Shown here: positions 1 to 64,000 of the stretch, in pieces
Layout: every line of letters starts with the position of its first letter
How positions within the stretch are numbered: position 1 is the first letter of the stretch
Origin: Pelagimonas varians
Lineage (GTDB): Bacteria > Pseudomonadota > Alphaproteobacteria > Rhodobacterales > Rhodobacteraceae
Direction of reading: 5' to 3'
NCBI RefSeq assembly: GCF_003208435.1
Contig: NZ_QKMF01000004.1
Coordinates: forward strand, 248,001 to 312,000
DNA length: 64,000 bases
Notes under the pieces: model-generated
What the model saw: only the letters and a program-made list of their open reading frames with translations
Database searches by the model: none
What the model was told of the DNA's origin: nothing
Position numbers and translations under genes: made by a program

Positions 1-430
1 GTCGGCCGTGATTGGTTACGGTGTGTTGGATCGACCAGGTTGCGCCGTCAATGATGCGTAGTTCGCGTGTGATCTGTAGCTTGGATTGGCGGCAAACGAC
101 GCTTTGAAGTGTGATATGCGCCTTGCTGCCTCCGGCAATTTCATAAGGCCCTGAATCCAGTGCAGCATAAGGCGCGCCGTCAGGCCACTTGGTGTGAGGC
201 GCAATCCAGGTTTTTTCACCGCCCCATAACGGGAACCCGAACTGAGGAGACCGTGTGGGAAAACCACGAAGATTTGTGATGTCGGGAATGAAATTCTTGA
301 GGTCACTGTTGTGAAACAAGAGCGATCGTCCTTGAAACACGACATCCCAAAGACGCCCACCGATGCCCGGTAGGATGATCAATTCGAGATCACCAGACTT
401 CAAAGTTTCCTGCTTCCAAACATCTGACAT
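1..430 (-). CDS. Aldose-1-epimerase/DUF4380-like protein, N-terminal part (cut by window edge)
   Basis: This reading frame starts at ATG 430 and runs off the left edge, so about 143 residues are visible. The translation opens MSDVWKQETLKSGDLELI and continues with LPGIGGRLWDVVFQG, SLLFHN, FPLWGGEKTWIAP and a run of beta-strand-like segments. The LPxxGGR...W..V.F.G pattern near the N-terminus, followed by an aromatic WGGEKTW stretch, is what galactose-mutarotase-fold proteins of the DUF4380 and aldose-epimerase type show. It lies downstream of the sugar binding-protein gene on the same strand, after a stem-loop, so it is probably the distal gene of that transport unit and may handle anomers of the imported sugar. 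The exact substrate is unknown and the C-terminal half is not visible. Confidence 0.6.
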   Translation of the reverse strand, partial: MSDVWKQETLKSGDLELIILPGIGGRLWDVVFQGRSLLFHNSDLKNFIPDITNLRGFPTRSPQFGFPLWGGEKTWIAPHTKWPDGAPYAALDSGPYEIAGGSKAHITLQSVVCRQSKLQITRELRIIDGATWSIQHTVTNHGR

Positions 431-455
431 CAAGGCACCCGGATCGTAAGAGGTT

Positions 456-480
456 CGGCACCGCGAGGTTTGCGGTGCCG
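456..480 (-). terminator. Intergenic stem-loop after the sugar-binding-protein gene
   Basis: A 9-bp perfect inverted repeat (CGGCACCGC / GCGGTGCCG) with a 7-base loop sits eight bases past the stop of the binding-protein gene at 488. No T-run follows on the minus strand. It therefore fits an mRNA-stabilising or attenuating hairpin that leaves the binding protein more abundant than the downstream mutarotase-like gene, rather than a full terminator. Confidence 0.5.
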
Positions 481-487
481 ATTGTGG

Positions 488-1486
488 TTAGGCGTGTTTA
501 AACTGGGCAACATTTTCGGCTGTAATCGCCATCACGCCAGTTTCAACCCGTTCGGGCAGCGGATTGATGCCTGCGGCTTTCCAATCAGGCAGCACCTTGA
601 GCGCGTCGGTGTTTTGCCAATGCATCATGTGAAATGCGAGAAAGATCTCCAGATAGGATTTCTGCGCCACTGCGCCAGAAATCGTTCCGTCTTCAATGTA
701 GGGCAACATGTCGTCGTTGCGGTCCATCGCGACAATCTTGATGTCGCCCTTACGCCCTGCTTCGGTCACGGCAATTGCAGCACCTTTGCCGCTGTCACCA
801 TCGGTGCCTCCGATCCCGACAATGTCGGGGTGCGCTTGAATCGCTTGGAGATAGGCGGTTGGCGCATAAGATGGATCTGCTTTGTCATTGACGACATCGA
901 CGACTTCGATCTCTGGGTATTTCTCGGCAAACACTTGTTTGTAGCCTTCGACCCGTTCAAGTGTTGATGGCGCAGGGAATGTTCCAAGGATCACTTTGCC
1001 TTTGCCGCCGATGGCTTGCGCCAGCATTTCGCCGCCAACCCGGCCAGCTTGTACGCCGTTAATCCCAAGGAATGTCGAACGCGGGCTTTCAGGGACATCG
1101 CCGATGCAGCAGGTGATTGGAATACCGGCTTCAACAGCACGTTCGATGCCGGGAGCCAATGTGGCAGGGTCACCGGGGAAGATCAAAATACCCGCTGGCC
1201 GGCGTGCAATCAATTCGTCAAGCTGGCGTGCCTGAGCTGCGGTATCGAAGTCCAGCGGACCAGTGAAGGTCGCTTTGATACCCATAATATCTTCTAGGTC
1301 TTTCATCGCATTGCGATAATCGACCCAAAATGGCACCTGTGTGACGATTGATAAAAAGACGTATTCCTTGCCCGCGGCTTGGGCCATTGCTTGGCTCGAC
1401 AGCATTGGCAAACCGAAAGCTGTTGCCAAGCCTGCGGCAGTACCTGCCGTTAGCAATGAACGCCGTTTGGTATCTATTTCAGTCAT
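488..1486 (-). CDS. Sugar ABC transporter substrate-binding protein (RbsB-like, Peripla_BP_4)
   Basis: The gene encodes a 332-residue periplasmic binding protein of the ribose/galactose-binding fold. The N-terminus has a twin-arginine-like motif (KRRSLL, R8-R9) followed by a hydrophobic stretch and an A-x-A cleavage region near residue 36, so Tat export is possible. The body shows the family hallmarks: an FLSIVTQVPFW opening strand, ARRPAGILIFPGDP in the middle, GIGGTDGDSGKGAA, and a terminal IVAMDRNDDM hinge strand. It follows the permease gene by about 50 bp and has a good GGGAGA ribosome site before ATG 1486. With the upstream permease and ATPase it forms a complete CUT2-type importer. The ligand is unknown; the divergent aldonate pathway points to a sugar or sugar lactone. 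Confidence 0.88.
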   Translation of the reverse strand: MTEIDTKRRSLLTAGTAAGLATAFGLPMLSSQAMAQAAGKEYVFLSIVTQVPFWVDYRNAMKDLEDIMGIKATFTGPLDFDTAAQARQLDELIARRPAGILIFPGDPATLAPGIERAVEAGIPITCCIGDVPESPRSTFLGINGVQAGRVGGEMLAQAIGGKGKVILGTFPAPSTLERVEGYKQVFAEKYPEIEVVDVVNDKADPSYAPTAYLQAIQAHPDIVGIGGTDGDSGKGAAIAVTEAGRKGDIKIVAMDRNDDMLPYIEDGTISGAVAQKSYLEIFLAFHMMHWQNTDALKVLPDWKAAGINPLPERVETGVMAITAENVAQFKHA

Positions 1487-1538
1487 AGTTTTCTCCCTTT
1501 GGGTATGAAGTGTTTGTTGAGACCTGCGTGAAATTTCA

Positions 1539-2531
1539 TCAGCCCTTTTTGCCGCGTATCAGCATGTCGAGCGCGACAGCACTGACCAGCACTCCGCCGA
1601 TCACGATCATCTGCCAGTAGATCGAAACGGCGAGCATGGTCATTGAGTTGTTAATGAGAGCCACAAAGACGACCCCCAGAAACGCGCCCAGAATTGTCCC
1701 TTCGCCACCTCGAAGCGAAGCCCCGCCAATGACCGCAGCAGCGAGCACCTGCAGTTCGATACCATTGCCTGCTGTTGGCGTTCCGCTCATGAGGCGAGAG
1801 GCAAGCAAGACACCGGCCAAAGCCGCCAACATTCCTGTCAGAACATAGGCGATAATCCGCACCCGATTGACATGGATACCCGAGAGCATCGCCGCTTTTT
1901 CGTTTGCGCCGATGAAATAAACCTGACGAAAGAACCGCGTGTGACGTACGGCTAGGTCGAAGATGACGACCAGAAAAAGTGTCAGTAAGACGAGCATTGG
2001 AAAGCCACCGAGCGAGGCCTTGCCGATCCAGGCAAAGTCGGCAGGTAAGCTCGATAATGAAAATCCTTCGGTTAACACCAAGGCGATGCCTCGGGTAATC
2101 GACATTGTCCCAAGAGTTGCGATCAATGGATTGATCCCGAGGGCTGTCACGAGAATCCCGTTTGAAAATCCAGCCACTGCGCCAAGCAGGATGCCACAAA
2201 CTGTTGCCATCGGGATGGACATGCCATCCAGCAAAAGCATCGCGACGACAGTAGAGGACAGCGCCATGACCGAGCCAACAGATAGGTCAAATCCGCCGGA
2301 GGCCAACAAAATTGCCATCCCGATGACAATGATCGCGTTGGGGGTCATGCCCACGGCAACCGCTCGAAAATTGGCAGCCGAAAAGAAATAAGGACTGAGC
2401 CAAGACATGGTTATTATTATTGCGACGATCAACACAATCAGCGTCAATTCGCGAACGTCAACAAATGCTTTAAAGACCCGCTTCAGGCCAGTTTTTGCAT
2501 TAGTGGTTTCTGTACTAAGTGCTGCGTCCAC
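1539..2531 (-). CDS. Sugar ABC transporter permease (RbsC-like)
   Basis: This is a polytopic inner-membrane permease of the RbsC/CUT2 family, with about eight to ten hydrophobic segments. Family motifs visible are GMAILLASGGFDLSVGSVMAL in the first third, ALGINPLIATLGTM, and the C-terminal EAA-like block ELQVLAAAVIGGASLRGGEG. The start chosen is GTG 2531, because it follows the ATPase stop codon (2535-2533) by one base and has CGGAG about eight bases upstream. A longer TTG-initiated frame from 2564 would overlap the ATPase and lacks a ribosome site. The product is about 330 residues, the usual family length. It should pair with the ATPase upstream and the binding protein downstream. Confidence 0.88.
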   Translation of the reverse strand: MDAALSTETTNAKTGLKRVFKAFVDVRELTLIVLIVAIIITMSWLSPYFFSAANFRAVAVGMTPNAIIVIGMAILLASGGFDLSVGSVMALSSTVVAMLLLDGMSIPMATVCGILLGAVAGFSNGILVTALGINPLIATLGTMSITRGIALVLTEGFSLSSLPADFAWIGKASLGGFPMLVLLTLFLVVIFDLAVRHTRFFRQVYFIGANEKAAMLSGIHVNRVRIIAYVLTGMLAALAGVLLASRLMSGTPTAGNGIELQVLAAAVIGGASLRGGEGTILGAFLGVVFVALINNSMTMLAVSIYWQMIVIGGVLVSAVALDMLIRGKKG

Positions 2532-2532
2532 G

Positions 2533-4098
2533 TCAAAGCTCCGCGTTAGATTGTGTTTGATCAAAAGTGGGTGATGGCAGTCCCGCTGCCATTTGCAGCA
2601 GCAAATCGTCCGTTGCGTCTCTGGCTGCTACAGAACCGGATATGCGTCCTTCGTGAATGACGAGAATATTCGTCGCCAGCGAAACAAGTTCGGGGAAATC
2701 CGAAGAGACAACAAGTATCGCCATTCCTGCCGCAGCGCGGCGCATCAATTCGGTGTGAATTTGGAATTTTGCCCCAACATCGACACCCTTGGTCGGCTCT
2801 TCGATTATGAGAAGGTCCGGAGACCGCTCCAGCCATTTGGCCAACATGATTTTTTGCTGATTGCCACCTGATAATGCGCCAATTTTTTCTTCTGGACCGC
2901 GCGTCTTGACGCTAAAACTGGCAATTGCGCTGTCGCTGGCTGCCCTGATCGATTTGGCGTTCAAGAGACCGAAAGACGTGTGTTTCTCCATGCTGGATGA
3001 CACAAGGTTCGCGCTTAACGGATCATCCAGAAACAGGCCTTCGGTTTTGCGTTCCTCGGGAACAAAACCAACCCCGGCGCGCATTGCAGCTCTTAGGGAG
3101 GCGAAGGCAATCTTCTGGCCATTCAACGTGACGCTTCCGGTATCGGACTGCGTCAAACCGGCAATGCAACGCACAATTTCGCTGCGGCGTGATCCCAAAA
3201 GTCCAGCAAGGCCAAGTATTTCGCCCTTTCGAACCTGAAAACTGATATCGGAAAAATGTCCATCCTGCGAAAGGTTGTTCACGGCCAAAACGACATCGCC
3301 CAGCTTGTCGATTGACCGTTCAACGTCACCTGGATGCGCGCTTCCGATCATCTCAGCGACAACCTGTGTTTGACTGGTATCTTGTGTCGCGTTGCAGCTG
3401 ATCATATGACCGTCGCGCAACACAGAAATCCGATCCGCAATTGCAAAGATTTCAGACATATGATGGCTGACATAGACAATTCCGATACCGCGAGCGGTCA
3501 GTTTTCTTAAAACTTTAAAGAGGGCTTCAACCTCGTCCGGAGTGAGTGCCGAGGTTGGCTCGTCAAGAAGCAGAACCTTTGAATCAAGCGACAGCGCTTT
3601 GGCGATTTCAACGATCTGGCGTGTGCTGATCGGCAGACTATCGACCGGTGCTGTCACATCGAGTGCGAGATCGAATTCCGCCAGGAGCGCTTCGGCCCGA
3701 CGCCTCAGCGCCTTCCAGTCGACAACGCCAAACCGTGAAGGAGCGCGCCCGGCAAAAATGTTTTCGGCAATGGAGAGGGAACCGGCGAGGCTGAGTTCTT
3801 GAAAGACACAACTGATCCCGAGGTCTTGGGCATGAGAAGGGCCAAGAATGCGGACGGTTTCTCCGTCTCGTCTAATGTCACCGGAAGAGGGCGTGTGAAG
3901 CCCGTAAAGAAGGCTGAGGCAAGTCGATTTACCAGCGCCATTTTCACCTACAAGTGCATGTATTTCGCCCTGATTGAGAGCGAAGTCGATGTCTTTCAGA
4001 ACAGCGTTGGAGCCGAAGCTCTTTTGAACGCCATGCAGTGAAAGCAGGCTTTTCGAACGCACTGCGTTTGAATCTTTTAATTGTCGTGAATCCACCAA
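2533..4098 (-). CDS. Sugar ABC transporter ATP-binding protein (RbsA-like, duplicated ATPase)
   Basis: The 521-residue protein carries two fused ABC domains, as in RbsA, MglA and XylG. The first has a standard Walker A (GENGAGKST, residues 51-59), an atypical signature (LPISTRQIVEIAKAL) and Walker B KVLLLDEPTSAL. The second has the family's degenerate Walker A (GLLGSRRSE), a perfect signature LSGGNQQKIMLAKWL, and Walker B LLIIEEPTKGVD in which the usual Asp is Glu. The start is TTG 4098, placed six bases after GGGAGG; a GTG follows directly and is an alternative. It is the first gene of the leftward transport unit. A TCTGATATTTCAGA palindrome lies just upstream, so a GntR regulator probably controls it. 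Confidence 0.9.
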   Translation of the reverse strand: MVDSRQLKDSNAVRSKSLLSLHGVQKSFGSNAVLKDIDFALNQGEIHALVGENGAGKSTCLSLLYGLHTPSSGDIRRDGETVRILGPSHAQDLGISCVFQELSLAGSLSIAENIFAGRAPSRFGVVDWKALRRRAEALLAEFDLALDVTAPVDSLPISTRQIVEIAKALSLDSKVLLLDEPTSALTPDEVEALFKVLRKLTARGIGIVYVSHHMSEIFAIADRISVLRDGHMISCNATQDTSQTQVVAEMIGSAHPGDVERSIDKLGDVVLAVNNLSQDGHFSDISFQVRKGEILGLAGLLGSRRSEIVRCIAGLTQSDTGSVTLNGQKIAFASLRAAMRAGVGFVPEERKTEGLFLDDPLSANLVSSSMEKHTSFGLLNAKSIRAASDSAIASFSVKTRGPEEKIGALSGGNQQKIMLAKWLERSPDLLIIEEPTKGVDVGAKFQIHTELMRRAAAGMAILVVSSDFPELVSLATNILVIHEGRISGSVAARDATDDLLLQMAAGLPSPTFDQTQSNAEL

Positions 4099-4125
4099 AA
4101 ATATCCTCCCGCCTTAAGGGTGGCG

Positions 4126-4139
4126 TCTGATATTTCAGA
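4126..4139. promoter_or_regulatory. Putative GntR operator (TCTGA-N4-TCAGA) upstream of the ATPase gene
   Basis: The 14-base element TCTGATATTTCAGA is a palindrome with 5-bp arms and a 4-bp spacer. Read on the minus strand it is identical, base for base, to the element at 19895-19908 in front of the TRAP operon. It lies 27 bases upstream of the ATPase start and between that gene and the GntR gene. It is a strong candidate binding site for one or both FCD-type regulators in the window. Confidence 0.6.
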
Positions 4140-4273
4140 TGTCAACGAAAATTAAATTCAATTAAGACAGCGACATGGCGCGAAGTGATGTGATCAGGAT
4201 CGGTGACACATCGCGATATTGTCCAGTTGTCAGTCGGGTTTTTAAGGCGTGCTCATCCCGTTATGACGTCATT

Positions 4274-4927
4274 TCAGGACTCTTTGATGGACGATGCATA
4301 AGTCTGGCGAGTTCTGTCGATGTGCTCAGAAAGCAAGCGTCGGATTTCTGCCAAATCACTTTTCTGAACCGCTTCTGCGAGACCAATATGTTCTTCGAAA
4401 GACAATTGGGTGTGTTGGGGGAGTGCAGACAAGTGAGTGCGAAGCGCCGCAATTTTTCCAACGTACCGGTCATAGCTGGCAGAAAGATAATCGTTCTCAC
4501 AATTTTTGAAAATGGCTTGGTGAAAGGCCGTGTCGAGTTCAAGGTATTTGGCCTCATCGCCAGATTTTCGTGCCGCACTCATATCTTTGACGATCCGGAT
4601 CATGTCGCTTGAAAGGGCCTTTTGATTGCGCTTGAGTGCCAATTCGAACGCGGCTGTTTCGATGGTTTGACGGAAGTCACAGATCTGGTTCACCTCGTGT
4701 TCCGTCAACGTAAAAACACGTGCGCCTTTTTGGGGCTCAATCGTGACAAGACCTTCGTCTCGTAACTGCGCGAGGGCCTCGCGGACGGGTGATTTGGATA
4801 CCCCGAGTTCATCCGAGATGCCGCGTTCCGAGAGAACTTGGCCCATCTTTAGTTCGCCACCGACGATCCGTCCCCGCAAATGTTCCAGTGCGAGCTCTCT
4901 GAGTGATTTTGGGCGCGTGAGTGTCAT
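4274..4927 (-). CDS. GntR-family (FadR/FCD subfamily) transcriptional regulator
   Basis: This 217-residue regulator has a winged helix-turn-helix at residues about 8-72 (helix with SDELGVSKSPVREALAQL) and an FCD ligand-binding domain from about 80 to 205. The metal-binding set of the FCD family is complete: D132, H136 (DTAFHQAIF), H180 (FEEH) and H202 (LSEHID). Such regulators usually bind a sugar acid or other carboxylate and release DNA. It sits between two divergent transport units and is transcribed away from the lactonase operon, with a pair of palindromes in the shared intergenic region. It aligns without gaps to the second GntR protein (19986-20645), so the two are paralogues. It probably represses both flanking units and itself. 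Confidence 0.88.
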   Translation of the reverse strand: MTLTRPKSLRELALEHLRGRIVGGELKMGQVLSERGISDELGVSKSPVREALAQLRDEGLVTIEPQKGARVFTLTEHEVNQICDFRQTIETAAFELALKRNQKALSSDMIRIVKDMSAARKSGDEAKYLELDTAFHQAIFKNCENDYLSASYDRYVGKIAALRTHLSALPQHTQLSFEEHIGLAEAVQKSDLAEIRRLLSEHIDRTRQTYASSIKES

Positions 4928-4948
4928 GGTCGGTCCATTTTTTTGTTG

Positions 4949-4997
4949 TCAGATTATAATATCTGATATACCAAGTCCCGCAAGCTGGTATATCAGA
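4949..4997. promoter_or_regulatory. Compound operator between the GntR gene and the lactonase operon
   Basis: Two inverted repeats overlap here. TCAGAT-N6-ATCTGA spans 4949-4966, and a perfect 12-bp inverted repeat TCTGATATACCA / TGGTATATCAGA spans 4962-4973 and 4986-4997 with a 12-bp spacer. Each arm of the second repeat also resembles the TGGTATACCA half-palindromes bound by FadR-type GntR proteins. Placement between divergent starts (4927 and 5028) suits a repressor controlling both directions. Confidence 0.65.
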
Positions 4998-5027
4998 CAC
5001 CAGTAGATTCTTACTAGGGAGGGCAAG

Positions 5028-5891
5028 TTGATCAGCGCAAAACTCATACTTGATTGCAAAAACCAGCACGGAGAGGGCATTTTTTGGAATGCCGCGGATG
5101 GCTTGGTTTGGTGGACAGATATCGAAGGGCGCACTGTGTGGTCCTTTGATCCGGCCACATTGCAAGAACATACCTATGAAATGCGGGACCGTGTCTGTTG
5201 TTTCGCCCCGCGCAAGTCAGGTGGTCTGATCGTTGCCTTTGCTGACCGGATTTCCCTGTTCGACTTGGAAACCGGACGCGAAGAGAAAATCTGCGATTTT
5301 GAACCTGACAACCCGGAAACGCGCACAAATGACGGGCGTACCGATCGGTTGGGGCGTTTTGTCGTTGGCGGCATGAACGAAAAGTCCAGGAAGGCGAACT
5401 CATCTGTGATCCGGATCGACGAAAAGCTGAACGTAGAAACGTTGTTAGAGGGCGTGTCTTGCGCCAATTCAACCTGCTTTGGCCCGGATGGTACCACCAT
5501 GTTTTTCGCCGATACACCTGATCGCGAAATTCTCGCCTTCGACTATGGCGCTGAATTGTCAAACCGACGCGTTTTGGCGTCCTTTCTGGATGAACCCGGA
5601 TTGCCGGACGGGTCCTGCGTCGACGCAGAAGGCGGTGTCTGGAATGCGGAATGGGAGGGGAGGCGTGTCGTGCGTATCAACCCCGAAGGGCAGATCGATA
5701 CTGTGATCGACGTGCCTGTCTGGAAACCGACGTGTTGTGCCTTTGGCGGACCAGAACTCGATACTTTGTACATCACCTCGTCGCGATTGATGAGCGACGA
5801 AGTCGCGCTGGCGCGCGAACCACATTCAGGGGGGCTGTTCGCAGTCAAACCCGGCTTCAAAGGGCTTCAGGACAGTCTGTTCTGTGGCTGA
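5028..5891 (+). CDS. SMP-30/gluconolactonase family lactonase
   Basis: The protein is a 287-residue six-bladed beta-propeller of the SMP-30/LRE family. Characteristic pieces are HGEGIFWNAADGLVWWTDIEG at the start, where the Glu is a metal ligand in this family, TNDGRTDRLGRFVVGGM (Asn-Asp metal site), FGPDGTTMFFADT, and LPDGSCVDAEGGVWNAEW carrying the catalytic Asp. These enzymes hydrolyse sugar lactones to aldonic acids in the cytoplasm. The start is TTG 5028, five bases after AGGGAGGG; no ATG fits. It is the first gene of a 13-gene operon ending in DgoK, DgoA and MgsA, so it very likely opens the lactone made by one of the SDR dehydrogenases. Confidence 0.87.
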   Translation: MISAKLILDCKNQHGEGIFWNAADGLVWWTDIEGRTVWSFDPATLQEHTYEMRDRVCCFAPRKSGGLIVAFADRISLFDLETGREEKICDFEPDNPETRTNDGRTDRLGRFVVGGMNEKSRKANSSVIRIDEKLNVETLLEGVSCANSTCFGPDGTTMFFADTPDREILAFDYGAELSNRRVLASFLDEPGLPDGSCVDAEGGVWNAEWEGRRVVRINPEGQIDTVIDVPVWKPTCCAFGGPELDTLYITSSRLMSDEVALAREPHSGGLFAVKPGFKGLQDSLFCG

Positions 5892-5914
5892 AGACGATGA
5901 TCAGGGAGGAATAA

Positions 5915-6949
5915 ATGATCAATTATCTCAAGGCGACAACAATAGCCGTAACGGTTTCACTGTGCGCGAACGCAGCAGCCGCTGAGGACTATCCTGCACC
6001 TGTGCCGATGATGGACGGCGCGCAGGCTGCAATCGATGCGATCACTCCGAAAAACGAGACGTTTCGCATCGCTTACATGCCCCCGGCGACAGAGTTCAAT
6101 TACTATATTGCGGTTGGCGAAGGCATCAAAGCAATCGCGGCAGAGCAAGGGGCCGAGGTCTTTATGCTCGCACCGCAGAGTGGTGCCGACATTAATGGTC
6201 AAATGGGTATGATCCAAGATGTCCTGACACAAGATGTCGACGCCATCATCTTTGGAACGCATGATGAATTTGCGGCAGCGCCGCTGATCAAGAAGGCTGT
6301 TGACCAAGGTATTGCTGTCTTGATGATCAATTCTGACATCCCGAACTTCCCGACACCAATTCACGGCGTTGTCGGATATTCACAACGAAATGGCACACAC
6401 AAGATAGCCGATTGGGCGATCGAGACCTATGGCGGTGAGCCAGTGAAAGTCGGGATCATCGAAGGCCAACCGGGGTATCACTCAACAGAGCGTGTTGGCG
6501 GTTTCTTGGATGGTATCGAGGGCAACGAAGATTTCGAGGTTGTGGTTTCCATCCCCGGTGGCTGGAACGTTGAAGGTGGCAATACCGCTGGTATGGATAT
6601 TCTTCAGTCGCATCCGGATTTGGACGTTATCTTCGCGGCAAACGACTACATGATCATTGGCGCGTCATTCGCGGCCAAAGCGCTGGGTCGCTCTGATATT
6701 GCACTGCTTGGCAATGACGGCGACACCTCTGGTCTGGAAGAAATCGCGGCCGGAAATGTGACGGCAACGGTCAACACGTCACCCTACCTTATGGGGCAGG
6801 CGGCAATGCACGCCACACTGGACGCGCTTGAGGGTACGTATCCCGGTGGTTGGATCGAGACGCCCACGTCTATCGAAGACAAAAACGGTGCGATTGCGGT
6901 GCTTCAAGAGCCTGAAAAGCTCTTCCCGTTGCCATCCAAAGAATACTGA
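5915..6949 (+). CDS. Sugar ABC transporter substrate-binding protein (Peripla_BP_4), second system
   Basis: A 344-residue periplasmic sugar-binding protein begins at ATG 5915 after a strong AGGGAGGA site. A Sec signal peptide covers about the first 23 residues (hydrophobic core then CANAAAAED). The mature part has the type I binding fold: FRIAYMPPATEFNYYIAVGEG, VDAIIFGTHDEFAAAPLI, VKVGIIEGQPGYHSTERVGGF, LDVIFAANDYMIIGA and IALLGNDGDTSG. It is only distantly similar to the binding protein at 488-1486, so the two importers in this block probably recognise different ligands. A stem-loop follows it before the ATPase gene. Confidence 0.88.
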   Translation: MINYLKATTIAVTVSLCANAAAAEDYPAPVPMMDGAQAAIDAITPKNETFRIAYMPPATEFNYYIAVGEGIKAIAAEQGAEVFMLAPQSGADINGQMGMIQDVLTQDVDAIIFGTHDEFAAAPLIKKAVDQGIAVLMINSDIPNFPTPIHGVVGYSQRNGTHKIADWAIETYGGEPVKVGIIEGQPGYHSTERVGGFLDGIEGNEDFEVVVSIPGGWNVEGGNTAGMDILQSHPDLDVIFAANDYMIIGASFAAKALGRSDIALLGNDGDTSGLEEIAAGNVTATVNTSPYLMGQAAMHATLDALEGTYPGGWIETPTSIEDKNGAIAVLQEPEKLFPLPSKEY

Positions 6950-6965
6950 GCCTCCTCCTGTTCCT

Positions 6966-6989
6966 CGGCGGTGCGCAATGGTGCCGCCG
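6966..6989 (+). terminator. Stem-loop between binding protein and ATPase genes
   Basis: CGGCGG (6966-6971) pairs with CCGCCG (6984-6989), and the stem can be extended inward by a C-G pair and two wobble pairs. It occupies the gap between the binding-protein gene and the ATPase gene and lacks a T-run. A role in protecting the upstream message, giving excess binding protein, is more likely than termination. The same arrangement is seen at 456-480. Confidence 0.4.
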
Positions 6990-7030
6990 GGGGGCGCACA
7001 CAGTGTTCCTTTCAATTTTTAACTCGAGAG

Positions 7031-8566
7031 ATGACCATGACGAGCGATACCACTCCTCTTTGGGAATTTGCCGACATAAGCAAGGCATACCCTGGCGTTC
7101 TCGCGAACGACAAAGTTTGTATCAAGCTGATGAAGGGGTCTATCCACGGTCTGTTGGGTGAAAACGGCTGCGGTAAATCAACAATGATCAAGACGCTTTC
7201 AGGTGTTCAGCAACCTGACAGTGGACGCATCCTTTACAATGGAAAAGCGGTGCAAATATCTGATCCGCTTGCCGCGCGAGATCTTGGCATCGCCACAGTA
7301 TTTCAGGAATTTTCCATCGTGCCGACCTTGTCTGTGGGAGAGAACATCTTCCTTGGAAACATGCCGCGTTCGCGACTGGGCGCAATTGATTGGCGCAAAG
7401 TCAATTCAGAGTCTGCACGTGTTCTAAAAGAGATGGACGTCAACATCCATCCCGAAGCAATCACTGGCGATCTGTCTGTTGGAGAGCAACAGCTTGTTGA
7501 GATCGCAAAGGCGGTCGCGATGGACGCCAGCATGATCATTCTGGACGAGCCAACGGCCGCGTTGGGTGAAGAAGAAATCGAACAATTGCACCAGCTTTTG
7601 CGGAATATGCGCCGTCGCGGGACCGCAATCCTTTATGTCTCACACCGCTTGGATGAGGTGGAACGGATTGTGGATGAAGTCACAATTTTGCGGGGGGGCC
7701 GGGTTGTCAGTGCGGCAGGTGAGACCGAAATCAATGTCAGCGAAATCGTAAGTGCGATGGTTGGCGGGGATGTCGGCGAGCATTATCCCAAAGAGAACAA
7801 TGCCACCGACGATGTGGTTCTGCGGGCCTCGGGCTTGAGGACAAAAGCCGGGGTCAGTGACGCGACTTTCGATCTGAGAAAGGGCGAAGTCCTTGGGCTT
7901 GGCGGAGTTCTGGGCAGTGGTCGAACCGAAATTGCACGTGCCTTGTTCGGAGTTGACACATTGACTGAAGGATCGGTGGAGCTGGGTGGCTCACCGGTAA
8001 AATTTCGCAATGAGATGGACGCCATCAAGGCGGGGATGGCTCTGGTTCCGGAGAACCGAAAAACCGACGGGCTATTCTTCAATTTCAGGGCCAGCGGAAA
8101 TATCACGGCGGCATCGCTCGCCGAAATCTCCAAATTGGGCATCCTTGACCTTTTGACAGAAGCAGACGGCACAGAGCGCCTGATTGACGAGCTTGAAATC
8201 TCGGCGCAGGCAGAAGCCAAGACCGTTAACTTTTTATCAGGCGGCAACCAACAAAAAATAGTCATCGCTCGGTGGTTGTTCGCGGACGCGCAGGTTTTGA
8301 TCTTGGATGAACCGACGCAGGGCATCGATATCGGTGCCAAGATCGCGGTCTACAAGTTGATGAACACGCTTACACGCGCGGGCAAGTCAATCATTCTGAT
8401 TAGTTCCGACCACGACGAGTTACTCGCGATGAGCGACCGTGTCGCCGTTGTTCAACATGGAGCCATCAAAAAGATCGTTGCTGCGAAAGAGTTGTCACAT
8501 GACGACCTTGTGCGCGCTTCGGCTGACAACATTGAACACGTATCGAAGGAGCAACTGGCCTCATGA
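7031..8566 (+). CDS. Sugar ABC transporter ATP-binding protein (RbsA-like), second system
   Basis: The 511-residue product has two ABC domains in tandem. Domain one has Walker A GENGCGKST (residues 43-51), signature LSVGEQQLVEIAKAV and Walker B MIILDEPTAAL. Domain two has the usual degenerate P-loop (GVLGSGRTE), signature LSGGNQQKIVIARWL and Walker B LILDEPTQGID. ATG 7031 is preferred over the upstream GTG at 6971, because the extra 20 residues would be encoded by the intergenic stem-loop. Its stop overlaps the permease start by four bases (ATGA), the sign of translational coupling. Confidence 0.9.
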   Translation: MTMTSDTTPLWEFADISKAYPGVLANDKVCIKLMKGSIHGLLGENGCGKSTMIKTLSGVQQPDSGRILYNGKAVQISDPLAARDLGIATVFQEFSIVPTLSVGENIFLGNMPRSRLGAIDWRKVNSESARVLKEMDVNIHPEAITGDLSVGEQQLVEIAKAVAMDASMIILDEPTAALGEEEIEQLHQLLRNMRRRGTAILYVSHRLDEVERIVDEVTILRGGRVVSAAGETEINVSEIVSAMVGGDVGEHYPKENNATDDVVLRASGLRTKAGVSDATFDLRKGEVLGLGGVLGSGRTEIARALFGVDTLTEGSVELGGSPVKFRNEMDAIKAGMALVPENRKTDGLFFNFRASGNITAASLAEISKLGILDLLTEADGTERLIDELEISAQAEAKTVNFLSGGNQQKIVIARWLFADAQVLILDEPTQGIDIGAKIAVYKLMNTLTRAGKSIILISSDHDELLAMSDRVAVVQHGAIKKIVAAKELSHDDLVRASADNIEHVSKEQLAS

Positions 8567-9546
8567 AACGAATTTTTGATGCGCAACTGATCGGCCCGTT
8601 TGCGGCCATGGTCATCGTGACTTTGATCGTTGCTATGACAACTGACAGGTTTTTGAATCCGGGCAACCTATCCAACTTGTTCCTACAGGTGAGCATCGTT
8701 GCACTGATAGCCATTGGGGCGACGGTTGTGATTTTTGCTGCCGGTATTGATCTGAGCTCGGGCTCGATGGTCGCGCTTTTGACTATGATACTGGCTCAGA
8801 TGCTCAAGTTCATGGGACTTCCCTTGATATTCGCTTTGCCACTGATCCTTGTCGTGGGCGCTTTGTTGGGGCTGGGTTTGGGGCTCATTACGGCTTACGG
8901 TCGGATCCCGTCCTTCATCACAACGCTTGCGGCGCTGATCGCGTTTCGCGGCCTTGCGCTGACGTTCAACAACGGCTCTCCGATTTTCTCGTTGGACCCC
9001 GGTCTGGAACCGATCTTTTACGGGAAACTGGCAGGTATCCCTTTGCCGTTCTTCTATCTTCTAACCTTTTATGGCTTGGCCGCGTTCACGATGAATTTCA
9101 CCAAGCTAGGACGCGAGATTTATGCAGTTGGGGGCAATCCCGCCGCCGCGGTTTTGACGGGTATCAACGTACGAAAAGTGCAAGCGATCACCTTTGCCAT
9201 TGCCGGGTTTATGACTGCTGTCGGTGCGGTTTTGATGTCTGCCCGGTTAAATTCCGGGTCTCCAAATTACGGTCAGACTCTTGAGCTGCAAGCCATTGCT
9301 GCGGCGGTTGTAGGGGGCGCCAGCCTTGCAGGCGGTCGGGGTAATATTTTGGCGACGTTCATGGGCGCGATGACAATCGTGATCGTGCAAAACGGACTCA
9401 ATCTAAATGCTGCACCTTCGTCGGTTCAAAACATCGTGCTGGGCCTGATCATTTTGCTGGCTGTCGGGATTGATATGTGGCGGGCCGAACTCTCGAGCCT
9501 CCTGTCTTCTGTTTTCGGAAAATCTGCTTCAGTGAAGGGAGGGTAA
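8563..9546 (+). CDS. Sugar ABC transporter permease (RbsC-like), second system
   Basis: A 327-residue inner-membrane permease of the RbsC family. Seen in order: a hydrophobic N-terminal helix, GATVVIFAAGIDLSSGSMVAL (the conserved LSxGSMVAL motif), YGRIPSFITTLAALIAFRG, and the late block ELQAIAAAVVGGASLAGGRG that contacts the ATPase. It overlaps the ATPase gene by ATGA and is followed two bases later by the SDR gene, so the importer and the catabolic enzymes are on one transcript. Confidence 0.9.
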   Translation: MKRIFDAQLIGPFAAMVIVTLIVAMTTDRFLNPGNLSNLFLQVSIVALIAIGATVVIFAAGIDLSSGSMVALLTMILAQMLKFMGLPLIFALPLILVVGALLGLGLGLITAYGRIPSFITTLAALIAFRGLALTFNNGSPIFSLDPGLEPIFYGKLAGIPLPFFYLLTFYGLAAFTMNFTKLGREIYAVGGNPAAAVLTGINVRKVQAITFAIAGFMTAVGAVLMSARLNSGSPNYGQTLELQAIAAAVVGGASLAGGRGNILATFMGAMTIVIVQNGLNLNAAPSSVQNIVLGLIILLAVGIDMWRAELSSLLSSVFGKSASVKGG

Positions 9547-9547
9547 C

Positions 9548-10336
9548 ATGGATCTCGGTTTGAAGGACAAGCTCGTATTGGTGACTGGCTCTGCGTCTGG
9601 CATCGGTAAGGCAACCGCGAAAATGTTTCTGCAAGAAGGGGCGAAAGTCATCATTCACGGTCTGACCGAGAATGAGGTCGGTTCCTGCATCAAAGACCTT
9701 TCCCCCTTTGGTGACGTCGTGGGCAGGGCGGGTGACCTGACAGATCCCGATCAGGCAATCGATTTGTGCAACTTTGCGCAAAGCCATGGCGACATCGATA
9801 TCTTGGTCAATAATGTCGGTATTTTCTCGGTGAAGGCATTTGAAGATCTGACAGATGCCGACTGGATGCTGTATTTTGACGTCAACGTGTTGAGTGCGGT
9901 GCGCATGTCCCGTGTCATTTTGCCTGCGATGCTCAAACGTGGGAGCGGTTCCATTGTGAACCTTGCCAGCGAGGCGGGCGTAAAACCCCTACCGCAGATG
10001 ATCCATTATTCCGTCACCAAAACCGCGATTTTGGGACTAACCCGTGGCATGGCAGAGTTGACCAAAGGGACCGGGGTTCGTGTCAACTCTGTCCTTCCGG
10101 GGCCGACCTGGACCGAAGGCGTCGAAGCCTATTTTGACGGCCTTGCCGCGCAAAAAGGCGCGCCCTTGGCGGATATAATCGAAAACTATTTCAAGACGGA
10201 CGAGCCGACCTCGTTGATCCAGCGCTTCGTACAAGCGCAGGAGGTCGCTCAAACCATTGTCACCGTTGCAGCCAACAAAGCGATGAACGGCGGTGCACAC
10301 AAAGTCGAAGGCGGCATTGTCCGCAACATACTCTAA
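9548..10336 (+). CDS. SDR-family NAD(P)-dependent oxidoreductase
   Basis: This 262-residue classical short-chain dehydrogenase has the nucleotide-binding motif TGSASGIG (residues 13-20), VNNVG in the core, and the catalytic Ser (NLASEAG) with Tyr-x3-Lys (YSVTK). The C-terminal region, with a long helical insertion before MNGGAHKVEGG, is where substrate specificity lies and is not diagnostic. A GGGAGGG site immediately precedes ATG 9548. In context it is the best candidate for oxidising the imported sugar to the lactone opened by the SMP-30 enzyme, or for reducing a keto intermediate. That role is inferred from position only. Confidence 0.8.
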   Translation: MDLGLKDKLVLVTGSASGIGKATAKMFLQEGAKVIIHGLTENEVGSCIKDLSPFGDVVGRAGDLTDPDQAIDLCNFAQSHGDIDILVNNVGIFSVKAFEDLTDADWMLYFDVNVLSAVRMSRVILPAMLKRGSGSIVNLASEAGVKPLPQMIHYSVTKTAILGLTRGMAELTKGTGVRVNSVLPGPTWTEGVEAYFDGLAAQKGAPLADIIENYFKTDEPTSLIQRFVQAQEVAQTIVTVAANKAMNGGAHKVEGGIVRNIL

Positions 10337-10361
10337 CCCACATCAACAAAGGAGCCTATAG

Positions 10362-10856
10362 ATGGCCGCACTTACTTTTTCTCATATTGGCATCACCGTT
10401 CCGGATTTGGATAAAGCCGTCGAGTTTTATTCAAAGGCATTTGGGCTTTATGTCATCATGGGTGCCACAGAAATCCAACATGATGAAAGCGCCATCGGTC
10501 AGATGTGCGACGATGTTTTCGGCGAAGGTTGGGGATCGTTTCGTATCGCACACTTGTCGCTAGGCGACGGGACCGGAATCGAACTGTTCGAATTTCCAAA
10601 CACTGTCGAAGAAGAGCGTCCCTTCGAATACTGGCGCCGCGGATTGTTTCATTTCTGCGTGCAGGACGAAGACGTCGAGGCGCGTATCAAGCTCATCGAG
10701 AGCCTTGGTGGCAAGCAACGCATGCAACAAGTCCGCAAATACTACCCGGACGAAAAACCCTACCGCATGGTCTATATGGAAGACCCATTCGGCAACATCT
10801 TCGAACTTTACAGTCATTCTTACGAATTGACTTATTCTGCAGGTGCTTATGTCTAA
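10362..10856 (+). CDS. VOC-superfamily (glyoxalase/bleomycin-resistance fold) protein
   Basis: A 164-residue protein with the paired beta-alpha-beta-beta-beta modules of the vicinal-oxygen-chelate fold. It starts SHIGITVPDLDKAVEFYSKAFG, has H-x-S-L-x(5)-IELFEF in the first module, LFHFCVQDEDVEARIKLIESLGG opening the second, and MVYMEDPFGNIFELYSH, whose Glu is a typical metal ligand. The ribosome site AAGGAG is good. It might act on methylglyoxal hemithioacetal, since a methylglyoxal synthase is encoded by the same operon, or be an isomerase/epimerase of a pathway intermediate. The family is too broad to decide. Confidence 0.75.
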   Translation: MAALTFSHIGITVPDLDKAVEFYSKAFGLYVIMGATEIQHDESAIGQMCDDVFGEGWGSFRIAHLSLGDGTGIELFEFPNTVEEERPFEYWRRGLFHFCVQDEDVEARIKLIESLGGKQRMQQVRKYYPDEKPYRMVYMEDPFGNIFELYSHSYELTYSAGAYV

Positions 10857-11880
10857 TCGGAAACTCGGCCCGCGAAGGGCAGACCGGCCCAAGGTCGTGA
10901 TAACGGACTACGATTTTGGTGATTTGGATGTGGAGCGCGCCATTCTTGAAGCGGCCGGCGCAGAGGTGATCGCATTACAAAGCAAGGGCGAAGAGGATTT
11001 GCTAGAAGTCGCGACTGATTGCGCAGCGATGATCAATCAGTATGCCCGTATCGGTGCCAAGACGATCGGTGCGATGACGAAATGTGAGGTGATCGCCCGG
11101 TACGGTGTGGGCGTTGACATTGTTGATGTGGATACCGCAACCCAAAAGGGTATCCTAGTCACCAACGTTTTGGATTACTGCACCGAAGAAGTTGCAGACC
11201 ACGCGATTGCACTGTGGATGACATTGGCGCGCAAGCTGCCTGACTACGACCGGGCCACGCACAAAGGCATCTGGAAATGGCAAAGTGGTCAGCCGATCAA
11301 CCGGCTGCGCGGCCGCACGATGGGTGTTGTGTCATTTGGAAAGATCGGACAAGCGATTGCGACGCGTGCGCAGGCGTTTGGCGTCAAGGTCATTGCCTTT
11401 GATCCGTTTGTGCCCGCCGAGGTCGCAGCCAACTTGGATACGGAGCTTGTTTCCAAAGCCGATCTTTTGGCCCGCTCGGATTACATCTTGATGCAAGCGC
11501 CGATGACGCCTGAAACCCGTCACTTTCTTTCGGATGCAGAATTCGCAGCGATGAAACCGGGAGCGATCTTGGTCAACACCGGGCGTGGTCCGACGGTCGA
11601 TAACAAAGCGCTATATCGGGCTTTGACCGATGGACATCTGGCGTCAGCAGGCTTGGATGATCCTGAAGAAGAACCGGCAAAGCGTGCCAAGTGGTCGCCC
11701 GATGACAACCCGATCTTTACATTGCCGAACGTCATCGTGACCCCGCATGCCGCCTACTACTCTGAGGAGTCGATACGTGCTGCCCGGGTAACGGCGGCAA
11801 CACAGGTTGCGCTCGTCCTGACAGGGCAGGCACCAGACTATCCCGTCAATGCAAATGCATTGACCGAAGCAACACAATAA
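10843..11880 (+). CDS. D-isomer-specific 2-hydroxyacid dehydrogenase (CtBP/PGDH-like)
   Basis: The 345-residue protein belongs to the NAD-dependent D-2-hydroxyacid dehydrogenases. The NAD-binding domain has GVVSFGKIGQAIATRAQAFG followed by an acidic end of strand two (FDPF). The catalytic Arg is in NTGRGPTVD, the Glu in LDDPEEEP and the His in VTPHAAYYSEES. It overlaps the VOC gene by 14 bases; ATG 10849 is an equally possible start. It could interconvert a 2-keto acid and a D-2-hydroxy acid in the pathway, such as glyoxylate, hydroxypyruvate or a product of the RraA-like enzyme. The exact substrate cannot be read from sequence. Confidence 0.85.
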   Translation: MLMSNRKLGPRRADRPKVVITDYDFGDLDVERAILEAAGAEVIALQSKGEEDLLEVATDCAAMINQYARIGAKTIGAMTKCEVIARYGVGVDIVDVDTATQKGILVTNVLDYCTEEVADHAIALWMTLARKLPDYDRATHKGIWKWQSGQPINRLRGRTMGVVSFGKIGQAIATRAQAFGVKVIAFDPFVPAEVAANLDTELVSKADLLARSDYILMQAPMTPETRHFLSDAEFAAMKPGAILVNTGRGPTVDNKALYRALTDGHLASAGLDDPEEEPAKRAKWSPDDNPIFTLPNVIVTPHAAYYSEESIRAARVTAATQVALVLTGQAPDYPVNANALTEATQ

Positions 11881-11892
11881 TTGGAGGCAAAA

Positions 11893-12582
11893 ATGCCAGA
11901 AGTTTCCGCCGATCTCCGAGTCTTCAACGACTTTGAGCGCAACCCGGACCTGCTCAAGAAATTCGACAAAGTGCTTGGCGCTTATTCAGCCGCAGCGATT
12001 TTTGCTGATGTGCAATATCGCACGGGCGTAATGGATAGCGGAATAAAGCCTGCTTTCCGGTCCAAAGTCACCGGACAAGCAGTCACGGTTCAATTGTCCA
12101 AAGGCGATCTGGTCGATCCGCTCAAAGCGCTTGAAATGGGCCAAGCGGGTGATGTGATTGTTGTGGATGCCGGAGGCGATCTCAACACATCCGTGTGCGG
12201 CGGCTTGATGGGTGGTTTGGCTCAAAATCGCGGCATTCGTGGCATGATCGTCGACGGGTCCGGGCGCGACACCGACGAGCTTCAAGACATCAACTGGCCG
12301 ATCTGGACACGTGCCATCACTCCGCGTGGGACGCACACAATGTTCTCAGGACGCAAGGAAGAGCTTTCGATCAACGTGCCAATCGCTTGCGGAGGCGTGG
12401 TGGTGAACCCCGGTGATTTTATCGTCGCCGACTTGATGGGTGTAGTCGTTGTGCCTTTGGAAACTGCGAAAGAGGTCGTGAGACTCGCGCAAGAACAGGC
12501 CGACCGCGAAGAAGAAACACGCAAATGGGTCGCTAAGGGCAAAACAGTCGAGGATCTGTTGAATGAATTCGGTCGCATCTGA
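11893..12582 (+). CDS. RraA-family protein (4-hydroxy-4-methyl-2-oxoglutarate aldolase/decarboxylase-like)
   Basis: This 229-residue protein has the RraA fold signature: GDVIVVDAGGDLNTSVCGGLMG in the middle and GIRGMIVDGSGRDTDEL, where the Arg-Asp pair is the catalytic/metal site of class II HMG aldolases and oxaloacetate decarboxylases. WTRAITPRGTH completes the active-site rim. ATG 11893 is chosen for its TTGGAGG site. Retention of the GxxxRD core favours an enzyme over an RNase E inhibitor. It lies between the hydroxyacid dehydrogenase and DgoK; a lyase step on a keto-acid intermediate is plausible but unproven. Confidence 0.82.
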   Translation: MPEVSADLRVFNDFERNPDLLKKFDKVLGAYSAAAIFADVQYRTGVMDSGIKPAFRSKVTGQAVTVQLSKGDLVDPLKALEMGQAGDVIVVDAGGDLNTSVCGGLMGGLAQNRGIRGMIVDGSGRDTDELQDINWPIWTRAITPRGTHTMFSGRKEELSINVPIACGGVVVNPGDFIVADLMGVVVVPLETAKEVVRLAQEQADREEETRKWVAKGKTVEDLLNEFGRI

Positions 12583-13480
12583 ACCGGCATTGATCGGTAT
12601 CGACTGGGGCACATCTTCGCTCCGCGCTTTTTTGATTGGCGCGGGCGGGGAGGTCTTGGATCAAGTTTCAAAACCGGAAGGTATCATGCACGTCAAAGAT
12701 GGCGATTTCGAAGGATCATTTAGGGATCTGATTGGGCCTTGGGGGAACGCTGCCGGCTTGCCGGTCATCGCATCCGGCATGATCACCAGCCGCAACGGCT
12801 GGGTTGAAACCCCTTATGTTTCTGTGCCTTCGGGTGTGAACGAACTTGCCGGGGCGCTGGTGCCGCACAAGACCTCTGACGGGGTGACTGTGACCTTTGT
12901 TACGGGGATGACGACTGATCATGACGGCGCGCCTGATGTTATGAGAGGCGAAGAAACCCAGATTATCGGCGCATCTGCGCTTGGAATGTCTGACGGCACA
13001 TTCGTCATGCCGGGCACACACAGCAAATGGATCACAGTGCGCAGCAACCTCATTGATGACTATGCGACCTTCATGACAGGCGAAGTGTTTGCGGCAATGC
13101 GCCAGCACTCCATTCTTGGAACCCTCATGGAAGAGGGGCCATTTCAAGAGGGCGCATTTCGCAAAGGCTGCGCTGCAGGTTTGGCCGAGGGGAGCAAACT
13201 GCTGCACGATCTCTTCGGGGTCCGCACTTTGCCGCTTTTCGGCAAGATTGCAGGGAACATGGTAGAAGACTATCTTTCCGGGCTTTTGATCGGTGCGGAA
13301 ATCAAAGGGGCGGACGTTGCATCGATTGATGGGCCGGTGATGATTGTGGGGCGTGACGATCTTTCCGATCGTTACGAAATTGGCTTGGAGCTGGCTGGTC
13401 TGACTTCCAAACGCGCACCTGATGATATTGTCGCCAGGGGTCATTTTATGATTGCTCAGGCTGCGGGGCTCGTCTCATGA
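12563..13480 (+). CDS. dgoK: 2-dehydro-3-deoxygalactonokinase
   Basis: The 305-residue product matches the DgoK family: IGIDWGTSSLRAFL is the N-terminal phosphate-1 motif of the ASKHA fold, SGMITSRNGWVETPYV and VMRGEETQIIGA are family-specific, and MPGTHSKWI is the conserved THSKW block. It phosphorylates 2-keto-3-deoxy-D-galactonate at C6 with ATP. It overlaps the RraA-like gene by 20 bases and the aldolase gene by four (ATGA), with GAGGA before ATG 12563. With the next gene it defines the pathway's lower half. Confidence 0.9.
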   Translation: MNSVASEPALIGIDWGTSSLRAFLIGAGGEVLDQVSKPEGIMHVKDGDFEGSFRDLIGPWGNAAGLPVIASGMITSRNGWVETPYVSVPSGVNELAGALVPHKTSDGVTVTFVTGMTTDHDGAPDVMRGEETQIIGASALGMSDGTFVMPGTHSKWITVRSNLIDDYATFMTGEVFAAMRQHSILGTLMEEGPFQEGAFRKGCAAGLAEGSKLLHDLFGVRTLPLFGKIAGNMVEDYLSGLLIGAEIKGADVASIDGPVMIVGRDDLSDRYEIGLELAGLTSKRAPDDIVARGHFMIAQAAGLVS

Positions 13481-14109
13481 AGGACTTTGATACGGCACTG
13501 GCGGAAAACCCGTTGATTGCAATTTTGCGGGGGCTGGAACCAGCCTGCGCGCTGGATGTTGCAGGCGTTTTGGCAGATGCGGGCTTTCGCATCATCGAAG
13601 TGCCAATGAACTCGCCCGATCCACTTGTCTCAATCGAACGGATTGCTCACAAGTTTGGCGATGACATTGTCGTCGGCGCGGGCACGGTGCTGACCTCAGA
13701 CACTGTCACCGATGTTTGCAATGCGGGCGGGCAAATTATCGTCGCCCCCAATATGAACCCAAAGGTAGGTGCCCGGGCGGTTGAGCTGAACGCAAAGTGG
13801 TGTCCGGGCGTTCTGACACCAACAGAGGCTTTCGCAGCTTTGGAGCTGGGGGCTTCTGTCCTTAAGGTGTTTCCGGCCGAATTGGCACCACCAAAAGCAA
13901 TTTCTGCAATGCGGGCAGTTCTTCCGAAGGATGCGATTGTCGCCGTGGTTGGGGGGATTACGCCTGAAACAATGGGCGACTACCGAATGGCTGGGGCAAA
14001 TAGTTTTGGCTTGGGGTCCGCTCTTTTCAAACCATCGTATGACTTGTCAAACTTGCAGGTTCGAGCGCAGGCTTTTGTTACGGCATTCGCGAAAGGACAT
14101 AGCACATGA
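13477..14109 (+). CDS. dgoA: 2-dehydro-3-deoxy-6-phosphogalactonate aldolase
   Basis: A 210-residue class I aldolase of the KDPG/KDPGal family (TIM barrel). Motifs are NPLIAILRGLEP at the start, FRIIEVPMNSPDPL with the catalytic Glu, VVGAGTVLT, NMNPKVGARAVELN, CPGVLTPTEAF, and the Schiff-base Lys in ASVLKVFPAEL. VPMNSP in place of the VTLRTP of KDPG aldolases supports the galacto type. It splits the 6-phosphate to pyruvate and D-glyceraldehyde-3-phosphate. It overlaps both neighbours by ATGA. Confidence 0.9.
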   Translation: MKDFDTALAENPLIAILRGLEPACALDVAGVLADAGFRIIEVPMNSPDPLVSIERIAHKFGDDIVVGAGTVLTSDTVTDVCNAGGQIIVAPNMNPKVGARAVELNAKWCPGVLTPTEAFAALELGASVLKVFPAELAPPKAISAMRAVLPKDAIVAVVGGITPETMGDYRMAGANSFGLGSALFKPSYDLSNLQVRAQAFVTAFAKGHST

Positions 14110-14810
14110 AGAAAACCGTCATTGTCACCGGAGGCACAAGCGGAATTGGGGCAGGGGTCGCAGAGGTTCTGAATGAAGCCGGCTATCATGTCATTGCCGC
14201 GACTGTCTCGCAGGACGAAATTGATCGCTTTTCCGGCGCACCCGAGATTGAGACCTGTCTGATGGACGTCACGAATGGTGCGTCAGTTGATGCTCTGTTC
14301 GGCCGTCTTGAATGCCTTGCGGGTATGGTGAATTGCGCCGGTATTCTGGTGCGGGGACGCGAGTACGACATCGACGTGTTTCAAAAGGTTCTCGACGTGA
14401 ACCTGACGGGCACGATGCGGTGTTGCCTTGCGGCTCAGCCACTGTTGGCCAAATCTGGCGGTGCGATTGTAAACACCGCGTCGATGCTCAGCACATTTGG
14501 GGGGCCGATGGTACCAGCCTATTCCGCGTCCAAAGGTGGGGTGGCCCAGCTGACCAAAGCCTTGGCGGGCAAGTGGGCGGTGGATGGCATCCGCGTCAAT
14601 GCAATCGCGCCTGGTTGGATCGAGACCGAAATGACCCAAGGTCTGCGCGATGCGCCCGAGCGAGAAGCTGGTATTTTGGGCCGGACGCCAATGAATCGTT
14701 GGGGCAAAACCAGCGAAGTCGGTGCGTTGGTCAAATGGCTGCTATCTGATGAAGCAAGTTTTGTAACTGGAGCCGTCTATCCCGTGGATGGCGGTTATCT
14801 GGCAATGTAG
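14106..14810 (+). CDS. SDR-family NAD(P)-dependent oxidoreductase, second
   Basis: A compact 234-residue short-chain dehydrogenase with TGGTSGIG at residues 8-15, MVNCAG in the core, catalytic Ser in NTASMLS and Tyr-Lys in YSASK, and a standard VTGAVYPVDGGY C-terminus. It overlaps dgoA by ATGA. It is clearly different from the SDR at 9548-10336. One of the two may be the sugar 1-dehydrogenase and the other may act on an epimeric or side-chain hydroxyl. Confidence 0.82.
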   Translation: MKKTVIVTGGTSGIGAGVAEVLNEAGYHVIAATVSQDEIDRFSGAPEIETCLMDVTNGASVDALFGRLECLAGMVNCAGILVRGREYDIDVFQKVLDVNLTGTMRCCLAAQPLLAKSGGAIVNTASMLSTFGGPMVPAYSASKGGVAQLTKALAGKWAVDGIRVNAIAPGWIETEMTQGLRDAPEREAGILGRTPMNRWGKTSEVGALVKWLLSDEASFVTGAVYPVDGGYLAM

Positions 14811-14821
14811 GGAGACCCGAG

Positions 14822-15346
14822 ATGGTCGATAAAACAAATTACGACGAACGCACACCTTATCAATTGCCGTTCCCAAAAGAGGCACAGCAAGAGATCGTTA
14901 TCCCGGACGCCATTCCTGATGACGAACGCCTCTGGGTGCCGCAAGCCGAAAACGTTTGGTTTCGCCCGCTGTGTCTAAATCGGTCACAAGGCTATTGGAT
15001 GAACATTTTGCGGGTACGCAAATCAGGTGTTCTGTCTCGGCACCGCCACCCACAACCGGTGCACGGGTTCGTCTTGAAGGGCCGTTGGCACTATCTTGAG
15101 CACGACTGGACGGCAGAGGAGGGGGGATATGTATATGAGCCGCCCGGTGAGACCCACACGTTGGTGGTGCCAGAGGGCGTCGAAGAAATGATGACCTATT
15201 TTCAGGTCAATGGCGTGATGTGTTATGTCGACCCTTGGGGTGAGGTGCTCGGATATGAGGACGTCTTCACCAAAATTGACCTATGCAAAAAGCACTTTGA
15301 AGAGGTGGGTTTGGGAGCCGATTTTGTCGACCAGTTCATCCGCTAA
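14822..15346 (+). CDS. Cupin-domain protein, 2,4'-dihydroxyacetophenone-dioxygenase-like
   Basis: This 174-residue protein has one cupin barrel. The first cupin motif is [19 protein letters not shown], with two His and a later Glu-bearing region (YLEHDW), and the second is [14 protein letters not shown]. These residues are complete enough to bind a metal. The overall layout resembles proteins named after 2,4'-dihydroxyacetophenone dioxygenase, but that name is a similarity label and aromatic cleavage makes no sense here. A sugar or keto-acid isomerase, or an oxygenase on a pathway intermediate, is equally possible. GGGAGA precedes ATG 14822. Confidence 0.7.
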
Positions 15347-15728
15347 AACTTATCATGTGGCCCTTGTGGCCCACGATGCTTGCAAGTCGGCTTTGGTCGA
15401 CTGGGTAGAGGCGCATGTCGATACATTTCGACATGCTGCCATCTTTTCAACAGGGACCACAGGCAGTCGTCTTTCAAAGGCGATGCCAGATCTTAGCATT
15501 GTTGCGTTGAAAAGCGGCCCGTTGGGCGGAGATCAACAGATCGGTGCGATGATCTGTGAAGAGGCACTGGATGCGCTGATCTTTTTTGTCGACCCCTTGT
15601 CGCCCATGCCGCATGACGTGGATGTCAAAGCCCTGACAAGGCTGGCCACAGTGTACGACCTTCCAATGGCTTGCAGCGTCGCGACGGCCAATCTTATTGC
15701 TGATGCGATGAGAAACCAGCGGTTTTAG
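15324..15728 (+). CDS. mgsA: Methylglyoxal synthase
   Basis: The 134-residue product has the methylglyoxal synthase core: [17 protein letters not shown] (His and Lys of the phosphate-binding region), [10 protein letters not shown] (phosphate loop), [15 protein letters not shown] containing the catalytic Asp, and [15 protein letters not shown] with the second acidic residue. The enzyme converts dihydroxyacetone phosphate to methylglyoxal and phosphate. TTG 15324, six bases after GGGAG, is the likely start; it overlaps the end of the cupin gene. Being the last gene of a sugar-acid operon, it is unlike the stand-alone mgsA of enterobacteria. Confidence 0.85.
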
Positions 15729-15743
15729 GGGCGTCACCCCCTA
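15726..15743. terminator. Short hairpin at the convergent end of the two operons
   Basis: TAGGGG (15726-15731) and CCCCTA (15738-15743) form a 6-bp stem with a 6-base loop overlapping the mgsA stop codon. There is no T-run, so it is at best a weak terminator or a 3'-end stabiliser between the converging mgsA and hydroxyacid oxidase genes. Confidence 0.3.
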
Positions 15744-15796
15744 GATCAACCCCCGGTGCTGTCAAACCCATGTGCACGGTTCCAACGGAAGTGTCG

Positions 15797-16942
15797 TCAG
15801 TCTTTCACCAAAAGATAGTTGGAAAGTTGATCGATCTTTTCGGCTCCAAGCTGGCTCATGTTGGCCTCGATGTCGGTTTTTAAAATATGCACAAGGTGGT
15901 CAATACCCCGCGCGCCAAAGGCCGCGACAGCGTATTGAAACGCACGCCCAATCATAACGAAATCCGCGCCTTTGGCCAAAGCGCGCATGATATCGAGCCC
16001 CCAAGCCACGCCGGAATCGTAGATAAGCGGAACATCTGGCCCGACGGCCTCCCGGATTTTCGGCAATTGATCTATGACGGCCGGTCCGGCTTCGAATTGA
16101 CGTCCCGAATGGTTCGAAACCCAGATGCAATCCACCCCCTCAGCAACCATTCTTTTGGCATCATCCGGCCGCAGAACGCCTTTGACGACCAGATGGCCAT
16201 CCCATTCCTGGCGCAGTTCCCGCAGATATTGCCAATCCGGGATTCCACGGATCAATGCGCCGGCATGGGTAAAACTTTCCCGACCACGTTGGGGGACGTA
16301 GTCATCGAAGAACCGCATCCTTGGGACAATGCCCTCGCGCATATGCGCGAGACACCACGAGGGGCACCGGGCCATCTCTGTGATTGTCCTCAGGTCAGCC
16401 TTTGGAGGCACGGTCAGGTTGGCGCGCCTTTGACGTTCGCGCCGACTTTCCTCGGGGACATCAACGGTGATGACAAGCGTGTGAAACCCGGCGGCCTTGA
16501 TCCGCGGCAGCATCTTTTGCCGCAACTCTGCGGAATTCACGGGATAGTGCTGAAACCACCCGTTGTTGCCGATGTGGGGCGCGACATCCTCCGGCGACGC
16601 GACCGCCACGCTGGACAGCGAAAAAGGTATGTTGTGCGCAACCGATGCCTGCGCCAGCATGCGCTCTGCACCGGCCCACATCAGTCCGGACATGCCAACG
16701 GGCGCAATGCCGAACGGCAGGTCATATGTCTGCCCAAGCAGTGTTTGCTTCAGGTCGGCCTTGGTACGGCCACATAAAACGCTGGGCATGAACCCAATGG
16801 CGTCCAATGCTTCCCGGTTCGTTTTCAAGCCCAGTTCGCGGCCTGTTGCACTATCAAGGTACTCGAAAGCAAATTTCGGAATCCTTTTGCGCGCGGCTGT
16901 TCGCAGGTCGGCTATCGACGGGTGTGACAGGTCGAGATCCAT
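15797..16942 (-). CDS. FMN-dependent alpha-hydroxyacid oxidase/L-lactate dehydrogenase
   Basis: The 381-residue protein is an FMN-dependent (S)-2-hydroxyacid oxidizing enzyme of the LldD/glycolate oxidase family. It has DLPFGIAPVGMSGLMW, FQHYPVN with the active-site Tyr, VITVDVP with Asp, VVKGVL with the flavin-contacting Lys, WVSNHSGRQ with the catalytic His and Arg, and IGRAFQYAVAAFG. The His loop reads NHSGRQ where most relatives have NHGGRQ. ATG 16942 has an AGAGGAA site and is preferred over the upstream 16996 start, which would overlap dctM. It is the last gene of the TRAP operon, so the transporter may bring in its 2-hydroxyacid substrate, or it may oxidise lactate made from methylglyoxal. 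Confidence 0.87.
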   Translation of the reverse strand: MDLDLSHPSIADLRTAARKRIPKFAFEYLDSATGRELGLKTNREALDAIGFMPSVLCGRTKADLKQTLLGQTYDLPFGIAPVGMSGLMWAGAERMLAQASVAHNIPFSLSSVAVASPEDVAPHIGNNGWFQHYPVNSAELRQKMLPRIKAAGFHTLVITVDVPEESRRERQRRANLTVPPKADLRTITEMARCPSWCLAHMREGIVPRMRFFDDYVPQRGRESFTHAGALIRGIPDWQYLRELRQEWDGHLVVKGVLRPDDAKRMVAEGVDCIWVSNHSGRQFEAGPAVIDQLPKIREAVGPDVPLIYDSGVAWGLDIMRALAKGADFVMIGRAFQYAVAAFGARGIDHLVHILKTDIEANMSQLGAEKIDQLSNYLLVKD

Positions 16943-16989
16943 ACGGTTCCTCTTGTTTCTGTTGTTATACAAAAGCGGTTTCGAGGCGA

Positions 16990-18273
16990 TCACCAAAGAG
17001 ACGGCAAAGCCAGAGAAATTGCCGGGACGTAGGTGATGAGCATTAACAGGATGAGCATGCCAATGAAGAATGGCAGAATCGCCTTACTAAGGTTTTCTAT
17101 CGACACCTTGGAGATACTGCTGGCGACGAAAAGATTCACGCCGAGCGGCGGCGTGCAGAACCCGATGGCCAAATTGACCGTCAAGATAACGCCGAACAAA
17201 ATGGGATCAACACCCAGAGCGGTCGCCACCGGCAGCAGGATTGGCGTCATAATGATAATCGATGAGATCGTCTCCATGAACATGCCGATCACAAGCAGCA
17301 AAAGATTGATCAACAGCAGGATGATGATCGGATTATCCGACAGGCTTGTGATCGTCGTGGCCAATTCGGTTGGAATACGCGCAAGGGTTATCAACCTGCC
17401 AAATGCAGTTGCCATGATGACCAGAACCAGAATGGTTCCGCTGGTTTTGGCGCTTCCTGCCAAAATTTCGGGCAGGTCTTTGAGTGTGATGTCACCGTAG
17501 ACGAAAATGCCAATGAGTGCAGAATAGACCACCGCAACAGCGCCTGCTTCTGTGGGCGTAAAAATACCGCTGTAGATACCGCCAAGAATGATGCCCGGCA
17601 CAAGAAGTGCCCAGATAGAAGCGCGGAAACTCTGCCAAACACCCGGCCCGGAGAATGGGGTTGTAGATTGCTGAACAACGTCATCGTTGCGCAGCAAAAT
17701 GCGCGCGACAAACATGAACATCAGTGCAAACAGGATGCCAGGAACCACGCCGGCGAGGAACAATTTACCAATCGATACCTCAGCGGTGACGCCATAGATG
17801 ATGAATGGGATACTCGGCGGGATCATCACGCCGATCATGCCCGACGAAGCGGTTAACGCACCGCTGAACTTTCGGGTGTAACCGACCTTCTCCATTTCGG
17901 GGATCATGTTGGATCCGATGGCCGCCACGGTGGCAGGGGAAGATCCTGAAATCGCCGCAAAGAACACGCAAGCCAGCACATTCACATAGGCAAGACCTCC
18001 TCGAATATGGCCAATCAACGCATTCGCGAAACCAACAAGCCGGCGAGACATGCCGCCGTGCTGCATCAGATCACCCGCCAGAATAAAGAGCGGTACGGCG
18101 ATCAGGGGAAAGGAATCCGCCCCTGTAACCACGGATCGGGCCAAAAGAACCATGGGCGGTGTGCCGTCGACAAAGACCATCACGATCATTGTTGCCAGAC
18201 CAAGGCAGATGCCAATTGGTACGCTGAACAGCAACAGGGAAAAAAGAGTCAGGAATAGAATTGTTGCAAGCAT
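16990..18273 (-). CDS. dctM: TRAP transporter large permease (DctM)
   Basis: A 427-residue polytopic membrane protein with about twelve hydrophobic segments, the usual DctM length. Typical motifs are LLIAVPLFILAGDLMQHGG-like text near residue 55-75, AAISGSSPATVAAIGSNMIPEM (the ISGSSxATVAAIG block), MIGVMIPPSIPFIIYG, and GVILTVNLAIGFCTPPLGVNLF near the C-terminus. It uses the sodium gradient to move a carboxylate delivered by the DctP-type protein. It starts ten bases from the end of dctQ. Confidence 0.92.
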   Translation of the reverse strand: MLATILFLTLFSLLLFSVPIGICLGLATMIVMVFVDGTPPMVLLARSVVTGADSFPLIAVPLFILAGDLMQHGGMSRRLVGFANALIGHIRGGLAYVNVLACVFFAAISGSSPATVAAIGSNMIPEMEKVGYTRKFSGALTASSGMIGVMIPPSIPFIIYGVTAEVSIGKLFLAGVVPGILFALMFMFVARILLRNDDVVQQSTTPFSGPGVWQSFRASIWALLVPGIILGGIYSGIFTPTEAGAVAVVYSALIGIFVYGDITLKDLPEILAGSAKTSGTILVLVIMATAFGRLITLARIPTELATTITSLSDNPIIILLLINLLLLVIGMFMETISSIIIMTPILLPVATALGVDPILFGVILTVNLAIGFCTPPLGVNLFVASSISKVSIENLSKAILPFFIGMLILLMLITYVPAISLALPSLW

Positions 18274-18283
18274 CGGGGAGCCC

Positions 18284-18769
18284 TCACGCCTTGGTTTCTG
18301 CGATTTTGCGCAGAGTTCGTTTCAAATGTTGAACGACACGGATTGCGGCCAGGCCTGCTCCTACAGGCGCAGAAGCATATAGGATCGGAATTGGCAGCCC
18401 AAGAACGACCGATGTCTGGCTGGCGACGAATGGCATCATGATCAGTTTGATGCACTCAAATGCCAGAACGAGCAGAAAGCCGAGAACCATCAGTGCGATA
18501 ATCACATCAACATAGAGCCGCGTTCGTTCACCAAGAGCATCCCGAAACACTGTAATGCGCACGTGATCGCCGGTGTGGAAGGCGTAGCTGACGCCAATCC
18601 AGACAAACCAGACGAACAACCAAAGTGTGAGTTCCTCTCCCCATACAAGAGAGGCATTCATGACGTAGCGCATGAAAACATTGCCAAATATTAGCAAAAC
18701 AATTGCGGCCAAAAGCGCGCTCGCTAAGACCTTTTCGGCGTTTGAATCAATCCACTTGAAAACCGACAT
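18284..18769 (-). CDS. dctQ: TRAP transporter small permease (DctQ)
   Basis: The 161-residue protein has the four transmembrane helices of DctQ, including FGNVFMRYVMNASLVWGEELTLWLFVW, the conserved W-x-EE block, and HVRITVF between helices two and three. It bridges the large permease and the binding protein. A GGGGAGG site precedes ATG 18769. Confidence 0.9.
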   Translation of the reverse strand: MSVFKWIDSNAEKVLASALLAAIVLLIFGNVFMRYVMNASLVWGEELTLWLFVWFVWIGVSYAFHTGDHVRITVFRDALGERTRLYVDVIIALMVLGFLLVLAFECIKLIMMPFVASQTSVVLGLPIPILYASAPVGAGLAAIRVVQHLKRTLRKIAETKA

Positions 18770-18848
18770 TCTTTACCTCCCCAGAAAGAAATGGGGCACT
18801 CGCTCCTTGTTTGGCGCGGGTGCCACGGTTAGCCAAACTTACAAAAGA

Positions 18849-19847
18849 TCAACTGCCGCTCGCTGCTGCGACTGCGGCGACCCAAGTGTCATATGCTTGT
18901 GCACCGACTTCTTCGCGGTATTGCAGGCGCACACTTTCTGTCTTTTCGGCAAAGGCCTGACGTTGCTCTGCCGTCAATTCGAGAACTTCGACGCCAGCGG
19001 CACGAATTTCTTCAAGTTGCGCAGATTCTTCTGCGGCGACCAACTCTGCCTGATACGCGCGTGAGGCGGTCATTGAGTCCCGGACCAATTGTTGATGCTC
19101 TGCCGAGAGACCCTCGAAGAATGGCTTTGAAATTACGGGCATATAGACCGCAAAAACATGCCCTGTGGTCGACAGGTATTTCTGAACTTCGTAGAAACGT
19201 TGGGAAGTAATGATCGCCAATGGGTTCTCTTGGCCATCGATTACGCCCTGCTGGAGCGCTGAATAGACCTCACCAAAGTTCATTGGTGTGGGATTGGCTC
19301 CGAGTGATTCAAACGTTGCAACATGAGCCGGAACTTTCATCGTGCGCAGCTTCACACCGTCAAGGTCAGCAGGAACGGCCACCGGACGCACATTGTTGGT
19401 TACGTTGCGAATGCCCAGTTCAAGCCATCCAAGACCGACCAAACCCTGGTTTTCGACACGCGCCAGCATCTCGTTGCCTGCATCGCTGTCCAGCACGCCA
19501 AAAGCAATATCTTTTGAGGCGTACATGTAAGGAAGCTCGATCACCGCAAAAGCCGGATCCCAACCTGCGAAAAACGAAGAGGGGGGGATGGCCATTTCGA
19601 GAACGCCGGTTTGGACCCCTTCGATCATCTCGCGGTCAGGGCCCATTTGAGAAGAAGGGAAGATCTGGACATCGATCTCTCCGCCTGAACCCGCTTCAAC
19701 CAACTCTTCAAATTTCAACAGGGCACGATGCATATGAAATGCTTCGGCGGCACCATGGCCGACTTTGATGACAGTTTCAGCAGAGGCTGCGAATGCAAGC
19801 CCAGCTGCTAGGGCGGCGCTTAGCGCGACAGTAGTTTTCTTGAACAA
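18849..19847 (-). CDS. dctP: TRAP transporter substrate-binding protein (DctP)
   Basis: The 332-residue protein starts at TTG 19847, six bases downstream of GGGAGG; upstream ATG codons lie within the operator region and are not used. A signal peptide covers residues 1 to about 22 (ends AASAET). The DctP fold is clear from VKLRTMKVPAHV, where the Arg binds the carboxylate, and the hallmark SALQQGVIDGQENP. The ligand is expected to be a carboxylate such as a sugar acid or 2-hydroxyacid. It is the first gene of the leftward TRAP operon and is divergent from the second GntR gene. Confidence 0.9.
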   Translation of the reverse strand: MFKKTTVALSAALAAGLAFAASAETVIKVGHGAAEAFHMHRALLKFEELVEAGSGGEIDVQIFPSSQMGPDREMIEGVQTGVLEMAIPPSSFFAGWDPAFAVIELPYMYASKDIAFGVLDSDAGNEMLARVENQGLVGLGWLELGIRNVTNNVRPVAVPADLDGVKLRTMKVPAHVATFESLGANPTPMNFGEVYSALQQGVIDGQENPLAIITSQRFYEVQKYLSTTGHVFAVYMPVISKPFFEGLSAEHQQLVRDSMTASRAYQAELVAAEESAQLEEIRAAGVEVLELTAEQRQAFAEKTESVRLQYREEVGAQAYDTWVAAVAAASGS

Positions 19848-19892
19848 GGTATCCTCCCAAGGATTGTTGTTGGTGGTTGGTTTTCGATCTAC

Positions 19893-19910
19893 TATCTGAA
19901 ATATCAGATA
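19893..19910. promoter_or_regulatory. Putative GntR operator between dctP and the second gntR gene
   Basis: TATCTGA-N4-TCAGATA is an 18-bp palindrome lying 46 bases from the dctP start and about 75 from the gntR start. Its core (19895-19908) is the exact reverse complement of the element at 4126-4139, and its arms share TCTGATA/TATCAGA with the compound site at 4949-4997. Confidence 0.6.
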
Positions 19911-19985
19911 TGATTTATAAATCAAGTTGGAATGTGCTACCATGTCTGGACGATGCATAGGGACATAGTGAAAGTGAGAGACGCG

Positions 19986-20645
19986 ATGCAGATCAAACGC
20001 CCGGATTCGCTAAGTAAAATTGCGGAAGAACACATTCGCCAAGGTATCGTTGGAGGCACCTTCGGACTGGGAGAACCGCTGCAAGAGGCAAAACTCTCTA
20101 CGGCAACGGGCATGAGCAAAACGCCGATTCGTGAGGCGCTTTCTGCACTAAAACTTCAGGGTCTGGTTCAGATCATTCCCCAACGCGGTGCCTTTGTCTT
20201 CACCCTGTCCAAGGAAGATGTTGAACAGCTTTGCCGATTCAGATTGATCCTCGAGACGGCTGCAATCGATCAAGCGCTCGACGAAAACCCTGCTGCTTTG
20301 CTCGCTGAGTTGGTGCTTATTGTGGAGAAGATGGGGAGAGCTCGGGAAGCGGGCGCATTCGATGAGTACCTTGAATTGGACGCGGATTTTCATGACGCGT
20401 TTTTCAAGCATTGCGGCAACAGCTATTTGCGGGAAGGGTATCAGAAGGTCAGCGACATCGTCCGAACAATGCGGACGCATTTGTCAAAACGCCCGGAGCG
20501 CACTGTCAAATCCTTTAATGAGCATGAAGCAATCACAGCTTACCTCAACGAAGGAAAGACAAGTGCCGCCAAGAAAGTCCTTAAACGGCAAATCACCCGT
20601 GGAGAGCGTTCTTATTCAGATCTGATTGGGGTTGAACAAGTTTAA
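19986..20645 (+). CDS. GntR-family (FCD subfamily) transcriptional regulator, second
   Basis: This 219-residue regulator aligns residue for residue with the one at 4274-4927: winged helix at about 8-72 (STATGMSKTPIREALSAL), FCD domain from about 80. Metal-ligand positions D132, H136 and H180 are kept, but the fourth, H202 in the paralogue, is Gln here (KRQITRG). ATG 19986 is chosen because it matches the paralogue's start and follows GAGAGAC; earlier ATG codons would add a non-homologous tail. Divergence from dctP suggests it controls the TRAP operon and, through the shared operator sequence, perhaps the sugar operons. Confidence 0.88.
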   Translation: MQIKRPDSLSKIAEEHIRQGIVGGTFGLGEPLQEAKLSTATGMSKTPIREALSALKLQGLVQIIPQRGAFVFTLSKEDVEQLCRFRLILETAAIDQALDENPAALLAELVLIVEKMGRAREAGAFDEYLELDADFHDAFFKHCGNSYLREGYQKVSDIVRTMRTHLSKRPERTVKSFNEHEAITAYLNEGKTSAAKKVLKRQITRGERSYSDLIGVEQV

Positions 20646-20908
20646 AAACGCGACTTTGTGATGTCTTTGGCATGCTGGTGCGCATTTCAGAATTCGACGC
20701 GTGACCTCTGACATTTCTGCGGTCTGCGGCACACCCGCCAAGACCAAATACAATACTGGCAGACAATGTTTAGGGGGCGGGTGTTGGACCAGATTGCAGG
20801 TCGCCGGATAGTCTAGGACGGTTTTACGCTTGGTTGCACATGCTAGTCTGATCGCGCTTTGCAATTCATTGCGTCAGCAAGCGGAGGGGCCTTGGCCCCC
20901 CCGAATTT

Positions 20909-21874
20909 TCAGAGCAATCCCGCAAGCCAGAGGTATAGCGGCAGTCCAACCGTGATGTTGAATGGAAAGGTCACGCCCAAAGAGAGTGTCAGGTAAATGC
21001 CTGACTCAGCCTGTGGCAACGCGATCTTCATTGCCGCGGGCACCGCGATGTAAGACGCCGAAGCGGCAAGCACCATCAACAAGAAGAGGCTGCCGGTCTG
21101 TAAACCGATCACGGCGCCCAGACCCAGTGCAAGAACCGCACCTATCATTGGCATCATGATGCCAAAGGCAAACAACCCTGCGCTCAATAGATGCCGGTTG
21201 CGCAGCAGGCTGCGGCCCGCCGACAGGCCCATATCCAGCAGAAACAGGCACAAAATGCCGGTGAAGGGCGTCACAACGAACGGGGCAATCATCTCCATGC
21301 CCTTGTCTTGCGTCAGCAAGCCGATCACGAACGCGCCGGTCAGGAGTACGATGGAACCATTGGCAAAAAGCTCTTTCAGGGGCACACTTCCCGCAGCGCC
21401 GTCGCGTCCAAAGCGATGTGCGATCCAAAGAGCCGAGAGGATCGCCGGAACCTCCATCGTTGCGGCCACAGCGACCATGTAGCCATCCGAAGCAATTCCG
21501 GTCAGGTCCAGCAGGCTGGAGGCGGCGACGAAAGTAACGATGGAGATAGATCCGTAGTGCCCCGCCACGGCAGCAGCGTTCAGTGCGTTCAGCCGTGTCA
21601 TACCGCGCAGCAGGGCATAGGCGATGAAGGGGATCAAAAAAGACAGCACCAAACCCGCAGCAAGGGCAGTGAAAACCTCTGCATTCAACCCGTTTTCTGC
21701 CAGGCTGTGCCCCCCTTTGAAACCTATCGCCAGCAGCAAGTAGAGCGACATGAACTTTGCAGCTCCTTCGGGGATCGAAAGGTCACTGCGCACGACAGCA
21801 GCCAGAAGGCCAAGGACAAAGAACAAGATCGTCGGCACCATTAGGTTGCCTATAAGGCTTTCAAATATCTGCAT
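20909..21874 (-). CDS. SbtA/DUF897-type sodium-dependent permease
   Basis: The 321-residue membrane protein has about ten hydrophobic segments and the repeated inverted architecture of the DUF897/SbtA family. Recognisable parts are AAKFMSLYLLLAIGFKGG near residue 40-56, AAAVAGHYGSISIVTFVAA near 100-118, VAATMEVPAILSALW, and ASASYIAVPAAMKIALPQAESGIY near the C-terminus. In cyanobacteria SbtA imports bicarbonate with sodium. In heterotrophic alphaproteobacteria the substrate of this family is not established. It is divergently paired with a LysR regulator, 97 bases apart. Confidence 0.75.
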   Translation of the reverse strand: MQIFESLIGNLMVPTILFFVLGLLAAVVRSDLSIPEGAAKFMSLYLLLAIGFKGGHSLAENGLNAEVFTALAAGLVLSFLIPFIAYALLRGMTRLNALNAAAVAGHYGSISIVTFVAASSLLDLTGIASDGYMVAVAATMEVPAILSALWIAHRFGRDGAAGSVPLKELFANGSIVLLTGAFVIGLLTQDKGMEMIAPFVVTPFTGILCLFLLDMGLSAGRSLLRNRHLLSAGLFAFGIMMPMIGAVLALGLGAVIGLQTGSLFLLMVLAASASYIAVPAAMKIALPQAESGIYLTLSLGVTFPFNITVGLPLYLWLAGLL

Positions 21875-21971
21875 GATTTAAGTCTCCAGAACAGGTTGGT
21901 GCCCTGTTGCCCAGATTTGACCAATAGTTTAAATACAAATGAACACCTAAACAAATAGCCTGAGGTTATGG

Positions 21972-22877
21972 ATGCGCCCGACATTGCGTCAGATGGAATA
22001 TATTGTCACCGTGCATCAGCTGGGCAGCTTCGGTCTTGCTGCGGAAACGCTGAACGTCAGTCAGCCCAGTCTCTCGAACCAGGTGGCAGCGGTGGAAACC
22101 GATCTAGGTGTGCGGCTTTTTGAACGCGGCCGTGCCGGCTCGCGCACCACGGCGCGGGGGCTGGAGTTTGTCACCCGCGCGCGTCGCATCCTGTCCGAAG
22201 TCGAAGCATTGCGCGGCGCGATGCTCTCGGATCTGCCTTTTGGCGGGAGGTTGCGGTTGGGGGTGCTGCCGTCGATCGGGCCGTATCTTTTGCCACAAGC
22301 GATGAAAACCCTGCACGAAACCGAACCCAACTTGCGGGTCATAGTACGCGAGGAAAACACTCTGAGCCTCGATGAAGGCATAAGGAACGGGCGTTTCGAC
22401 GCGATTATCTCAACGCCTGAGGATCACCCGAACACATTCCAGCGCGAGCTATTCGTCGAACCGCTATGGGTCGCGATGTCGCAGGACCACCCCCTTGTCG
22501 GGCGCACACAAGTCATAGCCGATGACCTTGCCGGGCAACGCCTATTGACGCTCGACACCGGCCACAGGCTGGCACGTATTGTCTACGGCATCGCAGGGGC
22601 GAGCGGGGCCACGGTCTCTGACGACTACGAGGGCACAAGCCTCGACTCTATCGTGCTGATGGCGGCGACCGGAGCAGGAATCGGCATCCTCCCCGACCTC
22701 TTTGCGCGGCGGCAGGGCATCCACCGCAGCGAAGTTTGTGTCATGCCGCTTGCTATACCGGGTGCAGATCGAACAATCAGCATACTCGTTCCAATTGACA
22801 ATTCGGAGCACTTTTCTGCCGCTCTTGCGACAATCCTGCGCAGCGCTGCCAAAGCGCTCGAACTGAAGGTCAACTAG
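21972..22877 (+). CDS. LysR-family transcriptional regulator (OxyR/CbbR-like)
   Basis: A 301-residue LysR protein with the N-terminal winged helix in residues 1-60 (LRQMEYIVTVHQLGSFGLAAETLNVSQPSLS and VRLFERG) and a type 2 periplasmic-binding effector domain from about residue 90. It is divergent from the SbtA-like gene and most likely regulates it. No Cys pair of the OxyR kind is seen, so peroxide sensing is not suggested. Confidence 0.87.
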   Translation: MRPTLRQMEYIVTVHQLGSFGLAAETLNVSQPSLSNQVAAVETDLGVRLFERGRAGSRTTARGLEFVTRARRILSEVEALRGAMLSDLPFGGRLRLGVLPSIGPYLLPQAMKTLHETEPNLRVIVREENTLSLDEGIRNGRFDAIISTPEDHPNTFQRELFVEPLWVAMSQDHPLVGRTQVIADDLAGQRLLTLDTGHRLARIVYGIAGASGATVSDDYEGTSLDSIVLMAATGAGIGILPDLFARRQGIHRSEVCVMPLAIPGADRTISILVPIDNSEHFSAALATILRSAAKALELKVN

Positions 22878-23092
22878 ACATCCGGGAGGGCCGTGCATGT
22901 TGATCGTAGGATGACCACAGTGATTTTGTGTATTACGCAAACACCCGTTGAAGGCGGGTCCACTAACACTGAAATCTGCATGGCGAGGACAAACGTCGAC
23001 CATGCGCAGTGCGGTGTCCAAGATCATGGACACGGTTTCAGCCCGAAGCAAACTTAGGGTCAAAACCCGGGTTTTATGATAGCTGACCCTCG

Positions 23093-24450
23093 TTGTCACA
23101 TACGGCGTCTTCCAAGCTGACAAAACCGCCGCTGTTCGAAGTCTTTCAAGACCGTCTTTCCCGCGCCTTAGAAGGAATTGGTGAAGGGGTTTGTGAATGG
23201 GATATACCCGCAAAGAAATTCCCTTGTTCTCCAAGAGATGCTGAAATTCTTGGCGCGCTGAACCGCGATCACATTCAGACGGATGGACGTCAATTTCTGG
23301 ACTATGTGAGACCGGTTTTTTGATGCCACAGAGCTTACCCGGAAGATGTCGCATAGGACAGCACCATGCTTTGGCAGATCCTTCATTTGGATGACGTAAC
23401 CCAACCAGCAGCATCAGTTAAGGCGGCAACTGTCCGCTGGAAAACGGGAGCAGAGTTTCCGATTGAGAACCGCTTCTGGGTCGAAAAATTGGCTGTTTGG
23501 GGGGGGGCACCGCCTGTCGGCGCACTCTCGCGGCGCAGCGACGGCGTCACTTGGTTTGAAAGTCGATATTGATATCACAGCCCTTAAAGAGACCAAGGAG
23601 AGCCTGCGGGCGAGCCGGAAAATGCGGGCGCAATCCCACAATCTTTCTGCAATAGGTTAACTAACTGACGGGATTGCACATGATTTCAACAACCTGCTGG
23701 CTGCGGATGAGATCCTCATTGGAAAGTGCTTTGTTAAACTTGATTTTGAATACCCGCGACGCGATGGACGGCTAAGAGAGGTTCACAGTCGAGACCGCCA
23801 ATATGCGGATTGACGCACCCTACATTGACACTCGGCAGAAAACGCTGGTCCTCAGTCGATTTGTCATACTGGCCGTCAAAGACAACGGCCACGGGGACAC
23901 TCTGGGCACAGTGGGGAAATCCCGGAGCCAGTTTTTACCACCAAACTGACAGGCGTTGGATCTGGCTTTGGTTTGTCGATGGTTGTTGGATTTGTGAAAC
24001 AACCTCGCGGAACGGTTCAAGTCTATTCTGAATTGGACAAAGGCACAACATTGAAACCGTATTTCCCAGCTAAAAGTGCGCCACATTTTGAGCCAAACGA
24101 TTCCGTGAGGTCCAAATACAATGAAGCAGTTCGTGAAATCCGAGTGCTTATTGCTGAGGACGAGGAAGACGCGCGCAACACTTGGGTCAAGGTTCTTGAG
24201 CGGGCCGGTTATCAAGTGACGGCGGCTCCGGCGGGTGAAGCCGTATTCGCCATATTCGAAGCCGACCCTACTTTTGATCTCGTTCTAACTGATATCGTCC
24301 TGTCAGGATCACTGCAGGGAAGGGGCGTTGCCAAGGCATCGAGGAAGCAATGATCGACATTGCCGGTTCTCGTCATGTCGGGCTATGCCCGAGCAGCGGC
24401 TGTACTCGGGAACGGTTTGAGGCCTTTGTGTCATTCGAGTATCGCGCAGC
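23093..24450 (+). pseudogene. Decayed PAS/hybrid histidine kinase-response regulator
   Basis: Pieces of one hybrid sensor kinase appear in order but in different frames. A PAS-like start (RALEGIGEGVCEWD) is near 23160 and ends in a stop. A second PAS-like piece lies around 23366-23570. An H-box GIAHDFNNLLA (23670-23702) follows an in-frame TAA at 23658-23660. An N-box-like ALLNLILNTRDAMDG (about 23725-23772) sits directly after it, where about 100 residues should intervene, so there was a deletion. Then come VILAVKDNGHG and, in another frame, LTGVGSGFGLSMVVGF (G-box). Finally a receiver domain has VLIAEDEEDAR and LVLTDIVL, broken by TGA at 24351-24353 before PVLVMSGYARAAAVL. No intact product is possible. 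Confidence 0.85.
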
Positions 24451-24765
24451 ATCTGCCATATTCCGCCGCTGCTGTCAGCGAGTTCACTTTCCCAAAGCGG
24501 ACATTCAGCGGGTTCGGCTGATGCTTTGTCGTCAGAGACACACAGGTCATGGCCCATGCAATGCCTGACGGCCTCTCAGAAGTGGACGATCAGGCTACCA
24601 GTCTAGGCACCTTCGAGCTTATTGCCACCGCTGCCCTGAGTGAAACGTAGCACGCCGAGGGCCGATGCCGGCAGCTGTTCACGGCGGCTCTCTCCAGACT
24701 TTGAAATCTTTAGGTGCTCCCGCCGGACGCTTGCAAATGCTTTGGCCGAATGCTTACTGTTGCGA

Positions 24766-25626
24766 ATGAATGAATCTCACAATACCAAACGTTTGCGACT
24801 GCGCGCCGGACCCTCAGGCATCTTTTCCAACGTCAACGAGGTGATCGAGCAAGGCAGACTTGCCCAGCTTGGTGGCTACTCGTTTTTCATTGATTGGTCA
24901 GTGTCGTGCTATCGCGATGCAGACCGAGAGGAAGACCCTTGGGCTTACTACTTTGAGCCCAGTTTTCCCGATGTCACACCTTTCGAGGGAGCAGATGATC
25001 TACCGGGTGGGATACCAATTTGCTGTACACGTGAAAACGTCATCACACCGCGGCTAGAGGACGGGAACTGCAATCCTTTACTCTTGCCGCGTGATCGGGC
25101 TGCCGCGTCACGCCTCCTGCACACCTATGTGCGGCCCAAGCAATATATAAAGGACGCTGTAGCAGCGTTTAAAGCAGACCACTGGCGCAGTAAAATGATC
25201 GGCCTTCACATTCGCGGGCCAGGGCGCTTGGACGGCGGAGCCGATGTACTTCGCAAGGCGCTAGGAGCTGAGGGTGCTGTGCCCTTTCAGCCATTTTTCG
25301 AGCACACTGATCGCATTCTCGACCTTATTCCTGATGCGGGGATCTTCGTCTGTTCCGATAGTCAGCCAGTGATCGACAGAGTCCGCGATCGCTATGGTGA
25401 TCGCGTCGTGGACTACCCCGCGATACGAAGCACCTTTGGAGAGATGCACGCCCGTCACCCCGAAAACGGAGATGAAACCTTTCCAACCTACCGCTTGGGT
25501 CTGGACATGGTGATCGAAGCATTGCTGCTGGCCGAGACAGACGTCTTCATCCATGGCAACTCAAACGTCGCTAACTTTGTGCTCTCATATGACCCATACC
25601 AGATGCATGTGTATGTTTTGGCCTGA
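24766..25626 (+). CDS. Putative fucosyltransferase-like (NodZ/O-fucosyltransferase fold) glycosyltransferase
   Basis: About 286 residues if started at ATG 24766; an open frame extends upstream to 24640 but that part is Arg/Ser-rich and unconvincing. The body contains RLRAGPSGIFSNVNEVI at the start, MIGLHIRGPGR (the H-x-R-G motif that binds GDP-fucose in NodZ and O-fucosyltransferases), GIFVCSDSQPVIDRVRDRYGD, and a C-terminal TYRLGLDMVIEALLLAETDVFIHGNSNVANF block typical of that superfamily. There is no clear ribosome site, so expression is uncertain. It lies next to a GDP-mannose-epimerase-like gene, which fits a nucleotide-sugar theme. Confidence 0.55.
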   Translation: MNESHNTKRLRLRAGPSGIFSNVNEVIEQGRLAQLGGYSFFIDWSVSCYRDADREEDPWAYYFEPSFPDVTPFEGADDLPGGIPICCTRENVITPRLEDGNCNPLLLPRDRAAASRLLHTYVRPKQYIKDAVAAFKADHWRSKMIGLHIRGPGRLDGGADVLRKALGAEGAVPFQPFFEHTDRILDLIPDAGIFVCSDSQPVIDRVRDRYGDRVVDYPAIRSTFGEMHARHPENGDETFPTYRLGLDMVIEALLLAETDVFIHGNSNVANFVLSYDPYQMHVYVLA

Positions 25627-25728
25627 GATTTCGGGCACTCCGAATTCACCGCTCCAATTCTTGTTTGGTGCACTCAAATATCATTGTTGATATTTGACAG
25701 TATTAATGGACAACGGACGAAACTTCTA

Positions 25729-26748
25729 ATGACCAAAACAGCCCTTGTCTGCGGAGCAGGCGGATTTATCGGTGGCCACCTTGTTAAACGGCTTAAATCT
25801 GAAGGGTTTTGGGTTCAAGGGGTGGATATCAAAGAGCACGAGCACGCCCAAACGCAAGCAGATGAGTTTGTCGTCGGTGACCTTCGCCAGCAATCCTTGG
25901 TAAAGGACGTTTTTGATCAAAGCTTTGACGAGGTGTATCAGCTGGCTGCAGATATGGGCGGTGCTGGATACCTTTTTACCGGCGACAATGACGCCAACGT
26001 TATGCACAACTCGATGCAGATAAACCTCAATGTCTTGGATGCAGTGCGGAACAAAGACGTAAAACGTCTTTTTTATGCGTCATCGGCATGCGTATATCCT
26101 GAGAAAAACCAGAAAGATCCTGACAACCCGAACTGCGCAGAGGACACGGTTTACCCTGCACAGCCTGACAGTGAATACGGCTGGGAAAAGTTGTTTTCCG
26201 AACGCCTCTATTTTGCGTTCAATCGCAACTACGGCACACAGTGCAGCGTGGCGCGTTACCACAATGTTTATGGTCCAGAGGGCACATGGATGGGCGGTAA
26301 GGAAAAAGTGCCCGCTGCGATGTGCCGGAAAGTCGCCGAGGCGGAATCTGGAAGCGACATTGAAGTTTGGGGCGACGGGTTGCAAACGCGATCATTTCTT
26401 TATGTTGACGATTGCGTCGAGGCAACCATCCGGCTTCAAAGGTCGAATTTCGCGGGCCCGGTTAACATTGGCTCAGAAGAGATGATTTCCATCAATGACC
26501 TTGCCAAGATGGTGATTGGCTTCTCTGGCAAAGACTTGGGCATCAAAAACATTCCCGGTCCCGAGGGCGTACGCGGGCGGAATTCCGATAATCTCCTAAT
26601 TGCAGAAAAACTTGGGTGGCAGCCCCGCTTCAAACTGCGTGAGGGAATGGAACGGACCTTTTCCTGGGTTCAAGACGCTTTGGTGCACAAATCGCACCCG
26701 GAGGGGTTACCACATGAATCCAGTGGGATGGATGCCGGAAACAAGTAG
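25729..26748 (+). CDS. NAD-dependent epimerase, GDP-mannose 3,5-epimerase-like
   Basis: A 339-residue extended SDR protein. It has the Rossmann motif GAGGFIGGHLV near residue 8, LAADMGGAGYLF (the ADMGG block characteristic of GDP-mannose 3,5-epimerases), FYASSACVYPE with the catalytic Ser, Tyr-x3-Lys in YGWEKL, and RYHNVYGPEGTWMGGKEKVPAAMCRKV, which is nearly diagnostic of GME. It would make GDP-L-galactose or GDP-gulose for a surface glycan. ATG 25729 matches the family N-terminus. It follows the glycosyltransferase by about 100 bases on the same strand. Confidence 0.75.
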   Translation: MTKTALVCGAGGFIGGHLVKRLKSEGFWVQGVDIKEHEHAQTQADEFVVGDLRQQSLVKDVFDQSFDEVYQLAADMGGAGYLFTGDNDANVMHNSMQINLNVLDAVRNKDVKRLFYASSACVYPEKNQKDPDNPNCAEDTVYPAQPDSEYGWEKLFSERLYFAFNRNYGTQCSVARYHNVYGPEGTWMGGKEKVPAAMCRKVAEAESGSDIEVWGDGLQTRSFLYVDDCVEATIRLQRSNFAGPVNIGSEEMISINDLAKMVIGFSGKDLGIKNIPGPEGVRGRNSDNLLIAEKLGWQPRFKLREGMERTFSWVQDALVHKSHPEGLPHESSGMDAGNK

Positions 26749-27211
26749 CTGGATACCTAAGATATTGTAGACCCGGAGCGGGGGCCAGCGCACTTTGTCA
26801 TAGAAGATGCGGGGATGACTCGGGAGGCGGCGATTGCGGGGCGGTGGGTTCGGGCCATTTCGTCGATTTTGCAAGCTCCACTTCTTGCACCCAGCCGACT
26901 CCTAGGTGCGTCGCGAAATCTAGGCCAAGCAACTCAGTACGTCCCGGTTGTGGCGCGCGCGCGGGTTTCCAGATTTCGCGCAGCTGTGATAGTTGCGGCC
27001 CCCCGCTTGCGGATCAGTAGCTGGATTGAGCTGTTGCAAGGCGCAGAAATCGAATCAAGTTTTATTGGGTAGCAAAATGACCGCGCTGCTGACGTAGGGG
27101 GGGATTAAGCCTCTTTGGCGAAATTTGGAGGGCACTTTGTCTGAAGCCATTGAAAACATGTGGGACTGAAAGTGCCCCACTTTTATCTATATCATTGGTT
27201 TTATTGAAAGA
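26749..27211. other. 463-base stretch without a supportable gene
   Basis: Only short, unconvincing frames occur, the longest being 85 codons at 26815-27072 with an Arg/Ala-rich product and no recognisable domain. Composition is locally uneven, with a CG-rich run near 26955. It looks like eroded sequence between the epimerase gene and the tRNA, and no repeat, IS end or integrase could be identified. Confidence 0.5.
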
Positions 27212-27288
27212 TGGTAGGCCCGGAGGGACTTGAACCCCCAACCAAGGCGTTATGAGCACCCTGCTCTAACCAATTGAGCTACAGGCCC
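27212..27288 (-). tRNA. tRNA with CAT anticodon (Ile2 with lysidine, or elongator Met)
   Basis: Read on the minus strand, the 77-base sequence has a GGGCCTG acceptor strand, a D-arm starting TAGCTCAATTGGTTAGAGC, anticodon loop CTCATAA (anticodon CAT), a T-arm with GGTTCAAGTCC and an encoded CCA end. The extended TTGG after the anticodon arm and the GTTCAAGTCC T-loop resemble tRNA-Ile2 (CAT, modified by TilS), but elongator tRNA-Met cannot be excluded without scoring identity elements. Confidence 0.85.
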
Positions 27289-27587
27289 ACCGTATGACGT
27301 TCACTATCAGACCGGCAGGGCGCGTCAATAGGGTTTGAACATCCGAAAGCGGCGCAGCGGGTAGGGCAAGAATCAGCGCAGGCGTTAAAACGCGGATTGC
27401 CTCAATACCCAAGCAGATCAAAACCAGTTTCAGAGCACTGGCGGCGGAGAAAATCGGCCAAATCGGCGTCTGCAGAGGGTGGGAGCCACCTTCTAGGCCC
27501 CAATTGCCCCATCCGTGCCGTTGCAGCACGTCCTTCGATACGATATGCGCGACGCAAACGCCGACACGACCCCTTAAGGAGACCGCT

Positions 27588-28634
27588 ATGAGCGATGGCA
27601 AAACCGGATTGACCTATGCCCAAGCAGGTGTGGATATTGACGCAGGCAATGCGCTGGTTGAACGGATCAAACCCGCCGCAAAGCGAACCAATCGCTCTGG
27701 CGTAATGTCTGGTCTTGGCGGCTTTGGCGCGTTGTTTGACCTGAAAGATGCGGGCTACAATGATCCAATCCTTGTCGGGGCCACGGATGGAGTTGGCACC
27801 AAACTGCGGATCGCGATTGACACCGGCCATGTAGACGGAGTCGGAATCGACCTTGTCGCAATGTGCGTCAACGATCTGGTCTGCCAAGGGGCAGAGCCCT
27901 TGTTTTTCCTCGATTATTTTGCAACTGGCAAGCTGGATACAGACACCGCAGCGCGCGTCGTTGAAGGCATCGCAGAAGGCTGCGTACGGTCGGGTTGTGC
28001 CTTGATCGGCGGCGAAACCGCCGAGATGCCCGGCATGTATCCGGCTGGCGATTTCGACCTTGCAGGCTTTGCAGTCGGCGCTATGGAACGCGGCGCAACC
28101 TTGCCTGCGGATGTAGCTGTTGGCGATGTGCTTTTGGGTCTTGGTTCGGATGGCGTACATTCGAACGGATACAGCCTTGTTCGTAAGCTGGTCGAAGTTT
28201 CCGGTCTTGATTGGGATTCGGATTGCCCGTGGGACGAAGGCTCTCTTGGTGCGGCCTTGCTGACGCCAACCCGTCTTTATGTAAAACAGGCTCTGTCGGC
28301 GATCAGGGCAGGGGGCGTCCATGCTCTGGCCCATATCACTGGCGGTGGTTTGACTGAAAACATTCCACGCGTTTTGCCCGAAGGCATGGGCGTGCAGATC
28401 GATTTGGATGCTTGGGATTTGCCCGGCGTGTTCAAGTGGATGCAGCAAACAGGCGATATTGCCTCTGCTGAAATGCTCAAAACCTTTAACTGCGGTCTGG
28501 GCATGGTTTTGGTGGTTTCTGCCGAGGAGGCTGATGCGCTTGTGTCTTTGCTTGGCGAGGCAGGGGAAACCGTAGCGCGCCTTGGCACTGTGACGGATTC
28601 CGGCACTGTATCCTACACTGGAACTCTTGCATGA
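27588..28634 (+). CDS. purM: Phosphoribosylformylglycinamidine cyclo-ligase (AIR synthetase)
   Basis: The 348-residue enzyme makes 5-aminoimidazole ribonucleotide, the fifth step of purine synthesis. The start ATG 27588 follows AAGGAGA. Visible are [14 protein letters not shown] at the N-terminus, [38 protein letters not shown] (the ND(L/I)...[10 protein letters not shown] signature), [11 protein letters not shown] and [17 protein letters not shown], all standard PurM text. It overlaps purN by ATGA. Confidence 0.96.
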
Positions 28635-29221
28635 AACGGGTTGCGATCCTGATTTCGGGGGGCGGATCGAATATGGTTCGCCTAGCCGAAGACATGATCG
28701 ACGATCATCCCGCCCGTCCGGTTTTGGTCTTGTCCAATGTTCCGGACGCCGGCGGTTTGGCCAAAGCCCGCGCCTTGGGAATTCCAACAGAAGTTGTGAA
28801 CCACCGTGACTTTAAGGGCGACAGGGAAGGTTTTGAAAAGGCGTTGATTTCTACGATTGACCCCTATGAGCCTGATGTCTTGGCGCTTGCAGGGTTTATG
28901 CGTATTTTGACATCCGAATTTGTGGGGCACTATGCGGGCCGCATGTTGAATATTCATCCTTCATTGCTGCCGAAATACAAGGGATTGCACACCCACACCC
29001 GCGCCATCGATGCTGGCGACACAGAAGCAGGATGTTCGGTCCACGAAGTTACGGCAGAACTTGACGGCGGCCCTATTCTTGGCCAAGCACGGGTGCCCGT
29101 GGTTGCCGGGGACACCGAAGACAGCCTTTCTGCGCGGGTTCTGGTTCAAGAGCACGGGCTTTATCCGGCTGTTTTGCGGCGGTTTGTGTCCGGTGATCGC
29201 AGCCCAGTCTTGTTGCCATAG
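28631..29221 (+). CDS. purN: Phosphoribosylglycinamide formyltransferase
   Basis: The 196-residue GART transfers a formyl group from 10-formyl-THF to GAR. It has [10 protein letters not shown] at the start, [16 protein letters not shown], and [16 protein letters not shown] followed by [19 protein letters not shown], containing the catalytic Asn, His and Asp. It is translationally coupled to purM. Confidence 0.96.
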
Positions 29222-29328
29222 CCTGCAAGATTGCAGTTTTGGTTGTGTTTCTGGCGCTCAGGTGTTTACCCTGACATAACAACGCACTGACGCTGACAAT
29301 AACAAAACCAACAAAGAAAAGACTGCGC

Positions 29329-30486
29329 ATGCAGACAATTACGACAACGGACGACCTGAAAACCTTTTGTGATCGTGCAAAGGGAAAACCCTATGTCACA
29401 GTCGATACGGAATTTTTACGTGAACGCACGTATTATTCCAAACTGTGTCTGGTGCAATTGGCCTTGCCGGGGCAAGACCCTGCGGATGCGGTGTTGGTTG
29501 ACCCCTTGGCTGAGGGGTTGTCCCTGGATCCGATGCTGGACCTGTTCCGGGATGAAAGCATCGTCAAAGTGTTTCATGCAGCCCGTCAGGATCTCGAGAT
29601 TTTCTTTATCGATCATGGCGTCATTCCGGTGCCTTTGTTTGACAGTCAAGTTGCCGCGATGGTGTGCGGTTTTGGTGAACAGGTTGGCTATGAAACACTG
29701 GTCAAAAAGATCACCAAGCAACAGGTTGATAAATCGTCGCGCTTCACCGATTGGTCCCGTCGGCCTTTGACGGACGCGCAGAAAACCTATGCTTTGGCGG
29801 ATGTGACGCATCTGCGTCAAATATATGAATTTCTTGCTAAAAAACTGGAAGACTCGGGCCGAGAACGTTGGGTTCGAGAAGAAATTGGCATCTTAATTGA
29901 TCCCGAAACCTATATTTCTCGGCCGGCAGAGGCGTGGAAACGTGTTAAAACCCGTTCCAATTCCGTACGGTTCTTGGCTGTTGTCCAAACCTTGGCCGAG
30001 TTTCGGGAAACCCATGCGCAATCACGCAATGTACCGCGCAATCGTGTGTTTAAGGACGATGCATTGGTTGAACTGGCCTCGACCAAACCGCAAAACCTTC
30101 AGGATCTGGGGCGTTCACGGTTGTTGCTCCGCGAAGCCCGCAGGGGTGATATAGCCGATGGCATTTTGGCCGCTATACAGGCCGGATTAAACCTGCCTGC
30201 GGACCAATTGCCGACGGTCAGAACCGAGCGTGACAAGGTGCAAGTGAACCCTGCCTTAGCCGATCTGTTGCGCGTGCTATTGAAGGCCAAAACAGAAAAT
30301 TCTGGCGTGGCGTCCAAGCTGATTGCACCGACCTCAGATCTGGATTTGATTGCATCTGGCGAACGCGATGTTGCCGCGTTGCGAGGGTGGCGTCGGGAAG
30401 TGTTCGGCGAAGACGCCTTGCGCCTATGTGCTGGCGAAGTGGCGCTGGCCACAAAAGGCAAGCAAGTGGTTGTGATTGAGATATAA
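29329..30486 (+). CDS. rnd: Ribonuclease D
   Basis: A 385-residue 3'-5' exoribonuclease for tRNA maturation. The DEDD catalytic residues are visible in YVTVDTEFLRERTYY (Asp, Glu), VFHAARQDLEIFF (Asp) and the late YALADVTHL (Asp with Tyr, DEDDy type). An HRDC domain follows from about residue 210 (AVVQTLAEFRETHAQ then PRNRVFKDDALVELA). A terminator follows directly. Confidence 0.94.
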   Translation: MQTITTTDDLKTFCDRAKGKPYVTVDTEFLRERTYYSKLCLVQLALPGQDPADAVLVDPLAEGLSLDPMLDLFRDESIVKVFHAARQDLEIFFIDHGVIPVPLFDSQVAAMVCGFGEQVGYETLVKKITKQQVDKSSRFTDWSRRPLTDAQKTYALADVTHLRQIYEFLAKKLEDSGRERWVREEIGILIDPETYISRPAEAWKRVKTRSNSVRFLAVVQTLAEFRETHAQSRNVPRNRVFKDDALVELASTKPQNLQDLGRSRLLLREARRGDIADGILAAIQAGLNLPADQLPTVRTERDKVQVNPALADLLRVLLKAKTENSGVASKLIAPTSDLDLIASGERDVAALRGWRREVFGEDALRLCAGEVALATKGKQVVVIEI

Positions 30487-30516
30487 AAAGGGGCCCTAAG
30501 GGGCCTCTTTCCTTTT
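30487..30516 (+). terminator. Rho-independent terminator of rnd
   Basis: AAAGGGGCC (30487-30495) pairs with GGCCTCTTT (30502-30510), including one G-T pair, with a 6-base loop; CCTTTT follows. It begins at the rnd stop codon. Confidence 0.75.
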
Positions 30517-30529
30517 CAACCGGTCAAAA

Positions 30530-31030
30530 TCAACGTCTTGAGCTACGCACATTTCGCGCGGCTTTGACACGGATTTCGCGAATACCTGCCAATTGATTGT
30601 CCGTCAGCCAAACCGCAACGGTGACCGAACGCGAAGCTTCGGTTCCAACATTGCCACGCAGTTGAATGGCTTTGAAATCATAGGTAGCGACGGTTTCAGT
30701 GGTTTCAGCTTCGTTCTGAACCAAGCGAACGTCATAGAAACCTTGCCGGTTCACAATTCCGGTCGCGCGAATAATCGCGCCGCCAGGGCGTCGCTCGATC
30801 AGCATTTCACTCACTTCGCCGACGAATTGACCATAATAATTGGTGTCTTTTTCAGAGCGAAAAATCGACGCGCGTCGTTGGGGAATCAACGGATTGACCC
30901 CCTCAGGGACAGCGACAGGTTCACTGCTGCTTTCACCATACCAGTTATATGGGTTAAAATTGGATTCTTTGAATCCACAGCCGCCAAGCATCAGCGCTGA
31001 AAGCACCAAAACGGAAAGAGGTTTGTTCAT
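30530..31030 (-). CDS. Conserved outer-membrane lipoprotein of unknown function (DUF3576-like)
   Basis: The protein has 166 residues from ATG 31030. A lipoprotein signal peptide is clear: MNKPLSVLVLSALMLGGCGF, with the lipobox LGGC and Gly after Cys. The mature part begins with an Asn/Ser-rich spacer (FNPYNWYGESSSEP), then a compact domain with YGQFVGEVSEMLIERRPGGAIIRATGIVNRQGFYDVRLV and a C-terminal VWLTDNQLAGIREIRV segment. The layout recalls a small lipoprotein widespread in Rhodobacterales, but I cannot name a function. It ends convergently with rnd, about 15 bases past the terminator. Confidence 0.7.
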   Translation of the reverse strand: MNKPLSVLVLSALMLGGCGFKESNFNPYNWYGESSSEPVAVPEGVNPLIPQRRASIFRSEKDTNYYGQFVGEVSEMLIERRPGGAIIRATGIVNRQGFYDVRLVQNEAETTETVATYDFKAIQLRGNVGTEASRSVTVAVWLTDNQLAGIREIRVKAARNVRSSRR

Positions 31031-31151
31031 TTTGTTTCTGCCCCATACCTGCATGTTTAATGGGTTATCTCAATTCCTCACGCTTGAAAAGCGCCAAGGG
31101 CTGGACCTTTTGAGCTTGCCCGCTTAGGTGCTTGGAAAAAGGAGTTTCAGC

Positions 31152-31556
31152 ATGGCGCAGGCAGCATTTGAAGAGGTGGTTGAGGATTTCGAGTTTCTAG
31201 AAGACTGGGAAGATCGCTATCGCATGGTGATTGATATGGGCAAAGCGCTGACTCCGCTTGACGATGCACTCAAAGTGCCTGCGACCAAAGTAGACGGCTG
31301 TGCCAGCCAGGTTTGGCTGCACATGACTCCTGCAAATGGCACGTTTCATTTTCAAGGTGAAAGCGACGCGATGATTGTCCAAGGACTTATCGCGCTTTTG
31401 CATAAATTGTACGACGGGCTCGATATGTCAGAGGTCGCTGCGGTGAATGCCCGTGAAGAACTGAGCCGCTTGGGTTTGCACGATCACTTGTCTGCACAGC
31501 GATCAAACGGCTTGCGCGCAATGATCGAGCGCATTCAAAAAGAGGCCAATGCCTGA
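31152..31556 (+). CDS. sufE: SufE-family cysteine desulfuration protein
   Basis: A 134-residue SufE protein starting at ATG 31152 after AAGGAG. The sulfur-accepting Cys is in KVDGCASQVWL, within the conserved V-x-G-C-x-S-x-V-W motif, and the flanking EDRYRMVIDMGKALTPL and VNAREELSRLGLHDHLSAQRSNGLRAMIERI match the family at both ends. It takes sulfur from SufS for Fe-S cluster assembly. It is isolated from any suf operon here. Confidence 0.93.
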   Translation: MAQAAFEEVVEDFEFLEDWEDRYRMVIDMGKALTPLDDALKVPATKVDGCASQVWLHMTPANGTFHFQGESDAMIVQGLIALLHKLYDGLDMSEVAAVNAREELSRLGLHDHLSAQRSNGLRAMIERIQKEANA

Positions 31557-31639
31557 ACAGCGCAAAGACCCCTGAAAAGTCTGGTGTCAGGTGGTAGAAA
31601 ACCGGGGGCAGGCTAACCAGCCCCCGAAATCATCACAAA

Positions 31640-33154
31640 CTACGCGTTGCCGTTCTTGGTGAAACGCGCAGCATCCGCTGCCGCGCGACGGATCGCATTC
31701 GATTTATGCACCGTCTCTTGGTATTCGGCTTCGGGGTCGCTGTCATAGACGACACCGCCGCCCGCCTGAATATACAGCTTTTGATCTTTCACGATGGCTG
31801 TGCGCAATGCGATACACATATCCATATCGCCGCCAGCGCTGAAATAGCCAACGCCGCCGCCATAGACGCCGCGCTTTTCTGGTTCTAACTCGTCAATTAT
31901 TTCCATAGCCCGCACCTTGGGGGCTCCGGAAACTGTACCGGCTGGCATGCCTGCAAAGAACGCTGACAATGAATCTTGGTCTTCGTGCAATTCGCCCACA
32001 ACGTTGGATACGATGTGCATGACGTGGCTGTAGCGTTCGATGATGAATTCTTCGGTTGGACGCACGGTGCCAATTTTAGCGACGCGGCCTACATCGTTGC
32101 GGCCCAGATCCAGCAGCATCAAATGCTCTGCCAGTTCTTTTTGGTCGGCCAAAAGGTCCAGTTCCAATGCTTTGTCTTCTTCCGGCGTTGCACCGCGGGG
32201 ACGCGTGCCTGCAATCGGGCGGATGGTAACTTCATTTCCAAACACCCGAACCAGAATTTCCGGCGATGCACCAATGACTTGAAAATCGCCAAAGTTGAAG
32301 TGAAACATAAATGGAGACGGGTTTGTCCGCCGCAACGATCGATATAGTGCAAATGGCGGCAATGGGAAATCTTGGGTCCAGCGCTGTGCAGGAACCACCT
32401 GAAAGATGTCACCGGCTTTGATGTATTCTTTGGCCTGCAACACCGCTGCCTTGTATCCATCATGGGTGAAGTTGGAAACCGGAGTGCCCAAATCAGCCGC
32501 TTCACCCAGATCACGGGCTTGTTGGGGCAATGCGCGTTCAAGATCGCGGACTGCATCCATAACCCTCTCGGCGGCCTGCGCGTATGCTGCGCGGGCCGAC
32601 ATGCCATCCTGGATCCATGCGGGGGACACAACCGTCACCTCGCCCTTGGCCCCATCCAGAACCGCAACCACGGACGGACGCAAGAAGCACGCATCCGGCA
32701 AACCCAAAGGATCGGGGTTGATGTTGGGCAGATGTTCGACCAACCGGATCATGTCATAGCCAAGGTAGCCAAAAAGGCCAGCTGCGGCTTGCGGCAGGTT
32801 GTCGGGCAAATCGATCCGGCTTTCGGCCAGAAGCTCGCGCAACAAATCCAGTGGCTCGCCGTCTTGATTGGTGAAGCTATCAGGATCAAAACGCGCAGAG
32901 CGATTGATGCGGGCTTGTGTGCCGTGACATTGCCAGATCAGATCCGGTTTCATCCCAATGATCGAATAGCGACCGCGGATTTCACCGCCAGTCACGGATT
33001 CCAGCATAAAGCTGTCGCGGGCCGCTCCGGTCAATTTCAGCATCAAAGACACAGGAGTGTCCAGATCTGCCGCCAGCCGCGTGTATACAATTTGATTTTG
33101 ACCAGCTTTGTAAGCGGCTTCAAATTCGTCGAAGGATGGGGTCAGACCTGACAT
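31640..33154 (-). CDS. trpE: Anthranilate synthase component I
   Basis: The 504-residue enzyme converts chorismate to anthranilate with a TrpG partner that is not in this window. The chorismate-binding half is clear: RPIAGTRPRGATPEEDKALE, LLDLGRNDVGRVAKIGTV, FFAGMPAGTVSGAPKVRAMEIID, and GGGVGYFSAGGDMDMCIALRT. The N-terminal domain includes the LESVTGG feedback-site region. It starts 15 bases after the upstream PpiD-like gene, so the two are probably cotranscribed, and no trp leader peptide is seen between them. Confidence 0.95.
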   Translation of the reverse strand: MSGLTPSFDEFEAAYKAGQNQIVYTRLAADLDTPVSLMLKLTGAARDSFMLESVTGGEIRGRYSIIGMKPDLIWQCHGTQARINRSARFDPDSFTNQDGEPLDLLRELLAESRIDLPDNLPQAAAGLFGYLGYDMIRLVEHLPNINPDPLGLPDACFLRPSVVAVLDGAKGEVTVVSPAWIQDGMSARAAYAQAAERVMDAVRDLERALPQQARDLGEAADLGTPVSNFTHDGYKAAVLQAKEYIKAGDIFQVVPAQRWTQDFPLPPFALYRSLRRTNPSPFMFHFNFGDFQVIGASPEILVRVFGNEVTIRPIAGTRPRGATPEEDKALELDLLADQKELAEHLMLLDLGRNDVGRVAKIGTVRPTEEFIIERYSHVMHIVSNVVGELHEDQDSLSAFFAGMPAGTVSGAPKVRAMEIIDELEPEKRGVYGGGVGYFSAGGDMDMCIALRTAIVKDQKLYIQAGGGVVYDSDPEAEYQETVHKSNAIRRAAADAARFTKNGNA

Positions 33155-33169
33155 ATAACGTGCTCGGCT

Positions 33170-35020
33170 CTACTGGAAATTGACGTGAACGGCGTTGATC
33201 GCCTGTTGGTCGATATTGACACCAGCCCGCTGTTGGATGTCTGCAGACAGGGCACGGAACAGATCTTGGGACACATCATTGACGGCTTGATTGCCAAACA
33301 GATTGGCCAGCATCTGCGCATTTTCACCTTCGGTATCTGCGGGCAAGATCTCGTCCAGCCGTACCAGAAGGGCGCCATTGCCACCGGAAATCGCGCGGAT
33401 CGCGCCGGGCTCCATTTCGAAAACAGCTGTCAGCACATCTGCGCTGAGGTCGGCCCCATATGCTGTGCGGGTCAGACCTTCTTGGGTGTTGGCAGTCAAG
33501 GACAGGTCTTCAAAGGATTTTCCAGCTGTCAATTGCTCAGCCAGAGCTTCGGCCTCGGCCAACAAGGCTTTGCTGCGTTCGGACCGTTCAAACGATAGCT
33601 CAACTGCGGCACGCACGTCCTCAAACGGCAAGGGCGCAGGGGACAAGATTTCTTCAAGACGCATGGCAAACAAACCACCATCCCCCAGTTCGGCAACCGT
33701 AGGGTAATCGTCGGCATTCAGGTTCTGAGCGGCCTCACGAAAGTCTTCATATCCGGCGATGTCGCCGTCTGTATCCTGACCTGTCCAGCCAATAGTACCC
33801 AGTTGCAAATCAGTGGTTTCGGCCAGTTCTTCCAAGGTGGCCCCAGCGGCCAGTTGGTCGTCAAAGTCTTGCGCTTGCTGTTCGATTGTCCGGCGGGCGC
33901 GGTCCAGAGCCAGCGCATCGCGCAGATCAGGGGTGGCTTCTTCGAAAGTGGTGGATTGCTCAGGCAATACGGCGTTCACGCGGAACACGGCTGGCCCAAG
34001 GTCGGAAGGCGCAGGGCCTGCTACAGTTCCGACTTCGGCTGCGAAAACCAAATCGGCTGCTGGGCCCAGATCTCCGGTAGTTACGTCACCCATGTCGGTG
34101 TCGGCCAAGGTCAAATCGCGCTCTGCGACCAGCTGTTCGAATGTTGCTTCACCGGCTGCAACCCGGTCAACGGCGGCCTGTGCTTCGGCGTCGTCACCAT
34201 AGACCAGACGTTCCACCAAGCGACGTTCTGGCATGTTGAATTCGGATTCGCGTTCTGTGTAGGCCTCACGCAAAGACGCGTCGTCGACCTCAACCGTATC
34301 CAAAATCATGTCTGGTGTCAGCCATGCAAAGGTGATGCTTTTGGTTTCCGGACGTGTGTAATCCGCGATGTTTTCTTCGTACCAGGCGGTCAGCTGCTCG
34401 TCGGTTGGAACAGGCATACCAGTGGTCAAGGTTTCGGGGCCAAGTTCGGCCCAAGTAAACGCGCGGCGCTCGCCTGAAAAAGAAACCAATGTGTCTACAT
34501 AGGTGTCAGGCAGCTTGATCCCCGCCAGAACCGACCCCTGCAAAATAGTTGCCGCGCTTTCAGAGCGCAGTCCTTCTTCGAAGTCGCGTTCGCGCATGCC
34601 GATGTTTTGCAACGCATATTCATAGGCTTGACGATCAAACTGGCCATTCACACCGTGAAAAGCCTGCGTGTTCACAATCTCGTCGGCAAGGCGATCGTCG
34701 CCAACCGAAATGCCCAAAGTGGCCGCTTCGCTTTCCAGTGCGGTGGCGACAACAACCTGTGCCAGAACCTGCTGAGGAAGGCCTGCTGCCTGCGCTTGTT
34801 GAAAGGGCAGCGGTTGGCCCGATTGCGCTTCGACAGCGCGGATCTGGTTGCGTAGACCATTGGAATAGTCCTGCACGCTGATCGGAACTTCGCCGACATG
34901 GCCAACGCTGCGCACGCCACCGGAAAAGTTAGTGGCTCCAAAGCCGCCAAGGCCCACAAAGAGCAAAGCCATCAGGCCATAGATCATCATCTTGCCTATG
35001 CTGGTTTTCTTCTCTGCCAT
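33170..35020 (-). CDS. SurA_N/PpiD-like peptidyl-prolyl cis-trans isomerase
   Basis: The 616-residue protein is anchored by one N-terminal transmembrane helix (about residues 11-30, MMIYGLMALLFVGLGGFGA) and otherwise periplasmic. A SurA_N-type chaperone region follows (VSVQDYSNGLRNQIRAVEAQ-like text), then a parvulin-like PPIase domain in the middle, where conserved catalytic residues look weak, as in E. coli PpiD. The start ATG 35020 has a GCGGAGGA site; a longer frame to 35200 would read into the next gene's leader. It probably helps fold exported proteins at the inner membrane. The adjacency to trpE appears to be a lineage feature and gives no functional link. Confidence 0.85.
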   Translation of the reverse strand: MAEKKTSIGKMMIYGLMALLFVGLGGFGATNFSGGVRSVGHVGEVPISVQDYSNGLRNQIRAVEAQSGQPLPFQQAQAAGLPQQVLAQVVVATALESEAATLGISVGDDRLADEIVNTQAFHGVNGQFDRQAYEYALQNIGMRERDFEEGLRSESAATILQGSVLAGIKLPDTYVDTLVSFSGERRAFTWAELGPETLTTGMPVPTDEQLTAWYEENIADYTRPETKSITFAWLTPDMILDTVEVDDASLREAYTERESEFNMPERRLVERLVYGDDAEAQAAVDRVAAGEATFEQLVAERDLTLADTDMGDVTTGDLGPAADLVFAAEVGTVAGPAPSDLGPAVFRVNAVLPEQSTTFEEATPDLRDALALDRARRTIEQQAQDFDDQLAAGATLEELAETTDLQLGTIGWTGQDTDGDIAGYEDFREAAQNLNADDYPTVAELGDGGLFAMRLEEILSPAPLPFEDVRAAVELSFERSERSKALLAEAEALAEQLTAGKSFEDLSLTANTQEGLTRTAYGADLSADVLTAVFEMEPGAIRAISGGNGALLVRLDEILPADTEGENAQMLANLFGNQAVNDVSQDLFRALSADIQQRAGVNIDQQAINAVHVNFQ

Positions 35021-35075
35021 GTGTTCCTCCGCAGAATGTAGATTTTGGGCCGTTTTGGGCCGCGTTTGGACTTGT

Positions 35076-36272
35076 CTACGCCGCGTGCTGGGGCGCTGCA
35101 AGGGGCCAGTCGAGTGCACAGAGCCGGCGGGTGAATTCAGCAATGCCGGCTTGGTCGACATTGGCAAAAGCAATTCGATACGCGCGGTGGCCAGAGGCAT
35201 CGCCCTTGGGCATGAACATCGACGCGGGCAGCATCAAAATTCCCGCCTCGCGGACCAGTTTCGGGGCCATTTCCTCGGCTGTTCCAAGGTATGGGTGCGT
35301 GACCCAGGCAAAATAGGCCCCAACACTTTGAAGCTGCCACCCTTTGGCTTCCAGTGCAGGAAAGTGTGTTTCAATGGCGGCGCGGCGTTCCAAAAGCTCT
35401 TGGCGTTGTTCTGCAAGCCAGCCGCCCAGATTGCGTAACCCCCATTCCGCCGCGATTTGTCCCAAAGTGGGCGCGCAAATGGCGATGGTATCAAGGTATT
35501 TCTCGGCCTCTTTTAGAAAGTCGACATCACCGATGATTGCACCGGTCCGGTGACCTGTCATCCGAAAACTCTTGGAAAAACTATACAGTTGGATCAGTGT
35601 ATCGCCCCAGTCTCTCACCTTAAGAAGGTCATGCAAGGTCCCGTTTTGGCTGTGAAAATCCCGGTACGTTTCGTCGACGATCAGTTTAATGCCTCGCGAG
35701 CGGGCAAGATCGAAAAAATCCTGCATTAACGCTGCTGGGTATTCCACTCCGCTTGGGTTATTCGGGGTAATCAAAACAATGGCTTTGGTACGCGAGGTTA
35801 TCAAGGACGCGGCAACCGTCGGGTCTGGGAGTAAATCCGGCCCGACCGGCAAAGGCTTGGCCGTGACACCGGCCATATCGAGGCACATTTTATGGTTAAA
35901 ATACCACGGCACGGCCAAGATGACTTCGTCACCGGCTGTGCACAGGGCGGCAATGCTGGCTGCAAAAGCCTGATTGCATCCAGCAGTAATCGCAACTTGG
36001 TCAGGGGTGACTTCAGCGCCGTAAAAGTCTGACCACCGCGCGGCCAAAGTCTGGCGCAAAGCTCCCATGCCCAAAACCGGCCCATATAAATGGGTTTCGG
36101 GATTGTCCAAAGCCTGCGCCATGACGGCCCGCAGCGGAATCGGTGGCGGGTCAGCCGGAACTGCCTGACTAAGATCAATCAAGGGCCGGTCGGGTGGGAA
36201 CGTGACCCCCTCCAACCATTTGCGTGCTGCAGGGATCGGCGGCGAGAAAGTCGCCTGCGTCCAACTTGTCAT
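35076..36272 (-). CDS. PLP-dependent aminotransferase, class I/II
   Basis: A 398-residue fold-type I aminotransferase. It has ITAGCNQAFAASIAAL and AVPWYFNHKMCLDMAG on the cofactor side, LITPNNPSGVEYP (the NPxNPTG-like motif), IKLIVDETYRDF with the PLP Asp and Tyr, and the Schiff-base Lys in YSFSKSFRMTGHRTG. The C-terminal Arg that binds the substrate carboxylate is in GHRAYRIAFANV. ATG 36272 follows AGAGGTG. Related proteins act on aspartate, aromatic amino acids or methionine; the sequence does not settle which. Confidence 0.85.
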   Translation of the reverse strand: MTSWTQATFSPPIPAARKWLEGVTFPPDRPLIDLSQAVPADPPPIPLRAVMAQALDNPETHLYGPVLGMGALRQTLAARWSDFYGAEVTPDQVAITAGCNQAFAASIAALCTAGDEVILAVPWYFNHKMCLDMAGVTAKPLPVGPDLLPDPTVAASLITSRTKAIVLITPNNPSGVEYPAALMQDFFDLARSRGIKLIVDETYRDFHSQNGTLHDLLKVRDWGDTLIQLYSFSKSFRMTGHRTGAIIGDVDFLKEAEKYLDTIAICAPTLGQIAAEWGLRNLGGWLAEQRQELLERRAAIETHFPALEAKGWQLQSVGAYFAWVTHPYLGTAEEMAPKLVREAGILMLPASMFMPKGDASGHRAYRIAFANVDQAGIAEFTRRLCALDWPLAAPQHAA

Positions 36273-36327
36273 CTCGGCACCTCTGATCAAAAGGGGCGCA
36301 ATCCGCTGTGGAACGCGCCCTTGTGGG

Positions 36328-36834
36328 TTAGTCGTCCAAGCCGGTGTATGGCTTGACGTATTGAAGTGCCATATCCCATGGGAAGAAGATCCAGGTGTCT
36401 TGGCTCACCTCGGTGATATAGGAATTCACCATAGGTTTGCCCATCGGTTTGGCGTAAATTGTTGCGACATGCGCGTTTGGCATGTGCTGGCGCACCACTT
36501 CGAGCGTTTTGCCGGTGTCGACCAGATCATCGATGATCAAAATGCCGGTGCCATCGCCAACCAGTTCCGGATCGGGGGCCTTGATCACTTGCGGTTCGGA
36601 TTGGTTTTGGTGCTGGTAGCTTTTGACGCTGATCGTATCGACAAGGCGGATATCCAGCTCGCGCGCGATGATCATCGCCGGAGCCATGCCGCCACGGGTG
36701 ATGGCCACAATGGCTTTCCAGCCTTTGCCCTCGGGGCTGAGATCTTGCAAACGCCAAGCCAGCGCCCGCGCATCGCGGTGCAATTGATCCCAGCTGACAT
36801 GAAAGCCTTTTTCGTGGGGCAAACGGTCGGTCAT
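36328..36834 (-). CDS. gpt: Xanthine phosphoribosyltransferase
   Basis: A 168-residue type I phosphoribosyltransferase for purine salvage (xanthine and guanine). It has the PRPP-binding [14 protein letters not shown] motif, [22 protein letters not shown], and the C-terminal [11 protein letters not shown] that marks Gpt proteins. Confidence 0.93.
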
Positions 36835-36870
36835 GATGTGTTCCTTAAGTCAGGGCGAATAGGAGGGCGA

Positions 36871-37482
36871 TTAGGTGAGGGCGATTTTCAGCCCGAATAC
36901 AGCGATCAAAGTTCCAAAAACCCGATCCACAGACGTTTTGACACGGGCATAAAGCGCACGGGGTTTGGGAAGTGAAAAGACGCGGGCGACGGTCAAATAC
37001 CACAAGATTTCATTGGCTCCAATCAGGGCAACCAGCAGAACCCGTGACAAGACAGTGGCGTCGTTTGGTAAAAGCCCGACAAAGACGGCACCAAAGAAAA
37101 CGGCGGGTTTGGGATTGGTGGCAAAAGCCAAAAAACCCATGCGGATCGCTGCGGTCCGGCTGCGCGGTGCGTCAGTGCGGACGTCCGGCATCGGGGTTTT
37201 GGCATTGCGAAACATCAGATGGGCCAAATAGATCAAAAACAGCCCGCCGATGACCTTGAGCCCGACAAAGAGAACTGGGATCAATTCAAACAGCAGGGCC
37301 AATCCGGCCATGGCACCGGCGGCCCAGAGCATGGCACCCAACCCGTACCCGATGCTGAGCATCGCGGCGGTGCCAAACCCTTCGGTTGCGGCAGTGCGCA
37401 GGCAGAGCACAAAGGTTGGGCCAGGGCTGACAGCCGCCAAAAGGTGGATCAAACCGATCGATATGAAAACAGAAAGAGCCAT
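36871..37482 (-). CDS. LysE/RhtB-family amino-acid exporter
   Basis: The 203-residue membrane protein has about six helices and the family start AAVSPGPTFVLCLRTAATEGFGTA, with the SPGP motif, and NPKPAVFFGAVFVGLLP in the middle. It exports an amino acid or homoserine-like compound. Its start lies one base from the stop of the second LysE-type gene, so they form a tandem pair. Confidence 0.85.
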   Translation of the reverse strand: MALSVFISIGLIHLLAAVSPGPTFVLCLRTAATEGFGTAAMLSIGYGLGAMLWAAGAMAGLALLFELIPVLFVGLKVIGGLFLIYLAHLMFRNAKTPMPDVRTDAPRSRTAAIRMGFLAFATNPKPAVFFGAVFVGLLPNDATVLSRVLLVALIGANEILWYLTVARVFSLPKPRALYARVKTSVDRVFGTLIAVFGLKIALT

Positions 37483-38085
37483 TTACCGGCCCACCAAAAG
37501 TTTAAGACCAAGAAGGCCCAAAACAGCACCGGCGATCCGGTCGAACACCGGTTTGAGCCGCAGATAACCAGAGCGGGCAGGCGGCGTGGACAGCAATGCT
37601 GCAAAAAGGGAATAGGCGATGACCTCGACCACAAATTGATCGACCACAATGAATGCCTTTTCCCCCCAGCTGAGACCGGCGGGAAAGATCACCACCAGAA
37701 CAGAAGCCGCAAAGATCATTGATTTCGGGTTGGCGACATTGACCAGAACACCGCCCCAAAACGCTTGGGCCCCCGGCTGCGGGCTGGCGGCCAGAGGCTG
37801 GGCTGCATTGCGCCACAACCCAATGGCAATCCAGATCAAATAGAGCGCACCAATGGTTTTAACGGCCAGATAGGCCCATGGAAACAATGTGAAAACAGCC
37901 TCTAGCCCCAAAAGGGCGGCCCCCATCCAAGTGGCGGCCATCAAGCTCAGACCTAGCCCGGTTGACAAGCCGACCCGCAAGCCACCTGTGATCGCCTGGC
38001 GCAAGGCGAACAAAAACGCAGGCCCCGGAGAGGCCAGCGCTGCAAGCAGCGTCAGGTTAAAGGCCAAAAGATGGGTCCAGTCCAT
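37483..38085 (-). CDS. LysE/RhtB-family amino-acid exporter, second copy
   Basis: A 200-residue paralogue of the preceding gene, with ALASPGPAFLFALRQAITGGLRVG at the N-terminus, FWGGVLVNVANPKSMIFAASVLVVIFP in the middle and a C-terminal LGLLGLKLLVGR. The two copies are well diverged, so they probably differ in substrate. It follows fabI by about 18 bases on the same strand. Confidence 0.85.
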   Translation of the reverse strand: MDWTHLLAFNLTLLAALASPGPAFLFALRQAITGGLRVGLSTGLGLSLMAATWMGAALLGLEAVFTLFPWAYLAVKTIGALYLIWIAIGLWRNAAQPLAASPQPGAQAFWGGVLVNVANPKSMIFAASVLVVIFPAGLSWGEKAFIVVDQFVVEVIAYSLFAALLSTPPARSGYLRLKPVFDRIAGAVLGLLGLKLLVGR

Positions 38086-38103
38086 GATCTGTCCTTTGAC
38101 AGG

Positions 38104-38910
38104 TTAGCCTTTGGTGATGTCGGGCGCGTCCACGGCCTTCATGCCGACGACGTGATATCCGGCATCAACGTGCAGGTTTTCGCCGGTCACACCAGACCCC
38201 AGATCGCTCAGCAGGTACAGTGCGGATTTGCCAACATCATCTGTGGTCACATTGCGGCGCAGGGGTGAGTTATATTCGTTCCACTTCATGATGTAGCGGA
38301 AATCACCAATGCCGGACGCGGCCAGTGTTTTGATTGGGCCTGCAGAAATAGCGTTGACGCGGATACCGTCTTTGCCAAGGTCTTCGGCCAGATATTTCAC
38401 CGAGGCCTCAAGCGCGGCTTTGGCGACACCCATTACGTTATAATGCGGCATCACTTGTTCGGCCCCGTAATAGGTCAGCGTCAGGGCGCTGCTCCCGGGT
38501 TTCATCATCTTTTCGGCGCGCTGCATGATGGCGGTGAAGCTGTAGACCGAGATATCCATCGTCATGGCAAAGTTGCCGCGCGAGGTGTCAACATAGCGGC
38601 CGCGCAATTCGCCTTTGTCGGAAAAGCCGATGGCATGCACGACAAAATCCAGCTCGCCCCATTTCTCCTTCAAAACCGCGAAAAGCTCGTCCATCGAAGA
38701 TTCGTCGCCAACATCGCAAGGCAACACAATGTCACTGCCCAGCTGCGCGGCCAAAGGGCCAACCCGTTTTTTCAAAGCGTCGCCTTGATAGGAAAAGGCC
38801 AGTTCAGCGCCGGCGTCCGCACAGGCTTTGGCAATTCCCCAAGCGATCGATTTGTCATTGGCAAGGCCCATGATCAGGCCACGTTTTCCGACCATCAATT
38901 GGTTCGACAT
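38104..38910 (-). CDS. fabI: Enoyl-[acyl-carrier-protein] reductase (NADH)
   Basis: The 268-residue SDR-type enoyl reductase completes each round of fatty-acid elongation. It has GKRGLIMGLANDKSIAWGIAKA at the N-terminus, the catalytic Tyr/Tyr-x6-Lys (YYGAEQVMPHYNVMGVAKAALEA) and KTLAASGIGDFRYI in the substrate loop, all FabI-specific. It is the target of triclosan-type inhibitors in other bacteria. Confidence 0.95.
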   Translation of the reverse strand: MSNQLMVGKRGLIMGLANDKSIAWGIAKACADAGAELAFSYQGDALKKRVGPLAAQLGSDIVLPCDVGDESSMDELFAVLKEKWGELDFVVHAIGFSDKGELRGRYVDTSRGNFAMTMDISVYSFTAIMQRAEKMMKPGSSALTLTYYGAEQVMPHYNVMGVAKAALEASVKYLAEDLGKDGIRVNAISAGPIKTLAASGIGDFRYIMKWNEYNSPLRRNVTTDDVGKSALYLLSDLGSGVTGENLHVDAGYHVVGMKAVDAPDITKG

Positions 38911-39052
38911 TATATGCTCTCCACCTGTCTGTGTTTCAAAGGTCTTTAGGCGATAGACAATCGCCCATCAAGGCTGGTCCTTTCATGGGTTGCACTTTGA
39001 TACGTGTCAGGGAACACCTTATGACAAACACGAGGTCCCACAGGAGTTCCAA

Positions 39053-39658
39053 ATGACAGATAGAACCGGTATCTTTGCAGGCAGCGATCCTTTTGCCATC
39101 GCTCAGACATGGCTGGACGCAGCTCAAGACAGTGAACCCAACGATCCCAATGCCATTGCATTGTCGACCGTGGATGCCGACGGATTGCCCAATGCGCGAA
39201 TGGTTTTGCTCAAGGAAATCGAAAGCGATGCCTTTGTTTTTTATACAAACTATGGAAGCGCAAAGGCGCAAGAACTGGATGGGCAGGGCAAGGCGGCTTT
39301 TGTCATGCATTGGAAATCGCTGCGCCGTCAAGTGCGGGTGCGCGGTTTGATCTCCAAAGAGGATGGCCCCAAGGCGGATGAGTACTATGCCTCGCGGTCC
39401 CTCAAAAGCCGGTTGGGGGCCTGGGCGTCCGACCAATCACAGCCCTTGTCATCGCGGGCCAGTTTGATGGCGGATGTGGCCAAGATTACGGCCACCAAGG
39501 GCCCAAACCCGGCACGGCCCCCGTTTTGGGGGGGGTACAGGATTCGCCCTCTTGAAATCGAGTTTTGGGCGGATGGCGCGTTCCGGTTGCACGATCGGTT
39601 TCGGTGGACGCGTTCTGATTGTGCCGCCCCTTGGGAGATCGTCCGGTTGAACCCATAA
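39053..39658 (+). CDS. pdxH: Pyridoxamine/pyridoxine 5'-phosphate oxidase
   Basis: A 201-residue FMN enzyme for PLP synthesis. It has [60 protein letters not shown] (FMN contacts), [33 protein letters not shown] and RLHDRFRW, which together cover the whole PdxH signature. ATG 39053 follows CAGGAG. It is divergent from fabI. Confidence 0.95.
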
Positions 39659-39821
39659 ATGCCAATAATCGAATGGTTCAAACGGATAGCTGAAACTATT
39701 TTGGTTAGGGGGCGCTGGGATGCTGACACAAAATAGAGCAATTTGTACACCTTGAATTCCTGCGACGAAATGATCCAAGACAGTCGGTGGGGATACGTCA
39801 GTACATCACTGGAAGGTGAGT

Positions 39822-40349
39822 TTGAAACAGAACGAGACAGAAGTAAGGCAGTTACTAGGCAAGGTTAAATGGTTTGACCCGGTAAAAGGGTTTGGGTTTG
39901 TTGTTGCTGATGAGGGAGGGCCGGATATTTTGCTGCATGCAAATGTCCTGCGTAACTTCGGGCAAAGCTCAGTAGCTGACGGAGCGCAGATTGAGATCGA
40001 GGTTCAAGAGACCGATCGCGGTGTGCAAGCAACAGAAGTGTTACGAATTGATCCACCCGAGGCTGCGGACACCGCGCCTTTGGCGGATTTTGAACATATC
40101 GATCCAGAGATCATGGCGCAGGCGGAACTTGAACCGGCGCGTGTGAAATGGTTCGACAAGGCCAAAGGCTTTGGGTTTGCAAATGTATTTGGAAAACCCG
40201 ATGATGTGTTTATTCATATCGAAGTTCTGCGCCGGTCGGGACTGTCGGAATTGCAACCGGGCGAAGCCCTTGCAGTCCGTGTCGTTGACGGCAAGCGTGG
40301 GCGTATGGCGATGGAAGTGAACGCATGGGAAGCAGCCTTGTCTCGGTAA
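39822..40349 (+). CDS. Double cold-shock-domain protein
   Basis: The protein has 175 residues and two cold-shock domains: the first at about 10-75 (GKVKWFDPVKGFGFVV, DILLHANVLR) and the second at about 105-170 (ARVKWFDKAKGFGFANV, DDVFIHIEVLRRSG). RNP-1-like KGFGFV/KGFGFA and RNP-2-like VFIH residues are intact in both, so single-strand nucleic-acid binding is expected. An acidic linker joins them. The start is TTG 39822 or GTG 39816; GGAAGG at 39811-39816 fits the TTG, as it overlaps the GTG. Two-domain CSPs of this size occur in Alphaproteobacteria. It overlaps the DUF192 gene by 25 bases. Confidence 0.88.
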   Translation: MKQNETEVRQLLGKVKWFDPVKGFGFVVADEGGPDILLHANVLRNFGQSSVADGAQIEIEVQETDRGVQATEVLRIDPPEAADTAPLADFEHIDPEIMAQAELEPARVKWFDKAKGFGFANVFGKPDDVFIHIEVLRRSGLSELQPGEALAVRVVDGKRGRMAMEVNAWEAALSR

Positions 40350-41152
40350 ACAGTGTCGCGCGCAACAGCGCGGCCGCCTTGGCCGTTAGTTTTGTTGTGG
40401 CGATACCTGCTTTGGCAGACAAGAATGCGCCCGAACTAAATCTGGATCCACCGATGATTGTGGATCCAGCCATAGATCAGTTCAAAAAAGATCAGGGGGA
40501 GGACGCACCGGTTAGCGCCCCTTCGATTGTGGTTCCGGCCCCCGGAATTGCACCGCAGACATCACTAAATCCGGTGGCATCTATGACCGAAAACCCTATT
40601 CCCGATTCTCCTGACAAGAGCAGTGGCTCTGAAGAAGGACCGCCCGACGGTCGGGATGATGGTCTGGCTGACGGGCAGAGCGCTGCGCCGGTCAGTTCGG
40701 AACCGGACGCGATTATACCAACCGCAGAAACCGCACCAAAACCAAGCATGTCCTGTCCGGCAGATGTTGTTTGGTTGCGCGGTGATTTTGGCAAGGCGCG
40801 ATTCACCGTTGATGTTGCCGACACTCGCAGTTCGCGGGCACAGGGGTTGATGAATGTTCCCTTCATGCCGGCCAGTCGCGGGATGCTTTTTGTATATGAG
40901 TATCCGCAAAAGGTGGCGTTTTGGATGAAAAACACGCTGATTCCTTTGGACATCATTTATATCGATGAAAACGGCGTGGTTGCCAGCATACAGGCCAATG
41001 CGATTCCCGGTGATGTGACACCGCTGCCCGGCGAGGGCCTTGTACAGTATGTGTTGGAAATCAATGGCGGAATGGCGGCTGACATGGGTATTTTGCCCGG
41101 CGTTCAGATCCAACATCCAGCAATTTTTTCACCAATTTGGCCTTGTGAGTAA
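40325..41152 (+). CDS. DUF192-domain protein with long disordered N-terminal region
   Basis: The 275-residue protein begins with a signal-peptide-like segment (SAAALAVSFVVAIPALADK, about 15-33). It continues with about 105 residues rich in Pro, Ser, Asp and Glu and of low complexity. It ends with a DUF192 domain from about residue 145: FTVDVADTRSSRAQGLMNVPFMPASRGMLFVY, KVAFWMKNTLIPLDIIYIDENG and VQYVLEINGG, all highly typical. DUF192 proteins are small secreted or periplasmic proteins of unknown role; most lack so long a linker. The start overlaps the cold-shock gene, suggesting coupled translation. Confidence 0.8.
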   Translation: MGSSLVSVNSVARNSAAALAVSFVVAIPALADKNAPELNLDPPMIVDPAIDQFKKDQGEDAPVSAPSIVVPAPGIAPQTSLNPVASMTENPIPDSPDKSSGSEEGPPDGRDDGLADGQSAAPVSSEPDAIIPTAETAPKPSMSCPADVVWLRGDFGKARFTVDVADTRSSRAQGLMNVPFMPASRGMLFVYEYPQKVAFWMKNTLIPLDIIYIDENGVVASIQANAIPGDVTPLPGEGLVQYVLEINGGMAADMGILPGVQIQHPAIFSPIWPCE

Positions 41153-41208
41153 TTTTCCGTCGAATGGGGGTTTTCATCCGGAATAACTCTCGCTAAACAG
41201 CCCTCAGT

Positions 41209-41285
41209 CGGGGCGTGGCGCAGCTTGGTAGCGCGTCTGTTTTGGGTACAGAAGGTCGTGAGTTCGAATCTCGCCGCCCCGACCA
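41209..41285 (+). tRNA. tRNA-Pro (TGG)
   Basis: The 77-base sequence folds as a cloverleaf with acceptor CGGGGCG / CGCCCCG, D-arm GGCGCAGCTTGGTAGCGC, anticodon loop TTTTGGG (anticodon TGG), T-arm GAGTTCGAATCTC and encoded CCA. Confidence 0.95.
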
Positions 41286-41462
41286 CTTCACCAAATTTGA
41301 ACTAAATGTAGACGCCCGCGGGCGGCCGAGTTCTATCTTTCCCTATATTTAGTGTTCGCCTTAAGGTTGATTCGGAGCGTTCCTCCTTGTTCGTGCCTTC
41401 TGCGCCACATCTTTCCCGTGTTAATAAAGATTAACCAAAATGGCCGGTTATCTTCAGGGGCT

Positions 41463-41482
41463 TTATCAACAACTGTGGATAA
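41463..41482. promoter_or_regulatory. Back-to-back DnaA-box-like sites upstream of nrdJ
   Basis: TTATCAACA (41463-41471, one mismatch to TTATCCACA) is followed two bases later by TGTGGATAA (41474-41482), an exact DnaA box on the opposite strand. DnaA is known to regulate ribonucleotide reductase genes in other bacteria, and this pair lies about 170 bases upstream of the nrdJ promoter. Confidence 0.5.
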
Positions 41483-41654
41483 CCGTGCCGGTATATTGGG
41501 TTTTTCCATGTGTTAATTGGGCAAGGCATCGTTAACCTTCTGTGGGTGAATCGGGGGGCGAATACTTCCCCTAGTGGGGGCAAGTTTCGTCAACACAAAA
41601 TATATGTAGAAACTGTGAAAAAATCCGTTGACCCAAACCCCAGATATCAGCAAT

Positions 41655-41692
41655 TTGTGCAGGCCGGTCGGGAAGCATACTATATATAGTAG
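41655..41692 (+). promoter_or_regulatory. nrdJ promoter overlapped by an NrdR box
   Basis: TTGTGC (41655-41660) and TACTAT (41678-41683), separated by 17 bases, make a good sigma-70-type promoter. The -10 lies inside a palindrome (TACTATATATAGTA, 41678-41691) whose core CTATATATAG matches the NrdR consensus CwAtATaTwG. A weaker related sequence is at about 41594-41608. Repression by NrdR is the expected outcome. Confidence 0.6.
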
Positions 41693-41847
41693 CCTTGGCC
41701 GCATGGGGACACGACACTCTTTTGGAACCACTTCACACCGGTGACCGCCGGTGCCTGCACGGAACTCGTGCGGGATGGATGTCTTTTTCCGATGCCCTGC
41801 AGCAGGGGGCGTTACCACTCGGACAAGCCAGACACGGGGCAGTACAA
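41693..41847 (+). ncRNA. Structured 5' leader of nrdJ (cobalamin riboswitch possible, not shown)
   Basis: About 155 bases separate the predicted transcription start from nrdJ. They contain strong inverted repeats such as CACCGGTGACCGCCGGTG, GCACGGAACTCGTGC and CCTGCAGCAGG, plus a terminal AAGCCAG stretch resembling part of the B12 box. Several conserved cobalamin-riboswitch core segments could not be found. An open frame running through the leader in phase with nrdJ has no ribosome site. Confidence 0.3.
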
Positions 41848-44800
41848 ATGAAAATCGAGCGCAAGTTTACCAAAGCAGGCCAAGACGCATATGAGGGTGT
41901 CGAATTCGTCACCACCAGCTCTGAAATCCGCAATCCGGACGGGACTGTTGTCTTCTCTAATGACAATCTCGAAGTGCCGGCAAAGTGGAGCCAGGTCGCC
42001 AGCGATGTGATTGCGCAAAAGTATTTTCGAAAAGCCGGTGTTCCCGTTGCACTGAAATCCGTTCCCGAGGACGGTGTTCCTGAGTTTTTGTGGCGGTCCG
42101 TGCCCGCAGTAAAAGGCACCAAGGAAATCGGCGAGCATTCTGCCAAGCAGGTGTTTGACCGTCTGGCGGGCGCTTGGGCCTATTGGGCATGGAAGGGGGG
42201 CTATTTCACCACCGACGAAGATGCCCGCGCCTATTTCGACGAAATGCGCTATATGCTGGCCACGCAGATGGCCGCGCCAAACAGCCCGCAGTGGTTCAAC
42301 ACAGGTTTACATTGGGCCTACGGTATCGACGGTCCCGGTCAGGGCCATTTTTATGTCGACTACAAGACCGGCAAGCTGACCGCCTCTGACAGCGCTTATG
42401 AGCACCCACAGCCGCATGCCTGCTTTATTCAGTCCGTCAGCGATGATCTGGTCAAAGAAGGCGGCATCATGGACCTGTGGGTCCGCGAGGCGCGCTTGTT
42501 CAAATACGGTTCCGGCACTGGCACCAACTTTTCGTCACTGCGTGCCGAGGGCGAATCGCTTTCGGGGGGCGGCAAGTCGTCTGGCCTGATGGGCTTTTTG
42601 AAGATTGGTGACCGCGCTGCTGGCGCAATCAAGTCGGGCGGCACAACGCGCCGCGCCGCGAAAATGGTGATTTGCGACGCCGATCACCCCGATATCGAAG
42701 AATTCATCAACTGGAAGGTCAAGGAAGAGCAAAAAGTTGCTTCCATTGTCGCCGGTTCAAAAATGCACGAGAAAATGCTGAACGGCATTTTCGATGCAAT
42801 CAAAGCTTGGGATGGCGCTGTTGAAGCGGCCTATAACCCCAAAGAAAACGCGGGCCTGAAAACTGCCATTCGCGACGCTAAAAAGACGATGATCCCAGAG
42901 ACATACGTCAAGCGCGTTCTCGACTATGCAAAACAGGGCTACGCAAGCATCGAATTCCCGACCTATGACACCGATTGGGACAGCGAAGCATACGCTTCGG
43001 TTTCGGGCCAAAACTCGAACAACTCGATTCGCGTCACCGATGCCTTCCTGAAGGCTGTCAAAGAAGACAAAGATTGGGAATTGATCCGCCGCACCGATGG
43101 CTCGGTCGCCAAAACCATCAAAGCCCGTGATCTTTGGGAAAATGTTGGCCATGCTGCATGGGCCTGCGCCGATCCCGGAATCCAGTTCCACGACACCGTG
43201 AACGCGTGGCACACGTGCCCCGAAGATGGCGCGATCCGCGGATCAAACCCGTGTTCGGAATACATGTTTCTGGATGACACCGCCTGTAACCTAGCGTCGA
43301 TGAACCTGCTGACCTTTTTGGACGGTGACCGCTTCGATGCCGAAAGCTATATGCACGCGACCCGCCTATGGACCCTGACGCTCGAAGTCAGTGTGACCAT
43401 GGCGCAGTTCCCTTCTAAAGAGATTGCGCAGCGGTCTTACGACTTCCGTACCTTGGGTCTGGGCTATGCCAATATCGGCGGTTTGTTGATGAACCTCGGC
43501 TTTGGCTATGACTCGGTCGAAGGTCGGGCGCTGGCCGGATCGCTGACCGCAATCATGACCGGCGTATCTTATGCGACTTCGGCTGAGATGGCTGGCGAAT
43601 TGGGGCCGTTCTCTGGCTACAAGCGCAACAAGGAACACATGCTGCGCGTCATCCGCAACCACCGGAACGCCGCCCATGGTGCAACCACTGGCTACGAGGG
43701 GCTGGACATCCAACCTGTGCCGCTGGATCACGCTGGTTGCCCCGATGGCACCTTGGTTGAGCTGGCCATGAGCTGCTGGGACGAAGCGCTGCGCCTTGGC
43801 AAACAGCACGGCTATCGCAATGCACAGGTTTCGGTGATTGCCCCGACCGGCACCATTGGTCTGGTCATGGATTGCGATACAACCGGTATCGAGCCTGACT
43901 TTGCATTGGTGAAATTCAAGAAACTTGCCGGTGGCGGGTATTTCAAGATCATCAACCGCTCGGTTCCTGCCGCGCTTGACACTTTGGGGTATTCCAGCGC
44001 GCAGATCGAAGAAATCATCAGCCATGCTGTCGGTCACCAGACCCTTGGCAATGCACCGGGTATCAATCACACCTCTTTGATCGGCCACGGTTTTGGTCCG
44101 GCCCAAATTGACAAGCTTGAGGCGGCCCTGCCGAGTGCCTTCGACATCCGCTTTGTGTTCAACCAATGGACCTTGGGCGAGGCGTTCTGCAAAGATGTTC
44201 TGGGCATTCCAACCGCAAAACTGAATGATCCGACCTTCGATTTGCTACGCCATCTGGGCTATACCAAAGCGGATGTTGATGCGGCGAATGATCATGTTTG
44301 CGGCACCATGACCCTTGAGGGTGCACCGCATTTGCGGACCGAAGACTATGCTGTCTTTGACTGTGCCAACCCATGCGGCAAAACCGGCAAACGCTATTTG
44401 TCAGTTAATGCGCATATCGACATGATGGCGGCTGCGCAGTCCTTTATCTCGGGGGCGATTTCCAAGACCATCAACATGGCAAATGACGCCACCATCGAAG
44501 ATTGCCAAGCTGCCTATGAACGCAGCTGGAAGATGGGTGTCAAAGCCAACGCGCTCTACCGTGACGGCTCGAAACTGTCCCAGCCTTTGGCATCTGCATT
44601 GGTCGAAGATGACGATGATGCGGCAGAGGTTCTGGAAACGGGTAATCCGGCAGCAAAAGCGCAGGTTCTGGCCGAAAAAATCGTTGAAAAGATCGTTGTC
44701 AAAGAGATCATCAAATCCGAGCGCACCAAGATGCCGGAACGCCGCAAGGGCTATACGCAAAAGGCCATCGTTGGCGGTCACAAAGTATATCTGCGCACTG

Positions 44801-45519
44801 GCGAATACGAAGGCGGTGCGCTTGGCGAAATCTTTATCGACATGCACAAAGAGGGTGCCGGTTTCCGTGCGATGATGAACAACTTTGCCATCGCGGTTTC
44901 AGTTGGTCTGCAATACGGCGTGCCGCTTGAGGAATTCGTAGACGCATTCACCTTCACCAAATTCGAGCCTGCGGGCATGGTGCAGGGCAACGACAGCATT
45001 AAAAATGCGACTTCCATCCTTGACTATATCTTCCGCGAATTGGCTGTGTCTTATCTGGATCGGACCGATCTGGCGCATGTTAAACCCGAAGGTGCATCCT
45101 TTGACGATCTTGGCCGCGGCCAAGAAGAGGGAGTTGCAAACGTCAAGGAACTGTCTGAAACTGCAGCGAATAAATCTCTGGCCGTGCTGAAACAGATCAG
45201 TTCAACCGGCTATTTGCGCAAACGGTTGCCGCAAGAATTGGTCGTATTGCAAGGCGGGCAGGCGGGCGGCATGGTCTTTGGCCAAACCGGCACTGATCCG
45301 GTGCAGGCGCTGAACACTTTGGTTCCGGAGACTTCTGACGGGCCAGTTGCGACAGCCGCAACAATGGAGACCAGCATGCCTGCCATGAACGCCGTCAGCC
45401 GCGCGAAAATGCAGGGCTACGAGGGCGAGGCCTGCGGCGACTGCGGGAACTACACACTGGTGCGCAACGGCACCTGTATGAAGTGCAACACCTGCGGATC
45501 GACATCCGGGTGCAGCTAA
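41848..45519 (+). CDS. nrdJ: Adenosylcobalamin-dependent (class II) ribonucleoside-diphosphate reductase
   Basis: The 1223-residue enzyme makes deoxyribonucleotides with coenzyme B12 and no oxygen. Visible are [16 protein letters not shown] near residue 145, [22 protein letters not shown], the active-site text [21 protein letters not shown] with catalytic Cys, [23 protein letters not shown], and [12 protein letters not shown]. The C-terminal tail carries a Cys-rich zinc-ribbon-like motif ([22 protein letters not shown]) that may relay electrons. ATG 41848 matches the family N-terminus ([11 protein letters not shown]); the frame is open to 41695 but that part is leader. Its control region suggests NrdR and DnaA input. 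It implies that the cell makes or imports B12. Confidence 0.95.
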
Positions 45520-45529
45520 CACACAAGAC

Positions 45530-45556
45530 AAAGGGCAGGTGGTAAACCTGCCCTTT
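45530..45556 (+). terminator. Rho-independent terminator of nrdJ
   Basis: AAAGGGCAGGT (45530-45540) pairs perfectly with ACCTGCCCTTT (45546-45556) around a 5-base loop, followed by GCAGTTTT. It lies ten bases after the nrdJ stop codon. Confidence 0.85.
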
Positions 45557-45593
45557 GCAGTTTTCTGGGGTACGTGCGCGTATCCTGAACGGA

Positions 45594-45680
45594 GATAGGG
45601 CCGCAGGCAAAATCAAGGGCGGTGAAACATAGGAGCCCTATCGACGAAACTAGACGGGTCCCTTAGGGGGCCCTTTTTTT
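45594..45680 (+). ncRNA. Candidate small RNA with its own terminator
   Basis: After the nrdJ terminator there is a perfect 8-bp inverted repeat GATAGGGC (45594-45601) / GCCCTATC (45635-45642) enclosing 33 bases. A second hairpin follows, GGGTCCC (45656-45662) with GGGGCCC (45667-45673, one G-T pair), then seven T residues. A TATCCT at 45581-45586 could be a -10 box. No protein frame fits. This layout, hairpin plus strong terminator separate from the flanking genes, suggests a short stable transcript, though the second terminator might only back up the first. Confidence 0.35.
45656..45680 (+). terminator. Strong rho-independent terminator
   Basis: The hairpin GGGTCCC-TTAG-GGGGCCC is followed by TTTTTTT at 45674-45680. 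It is separate from the nrdJ terminator 100 bases upstream and precedes the glycosyltransferase gene. Confidence 0.75.
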
Positions 45681-45765
45681 GTGCGCTGGGTTCGATTTCA
45701 AGGGTACCTTGGGCTGTTGCGACCTTTGGCTATGGGTTAGATTTGGTGTCAAAGGGGACATACCT

Positions 45766-46635
45766 ATGAAAATCGCAGCTTTGACCATGGTACACCGCGA
45801 CCACTGGGCCTTGTCGCGCTGGTATGCCCATCACGCGGCGCATTTTGGGCCGGAGAACCTGTTTATTGTAGCGCATGGTGCCGATCCTCTGATTCAGGAA
45901 ATTTGCCCCAAAGCCAGTGTTTTAACCATTGCCCGCGATGGGTTTGACGATTTCGATAAAAAACGCGGTGCCGTTTTAGATGGAATTCACTCCGGGCTGT
46001 CAGCTGTCTATGATTGGGTTGTCCGAACCGATGCGGATGAGCTGATTTGTTATGATCCCGATCAGTACGGCTCTTTGGCCGAGGCGATTATAGGCGATCA
46101 CGGCGCGCCTGTTGTCACGGCTTTGGGCTTTGATCTGGTTGAAATGCCCGGTGACGCGCCAATAGCAGAAGGACCGGTGTTTGGGCAGCGCCGTCATATT
46201 GCCTTTAGCGGGCATTATTCCAAGGCGGTCGCATCCCGGCGGGCCATCGATTTTTCCCTGCACGGCGTCCGTGTTGCGGCGCGCAGATTGGCTGGCTTTC
46301 CCTTTGAAATGCCAAGGGGGCTATTTTTGGCCCATTTAAAATACGCCAATACGGCGGCCTTAGAGGACGCAAGCAAGGTGCGGATGCAGGTGGGAAATTC
46401 CGGCGGGCACGGCTTGCCCGGGGCCGGATGGCAGGCCGCGGAGGCAGATTCGGTGGCGTTTAAAGCCGTTTTTGCGGACAAACCGGTGTTGCCGTGGGAA
46501 AAGGCCGAGGCCAAAGCCCATGCGACCCTTTCCATCAAGCCGGCACGTTTAGAGCGGCACAACGTCGTAAAAGCCCGAGCGTTGAAGCTGCCATTTCGAA
46601 CGCAAATACCGCCAAGATTTCACGGGCAGGGATAG
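45766..46635 (+). CDS. Glycosyltransferase family 2-type protein (Glyco_tranf_2_4)
   Basis: The protein has 289 residues from ATG 45766, which follows AAGGGG. It has a single GT-A domain that starts KIAALTMVHRDHWALSRWYAHHAAHFGPENLFIVAHG, with a D-x-D-type motif in VVRTDADELICYD near residue 100, and a later block RGLFLAHLKYAN. Proteins of this family add sugars to surface glycans or lipids; the acceptor is unknown. It ends convergently with icd, with a shared hairpin between. Confidence 0.75.
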   Translation: MKIAALTMVHRDHWALSRWYAHHAAHFGPENLFIVAHGADPLIQEICPKASVLTIARDGFDDFDKKRGAVLDGIHSGLSAVYDWVVRTDADELICYDPDQYGSLAEAIIGDHGAPVVTALGFDLVEMPGDAPIAEGPVFGQRRHIAFSGHYSKAVASRRAIDFSLHGVRVAARRLAGFPFEMPRGLFLAHLKYANTAALEDASKVRMQVGNSGGHGLPGAGWQAAEADSVAFKAVFADKPVLPWEKAEAKAHATLSIKPARLERHNVVKARALKLPFRTQIPPRFHGQG

Positions 46636-46661
46636 GCCGGAAGGCGTGCAAAACTCACGAC

Positions 46662-46689
46662 GTCCGAAGCCCCAAATCAGGCTTCGGAC
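46662..46689. terminator. Hairpin between convergent glycosyltransferase and icd genes
   Basis: GTCCGAAGCC (46662-46671) and GGCTTCGGAC (46680-46689) form a perfect 10-bp stem with an 8-base loop. It probably ends transcription from both sides, although T-runs are short. Confidence 0.6.
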
Positions 46690-46704
46690 ATTTGTTGGTT
46701 GACG

Positions 46705-47919
46705 TTAGCCAGCCAGTGCTTTGTTCAGGTTTTCGTCAATCTTTTCAAGGAAGCCCATGGTTGTGAGCCAGCCCTGATTGGGACCAACCAACAGGGCCAG
46801 ATCCTTGGTCATATGTCCGGATTCCACCGTATCGATGATCACCTTTTCAAGCGTTTCGGCAAAGCCCTGCAGCGCTTCGTTTTCATCCAGCTTCGCACGG
46901 TGCTTAAGCGCTCCGGTCCACGCATAGATGGACGCGATCGAGTTGGTAGACGTCGCTTCACCGGCCTGATGTTGGCGATAATGGCGGGTGACGGTGCCGT
47001 GGGCGGCCTCGGCCTCAACGATCTTGCCATCCGGTGTCATCAACTGCGATGCCATCATGCCCAATGACCCAAAACCTTGTGCCACGGTATCGGATTGTAC
47101 GTCGCCGTCATAGTTTTTGCAGGCCCAGACAAAGCCGCCGTTCCATTTCAAAGCACAAGCCACCATGTCATCGATCAGACGGTGTTGGTATTCAATACCG
47201 GCTTCCTTGAATTGGGCTTCAAACTCTTCTTCAAAAATCTCCTGAAACAGGTCTTTGAAACGACCGTCGTAGGCCTTGAGAATGGTGTTTTTGGTCGACA
47301 AATAGACCGGCCAGCCCAGATTGAGCCCGTAATTCAGGGATGCGCGGGCGAAATCACGAATGGAATCGTCCAGATTGTACATGCCCATAGTGACGCCGGC
47401 ACTTGGCGCGTCATAGATTTCTTTTTCGATGACAGTGCCGTCGTCGCCCTCGAATTTCATCGTGATCTTGCCCTTACCGGGAAAGCGGAAATCCGTGGCT
47501 TTGTATTGATCGCCAAAGGCATGACGGCCCACAACGATCGGCTGTGTCCAACCGGGAACAAGGCGCGGCACGTTTTTGCAAATAATCGGCTGGCGGAACA
47601 CAACACCACCCAGGATGTTGCGGATGGTGCCATTTGGGCTGCGCCACATTTTTTTCAGCCCAAATTCCTCAACCCGCTGCTCATCCGGAGTGATCGTTGC
47701 ACACTTTACGGCAACGCCAACCTCCTTGGTTTTTTCGGCGGCGTCGATGGTGATTTGGTCCTCGGTCCGGTCGCGTTCTTCGATGCCCAGATCATAATAG
47801 AGCAAATCAATGTCAAGGTAGGGCAAAATCAAATTGTCTTTGATGAAATGCCAAATAATACGGGTCATTTCATCCCCGTCCATTTCAACAATCGGATTCG
47901 TTACCTTGATCTTGGTCAT
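46705..47919 (-). CDS. icd: NADP-dependent isocitrate dehydrogenase
   Basis: The 404-residue TCA-cycle enzyme is of the homodimeric, eukaryote-like type. It contains [19 protein letters not shown] at the N-terminus, [87 protein letters not shown] and [26 protein letters not shown]. It is a single-gene unit ending at the hairpin above. Confidence 0.96.
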
Positions 47920-48223
47920 CGCAATCTCACTTTACTGGCGCGTGTGTTTGAACGCTTCATAACCTACTTTGGTTGCTGAGAAAAGACTGTATGCAATGGT
48001 ATACTGAAATCACATCAAAAGAATGGCGGCAATTGAAGGCAGTTTCTTGGCGGCGTTAAAGGCTGCGAAACGCAACTGGTGTAGCGATGAATGGGGGTAC
48101 AAAGACCTGCATCGTCTGATTTGGAATGGCATTTCACCCAAAAATGGATTGGTCCGCAGGCTGCGTACAAAAAGTATCTGGTCCCTGTACAGGCAGGGTG
48201 TTGGTGAGATGGAGAGCAGTTTG
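47920..48223. other. Divergent control region between icd and the chemotaxis receptor gene
   Basis: About 300 bases carry the promoters of the two divergent genes. The receptor's frame is open back to 48023, but the added 67 residues have no ribosome site and look unlike receptor N-termini. No clear repeats or operators were seen. Confidence 0.4.
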
Positions 48224-49768
48224 ATGAGTGTTTTGTTGCGGGTTTCTGAAAGGCTCCAAGCTTGGGATCTTCCTTTGATGACATCCTTGTTTTTGGTGCC
48301 CATTACTTTGTTTTCAGCCGCATTCGCAGGCTCTTCTCTGGCCGTGGCCGCAGTCGGTTCTCTGGGGATGGCAGCGGCAGCTGTGTTGTCCCATCGCTTG
48401 GCACCCAAATTTTCCGACTATATAAAAACCGCCTCTGTTTTGGGGCAAACGATGTTGATCACGGCACTGTTCGAAGGGCATGCGTGGCAAACAGACACCC
48501 ACGTTTTGTATTTTGCATTTTTGGCTTTGGTGTCAACAATGGGTCGTATTCCTGTGCTGTTTTGGGCAAGTAGCCTGACAATCGCGCATCAGATGGTATT
48601 GGCTACCGTTGCTCCAAGTTTGCTGTTTCCTTCCGCCGGATTGGTTGAGAATCTGACGCGCAGCGGTTTTCACAGTGGCGTGGTTCTGATCGAAGCGTTC
48701 ATTTTGGCCATCGCGATTGCGCAGCGCACCGCTGACGCACGAAAAATTGAGATTAAAAGCAAAGAGTTGGAGGCAGAGACGCGTCTCACCGCTGATGCGC
48801 ACAAAGATGCGCAAGAGGCGCATGAAAAAGCCAGAAGTGTGATTGCCGCCTTGCGAAACACCCTAACGCAATTGGCAGGTCGCAATTTGACGTGTCACAT
48901 TCAGGACGGATTTCCTGAAGAATACGATGTCTTGCGGGAAGATTTTAACATCGCGGTTGAAACCCTTCGTGAAGCATTTTCGCGAGCAGATGGGGTTGCG
49001 GATGAGCTGGCGCTTGATGCGATGCAACTGGTCAAAGCGGTGCATAGCATGTCTCAGCTTACTGATGCGCAGGCAGGTTCCCTAACTGACATGAACACGA
49101 CGGCGACTGAGTTAAAAGCCGCGTTGGCAAAAACGGCTGAGCAGGCCAGCCACGCGGCCATGAGCGCTGGTGAAGTGCGCTCCAGTGCGATGCAGGGCGG
49201 TGAGGTTACTCAAAACGCTATTGAAGCCATGCAGATGATTGAATCTTCATCGCGCGAAATCTCACAAATCGTCGACTTGATTGATGATGTATCGTTTCAA
49301 ACCAACCTTTTGGCGCTTAATGCTGGTGTTGAGGCTGCACGTGCCGGAGAAGCAGGCAAAGGGTTCGCTGTTGTGGCTGCCGAAGTCAGACAGCTGGCCC
49401 AAAGCACTTCTGAGGCGGCCAGTGGAATCAAACGTCTGATCACAAAAAGCAGCGATCAGGTCAGTAGTGGAGCCGAATTGGTGAATGCCGCCGGTCGCCA
49501 CCTAGAGCAAATTGAAGGCAAAATTGCGGAGATGGATGGTTTGGCATCCTCAATTTCTGATCAAAACCATCAGCAGGCCGAGGCATTGGCACGGCTACAT
49601 GGGATGGTCGAGAAAGCCGACACCGAAACAAAGAAAACGGTGGAAATGGGGGGGCAGCTTGGTGCCATGAGCCGCCGTTTGACCATGGCCTCCAAAAAAC
49701 TGTCCGAAGATTTGGCGGCCTTTTCCCTAACTGATGAAGATTTGTTGGACGGGGCTAAGGCGGCTTAG
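48224..49768 (+). CDS. Methyl-accepting chemotaxis protein with a multi-helix membrane domain
   Basis: The protein has about 514 residues. The start ATG 48224 follows GGAGAG; ATG 48209 is an alternative. The first ~160 residues contain five or six hydrophobic helices and no large periplasmic loop, so sensing is probably within or near the membrane. A coiled-coil stretch (residues about 165-225, [20 protein letters not shown]) and a HAMP-like segment ([23 protein letters not shown]) follow. The signalling domain carries the hairpin tip [40 protein letters not shown]. It relays signals to CheA/CheW, none of which are nearby. Confidence 0.88.
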
Positions 49769-49776
49769 CCCTCTAA

Positions 49777-50988
49777 TTAGGCGGACGCATGCGACCTTTC
49801 GGCCTTTGCCATGAACAGCATCGTGATCAAAGCGAAGGCTGTGTATGTCAAAATACCCAGTACCAAGGGCGTGATGGTTCCGGAAAAGCTAAGGCTAATC
49901 GGGGCGGCCAACAAAACCGCCACAACCGTCGCGATAAATCCCATGATGGACGCGGCCAGTCCTGCGATATTGCCCATGGGCTCCATTGCGATGGCGTTCA
50001 GATTTCCCAACGTCAGACCAACTTGGAAAAACACGGTCGTTTGCCAAATCACAAATGTATAAAAGGCTGCATCGCCGGAGATGCCCATGATCACGCTGCC
50101 CAACATCACCGAGCTGAACAACATTTGAGCCCGTAAAATTCCTGACACAAGACGCCGCATACCGACCCGCATCACCAAGGTCGCATTCACAAATCCAGAG
50201 GTTCCAGCCAGCACCGCGACGCCGCCAAACCAGTAGGGAAAGCTGTCGGCCCGCCCGAATACTTCATCATAAACAGGTTGAACCATCGAAACCATTGAAA
50301 ACAAGATCGCGAAACAAAAGCCTTGCGCGACAATCGACAAACGGACCACTGGGTTTCGAAACATATCGCAGGTCGCCGACCACAGTGACCGCGCCGTAAA
50401 GGGGCGGCGTTTATCAACGGGCAATGTTTCAGGTAGACGCAGAGCAAACCATAAACTTGAAATACCGGCAAATATTGCGAAGGACCAAAAAACTGCGGGC
50501 CACCCGCTCCAGGCAATTAAAATGGATCCAAACAGTGGGGCGATTGCTGGCACCATGGTGAAAATGATCATCACAAAAGAAATGGTTCGGGCCATTTCCC
50601 GCCCGGAAAACAGATCCCGTAAAACTGCCATCGACACGACCCGTGGGCCAGCCGCGCCGAGCCCCTGGACAAAGCGGGTTACCAATAGCATTTCCAGACT
50701 GTCGGATTTTGCTGCGATAAGAGCGGCGATGATATAAAGGCAGCCGCCTCCAAGCACGACAGGTTTGCGCCCCAACCAATCTGATAAGGGGCCAGTGATC
50801 AGCGTTCCGACCCCCATGCCAAAGACAAAGCTCGTCACTACAAATTGTGCCCGATTCACGTCTTGCGGGGTCAAGGTTTCCGCGATTTCCGGGAGCGCGG
50901 GCAACATTGCATCGATTGAAAAGGCTATCGTGGCAAAAAGCATCGCAATAATTGAGATAATTTCAAGCTTTGAAGGAAGGGCGCGCAT
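49777..50988 (-). CDS. MFS multidrug-resistance transporter (Bcr/CflA family)
   Basis: A 403-residue twelve-helix exporter with the DHA1 motifs: motif A-like GPLSDWLGRKPVVLGG near residue 65-80, motif D1 (DAMLPALPEIAETL) in helix one, RFVQGLGAAGPRVVSMAVLRDLF (motif C region), and a second-half GSVIMGISGDAA-like loop. Substrates cannot be predicted. It ends eight bases past the receptor gene, convergently. Confidence 0.87.
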   Translation of the reverse strand: MRALPSKLEIISIIAMLFATIAFSIDAMLPALPEIAETLTPQDVNRAQFVVTSFVFGMGVGTLITGPLSDWLGRKPVVLGGGCLYIIAALIAAKSDSLEMLLVTRFVQGLGAAGPRVVSMAVLRDLFSGREMARTISFVMIIFTMVPAIAPLFGSILIAWSGWPAVFWSFAIFAGISSLWFALRLPETLPVDKRRPFTARSLWSATCDMFRNPVVRLSIVAQGFCFAILFSMVSMVQPVYDEVFGRADSFPYWFGGVAVLAGTSGFVNATLVMRVGMRRLVSGILRAQMLFSSVMLGSVIMGISGDAAFYTFVIWQTTVFFQVGLTLGNLNAIAMEPMGNIAGLAASIMGFIATVVAVLLAAPISLSFSGTITPLVLGILTYTAFALITMLFMAKAERSHASA

Positions 50989-51121
50989 AAAACCTCGCAG
51001 GCAAAGACAAGCGCGTAGCAGCCATCGCTTTGAAAGAACAGGTCGATCCGGTGCGAATTTTGCGCTTTATTAATCCGATTAAATCTGTCAGGTAATGCGA
51101 AATCAAAATAGGAGACCACCA

Positions 51122-51436
51122 ATGCCCCACATCCGCAGTTTAACCGCAGCCGCGCTTTTCCTTGTCGGAACAGGCGCGTTTGCGTCTGGCCCAGGAGAAA
51201 ACCATGGCGGCGAAGCCTACCTTGACGGTGGCGTTTTCACATATGATGTATTTGAACAGTCGGTGGATCACGTCGATTTGGAAAACTGTCCAACAGAGTT
51301 CGATCCGGATGTTGTTTTCTGCCGCATGACATTGGCCTCTGAGATGGCCAACATCTTTGTGTTTGCATTTGACGGTGACCAGCCACTTTTGGCGGTCAAA
51401 AGCTATGAACTTGGCGAAGACTTCTTGCCGTTCTAA
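51122..51436 (+). CDS. Small secreted protein of unknown function
   Basis: The 104-residue protein starts at ATG 51122 behind AGGAGA. A signal peptide is clear (hydrophobic core ALFLVGTGAFASG, about 1-22). The mature part is acidic, with the pair CPTEFDPDVVFCR, whose two Cys could form a disulfide, and ends DFLPF. No known domain recognised. Its end overlaps the K+ channel gene by four bases in convergent orientation. Confidence 0.7.
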   Translation: MPHIRSLTAAALFLVGTGAFASGPGENHGGEAYLDGGVFTYDVFEQSVDHVDLENCPTEFDPDVVFCRMTLASEMANIFVFAFDGDQPLLAVKSYELGEDFLPF

Positions 51437-51801
51437 GACCTGTAATCGGGTTCCTGATTGTCCGGAGCCCGATCTTGGTTGGCAGTCTGCGGTTCTTCAC
51501 GGCCCAGCGTTGCATGAAGAGTTTCGGTATGATGTTCACGTCGGCGAATTGCGTAATGGCCGAATTGTTGGATCGCAGCTGCAAAAATCCCCAGCCCGGT
51601 AATGATAAAAACGGTGGTTCCAATTTTTCCGATAGCAGTGGCGGGCACCAGTTCCCCGTAACCAACCGTCGATAGGGTGACCACAGTAAAGAAATACGAA
51701 TCCAGCCAGGACCATTCTTCAACAACGTGAAAAAAAACAGTTCCGATTGAAATCACCGCGATCATCATGGCGACCAATGTCATCACCTTGTAGCCGTTCA
51801 T
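51433..51801 (-). CDS. Two-TM potassium channel-like protein
   Basis: A 122-residue protein from ATG 51801. It has a first helix (MTLVAMMIAVISIGTVFF), a pore loop with the selectivity filter TLSTVGYGEL, a second helix (GTTVFIITGLGIFAAAI), and a short charged cytoplasmic tail. The filter TVGYG is exact for K+ channels. There is no RCK domain, so gating would be simple. It overlaps the DsbA-family gene start by four bases (ATGA). Confidence 0.85.
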   Translation of the reverse strand: MNGYKVMTLVAMMIAVISIGTVFFHVVEEWSWLDSYFFTVVTLSTVGYGELVPATAIGKIGTTVFIITGLGIFAAAIQQFGHYAIRRREHHTETLHATLGREEPQTANQDRAPDNQEPDYRS

Positions 51802-52442
51802 GCGGATTGGCCTTCTCCTTGACGCAATTCCGCAATGACCTGCGCCCAAAGTTCCGGTGGCTGCGCACCCGGCACCGCATGTTTGCCAGCGACGATAAAG
51901 GTTGGCACTGAATTGATGCCCATACCGCGTGCAGCTGCATCGCGCTCAACAATTTCGCGCTTGTCTTCATCCAAAGACAAAAGACGCAACACCACGCTTG
52001 CGTCCATCGCACAGCCATCGGCAATATCGGCCAGAACGTCATGGTCCGAAATGTCCCGACCATCGACGAAATAGGCCTGAAACAAGGACGACACAACGGC
52101 GATTTGCGTGCCTTCAACACCGGACCAATGGATCAGCCGGTGTGCATCGACAGTGTTCGGAGTACGTTTGATCAAATCGAGATTAATGTCCAATCCGGCG
52201 GCAGCGGCGGCTTCATGCACGGGCATGTAGGCTTGGATCGCGCCATCCTTGCCTCCGAATTTGCCTTCGAGATAGGCACGGCGATCCATGCCTTCGGCTG
52301 GCATCGCTGGATTCAACATGAATGGCAGCCAGCGGATTTGGAATGGATGATCGTGATGATCGGCCAAGGCTTTGTCGAGATGGGCCTTTCCGATATAGCA
52401 CCAAGGGCAAATCGGGTCGGAAAAGATGTCGAGTTGGATCAT
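51798..52442 (-). CDS. DsbA-family oxidoreductase (FrnE-like)
   Basis: The 214-residue thioredoxin-fold protein starts at ATG 52442. The redox motif is CPWC (FSDPICPWCYIG, residues about 9-20), the cis-Pro is in SVPTFIVAGKHAV near the C-terminus, and the helical insertion between is typical of the FrnE/2-hydroxychromene-isomerase-like branch. No signal peptide, so it acts in the cytoplasm. It is translationally coupled to the channel gene. Substrate unknown. Confidence 0.85.
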   Translation of the reverse strand: MIQLDIFSDPICPWCYIGKAHLDKALADHHDHPFQIRWLPFMLNPAMPAEGMDRRAYLEGKFGGKDGAIQAYMPVHEAAAAAGLDINLDLIKRTPNTVDAHRLIHWSGVEGTQIAVVSSLFQAYFVDGRDISDHDVLADIADGCAMDASVVLRLLSLDEDKREIVERDAAARGMGINSVPTFIVAGKHAVPGAQPPELWAQVIAELRQGEGQSA

Positions 52443-52510
52443 GAATCGTGTCCTTTTGGCCGGCAACGACCCAGATGTATCAATGCAGTGCCCGAATGGC
52501 GAGGCTTGCG

Positions 52511-54016
52511 TTATGAGCTGTCTTTTAAGCGCTGTCGCAACAATTTGCCATTGGGGTTTTTAGGCATGGCTTCAATGCGGACAAAACTGCGCGGGCATTT
52601 GTATTTTGCCAGTCGCTGACCGGCGATGTCTTTGAGTTGGTCTTCGTCCAAGGGCGCTGCAGACGTGTAAAAAGCCGTGATAAGGCGCACGTCGGCTTTG
52701 ACTGCAATATCGGTCACGGCCAATTCCGTCACACCGGGCAATCCATGTAAGGCGGCTTCGACCTCAAGTGGAGAAACGCGATAGCCGCCCGCGTTCATCA
52801 TATCGTCATTGCGACCCAGATAGGTGATCTGGCCGTCTGTATCCATCATCGCTTGATCGCCGGTTAAGAACCAGTCACCGACAAACTTGTCTTGGGTCGC
52901 ATCTGGTGCGCCGATGTATTCCAGCATCAAGCCGGGATCGCTGCTGTGGACTGCGATCACGCCTTCGGTGCCCAAAGGAACAGGTGAACCGGAATCATCC
53001 AAAATTGCAATCCGGCGGCCATGTTGCGGGCTGCCCAAGGTTCCGGCTTTGCTGGGGGCTGACGGTGATGCTGAAATGAAGGTTGAGCATTCCGACATGC
53101 CGTAGGCTTCATATATTCGGGTTCCGGTACGGTCTTGCCAGCCTTCACGCAAGCTGGAGGATAGTTTTTCACCGGCGGCCAATCCGTGCCGCAGATGCGG
53201 CAAGTCAGGGGATGGGAACTTGAGTATCTGGCGGTAAACCCCCGGTGCAGCAGCAAAAATGCTTGCTTTATACCGGTGCAATAACAGGGCCAACTGCGCA
53301 GGATCCGTGCCATCGACAGGAATCAGGGCCGTCGCACCGCGCGTCCACGGGTCCATCAACCCGGTGCCCAGCGTGTAGGTCCAGTTGAACGCTCCGGCGT
53401 GTAGCAAAATGTCGTCTGACTTCAGGTCATACCAGCCATCCATCATCATCTGCCGCGCCCAGATTGCCCGATGGGCATGGCCAACCGCCCGCGGCGTTCC
53501 CGACGTGCCGGAGGTATAGATGATATAGGCCAAGCGGTTCGGATCGCCCAAGTTGAACTCGGCCGGTGGCAGGTCATGCCAGCCCTCATACTGTGCAGCA
53601 GTAAAAACGGGAATATCGACGTTCGGGCAGGCAATGCCGTCGCCGCGCAAAATCGCTGCCGGAGACAGTTGTGCAAGAATCTTCGACACTTCGATTTCGG
53701 TCAGCTGTGACGAGGTCGGAACGGGAATAATACCGGCGGCGATTGCCCCCAGATAGGCAATCGGAAAATCCACCGAATTGCCTAGGCGCATCAGCATAAT
53801 GTCACCGGGCTTCAACCCGCTTTCCAACAATCCCGTCGCCGTTCCCAAAATGGCTGAGGTCAGCGCGCCATAACTCCAATCCTTGTGCGTTGTGGGCGAC
53901 ACAATGGACAGCGCGGTTTTCTCGGGGCATTTGAGGCCTGCGAACAAAACATACTGCGCCAGATTGAAGGGCGTCGGGCAGGGCGCAAGCGCGCCTGTGT
54001 CAAAAAGTGATTGCAT
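52511..54016 (-). CDS. AMP-forming acyl-CoA synthetase (benzoate-CoA-ligase-like)
   Basis: The 501-residue adenylate-forming enzyme has the P-loop YIIYTSGTSGTPRAVGHAHRA, IYEAYGMSEC (A5 motif), DWFLTGDQAMMDTDGQITYLGRNDDMMNAGGYRVSPLEVEAAL (A7/A8 region) and the catalytic Lys in NPNGKLLR at the end. It activates a carboxylic acid to its CoA ester. The substrate pocket is not decodable, but aryl- and short-chain-acid ligases resemble it most. It is divergent from the XRE-cupin regulator gene. Confidence 0.87.
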   Translation of the reverse strand: MQSLFDTGALAPCPTPFNLAQYVLFAGLKCPEKTALSIVSPTTHKDWSYGALTSAILGTATGLLESGLKPGDIMLMRLGNSVDFPIAYLGAIAAGIIPVPTSSQLTEIEVSKILAQLSPAAILRGDGIACPNVDIPVFTAAQYEGWHDLPPAEFNLGDPNRLAYIIYTSGTSGTPRAVGHAHRAIWARQMMMDGWYDLKSDDILLHAGAFNWTYTLGTGLMDPWTRGATALIPVDGTDPAQLALLLHRYKASIFAAAPGVYRQILKFPSPDLPHLRHGLAAGEKLSSSLREGWQDRTGTRIYEAYGMSECSTFISASPSAPSKAGTLGSPQHGRRIAILDDSGSPVPLGTEGVIAVHSSDPGLMLEYIGAPDATQDKFVGDWFLTGDQAMMDTDGQITYLGRNDDMMNAGGYRVSPLEVEAALHGLPGVTELAVTDIAVKADVRLITAFYTSAAPLDEDQLKDIAGQRLAKYKCPRSFVRIEAMPKNPNGKLLRQRLKDSS

Positions 54017-54097
54017 GGGCTTGACCTAAGCCTCGCGGCGCATCGGTTCAAGTTGATTGCTTGCCTGAACGATGCTCTGCGCCTATAGCAGGACACT

Positions 54098-54718
54098 ATG
54101 ACGCGAGATCCAAAATCCCTTATCAGTATTGCACGCGAAAATGGCGACGATACCGTTCCAGAGCCTCTCGACTTGGGGGTGCGCGTGCGCGACCTGCGCA
54201 AGGAAAAGAACTGGACGTTGGAACAGGCCGCCAAGCAGGCCGGTCTGGCACGGTCCACGCTCTCCAAGATTGAGAACGGGCAGATGTCACCAACCTATGA
54301 CGCGCTGAAAAAGCTGGCTGTCGGGTTGGAAATCAGTGTGCCGCAGCTGTTTACGCAGCCGCAGCAGGAAAAGGTCAATGGCCGGATGGCGGTCAACCGC
54401 TCGGGCGAAGGGCAGCAACATGCCACCGCGACCTATGAACACGAACTGCTGGCTGAAAATCTGACGCGCAAGAAAATGCTTCCGTATCGGGCGCGGGTGC
54501 GGGCGCGGACAATGGAAGAATTTGACGGTTGGGTCCGCCACGATGGCGAAGAATTTTTGTATGTACTGACCGGTGTGGTGCGGCTCTATACCGAATTCTA
54601 TGGCCCGATTGAAATGCGCCGCGGTGACAGTGCCTATTACGATTCCACCATGGGACATAACGTGATTTCGGTGTCTGACGAAGATGCATCCATTTTGTGG
54701 GTCACGTCTCTGACCTAA
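54098..54718 (+). CDS. XRE-family regulator with C-terminal cupin domain
   Basis: The 206-residue protein has an HTH_XRE domain at about residues 27-82 (LGVRVRDLRKEKNWTLEQAAKQAGLARSTLSKIENGQMSPTYDALKKLA) and a cupin domain from about 130 to 200 (EEFLYVLTGVVRLYTEFYGPIEMRRGDSAYYDSTMGHNVIS). Such two-domain repressors sense a small molecule in the cupin barrel. The divergent acyl-CoA synthetase gene is the natural target. Confidence 0.88.
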   Translation: MTRDPKSLISIARENGDDTVPEPLDLGVRVRDLRKEKNWTLEQAAKQAGLARSTLSKIENGQMSPTYDALKKLAVGLEISVPQLFTQPQQEKVNGRMAVNRSGEGQQHATATYEHELLAENLTRKKMLPYRARVRARTMEEFDGWVRHDGEEFLYVLTGVVRLYTEFYGPIEMRRGDSAYYDSTMGHNVISVSDEDASILWVTSLT

Positions 54719-54740
54719 GTCCGAAGAAAAAGAAGTAATG

Positions 54741-54776
54741 AAAAAGGCCCGCGCTTGGGGAGCGCGGGCCTTTTTT
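54741..54776. terminator. Strong bidirectional terminator between the XRE gene and the liv operon
   Basis: AAAAAGGCCCGCGCT (54741-54755) and AGCGCGGGCCTTTTTT (54761-54776) form a 15-bp perfect stem with a 5-base loop. A-runs and T-runs flank both sides, so it serves both convergent units. Confidence 0.92.
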
Positions 54777-54797
54777 ACTTGTTGTTCTGCCAAGACT

Positions 54798-56090
54798 CTA
54801 TTTTTCCGGCAGCAATCCACGCGGGCTAAACCTGAGCACCAAGAGCAAGATCACACCCATTGTCAGCAACCGCATATGTGCAACGCTGTCCATCAGGTGG
54901 GTTTTCAACGCAGAACCTTCGGCAAGGCCAGAGGTCAAAAACACCATGATGTCAGGACCAACTGTTTCGACCTGAACCCAAAGGAACCAGATCAGGAAAC
55001 CGCCAAGCACCGCCCCGAGGTTGTTGCCCGAACCGCCGACAATCACCATCACCCAGATCAAGAAGGTGTAGCGCAGGGGCTGATAGGCCGTAGGCGCAAA
55101 CAGCCCGTCCAGCGTTGTCATCATCGCACCGGCAATGCCGCAAATGGCAGAGCCAAGGATAAAGACCTGAAGGTGGCGAAATGTAACGTCTTTGCCCATG
55201 GCGCGGGCCGAGGTTTCATTGTCGCGAATGGCGCGCATCATGCGGCCCCAAGGCGATTTCAAAGCCAGCTGAGACAAGACCAGCAAGATGACCAGCACCA
55301 CTGCGAACATCAGTGCATAACCGGTTTTGACATACAGCGTAGAAGCCAAAGTTGGATCAAGCCCGTAACCGGCAGCCGCTTCGACAAATCCCGGATCGTT
55401 TTGCAGATCGATCTCGTTGGGGACGGGACGCGGCAGGCCGTTGACGTTTTTAACGCCGCGCGACAGCCAGTCTTCGTTTTTGATAACGGCAATAACGATT
55501 TCCGAAATACCCAATGTCGCGATGGCCAGATAGTCGGAGCGCAAGCCAAGGGCTGTTTTTCCGATCACCCACGCAGCACCGGCGGCAAGCAGACCGCCGA
55601 CAGGCCAAGCCAGTACTACCGGCAACCCCAAACCGCCTAGATAGCCGGTTGCAGCGGGGTCTACGGCTTCGATCGCGCTGACAGCTGGATCACGAACCCA
55701 GTTATAGGCCACAAAACCCACCAGAAGGATCAACCCCACCAGCCAGCCTTTGCGCGTGCGCTTGTAGACCATGGCCGATCCGAAAACAGTAAAGACCCCA
55801 AGCAAAATGCCAGCCCAAGCACGAACACCGCCTGCGGCCCAGGCCTCGGCCACCGGCGGCATAGAGGTCAGGACAACCGCGAGACCACCAAGGGCAACAA
55901 AGCCCATGATGCCAACGTTAAACAGGCCCGCGATCCCCCATTGCAGGTTGACCCCAAGCGCCATGATCGCGCTGACAAGGCCCATGTTCAGGATCACAAG
56001 CGCAAGGTTTGGCCCCTGTAGGATCCCCGTGCCGATGATCAAAACGGCCACCAGAGCGAAGAGGAGAATGGTTCTCAAAGACTGGGTCAT
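54798..56090 (-). CDS. livM: Branched-chain amino-acid-type ABC permease (LivM)
   Basis: A 430-residue membrane permease, longer than E. coli LivM. It has GLVSAIMALGVNLQWGIAGLFNVGIMGFVALGG near the N-terminus, RSDYLAIATLGISEIV, and GKDVTFRHLQVFILGSAICGIAGAMM, FLIWVMVIVGGSGNNLGAVLGGF, all LivM blocks. A run of extra membrane-spanning sequence lies in the first third. It overlaps livH by ATGA. Confidence 0.93.
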   Translation of the reverse strand: MTQSLRTILLFALVAVLIIGTGILQGPNLALVILNMGLVSAIMALGVNLQWGIAGLFNVGIMGFVALGGLAVVLTSMPPVAEAWAAGGVRAWAGILLGVFTVFGSAMVYKRTRKGWLVGLILLVGFVAYNWVRDPAVSAIEAVDPAATGYLGGLGLPVVLAWPVGGLLAAGAAWVIGKTALGLRSDYLAIATLGISEIVIAVIKNEDWLSRGVKNVNGLPRPVPNEIDLQNDPGFVEAAAGYGLDPTLASTLYVKTGYALMFAVVLVILLVLSQLALKSPWGRMMRAIRDNETSARAMGKDVTFRHLQVFILGSAICGIAGAMMTTLDGLFAPTAYQPLRYTFLIWVMVIVGGSGNNLGAVLGGFLIWFLWVQVETVGPDIMVFLTSGLAEGSALKTHLMDSVAHMRLLTMGVILLLVLRFSPRGLLPEK

Positions 56091-57097
56091 ACCGATTTTC
56101 CTTTGAAGATACCCGTCGGTCTGACAAGCAAAACAATCACGAGGATCATAAAGCTGACCGCGAATTTATATTCTGTAGCAAGCAGCTGCACCAAAGACTC
56201 TGGCTCGAGACTTTCTGGCAGGGCATAGACCAGCACCTTTTTCCATGCGTAGGTTACAGCCACTTCGGAGAAGGCGATGACAAATCCACCAGCGATGGCG
56301 CCAATCGGGCTGCCAAGGCCACCAACAATCGCGGCTGCGAAAATGGGCAACAAAAGCTGGAAGTAGGTAAATGGCTTGTAGCTTTTGTCGAGCCCGTAAA
56401 GCGTACCGGCAATGGTGACCAAACCTGCCACGATGATCCATGTCACCATGACCACACGTTCCGGATTGATTCCCGACAGCAATGCCAGATCTTCGTTGTC
56501 CGAAAAGGCGCGCATGGATTTGCCAGTGCGGGTTTTGTTGAGGAACCAGAACAGCGCAATCACCACAACTATGGCTGTCACGATTGTCAGGCCTTGGGTC
56601 GTTTTAAAGGTTAAACCTTCTTTGAGACCGGTCATTTCCTTGAACTCGCGGGCGCGAATGATGAACCGTTCGCCATCGGCAAACCGCTGTTCATTGGTCC
56701 CGAGGATAAAGCGGGTCAAACCATTATAGATGAACATAACCCCGAGCGAGACCATGACCACAATCACCGGTTTTGCTTTTTGCGCTCGATAGAACCGGTA
56801 AACAACGCGGTCAGTGCCCAAAAGCAGCAAAGATGTGCCGGCGATCCCAAACGGAATGGCAAGCAAGGCTGTTGGAAGCGGGCCCAATGAAATGCCCATC
56901 GACTGAAACAGCCACGTGAACAAAATTACGATCATCGTGCCAAAGGCCATGGTGTCACCATGGGCAAAGTTGGAGAACCGCAAGATCCCGTAGACCATGG
57001 TCACCCCAAGCGCGCCAAGCGCCAGTTGGCTGCCATAGGTCATCGCCGGGATCAAAACAAAGTTGGTAAGCGCCACAAGGGCGTTCAATAGATCCAT
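56087..57097 (-). CDS. livH: Branched-chain amino-acid-type ABC permease (LivH)
   Basis: The 336-residue permease has GSQLALGALGVTMVYGILRFSNFAHGDTMAFG, with the conserved NFAHGD motif at about residue 45, MRAFSDNEDLALLSGINPERV and LLPIFAAAIVGGLGSPIGAIAGGF, typical of LivH. It lies 84 bases after livF and overlaps livM. Confidence 0.93.
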   Translation of the reverse strand: MDLLNALVALTNFVLIPAMTYGSQLALGALGVTMVYGILRFSNFAHGDTMAFGTMIVILFTWLFQSMGISLGPLPTALLAIPFGIAGTSLLLLGTDRVVYRFYRAQKAKPVIVVMVSLGVMFIYNGLTRFILGTNEQRFADGERFIIRAREFKEMTGLKEGLTFKTTQGLTIVTAIVVVIALFWFLNKTRTGKSMRAFSDNEDLALLSGINPERVVMVTWIIVAGLVTIAGTLYGLDKSYKPFTYFQLLLPIFAAAIVGGLGSPIGAIAGGFVIAFSEVAVTYAWKKVLVYALPESLEPESLVQLLATEYKFAVSFMILVIVLLVRPTGIFKGKSV

Positions 57098-57181
57098 CAG
57101 TCCCGAACCTCGCGCAAACTGGGGGTGGTCAGGGCAGGGGGCGTATTGCAGCCCTGCGGGTGAGTAAGGCTTTGCATGACT

Positions 57182-58009
57182 TTAACCTCCCAAGAAACTG
57201 GCACGGACCTCAGGGTCGGCCATTAGGGATTTGCCAGTGCCGGTGTGGGCGTTTGCCCCCTGAACCAGAACATAGCCTTTGTCGGCGATATCAAGTGCTT
57301 GCTTGGCATTTTGTTCCACCATCAGGATCGAGATGCCGGATCGGGCAACTTCGATGATCCGGTCAAACAATTCGTCCATCACGATTGGAGAGACGCCAGC
57401 GGTTGGTTCATCCAGCAACAACACTTTGGGTTGGGTCATCAAGGCACGGCCGACAGCAACCTGTTGGCGCTGGCCGCCCGAAAGCTCTCCGGCGGGCTGA
57501 TTGCGCTTTTCCTTCAGGATCGGAAACAGGTCATAGACCTGTTCGATGATCGGGCGGTAATCGTCGGTTCGCAAAAACGCCCCCATCTCCAGATTTTCCT
57601 CAACAGTCATCGAAGTGAAGATGTTGTTGTTCTGCGGAACAAATCCCATCCCTCTGGCAACGCGGTCTTGCGGCGTCAGTCCGGTGATATCGACACCGTC
57701 CAAAGTCACATGACCTTTGCGCAGGTTCAGCATGCCAAAGGTTGCTTTCATTGCGGTGGATTTACCGGCACCGTTGGGGCCGACAATCACCGCGATCTCC
57801 CCCTTTTCGACAGCAATCGTGCAGTCGTGCAGGATATCTGGACCGTGCTTGCCGTAACCACCGGTCATATTGGCACCGATCAAAAACGGCTCACCGGCGC
57901 TTTCATGTGTCGGACCGCTGTGTTTGGTGGTGTCAATTTCGCCCATACCCTTGGCATTGCCAAGCGACAGGTCCTTGTTGCCGTGATCGTCATATGGGGA
58001 ATTGCTCAT
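57182..58009 (-). CDS. livF: Branched-chain amino-acid-type ABC ATPase (LivF)
   Basis: A 275-residue ATPase. Walker A is GPNGAGKST, the signature is ELSGGQRQQVAVGRAL, and Walker B is VLLLDEPTAGVSPIVMDELF, with the H-loop replaced by EQNAKQAL as is usual in LivF. A ~45-residue, charged N-terminal extension precedes the first conserved strand, making it longer than the usual ~235 residues. It overlaps livG by ATGA. Confidence 0.92.
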   Translation of the reverse strand: MSNSPYDDHGNKDLSLGNAKGMGEIDTTKHSGPTHESAGEPFLIGANMTGGYGKHGPDILHDCTIAVEKGEIAVIVGPNGAGKSTAMKATFGMLNLRKGHVTLDGVDITGLTPQDRVARGMGFVPQNNNIFTSMTVEENLEMGAFLRTDDYRPIIEQVYDLFPILKEKRNQPAGELSGGQRQQVAVGRALMTQPKVLLLDEPTAGVSPIVMDELFDRIIEVARSGISILMVEQNAKQALDIADKGYVLVQGANAHTGTGKSLMADPEVRASFLGG

Positions 58010-58791
58010 TCCACGGCCTCCATGTCTTTGTTTTTAAGGCCCGTGCCCAGATAGGCTTCGATCACCTGATTGTTGGCCTTGATCTGATCGAGCGTCCCTT
58101 CGGCCAGCTTTTTGCCCTCGGCCATGACGATCACCGGATCACACAGCTTGCCGATGAAATCCATGTCGTGTTCGATGACGCAGAAGGTATAGCCGCGCTC
58201 TTTGTTCAGTCGGAGAATTGCGTCGGCGATGGTCATCAACAAGGTGCGGTTCACACCGGCACCGACCTCATCCAGAAACACAATCTTGGCGTCGACCATC
58301 ATCGTGCGGCCCAGTTCCAACAGCTTTTTCTGACCGCCGGAAATGGCACCAGCGGGATGGTCTGCCAGATGGGAAATTGTCAAAAAATCAAGAACTTCGT
58401 CGGCTTTTGCCCGTAATGCGCGTTCTTCGTCAGCGATGCGTTTGCGGCCAAACCATGTGTTCCACAACTGTTCGCCCGATTGTCCGCCCGGAACCATCAT
58501 CAGGTTTTCGCGGCAGGACATCGACCCGAATTCATGCGCAATCTGGAAGGTGCGCAAGAGGCCTTTGTGAAACAATTCATGCGGCGGCAGGCCGGTGATA
58601 TCTTCACCGTCCATATAGACCTGCCCGGATGTCGGGGGCAGGGCGCCTGCGATGACATTGAAAAGCGTGGTTTTGCCGGCCCCATTGGGTCCAACAAGCC
58701 CGGTGATCGAGCCTTTGGCGATGTGCAAAGATGCACCGTCAACCGCTCGGAAACCGCCGAAATGGCGGTGTAGGTTTTCAACCCGGATCAA
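58006..58791 (-). CDS. livG: Branched-chain amino-acid-type ABC ATPase (LivG)
   Basis: The 261-residue ATPase starts at TTG 58791, six bases after GGGGAG. It has Walker A GPNGAGKTT, signature ISGGQKKLLELGRTM, Walker B KIVFLDEVGAGVN (Pro of the usual DEPxAG replaced by Val) and IEHDMDFIGKLCDPVIVMAEGK, the LivG-specific C-terminal block. It follows the terminator-like hairpin after the binding protein. Confidence 0.92.
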   Translation of the reverse strand: MIRVENLHRHFGGFRAVDGASLHIAKGSITGLVGPNGAGKTTLFNVIAGALPPTSGQVYMDGEDITGLPPHELFHKGLLRTFQIAHEFGSMSCRENLMMVPGGQSGEQLWNTWFGRKRIADEERALRAKADEVLDFLTISHLADHPAGAISGGQKKLLELGRTMMVDAKIVFLDEVGAGVNRTLLMTIADAILRLNKERGYTFCVIEHDMDFIGKLCDPVIVMAEGKKLAEGTLDQIKANNQVIEAYLGTGLKNKDMEAVE

Positions 58792-58838
58792 GGCTATCTC
58801 CCCTCGGAGCGATGTTCTCTCGCTCTCTTAAATAGCAA

Positions 58839-58865
58839 AACAGCCCGGGATGCCCCCGGGCTGTT
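58839..58865 (-). terminator. Terminator/attenuator between the binding-protein gene and livG
   Basis: AACAGCCCGGG (58839-58849) and CCCGGGCTGTT (58855-58865) form a perfect 11-bp stem; on the minus strand TTTTGC follows. It lies between the binding protein and the rest of the operon, so partial read-through would give excess binding protein. Confidence 0.75.
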
Positions 58866-58883
58866 TCTGAAACGTTTCGCTGT

Positions 58884-60068
58884 TTATTTGAACTCGACGG
58901 TTTCGTAGGCGGACTCAGCGATTGTGAAGTGGCGGTATGTGCCAGCTGCTTCACCTGGGCCGATCAATTCAACACCGGTTGCGCCAACATAGTCAACTTC
59001 TCCGCCAGCGGCCAAGATGTCCAAGGCTTTGCCCAATTCGCCGGGCAGGATCTTTTCGCCAGGAGCGTTGGCCACGTTCATCACGTTTGCTGCGACAGCT
59101 TCCGAAGTCGCCGCGCCGCCTGCTGCCATTGCCAGCGCCAAAAGCGCGGCCGCGTCATAGGATTCACGGGTGTAGGAGCTGTCCGGGTTCACATCATTTG
59201 CCGTGGCAAGTGCGTTGAACAGTTCGGTGCCTTCGCCTTCGGCCCAAGGAACTGTACCAAAGGAACCTTCCAAATCGGCACCAAGATCCACCAGCAAGGC
59301 GTCTGCATACATGCCGTCACCTAGCAAATACGTGTCGAAGGCACCCGTGTCGACGGAGGCTTGGATGATGCCTTTGCCGCCCTGATCAGAGTAACCGAAA
59401 ATTGCCAGCAAATCACCACCGGCAGAAGCCAAAGAGCCGATCTCAGCCGAATAGTCGGCTTTGCCGTCTTCATGAGGAGCTGTCAGTGTGACCGATCCGC
59501 CATGCGCTTCGTGGGCTGCAATAAACGCATCCGCGAGACCCTTGCCATAGTCGTTGTTGGTATAGGTCACTGCGACTTCTGAGACGCCTTTTTCCTTCAG
59601 GATGTCAGCCAGAACTTGACCCTGACGCGCGTCCGATGGCGCGGTGCGGAAAAACAGGCCGTTGTCTTCGGCAGAAGACAGCGCAGGCGAAGTGGCAGAA
59701 GGCGAAATCATAGGAATGCCGTTTGGCATCGCAACGTTCGACAAAATCGCGCCGGTTACGCCGGAACAGTCAGCGCCCATAATGGCGACAACCTTGTCAG
59801 ATGTAACCAGACGTTCGGCTGCGGCTGTCGCTGCGGCGGCGTCAACGCAAGTTGCGTCTGCGCGGACCGGAACCAGCGTGGTGCCGTTCAGGAACTTACC
59901 GGTTTCGTTGATTTCTTTGAACGCAAGCTCGGCAGAGCCACCCATCATTGGGGTGAGCGATTCAATTGGACCGGTGAAGCTGAGGATAACGCCCACTGGA
60001 ACGTCTTCGGCTGAAACAGAACCGGCGGTAAGCGCGATAGCTGCGGAGGCGAGTAGTATTTTTTTCAT
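58884..60068 (-). CDS. Branched-chain amino-acid-type ABC substrate-binding protein (LivJ-like)
   Basis: The 394-residue protein starts at ATG 60068 (MKKILLASAA); the longer frame to 60242 encodes a basic leader with no signal features. The signal peptide ends at SVSAED. The Peripla_BP_6 fold is recognisable in VPVGVILSFTGPIESLTPMMGGSAELAFKEINETG, VAIMGADCSGVTGAILSNVAMPNGIPMISPSATSPAL, VAVTYTNNDYGKGLADAF and SSYTRESYDAAALLALAM. The ligand may be an amino acid, amide or aromatic acid. Confidence 0.9.
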   Translation of the reverse strand: MKKILLASAAIALTAGSVSAEDVPVGVILSFTGPIESLTPMMGGSAELAFKEINETGKFLNGTTLVPVRADATCVDAAAATAAAERLVTSDKVVAIMGADCSGVTGAILSNVAMPNGIPMISPSATSPALSSAEDNGLFFRTAPSDARQGQVLADILKEKGVSEVAVTYTNNDYGKGLADAFIAAHEAHGGSVTLTAPHEDGKADYSAEIGSLASAGGDLLAIFGYSDQGGKGIIQASVDTGAFDTYLLGDGMYADALLVDLGADLEGSFGTVPWAEGEGTELFNALATANDVNPDSSYTRESYDAAALLALAMAAGGAATSEAVAANVMNVANAPGEKILPGELGKALDILAAGGEVDYVGATGVELIGPGEAAGTYRHFTIAESAYETVEFK

Positions 60069-60485
60069 TTTTTTATCCCGTGTTGGATCTTTTGATCGGA
60101 GCAAAGCGTATGCCTGCTTTTGTGAAAAGAAAAGCGCATATTTTTTGGGCGCGCGTCCGAATATTGTCGGTGGACGCAAGATCTCCACACCGACAAATGT
60201 CCTTGAAAAAAAGGAATTAATTTGGCCCCAGTGCCGGTCCATTATTGCCTTGTTTCAGGACCCAGTAATGAGGTGGTGAAAATGTTTTTGTAGAGTTGGC
60301 CGTTTCCTCCGATTCTGCCGCCACACGGTGCGCACAGGATTGTCCGGCTTTTTGCAAACAAAAGGCGGGTCATCGTGCGTCCGGCGGGGAGGCAAAGCTG
60401 TCTTGGGAAGGCTCTGATCGACAATGGAAAAACCGCGCGTCTTGTGTGATAATAGGCGCAACATTCATTCATTTCGGAGACCACT

Positions 60486-60896
60486 ATGCGTTTTCTTTCA
60501 ATCGCCGCGTTGATCACCAGCATTGCAACGTCCGTCGGTGCACAAGAACCGATTTTCGACAATTACATCTCCATGCGGGGCGAAATGGACCGTCTGATGA
60601 TGAACCGCAATATTCCGGAACTTATGATCAAGTTCGGCGGTGCGGATGAGATGACAAAAGAGCAGTTGGACCGTTTGGACGCGCAGGTCGGACAGCTGTA
60701 CCCCAATGATTTTGAGCACGTTGCTGTGATCCGGCGCGGTGCGCTCGAAGGGGGCTTCCAGCAAGAGCTTTTGTCCTATTGGACCGGCATTGCCTATGTC
60801 TATGCGTATGTGCTGTACCATGATCGCGGCAATGAGATGGTTGCAATCAACTTTCGCTTCAATTCAGACTTCACGACTTTGAACTCGTTGTTTTAA
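60486..60896 (+). CDS. Small exported protein of unknown function
   Basis: The 136-residue protein has a signal peptide (RFLSIAALITSIATSVGAQE, cleavage about residue 19). The mature domain is alpha/beta and shows FDNYISMRGEMDRLMM, LDRLDAQVGQLYPNDFEHVAVIRRG and an aromatic tail with WTGIAYVYAYVLYHDRGNEMVAINFRFNSD. It is not recognised. Its stop overlaps the GNAT gene's stop by four bases, convergently. GGAGA precedes the start. Confidence 0.7.
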   Translation: MRFLSIAALITSIATSVGAQEPIFDNYISMRGEMDRLMMNRNIPELMIKFGGADEMTKEQLDRLDAQVGQLYPNDFEHVAVIRRGALEGGFQQELLSYWTGIAYVYAYVLYHDRGNEMVAINFRFNSDFTTLNSLF

Positions 60897-61390
60897 GGGC
60901 GAAGCAAGCGAAAGTAGGCGGTGTCGCACCATTCGCTTTCGCCATATAGAAAGTTCTTTTCTTTCAGGTCTGTCTGAGTAAATCCAAGTTTCCTAAGAAC
61001 TTTGACGGACCCGATGTTGCGCGGGTCCAGTTCAGCAGTAAGGCTGGCTGCGTCCGGAAAACGTTCAAACACACGCGGCACAATGGTTTGCAGGCCTTCT
61101 GTAACCAACCCAAGGCCCCAAAGGTCGGGGTGCAAGATGTAGCCAATTTCAAATCTGCGCCACATGCCCGCCTTGCCAACACATCTGCCCTGATACTCTA
61201 ATATGTATTCCTCACGCGTCTGCGGGTCTGGCACCATGAAGTTGTCCAAAAAACGCGCTGTCTGATCCAGATTTTCATGCGGGGGCCGATCCCAATAGCG
61301 CATGGCACGCGTGTCCGAGAAAATCTCGTGTAACGGTGTCAAATCGTCGGCGCGCCCGGCCCGTAGGGTCAGTCGCGCCGTTTCAATCAC
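60893..61390 (-). CDS. GNAT-family N-acetyltransferase (RimJ/RimL-like)
   Basis: A 165-residue acetyltransferase with TARLTLRAGRADDLTPLHEIFSD at the start, EIGYILHPDLWGLGLVTEGLQTIVPRVFE (acetyl-CoA motif region, Arg/Gly loop partly degenerate), and ELDPRNIGSVKVLRKLGFTQ. It overlaps the GlxA-type regulator by ATGA and is therefore coupled to it. Target unknown. Confidence 0.85.
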   Translation of the reverse strand: MIETARLTLRAGRADDLTPLHEIFSDTRAMRYWDRPPHENLDQTARFLDNFMVPDPQTREEYILEYQGRCVGKAGMWRRFEIGYILHPDLWGLGLVTEGLQTIVPRVFERFPDAASLTAELDPRNIGSVKVLRKLGFTQTDLKEKNFLYGESEWCDTAYFRLLRP

Positions 61391-62397
61391 ACGGACAGCC
61401 GGGTCGCATGGGTGCCGCGTTCACGGTAGGGCGTGGTTTCATAGTGTGACCGGTAGCATTTGGAAAAATGCGACGGGGAAGCAAACCCGCAGGCCAAGGC
61501 GACATTGATGACACTCATGTCGGTTTGCATCAATAGATTGCGGGCTTTTTGCAGCCGGAGTTCCATGTAATAGCGCTTCGGCGAGCGGCTTAGATACCGG
61601 CGGAACAAGCGTTCCAACTGGCGGGTCGACATGCCAACATCTTTGGCTAGAACCGAAGGGCTTATTGGCTCCTCGATATTGGCCTCCATCATCTGGATCA
61701 CCTGGCTCAGTTTAGGATGTCGCACGCCAATTCGGGTTGGAACCGACAATCGCTGCGTATCGCGGTCTGTTCGGATCGAACTGTAGATTTGCTGGTCAGC
61801 CACGGCCGAAGCCAAGGATTCACCATGGTCATCGGCAATGAGTTTCAAAAACAAATCAATTGAAGACGTGCCACCGGCGGTGGTCATGCGATTGCCATCG
61901 ATGCAATAGACCGATTTCGTCAGTTCGACTTCTTCGAATTCCTCAGCAAAACTGTCCTGGTTTTCCCAATGAATGGTGGCTTTCTTCCCGTCCAGCAGAC
62001 CCGCTTTGGCAAGAGAATAGGCTGCGGTACACAGCCCGCCTGCGGCCACCCCCTTGCGGGTTTCGCGGCGCACCCAGTTTAGCAGGCGTTTGGTTGTCGC
62101 TTTTTGAACGTTTGCCCCGCCGCACAAAATCAGCGTGTCATCGCGGTGCAAATCTTCCAGATCGCCATCACTTTGAAAACCGGTTCCGGTTGAACAGCGA
62201 ACGATTCCTCCACCCTCGGCAACGTTGTGCCAAAGGTACAATTGTTTGCCGGACATGCGATTGGCCAACCGCAAGCAATCCAATGCAGATGCAAAGGACA
62301 ACAGAGTGAATTCATCAAGCAATACAAAGACAAAGCGCCTTGGCTTTGCATCCGTATTTTTCAGCTCCAACGCGGGGGTATGTTTCGGCGGGTGCAT
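61387..62397 (-). CDS. GlxA-family AraC-type regulator with DJ-1/PfpI domain
   Basis: The 336-residue protein is counted from ATG 62397, nine bases after AAAGGA; a longer frame begins at 62481. The N-terminal DJ-1/PfpI-like domain has FVFVLLDEFTLLSFASALDCLRLANRM and LILCGGANVQKA, then AAGGLCTAAYSLAKAGLLDGKKATIHWE. The C-terminal AraC domain has LSVPTRIGVRHPKLSQVIQMM, SPSVLAKDVGMSTRQLERLFRRYL and INVALACGFASPSHFSKCYRSHY, two HTH motifs. Relatives control carnitine, choline or arginine use; the effector here is unknown. Confidence 0.88.
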   Translation of the reverse strand: MHPPKHTPALELKNTDAKPRRFVFVLLDEFTLLSFASALDCLRLANRMSGKQLYLWHNVAEGGGIVRCSTGTGFQSDGDLEDLHRDDTLILCGGANVQKATTKRLLNWVRRETRKGVAAGGLCTAAYSLAKAGLLDGKKATIHWENQDSFAEEFEEVELTKSVYCIDGNRMTTAGGTSSIDLFLKLIADDHGESLASAVADQQIYSSIRTDRDTQRLSVPTRIGVRHPKLSQVIQMMEANIEEPISPSVLAKDVGMSTRQLERLFRRYLSRSPKRYYMELRLQKARNLLMQTDMSVINVALACGFASPSHFSKCYRSHYETTPYRERGTHATRLSV

Positions 62398-62600
62398 TGG
62401 ACGGCATCCTTTTGGTGGGCAGTGAGGCCCGGTTCGCCGGGTGGTGATATCCAGATGGTCAGAATGTGCCAAATACGTCAAGATCTGTTGCGCAAAACAC
62501 GTCTGGTAAGAGCGTGTGAGATTGGCTATACAGCAGCGCTGTTAACGCTAAGAATAACGTGCTGACCAGAACAGCCGACTGATAGATGCGGAGAATTTCC

Positions 62601-63971
62601 ATGACCGAGTGGCAAAAATCAAACTGGCGCAATAAGCCTCGGATCCAGATGCCGGAGTATACCGACACGGAGGCATTGCATGCTGTTGAGGCGCAATTGT
62701 CGCAATATCCGCCGCTGGTTTTTGCTGGCGAAGCACGGCGCTTGAAAAACGCGCTAGGGGCGGCATCGCGCGGCGAGGCGTTTTTGCTACAGGGCGGTGA
62801 TTGCGCCGAAAGCTTTGAACAATTTAGCGCTGATGCGATCCGCGACACCTTTAAGGTGATGTTGCAGATGGCCATGGTTTTGACTTATGGGGCCAAGGTT
62901 CCTGTGGTCAAAGTTGGCCGTATGGCCGGTCAGTTTGCCAAACCGCGCTCGGCCGGAACCGAAACAATCGATGGTGTTGAACTGCCCAGCTACCGCGGCG
63001 ATATTATCAACGAGCTGGCCTTCACACCTGAATCGCGCATTCCCGACCCTAAGAAAATGCTACAAGCCTACACCCAAGCCGCAGCGACATTGAACCTGTT
63101 GCGCGCGTTTTCAACGGGTGGCTATGCCGACGTACATCAGGTCCACGCTTGGACTTTGGGCTTTACCGAGGGCGAGAAAGCCGCCAGCTATCGTGAAATG
63201 GCGGGCCGCATCAGCGATACGCTTGATTTCATGAAAGCAGCCGGTGTCACTGCGGACCGCGCGCATACCCTACAGACCGTGGATTTCTACACCAGCCATG
63301 AATCCTTGTTGCTGGAATATGAAGAGGCGCTGACCCGTCGCGATTCAACCTCGGGCAAGTGGCTTGCGGGCTCCGGTCATATGATTTGGATCGGCGATCG
63401 CACCCGTCAGCCTGACGGTGCCCATGTGGAATATGCTAGCGGCGTTTTGAACCCCGTCGGATTGAAATGCGGTCCGACCACCACCGCGGAAGATCTCAAA
63501 ATCTTGATGGCCAAGTTGAACCCGGAAAATGAAGCGGGCAAATTGACATTGATCGCCCGCTTCGGGGCCGGAAATGTGGGTGAACATCTGCCACGTTTGA
63601 TCAAGGCTGTGGCCGAAGAGGGCGCGAATGTAACTTGGGTCTGTGACCCGATGCATGGCAACACCATCAAATCGGCAACCGGCTACAAAACCCGTCCGTT
63701 TGAATCGGTTCTACGCGAAGTGCAGGACTTCTTTGGTGTGCATAACGCCGAAGGCACAGTACCGGGCGGTGTTCATTTTGAAATGACGGGCCTTGATGTC
63801 ACTGAATGCACCGGGGGCGTCCGCGCCGTGACCGAAGAGAACCTGCAAGATCGCTATCACACCGCCTGCGATCCACGTTTGAACGCTTCACAATCGCTTG
63901 AACTGGCATTCTTGGTCGCGGAAGAGCTGACAAAGCGCCGCGATACCCAGATGGCTGCTGCCAGCGCGTAA
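62601..63971 (+). CDS. aroG: 3-deoxy-7-phosphoheptulonate (DAHP) synthase, class II
   Basis: The 456-residue plant-type DAHP synthase begins aromatic amino-acid synthesis from PEP and erythrose-4-P. It has [114 protein letters not shown] and [15 protein letters not shown] with [18 protein letters not shown] 62601 follows CGGAG. It is the last complete gene of the window; class II enzymes are the usual type in Rhodobacterales. The aroG symbol is a convention only. Confidence 0.93.
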
Positions 63972-64000
63972 AAGCATCGCTTCACGTTGAAACGCCCCGT

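Follow-up and report, generated by a model that had tools for sequence, protein, structure and literature searches.

Thirteen genes of the 64 kb window (the whole stretch of DNA analysed here), together with genes on both sides of them, probably serve to take up both a sugar and a sugar acid and to burn them to pyruvate via an oxidation step that is foreign to the textbook route. The best explanation as a whole, which we prefer tentatively, is that the entire set forms a single regulon serving a sugar and the corresponding acid, and that the acid is oxidised at C2 and converted in an RraA step to a 2-keto-3-deoxyhexonate, which is then passed to a kinase and an aldolase. With more doubt, we consider it possible that the genes represent an undescribed oxidative branch, in which a D-2-hydroxyacid dehydrogenase (DHA) and an RraA-type lyase (RRA) replace the dehydratase and feed whichever kinase has been recruited (DgoK or ribokinase type), while the other C2 epimer comes in through LarA, a nickel-pincer racemase, or through an FMN dehydrogenase. 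If true, such a branch would assign functions to an RraA subfamily, to the branch of LarA group 22 present here, to TIGR03645 and to the SDR-cupin pair. Most of the widespread RraA-like proteins have no known function, and one subfamily is here tied to a defined pathway slot; the related loci also place LarA group 22 and TIGR03645, a curated but functionally unassigned marine glyoxalase family, in a genomic context. No description of the set turned up in targeted searches of the open full-text literature, in line with the sequence-only reading that the pathway may be unreported; the route would be a variant of the De Ley-Doudoroff type.

Gene content of the operon

All thirteen genes claimed earlier for positions 5028–15728 (+ strand) were located there and assigned to families by Pfam and NCBIfam. 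The first is SGL, an SMP-30/gluconolactonase (5028–5891; PF08450, 9e-77) with conserved E16, N147 and D194. It is followed by an Rbs-type sugar ABC importer consisting of a binding protein (5915–6949; PF13407), an ATPase (6971–8566) and a permease (8563–9546), the last two assigned by family search. PDB relatives of the binding protein are all remote (best E 3e-20), and the GTG start listed for the ATPase at 6971 is probably too early. SDR1 (9548–10336; family search), present in 48 of the 80 related loci described below, is likely a sugar C1 dehydrogenase. Adjacent genes overlap by up to 20 bases or lie up to 25 bases apart, which bears out the tight linkage claimed before except at the last junction, where the cupin and methylglyoxal synthase (MGS) genes overlap by 122 bases as listed. 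Homology of MGS (15225–15728; NF003559 over cut-off, relative in 27 of 80 loci) is first seen at residue 41–43, so that this overlap is only an artefact of its longest-ORF start.

The VOC metalloenzyme (10362–10856) scores just over the TIGR03645 glyox_marine cut-off (265.7 vs 262.05 bits). Its residues H8, E74, H97 and E148, invariant in 25 sequences, may be metal ligands by analogy with the superfamily, and its model is nearest to structures of the glyoxalase family (1ss4, Z 13.0; GloA/GloA2, Z ~12). DHA (10843–11880) was identified by family search as an NAD-type, CtBP/PGDH-like D-2-hydroxyacid dehydrogenase. R248, E277, H302 and D187 are conserved in at least 97% of 67 DHA sequences, and we take the Arg, Glu and His to be the catalytic residues of the family and the Asp to be its NAD-type mark. 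A role of DHA in glycerate/hydroxypyruvate metabolism was dropped, as it leaves DgoK unexplained.

RRA (11881–12582) belongs to the RraA-family lyases. Residues G108, R129, D130 and E133 are invariant in 42 RRA sequences (the alignment holds 45, with L083–L085 excluded from this count), giving the arrangement G108-X20-R129-D130-X2-E133; we take G-X20-R-D-X2-E/D to be the motif of RraA-type aldolases. The best solved relative is the HMG/CHA aldolase 3noj (E 8.4e-29), in which Arg-123 and Asp-124 are the metal/enolate residues, and RRA carries the equivalents of both, as expected of an RraA-type class II pyruvate aldolase. Arg-123 of 3noj is described as essential in the accessible part of PMC5065237. 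The two enzymes share the RraA fold family and the G-X20-R-D-X2-E residues, but RRA has a longer invariant stretch around HTMFSGRKEELS and lies in a sugar operon rather than in aromatic degradation.

Downstream are the DgoK-family 2-keto-3-deoxygalactonate kinase (12563–13480; PF05035, 1.6e-88, and trees), the DgoA-family 2-keto-3-deoxy-6-phosphogalactonate aldolase (13477–14109; NF006600 over cut-off, K130 conserved), SDR2 (14106–14810; family search) and a cupin (14822–15346; PF12973) near 2,4'-dihydroxyacetophenone dioxygenase (DAD; phmmer 2.4e-44 to 4p9g). H74, H76, E93 and H112 of the cupin are conserved in at least 97% of 43 sequences, which at the level of sequence matches the 3-His-1-Glu set that we take to be the iron site of DAD-type dioxygenases.

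Conservation and putative operators

The 80 related loci were picked by the RRA gene, so that all other gene counts are conditional on RRA; since many contigs stop inside the locus, gene absences can be cut-offs. RRA is 75–94% identical across these loci, and DHA is found in 73 of them (70 if three remnants are left out), with 67 for DgoK, 62 for DgoA and 55 for VOC. DHA is reduced to a 65-residue remnant in L012, L015 and L021 and is missing from the sphingomonad/caulobacter loci. RRA and VOC are better conserved than DgoK and DgoA. VOC is present in 50 of 50 SGL loci, and the nine TRAP loci that have no VOC are likewise devoid of SGL and of the binding protein of the importer; SDR2 and the cupin occur in the identical 43 of 80 loci. 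RRA, DHA, VOC, DgoK and DgoA are the core of the related loci; VOC and the SDR2-cupin pair are at the same time accessory modules, absent from some loci. The gene order recurs in many genera, so that the clustering goes beyond chance and the operon is a conserved catabolic unit, as had been proposed. Ruegeria, Shimia, Roseibium and further marine genera have the set, which may therefore point to a carbon source of the sea that has been overlooked. A search of plasmid DNA with the whole operon gave two partial matches only.

Upstream of SGL, a GntR/FCD-family regulator (4274–4927, − strand; PF07729 and PF00392), with a relative of at least 36% identity in 65 of 80 loci, is the probable regulator of the unit. 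Behind it, a second Rbs-type ABC importer points away from the operon (488–4098, − strand). Its permease (1539–2564) and ATPase (2533–4098) were identified by Pfam/NCBIfam, and its binding protein (488–1486) by ORF and position. The putative operators TATCTGATA (4960–4968, matched on both strands) and TATCAGACA (4991–4999) lie between GntR and SGL. On the other side, an FMN-dependent 2-hydroxyacid dehydrogenase (15797–16996, − strand; PF01070) and a DctM/DctQ/DctP TRAP transporter (16990–19958, − strand; family search) form an operon with the putative operator TATCAGATA (19902–19910) in its promoter region. This site lies inside the over-long start of the DctP ORF, the listed DctP start being probably too early. 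A second GntR-family regulator of the same protein cluster as the first lies beside TRAP (19932–20645, + strand).

In the 64 kb window, palindromes of the TATCTGATA type occur only at the operon promoter and 5' of the TRAP/FMN-dehydrogenase operon. In 38 of 51 loci such a site lies at most 300 bases 5' of SGL, and in 12 of 42 loci it lies equally close to the point where DctP homology begins, again on the 5' side, counts that are descriptive because the palindrome was first spotted in these same promoter sets; the window count against shuffles is the cleaner test. None was found 5' of any internal operon gene tested, nor in three sister DHA-RraA operons. The putative operator is thus common to the thirteen-gene operon, the GntR/second-importer block (488–4927) and the TRAP/FMN-dehydrogenase operon (15797–19958), so that the thirteen genes proposed earlier are real but their limits were drawn too narrowly. 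The RraA-like, VOC, cupin and DHA genes are not bystanders, because they recur in orthologous clusters and have no internal putative operator, and the SDR2-cupin pair is also present in a sister DHA-RraA operon, beside a KDG-type kinase.

A proposed route from sugar acid to pyruvate

In the preferred explanation, the ABC importer would take up an aldose, which SDR1 would oxidise at C1 to a lactone that SGL would open, while the TRAP transporter would take up the ready-made acid. The acid would be a 2-hydroxy acid encountered as both C2 epimers. DHA, of a D-specific family, would convert one epimer to the 2-keto acid, and the other would enter through the FMN dehydrogenase (L-specific family) or, in relatives, the LarA racemase. 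RRA would act on the 2-keto acid of DHA as a metal lyase via a pyruvate-like enolate, and the resulting 2-keto-3-deoxyhexonate would be phosphorylated by DgoK and split by DgoA into pyruvate and glyceraldehyde 3-phosphate. VOC may act upstream of the acid, with SDR2-cupin as an accessory entry. The DHA-RRA pair would thus take the slot of the dehydratase in the De Ley-Doudoroff D-galactose/D-galactonate pathway. Both systems have a lactonase, DgoK, DgoA, a sugar SDR and GntR-family control, but here the operon has no dehydratase, and the unit has in addition DHA, RRA, VOC, SDR2, the cupin, MGS, TRAP and the FMN dehydrogenase or LarA.

It is unlikely, though not strongly so, that this is an ordinary galactose/galactonate operon, in which galactonate comes from SDR1 and SGL, KDGal from a dehydratase with its gene elsewhere and the last steps from DgoK and DgoA, while DHA with the FMN dehydrogenase or LarA merely turns epimers or 2-ketoaldonates into galactonate and RRA, VOC and the cupin deal with side products. 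The kinase and the aldolase truly belong to the DgoK and DgoA families, the PDB relatives of DHA include a 2-ketogluconate reductase, candidate sugar-acid dehydratases exist elsewhere in the genome, and in Pantoea and Entomohabitans an enolase-superfamily dehydratase-like gene adjoins DHA-RRA-DgoK-DgoA inside the operon. However, Pfam/NCBIfam found no dehydratase among the thirteen genes, and the galactonate dehydratase model NF010624 is over its cut-off in none of 10 RRA genomes (best per genome 231–248 vs 311 bits). A second DgoK/DgoA pair also lies outside the operon in the same genome, in what ORF lengths and starts suggest is an ordinary GH36/GH42-type galactoside operon. The earlier view of the upper and lower parts as standard is not supported, given this pair, the missing dehydratase and the accessory nature of VOC and SDR2-cupin. 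RRA and VOC, moreover, are conserved above DgoK and DgoA, and RRA stays put while DHA, the kinase or the importer change.

The kinase is variable. DgoK genes linked to RRA do not form one clade, with four label changes, at least three of them forced by supported branches, in trees that carry a long-branch warning and in which label changes cannot separate gain from loss. Three sister operons have, after their DHA-RraA pair, a ribokinase-type kinase in the position of DgoK-DgoA, and the two that were scanned match KDG/KDGal kinase models best. DgoK is missing from 13 of 80 loci. Seven of eight searched genomes with such loci carry DgoK elsewhere, which says little for a gene that 273 of 292 genomes of the order possess; the MAG G005 has no DgoK in its genome.

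With DHA and RRA as the only steps, a plain hexonate does not balance by mass. The simplest remedies are an acid that is 3-deoxy from the start or the removal of a carbon group by RRA. In the first case, DHA would yield a 2-keto-3-deoxy acid that RRA would cleave or epimerise at C4. We regard as unlikely a fuller version, in which 3-deoxyhexonates of the metasaccharinate type (a natural C2-epimer pair) are made by the VOC glyoxalase from a 3-deoxyosone, oxidised to 2-keto-3-deoxyhexonate by way of DHA, the FMN dehydrogenase or LarA, and cleaved by RRA as a pyruvate aldolase or equilibrated between C4 epimers for the kinase present. It balances with DHA as the sole oxidation and agrees with the aldolase motif of RRA, the nearest structures of the VOC model and the varying kinase type. 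However, SGL and SDR1 would require a 3-deoxy aldose, VOC relatives exist without DHA and RRA in other genomes, and a literature search, which listed mainly glycation and glyoxalase papers, turned up no origin of such acids that a marine importer could draw on.

A plain hexonate would balance if DHA oxidised it, RRA dehydrated the 2-keto acid, the cupin isomerised and SDR2 reduced the product to KDGal with no net redox change, following the logic of KduI/KduD. This is very unlikely. A cupin, an SDR and a ribokinase-type kinase do adjoin in the sister operon as in the KduI-KduD-KdgK uronate route, and SDR2 and cupin share their 43 loci, but SDR2 is far below the KduD cut-off (TIGR01832; 168.8 vs 338.85 bits) and the cupin is DAD-like. 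The reading lost ground because 17 of 27 genomes searched (from the 37 loci without the cupin) have no cupin relative genome-wide at E 1e-30, some of them being incomplete MAGs. Elimination from a 2-ketoaldonate would also be expected to take off the hydroxyl at C4 and so to yield a 4-deoxy rather than a 3-deoxy product. The product of the known RraA enzyme FlDet is alpha-ketoglutarate semialdehyde, and we know of no kinase in its route. In the available portion of PMC8563752, FlDet is a KDGR dehydratase/decarboxylase of the RraA family whose substrate is a 2-keto sugar acid, as that of RRA would be, in favour of such a dehydration; it belongs to the alginate route, unlike RRA, and the likeness is one of described function.

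A 3,6-anhydrogalactonate route was dropped, as isomerisation to KDGal requires no oxidation, and so was a uronate or aldarate route, as the kinase requires a C6 hydroxyl. The dehydratase-like gene of Pantoea and Entomohabitans could make KDGal without DHA-RRA. Also counted against the preferred explanation were the DHA remnants and absences, the DgoK-less loci, the better TRAP matches in the PDB, the failure of plain hexonates to balance, the dehydratase candidates elsewhere and the non-overlap of group 22 with RRA.

Proposed transport of the acid and entry of the second C2 epimer

The FMN dehydrogenase is present in 35 loci and a LarA-type gene, in its place in some relatives, in 9, and both together in none. 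Among 41 TRAP loci, 32 have the FMN dehydrogenase, 6 LarA and 3 neither (hypergeometric 1.9e-5, uncorrected for kinship or contig ends). As one replaces the other and the two never occur together, the TRAP transporter most likely carries a 2-hydroxy acid of which both C2 epimers are used. A lactate/peptidoglycan role of the two enzymes was dropped, the TRAP, DHA and kinase context favouring a sugar acid.

The TRAP binding protein matches 7bbr with E 7.6e-53, its fourth-best PDB match. PMC11668362 describes 7bbr as a KDG-binding protein, which speaks for the preferred explanation. The three matches above it are an open form or pantoate/erythronate binders, in part as described there. The structure model of the protein is poor (mean pLDDT 39.4), so that its ligand is not readable from fold matches.

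The LarA of L046, the only one scored, is over the cut-off of NPN_iso_grp_22 (NF052515; 529.7 vs 400 bits), which places it in LarA homologue group 22; the window carries the FMN dehydrogenase instead. A sequence search of the PDB with LarA gave no match at E 0.001. Inversion of 2-hydroxy acids, some of them hexonates, is what LarA enzymes perform, and no group-22 substrate is given, according to the accessible sections of PMC7583248 and PMC11770544. Near its LarA, L031 carries LarC (PF01969), an AIRC-domain (LarB-type) protein and LarE (TIGR00268); such neighbours were not seen at every LarA locus. Among 292 genomes, 10 have LarA group 22 and 10 have RRA, with none in common. The ten group-22 genomes represent a remoter branch (38–43% identity to L046), and five of them have RraA-like and D-2-hydroxyacid dehydrogenase genes (26–31%) in a 20 kb stretch, four of these five belonging to one genus.

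Operon content and conservation in related loci

All thirteen genes listed by the sequence-only reading are present on the forward strand at positions 5028–15728. The lactonase belongs to the SMP-30 family (PF08450), the importer is of the Rbs type (PF13407, PF00005 and PF02653), the VOC protein (10362–10856) matches TIGR03645 with 265.7 bits (cut-off 262.05), DgoK matches PF05035 (1.6e-88) and DgoA matches NF006600 above its cut-off. The remaining families are an SDR (SDR1), a D-2-hydroxyacid dehydrogenase (DHA, 10843–11880), an RraA-like lyase (RRA, 11881–12582), a second SDR (SDR2), a ChrR-type cupin and a methylglyoxal synthase. Residues R248, E277 and H302 of DHA, E16, N147 and D194 of the lactonase, K130 of DgoA, H74, H76, E93 and H112 of the cupin, H8, E74, H97 and E148 of VOC and G108, R129, D130 and E133 of RRA are kept across relatives, and most of them presumably have the catalytic roles expected for their families. 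Excerpts of one study describe Arg-123 of the 3noj aldolase as stabilizing the pyruvate enolate (PMC5065237).

Scanning with RRA yielded 80 loci in species-level genomes, where gene presence was scored by identity thresholds fixed in a script; counts of the other genes are therefore conditional on RRA. The sequence-only reading had found several genes odd and would have taken them as bystanders if absent from orthologous clusters and not induced together with dgoKA. As far as the clusters are concerned, these genes are the core of a conserved unit: besides RRA (80 of 80, by selection), DHA is present in 73 loci (a remnant with 19% of the full length in L012, L015 and L021), VOC in 55 and the cupin in 43, which is the identical set that carries SDR2. 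DgoK is found in 67 loci, a GntR-type regulator in 65, DgoA in 62, the sugar-binding protein of the importer in 51, the lactonase in 50, SDR1 in 48, TRAP DctM in 41, FMN dehydrogenase in 35 and methylglyoxal synthase in 27. DHA, DgoK and DgoA occur jointly in 58 loci (two of them, L015 and L021, with the DHA remnant) and all 55 VOC loci carry DHA. Identities across the loci range from 75 to 94% for both RRA and VOC and from 32 to 78% for DgoK.

Among 292 evenly sampled genomes of the order (thresholds of E 1e-80 for RRA and E 1e-60 for VOC and cupin), RRA is present in 10, so its distribution is patchy. VOC is present in 53 genomes, including 8 of these 10, the cupin in 25, including all 10, and DgoK in 273. 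Each of the ten RRA genomes has at least two DgoK genes, one being the operon's own, versus 49 (counted by eye) of the 282 others.

VOC accompanies the lactonase in all 50 lactonase loci, the five VOC loci without it being cut by a contig end, and the nine TRAP loci without VOC likewise miss the lactonase and the importer's binding protein. Since VOC travels with the lactonase, its step should precede the acid. The predicted structure of VOC (mean pLDDT 78.7) is nearest to glyoxalase-family structures (Z 12–13). Outside the operon, VOC relatives (57–85% identical; 12 stretches, two being second copies of RRA genomes) lack DHA and RRA in their vicinity, and in five of these stretches a gene of one cluster, LysR-type in L163, is divergently adjacent. 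SDR2 and the cupin are an accessory module; among 27 searched of the 37 genomes with a cupin-less locus, a cupin relative lies elsewhere in 10 and is missing genome-wide from 17 at E 1e-30.

Some loci differ in composition. In L012, L015 and L021 a TctA gene precedes an intact RRA, and the DHA remnant consists of 65 residues (83–89% identical); TctC joins TctA in L021, where both genes were scanned. Three sphingomonad/caulobacter loci (L071, L074 and L075) combine RRA with MFS, DgoK and DgoA genes, DHA being absent; a PQQ-type dehydrogenase is present in L071 (scanned) and L075, and a TonB receptor in L071. On a Caballeronia plasmid (L085, 20796–24576), a cluster of sugar kinase, RraA and royal-jelly-type genes sits near a DHA-RraA-mandelate racemase cluster according to the record annotation.

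A putative operator

Exact matches to the motif TATCWGAYA are confined to three places in the 64 kb window (4960, 4991 and 19902), corresponding to the GntR-lactonase and TRAP promoters. Counting strand matches, there are 5 versus 0.54 expected, and none of 100 shuffles reaches 5. Within 300 bases upstream, the motif is found for the lactonase in 38 of 51 loci, for TRAP DctP in 12 of 42, for DHA in 11 of the 20 that have this gene but no VOC and for LarA, a nickel-pincer racemase-type gene, in 1 of 10, and in no locus for VOC, RRA, DgoK, SDR2, cupin, FMN dehydrogenase or DctM; the motif was first derived from the same promoter sets, which leaves the window count alone as a near-independent test. 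This placement suggests that the sugar operon, the divergent GntR/ABC genes (488–4927, reverse strand) and the TRAP/FMN-dehydrogenase operon (15797–19958, reverse strand) probably form a single GntR regulon with this putative operator. Next to the TRAP operon lies a second GntR-family regulator (19932–20645) that shares a protein cluster with the first, and either of the two is a candidate for binding the palindrome.

The kinase slot and a probable handling of C2 epimers

RRA-linked DgoK genes do not form a single clade in the tree, the Pantoea/Entomohabitans and sphingomonad/caulobacter loci having DgoK of other lineages. The tree has four label changes, at least three forced by supported branches, and several long branches. 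DgoK was found in 10 of 12 records searched; of the eight genomes among these without DgoK at the RRA locus, seven carry one elsewhere, which has little weight because DgoK is common.

Fifteen genomes carry the cupin but not RRA; we opened eight of them, and an SDR2 relative adjoins the cupin in seven. Three (L170, L172 and L174) contain a sister operon in the order GntR, TRAP, DHA, RraA, kinase, SDR2 and cupin, with 34–36% (DHA) and 30–34% (RraA) identity to the window genes. The best models for the L172 and L174 kinases are KDG/KDGal kinase, with scores short of the cut-off (181 and 190 of 400 bits), and the L170 kinase belongs to the same protein cluster. RraA and kinase adjoin in L172, while in L170 and L174 a stretch of about 1.2–1.3 kb without gene assignment separates them. 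The best indication that a 2-keto-3-deoxyhexonate is formed there is that, behind a DHA-RraA pair, one position is filled by kinases of two unrelated types. The three sister operons are without the TATCTGATA site. By eye, CTGGCATAC/GTATGCCAG stretches recur in the promoter regions of L172 (about 15050–15180) and L174 (about 1210–1280), and are perhaps these operons' own operator. In L152 (about 1203–4379) and L154 (about 3605–6781), a further gene of the DgoK family lies together with an SDR, a GntR regulator and a remote RraA-like gene (26%), joined in L154 by a 6-phosphogluconate dehydrogenase; DgoA has no match in either cluster.

In the family of the FMN dehydrogenase L-specificity is the rule, as D-specificity is in that of DHA. 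A LarA-type gene beside TRAP or beside GntR-DHA-RRA is present in nine of the 80 loci and on a Marinovum plasmid, where FMN dehydrogenase is not seen; the two genes never co-occur. Among 41 TRAP loci, 32 have FMN dehydrogenase, 6 LarA and 3 neither (hypergeometric 1.9e-5, ignoring kinship and contig ends). The single LarA scored, that of L046, falls in NCBIfam group 22 (529.7 bits, cut-off 400), and larC, larE and a larB-type gene accompany LarA in L031. Passages of two studies describe LarA enzymes as inverting the C2 configuration of 2-hydroxy acids, with gluconate/mannonate among them (PMC7583248, PMC11770544). The substrate is probably a 2-hydroxy acid occurring as two C2 epimers, and the simplest reading is that both funnel into one 2-keto acid. 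In L137 (4941–11782) a remote group-22 LarA gene adjoins IlvD/EDD dehydratase, DHDPS-type lyase, RraA-like and GntR genes; we read this as another sugar-acid pathway, likely equipped with a C2 epimerase, and these neighbours also indicate sugar acids.

The proposed route and its mass balance

In the proposed route, a sugar would be converted to a lactone and then to an acid, and the acid, made internally or imported, would be oxidized to a 2-keto acid by DHA, by FMN dehydrogenase or by LarA together with DHA. RRA would turn the 2-keto acid into 2-keto-3-deoxyhexonate, from which DgoK and DgoA would yield pyruvate and glyceraldehyde 3-phosphate. The chemistry is the weak point. C2 oxidation of a plain hexonate leads from C6H12O7 to C6H10O7 whereas KDGal is C6H10O6, and thus oxidation and a single lyase step do not reach KDGal from a plain hexonate. 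The equation balances for a 3-deoxy acid, for a carbon unit taken off by RRA, or with a dehydration plus one more reduction as later steps. Excerpts on FlDet (PMC8563752) show that dehydration and decarboxylation of a 2-keto sugar acid are within the reach of an RraA protein.

The sequence-only reading had called the upper and lower parts standard. This holds for the lower route and parts of the upper one, which are shared with the De Ley-Doudoroff pathway, but the dehydratase is missing and DHA-RRA, an epimer-handling TRAP module and SDR2-cupin are added; RRA, DHA and cupin indeed lie outside that pathway, as had been noticed, in the form of the DHA-RRA and SDR2-cupin pairs. No description of the gene set was found in targeted full-text searches of the open literature (subscription journals and supplements being outside their coverage), and we file the unit as a variant of the De Ley-Doudoroff route, not as a new kind of pathway. 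The P. varians genome has no galactonate dehydratase above cut-off; other dehydratase candidates are present, and RRA is single-copy with two remote relatives. The same genome carries a second DgoK and DgoA (L099, G000:C9:159000-173000) in an apparent galactoside operon of the ordinary kind, which, judged from its ORFs, also has genes resembling importers and two large ones resembling hydrolases.
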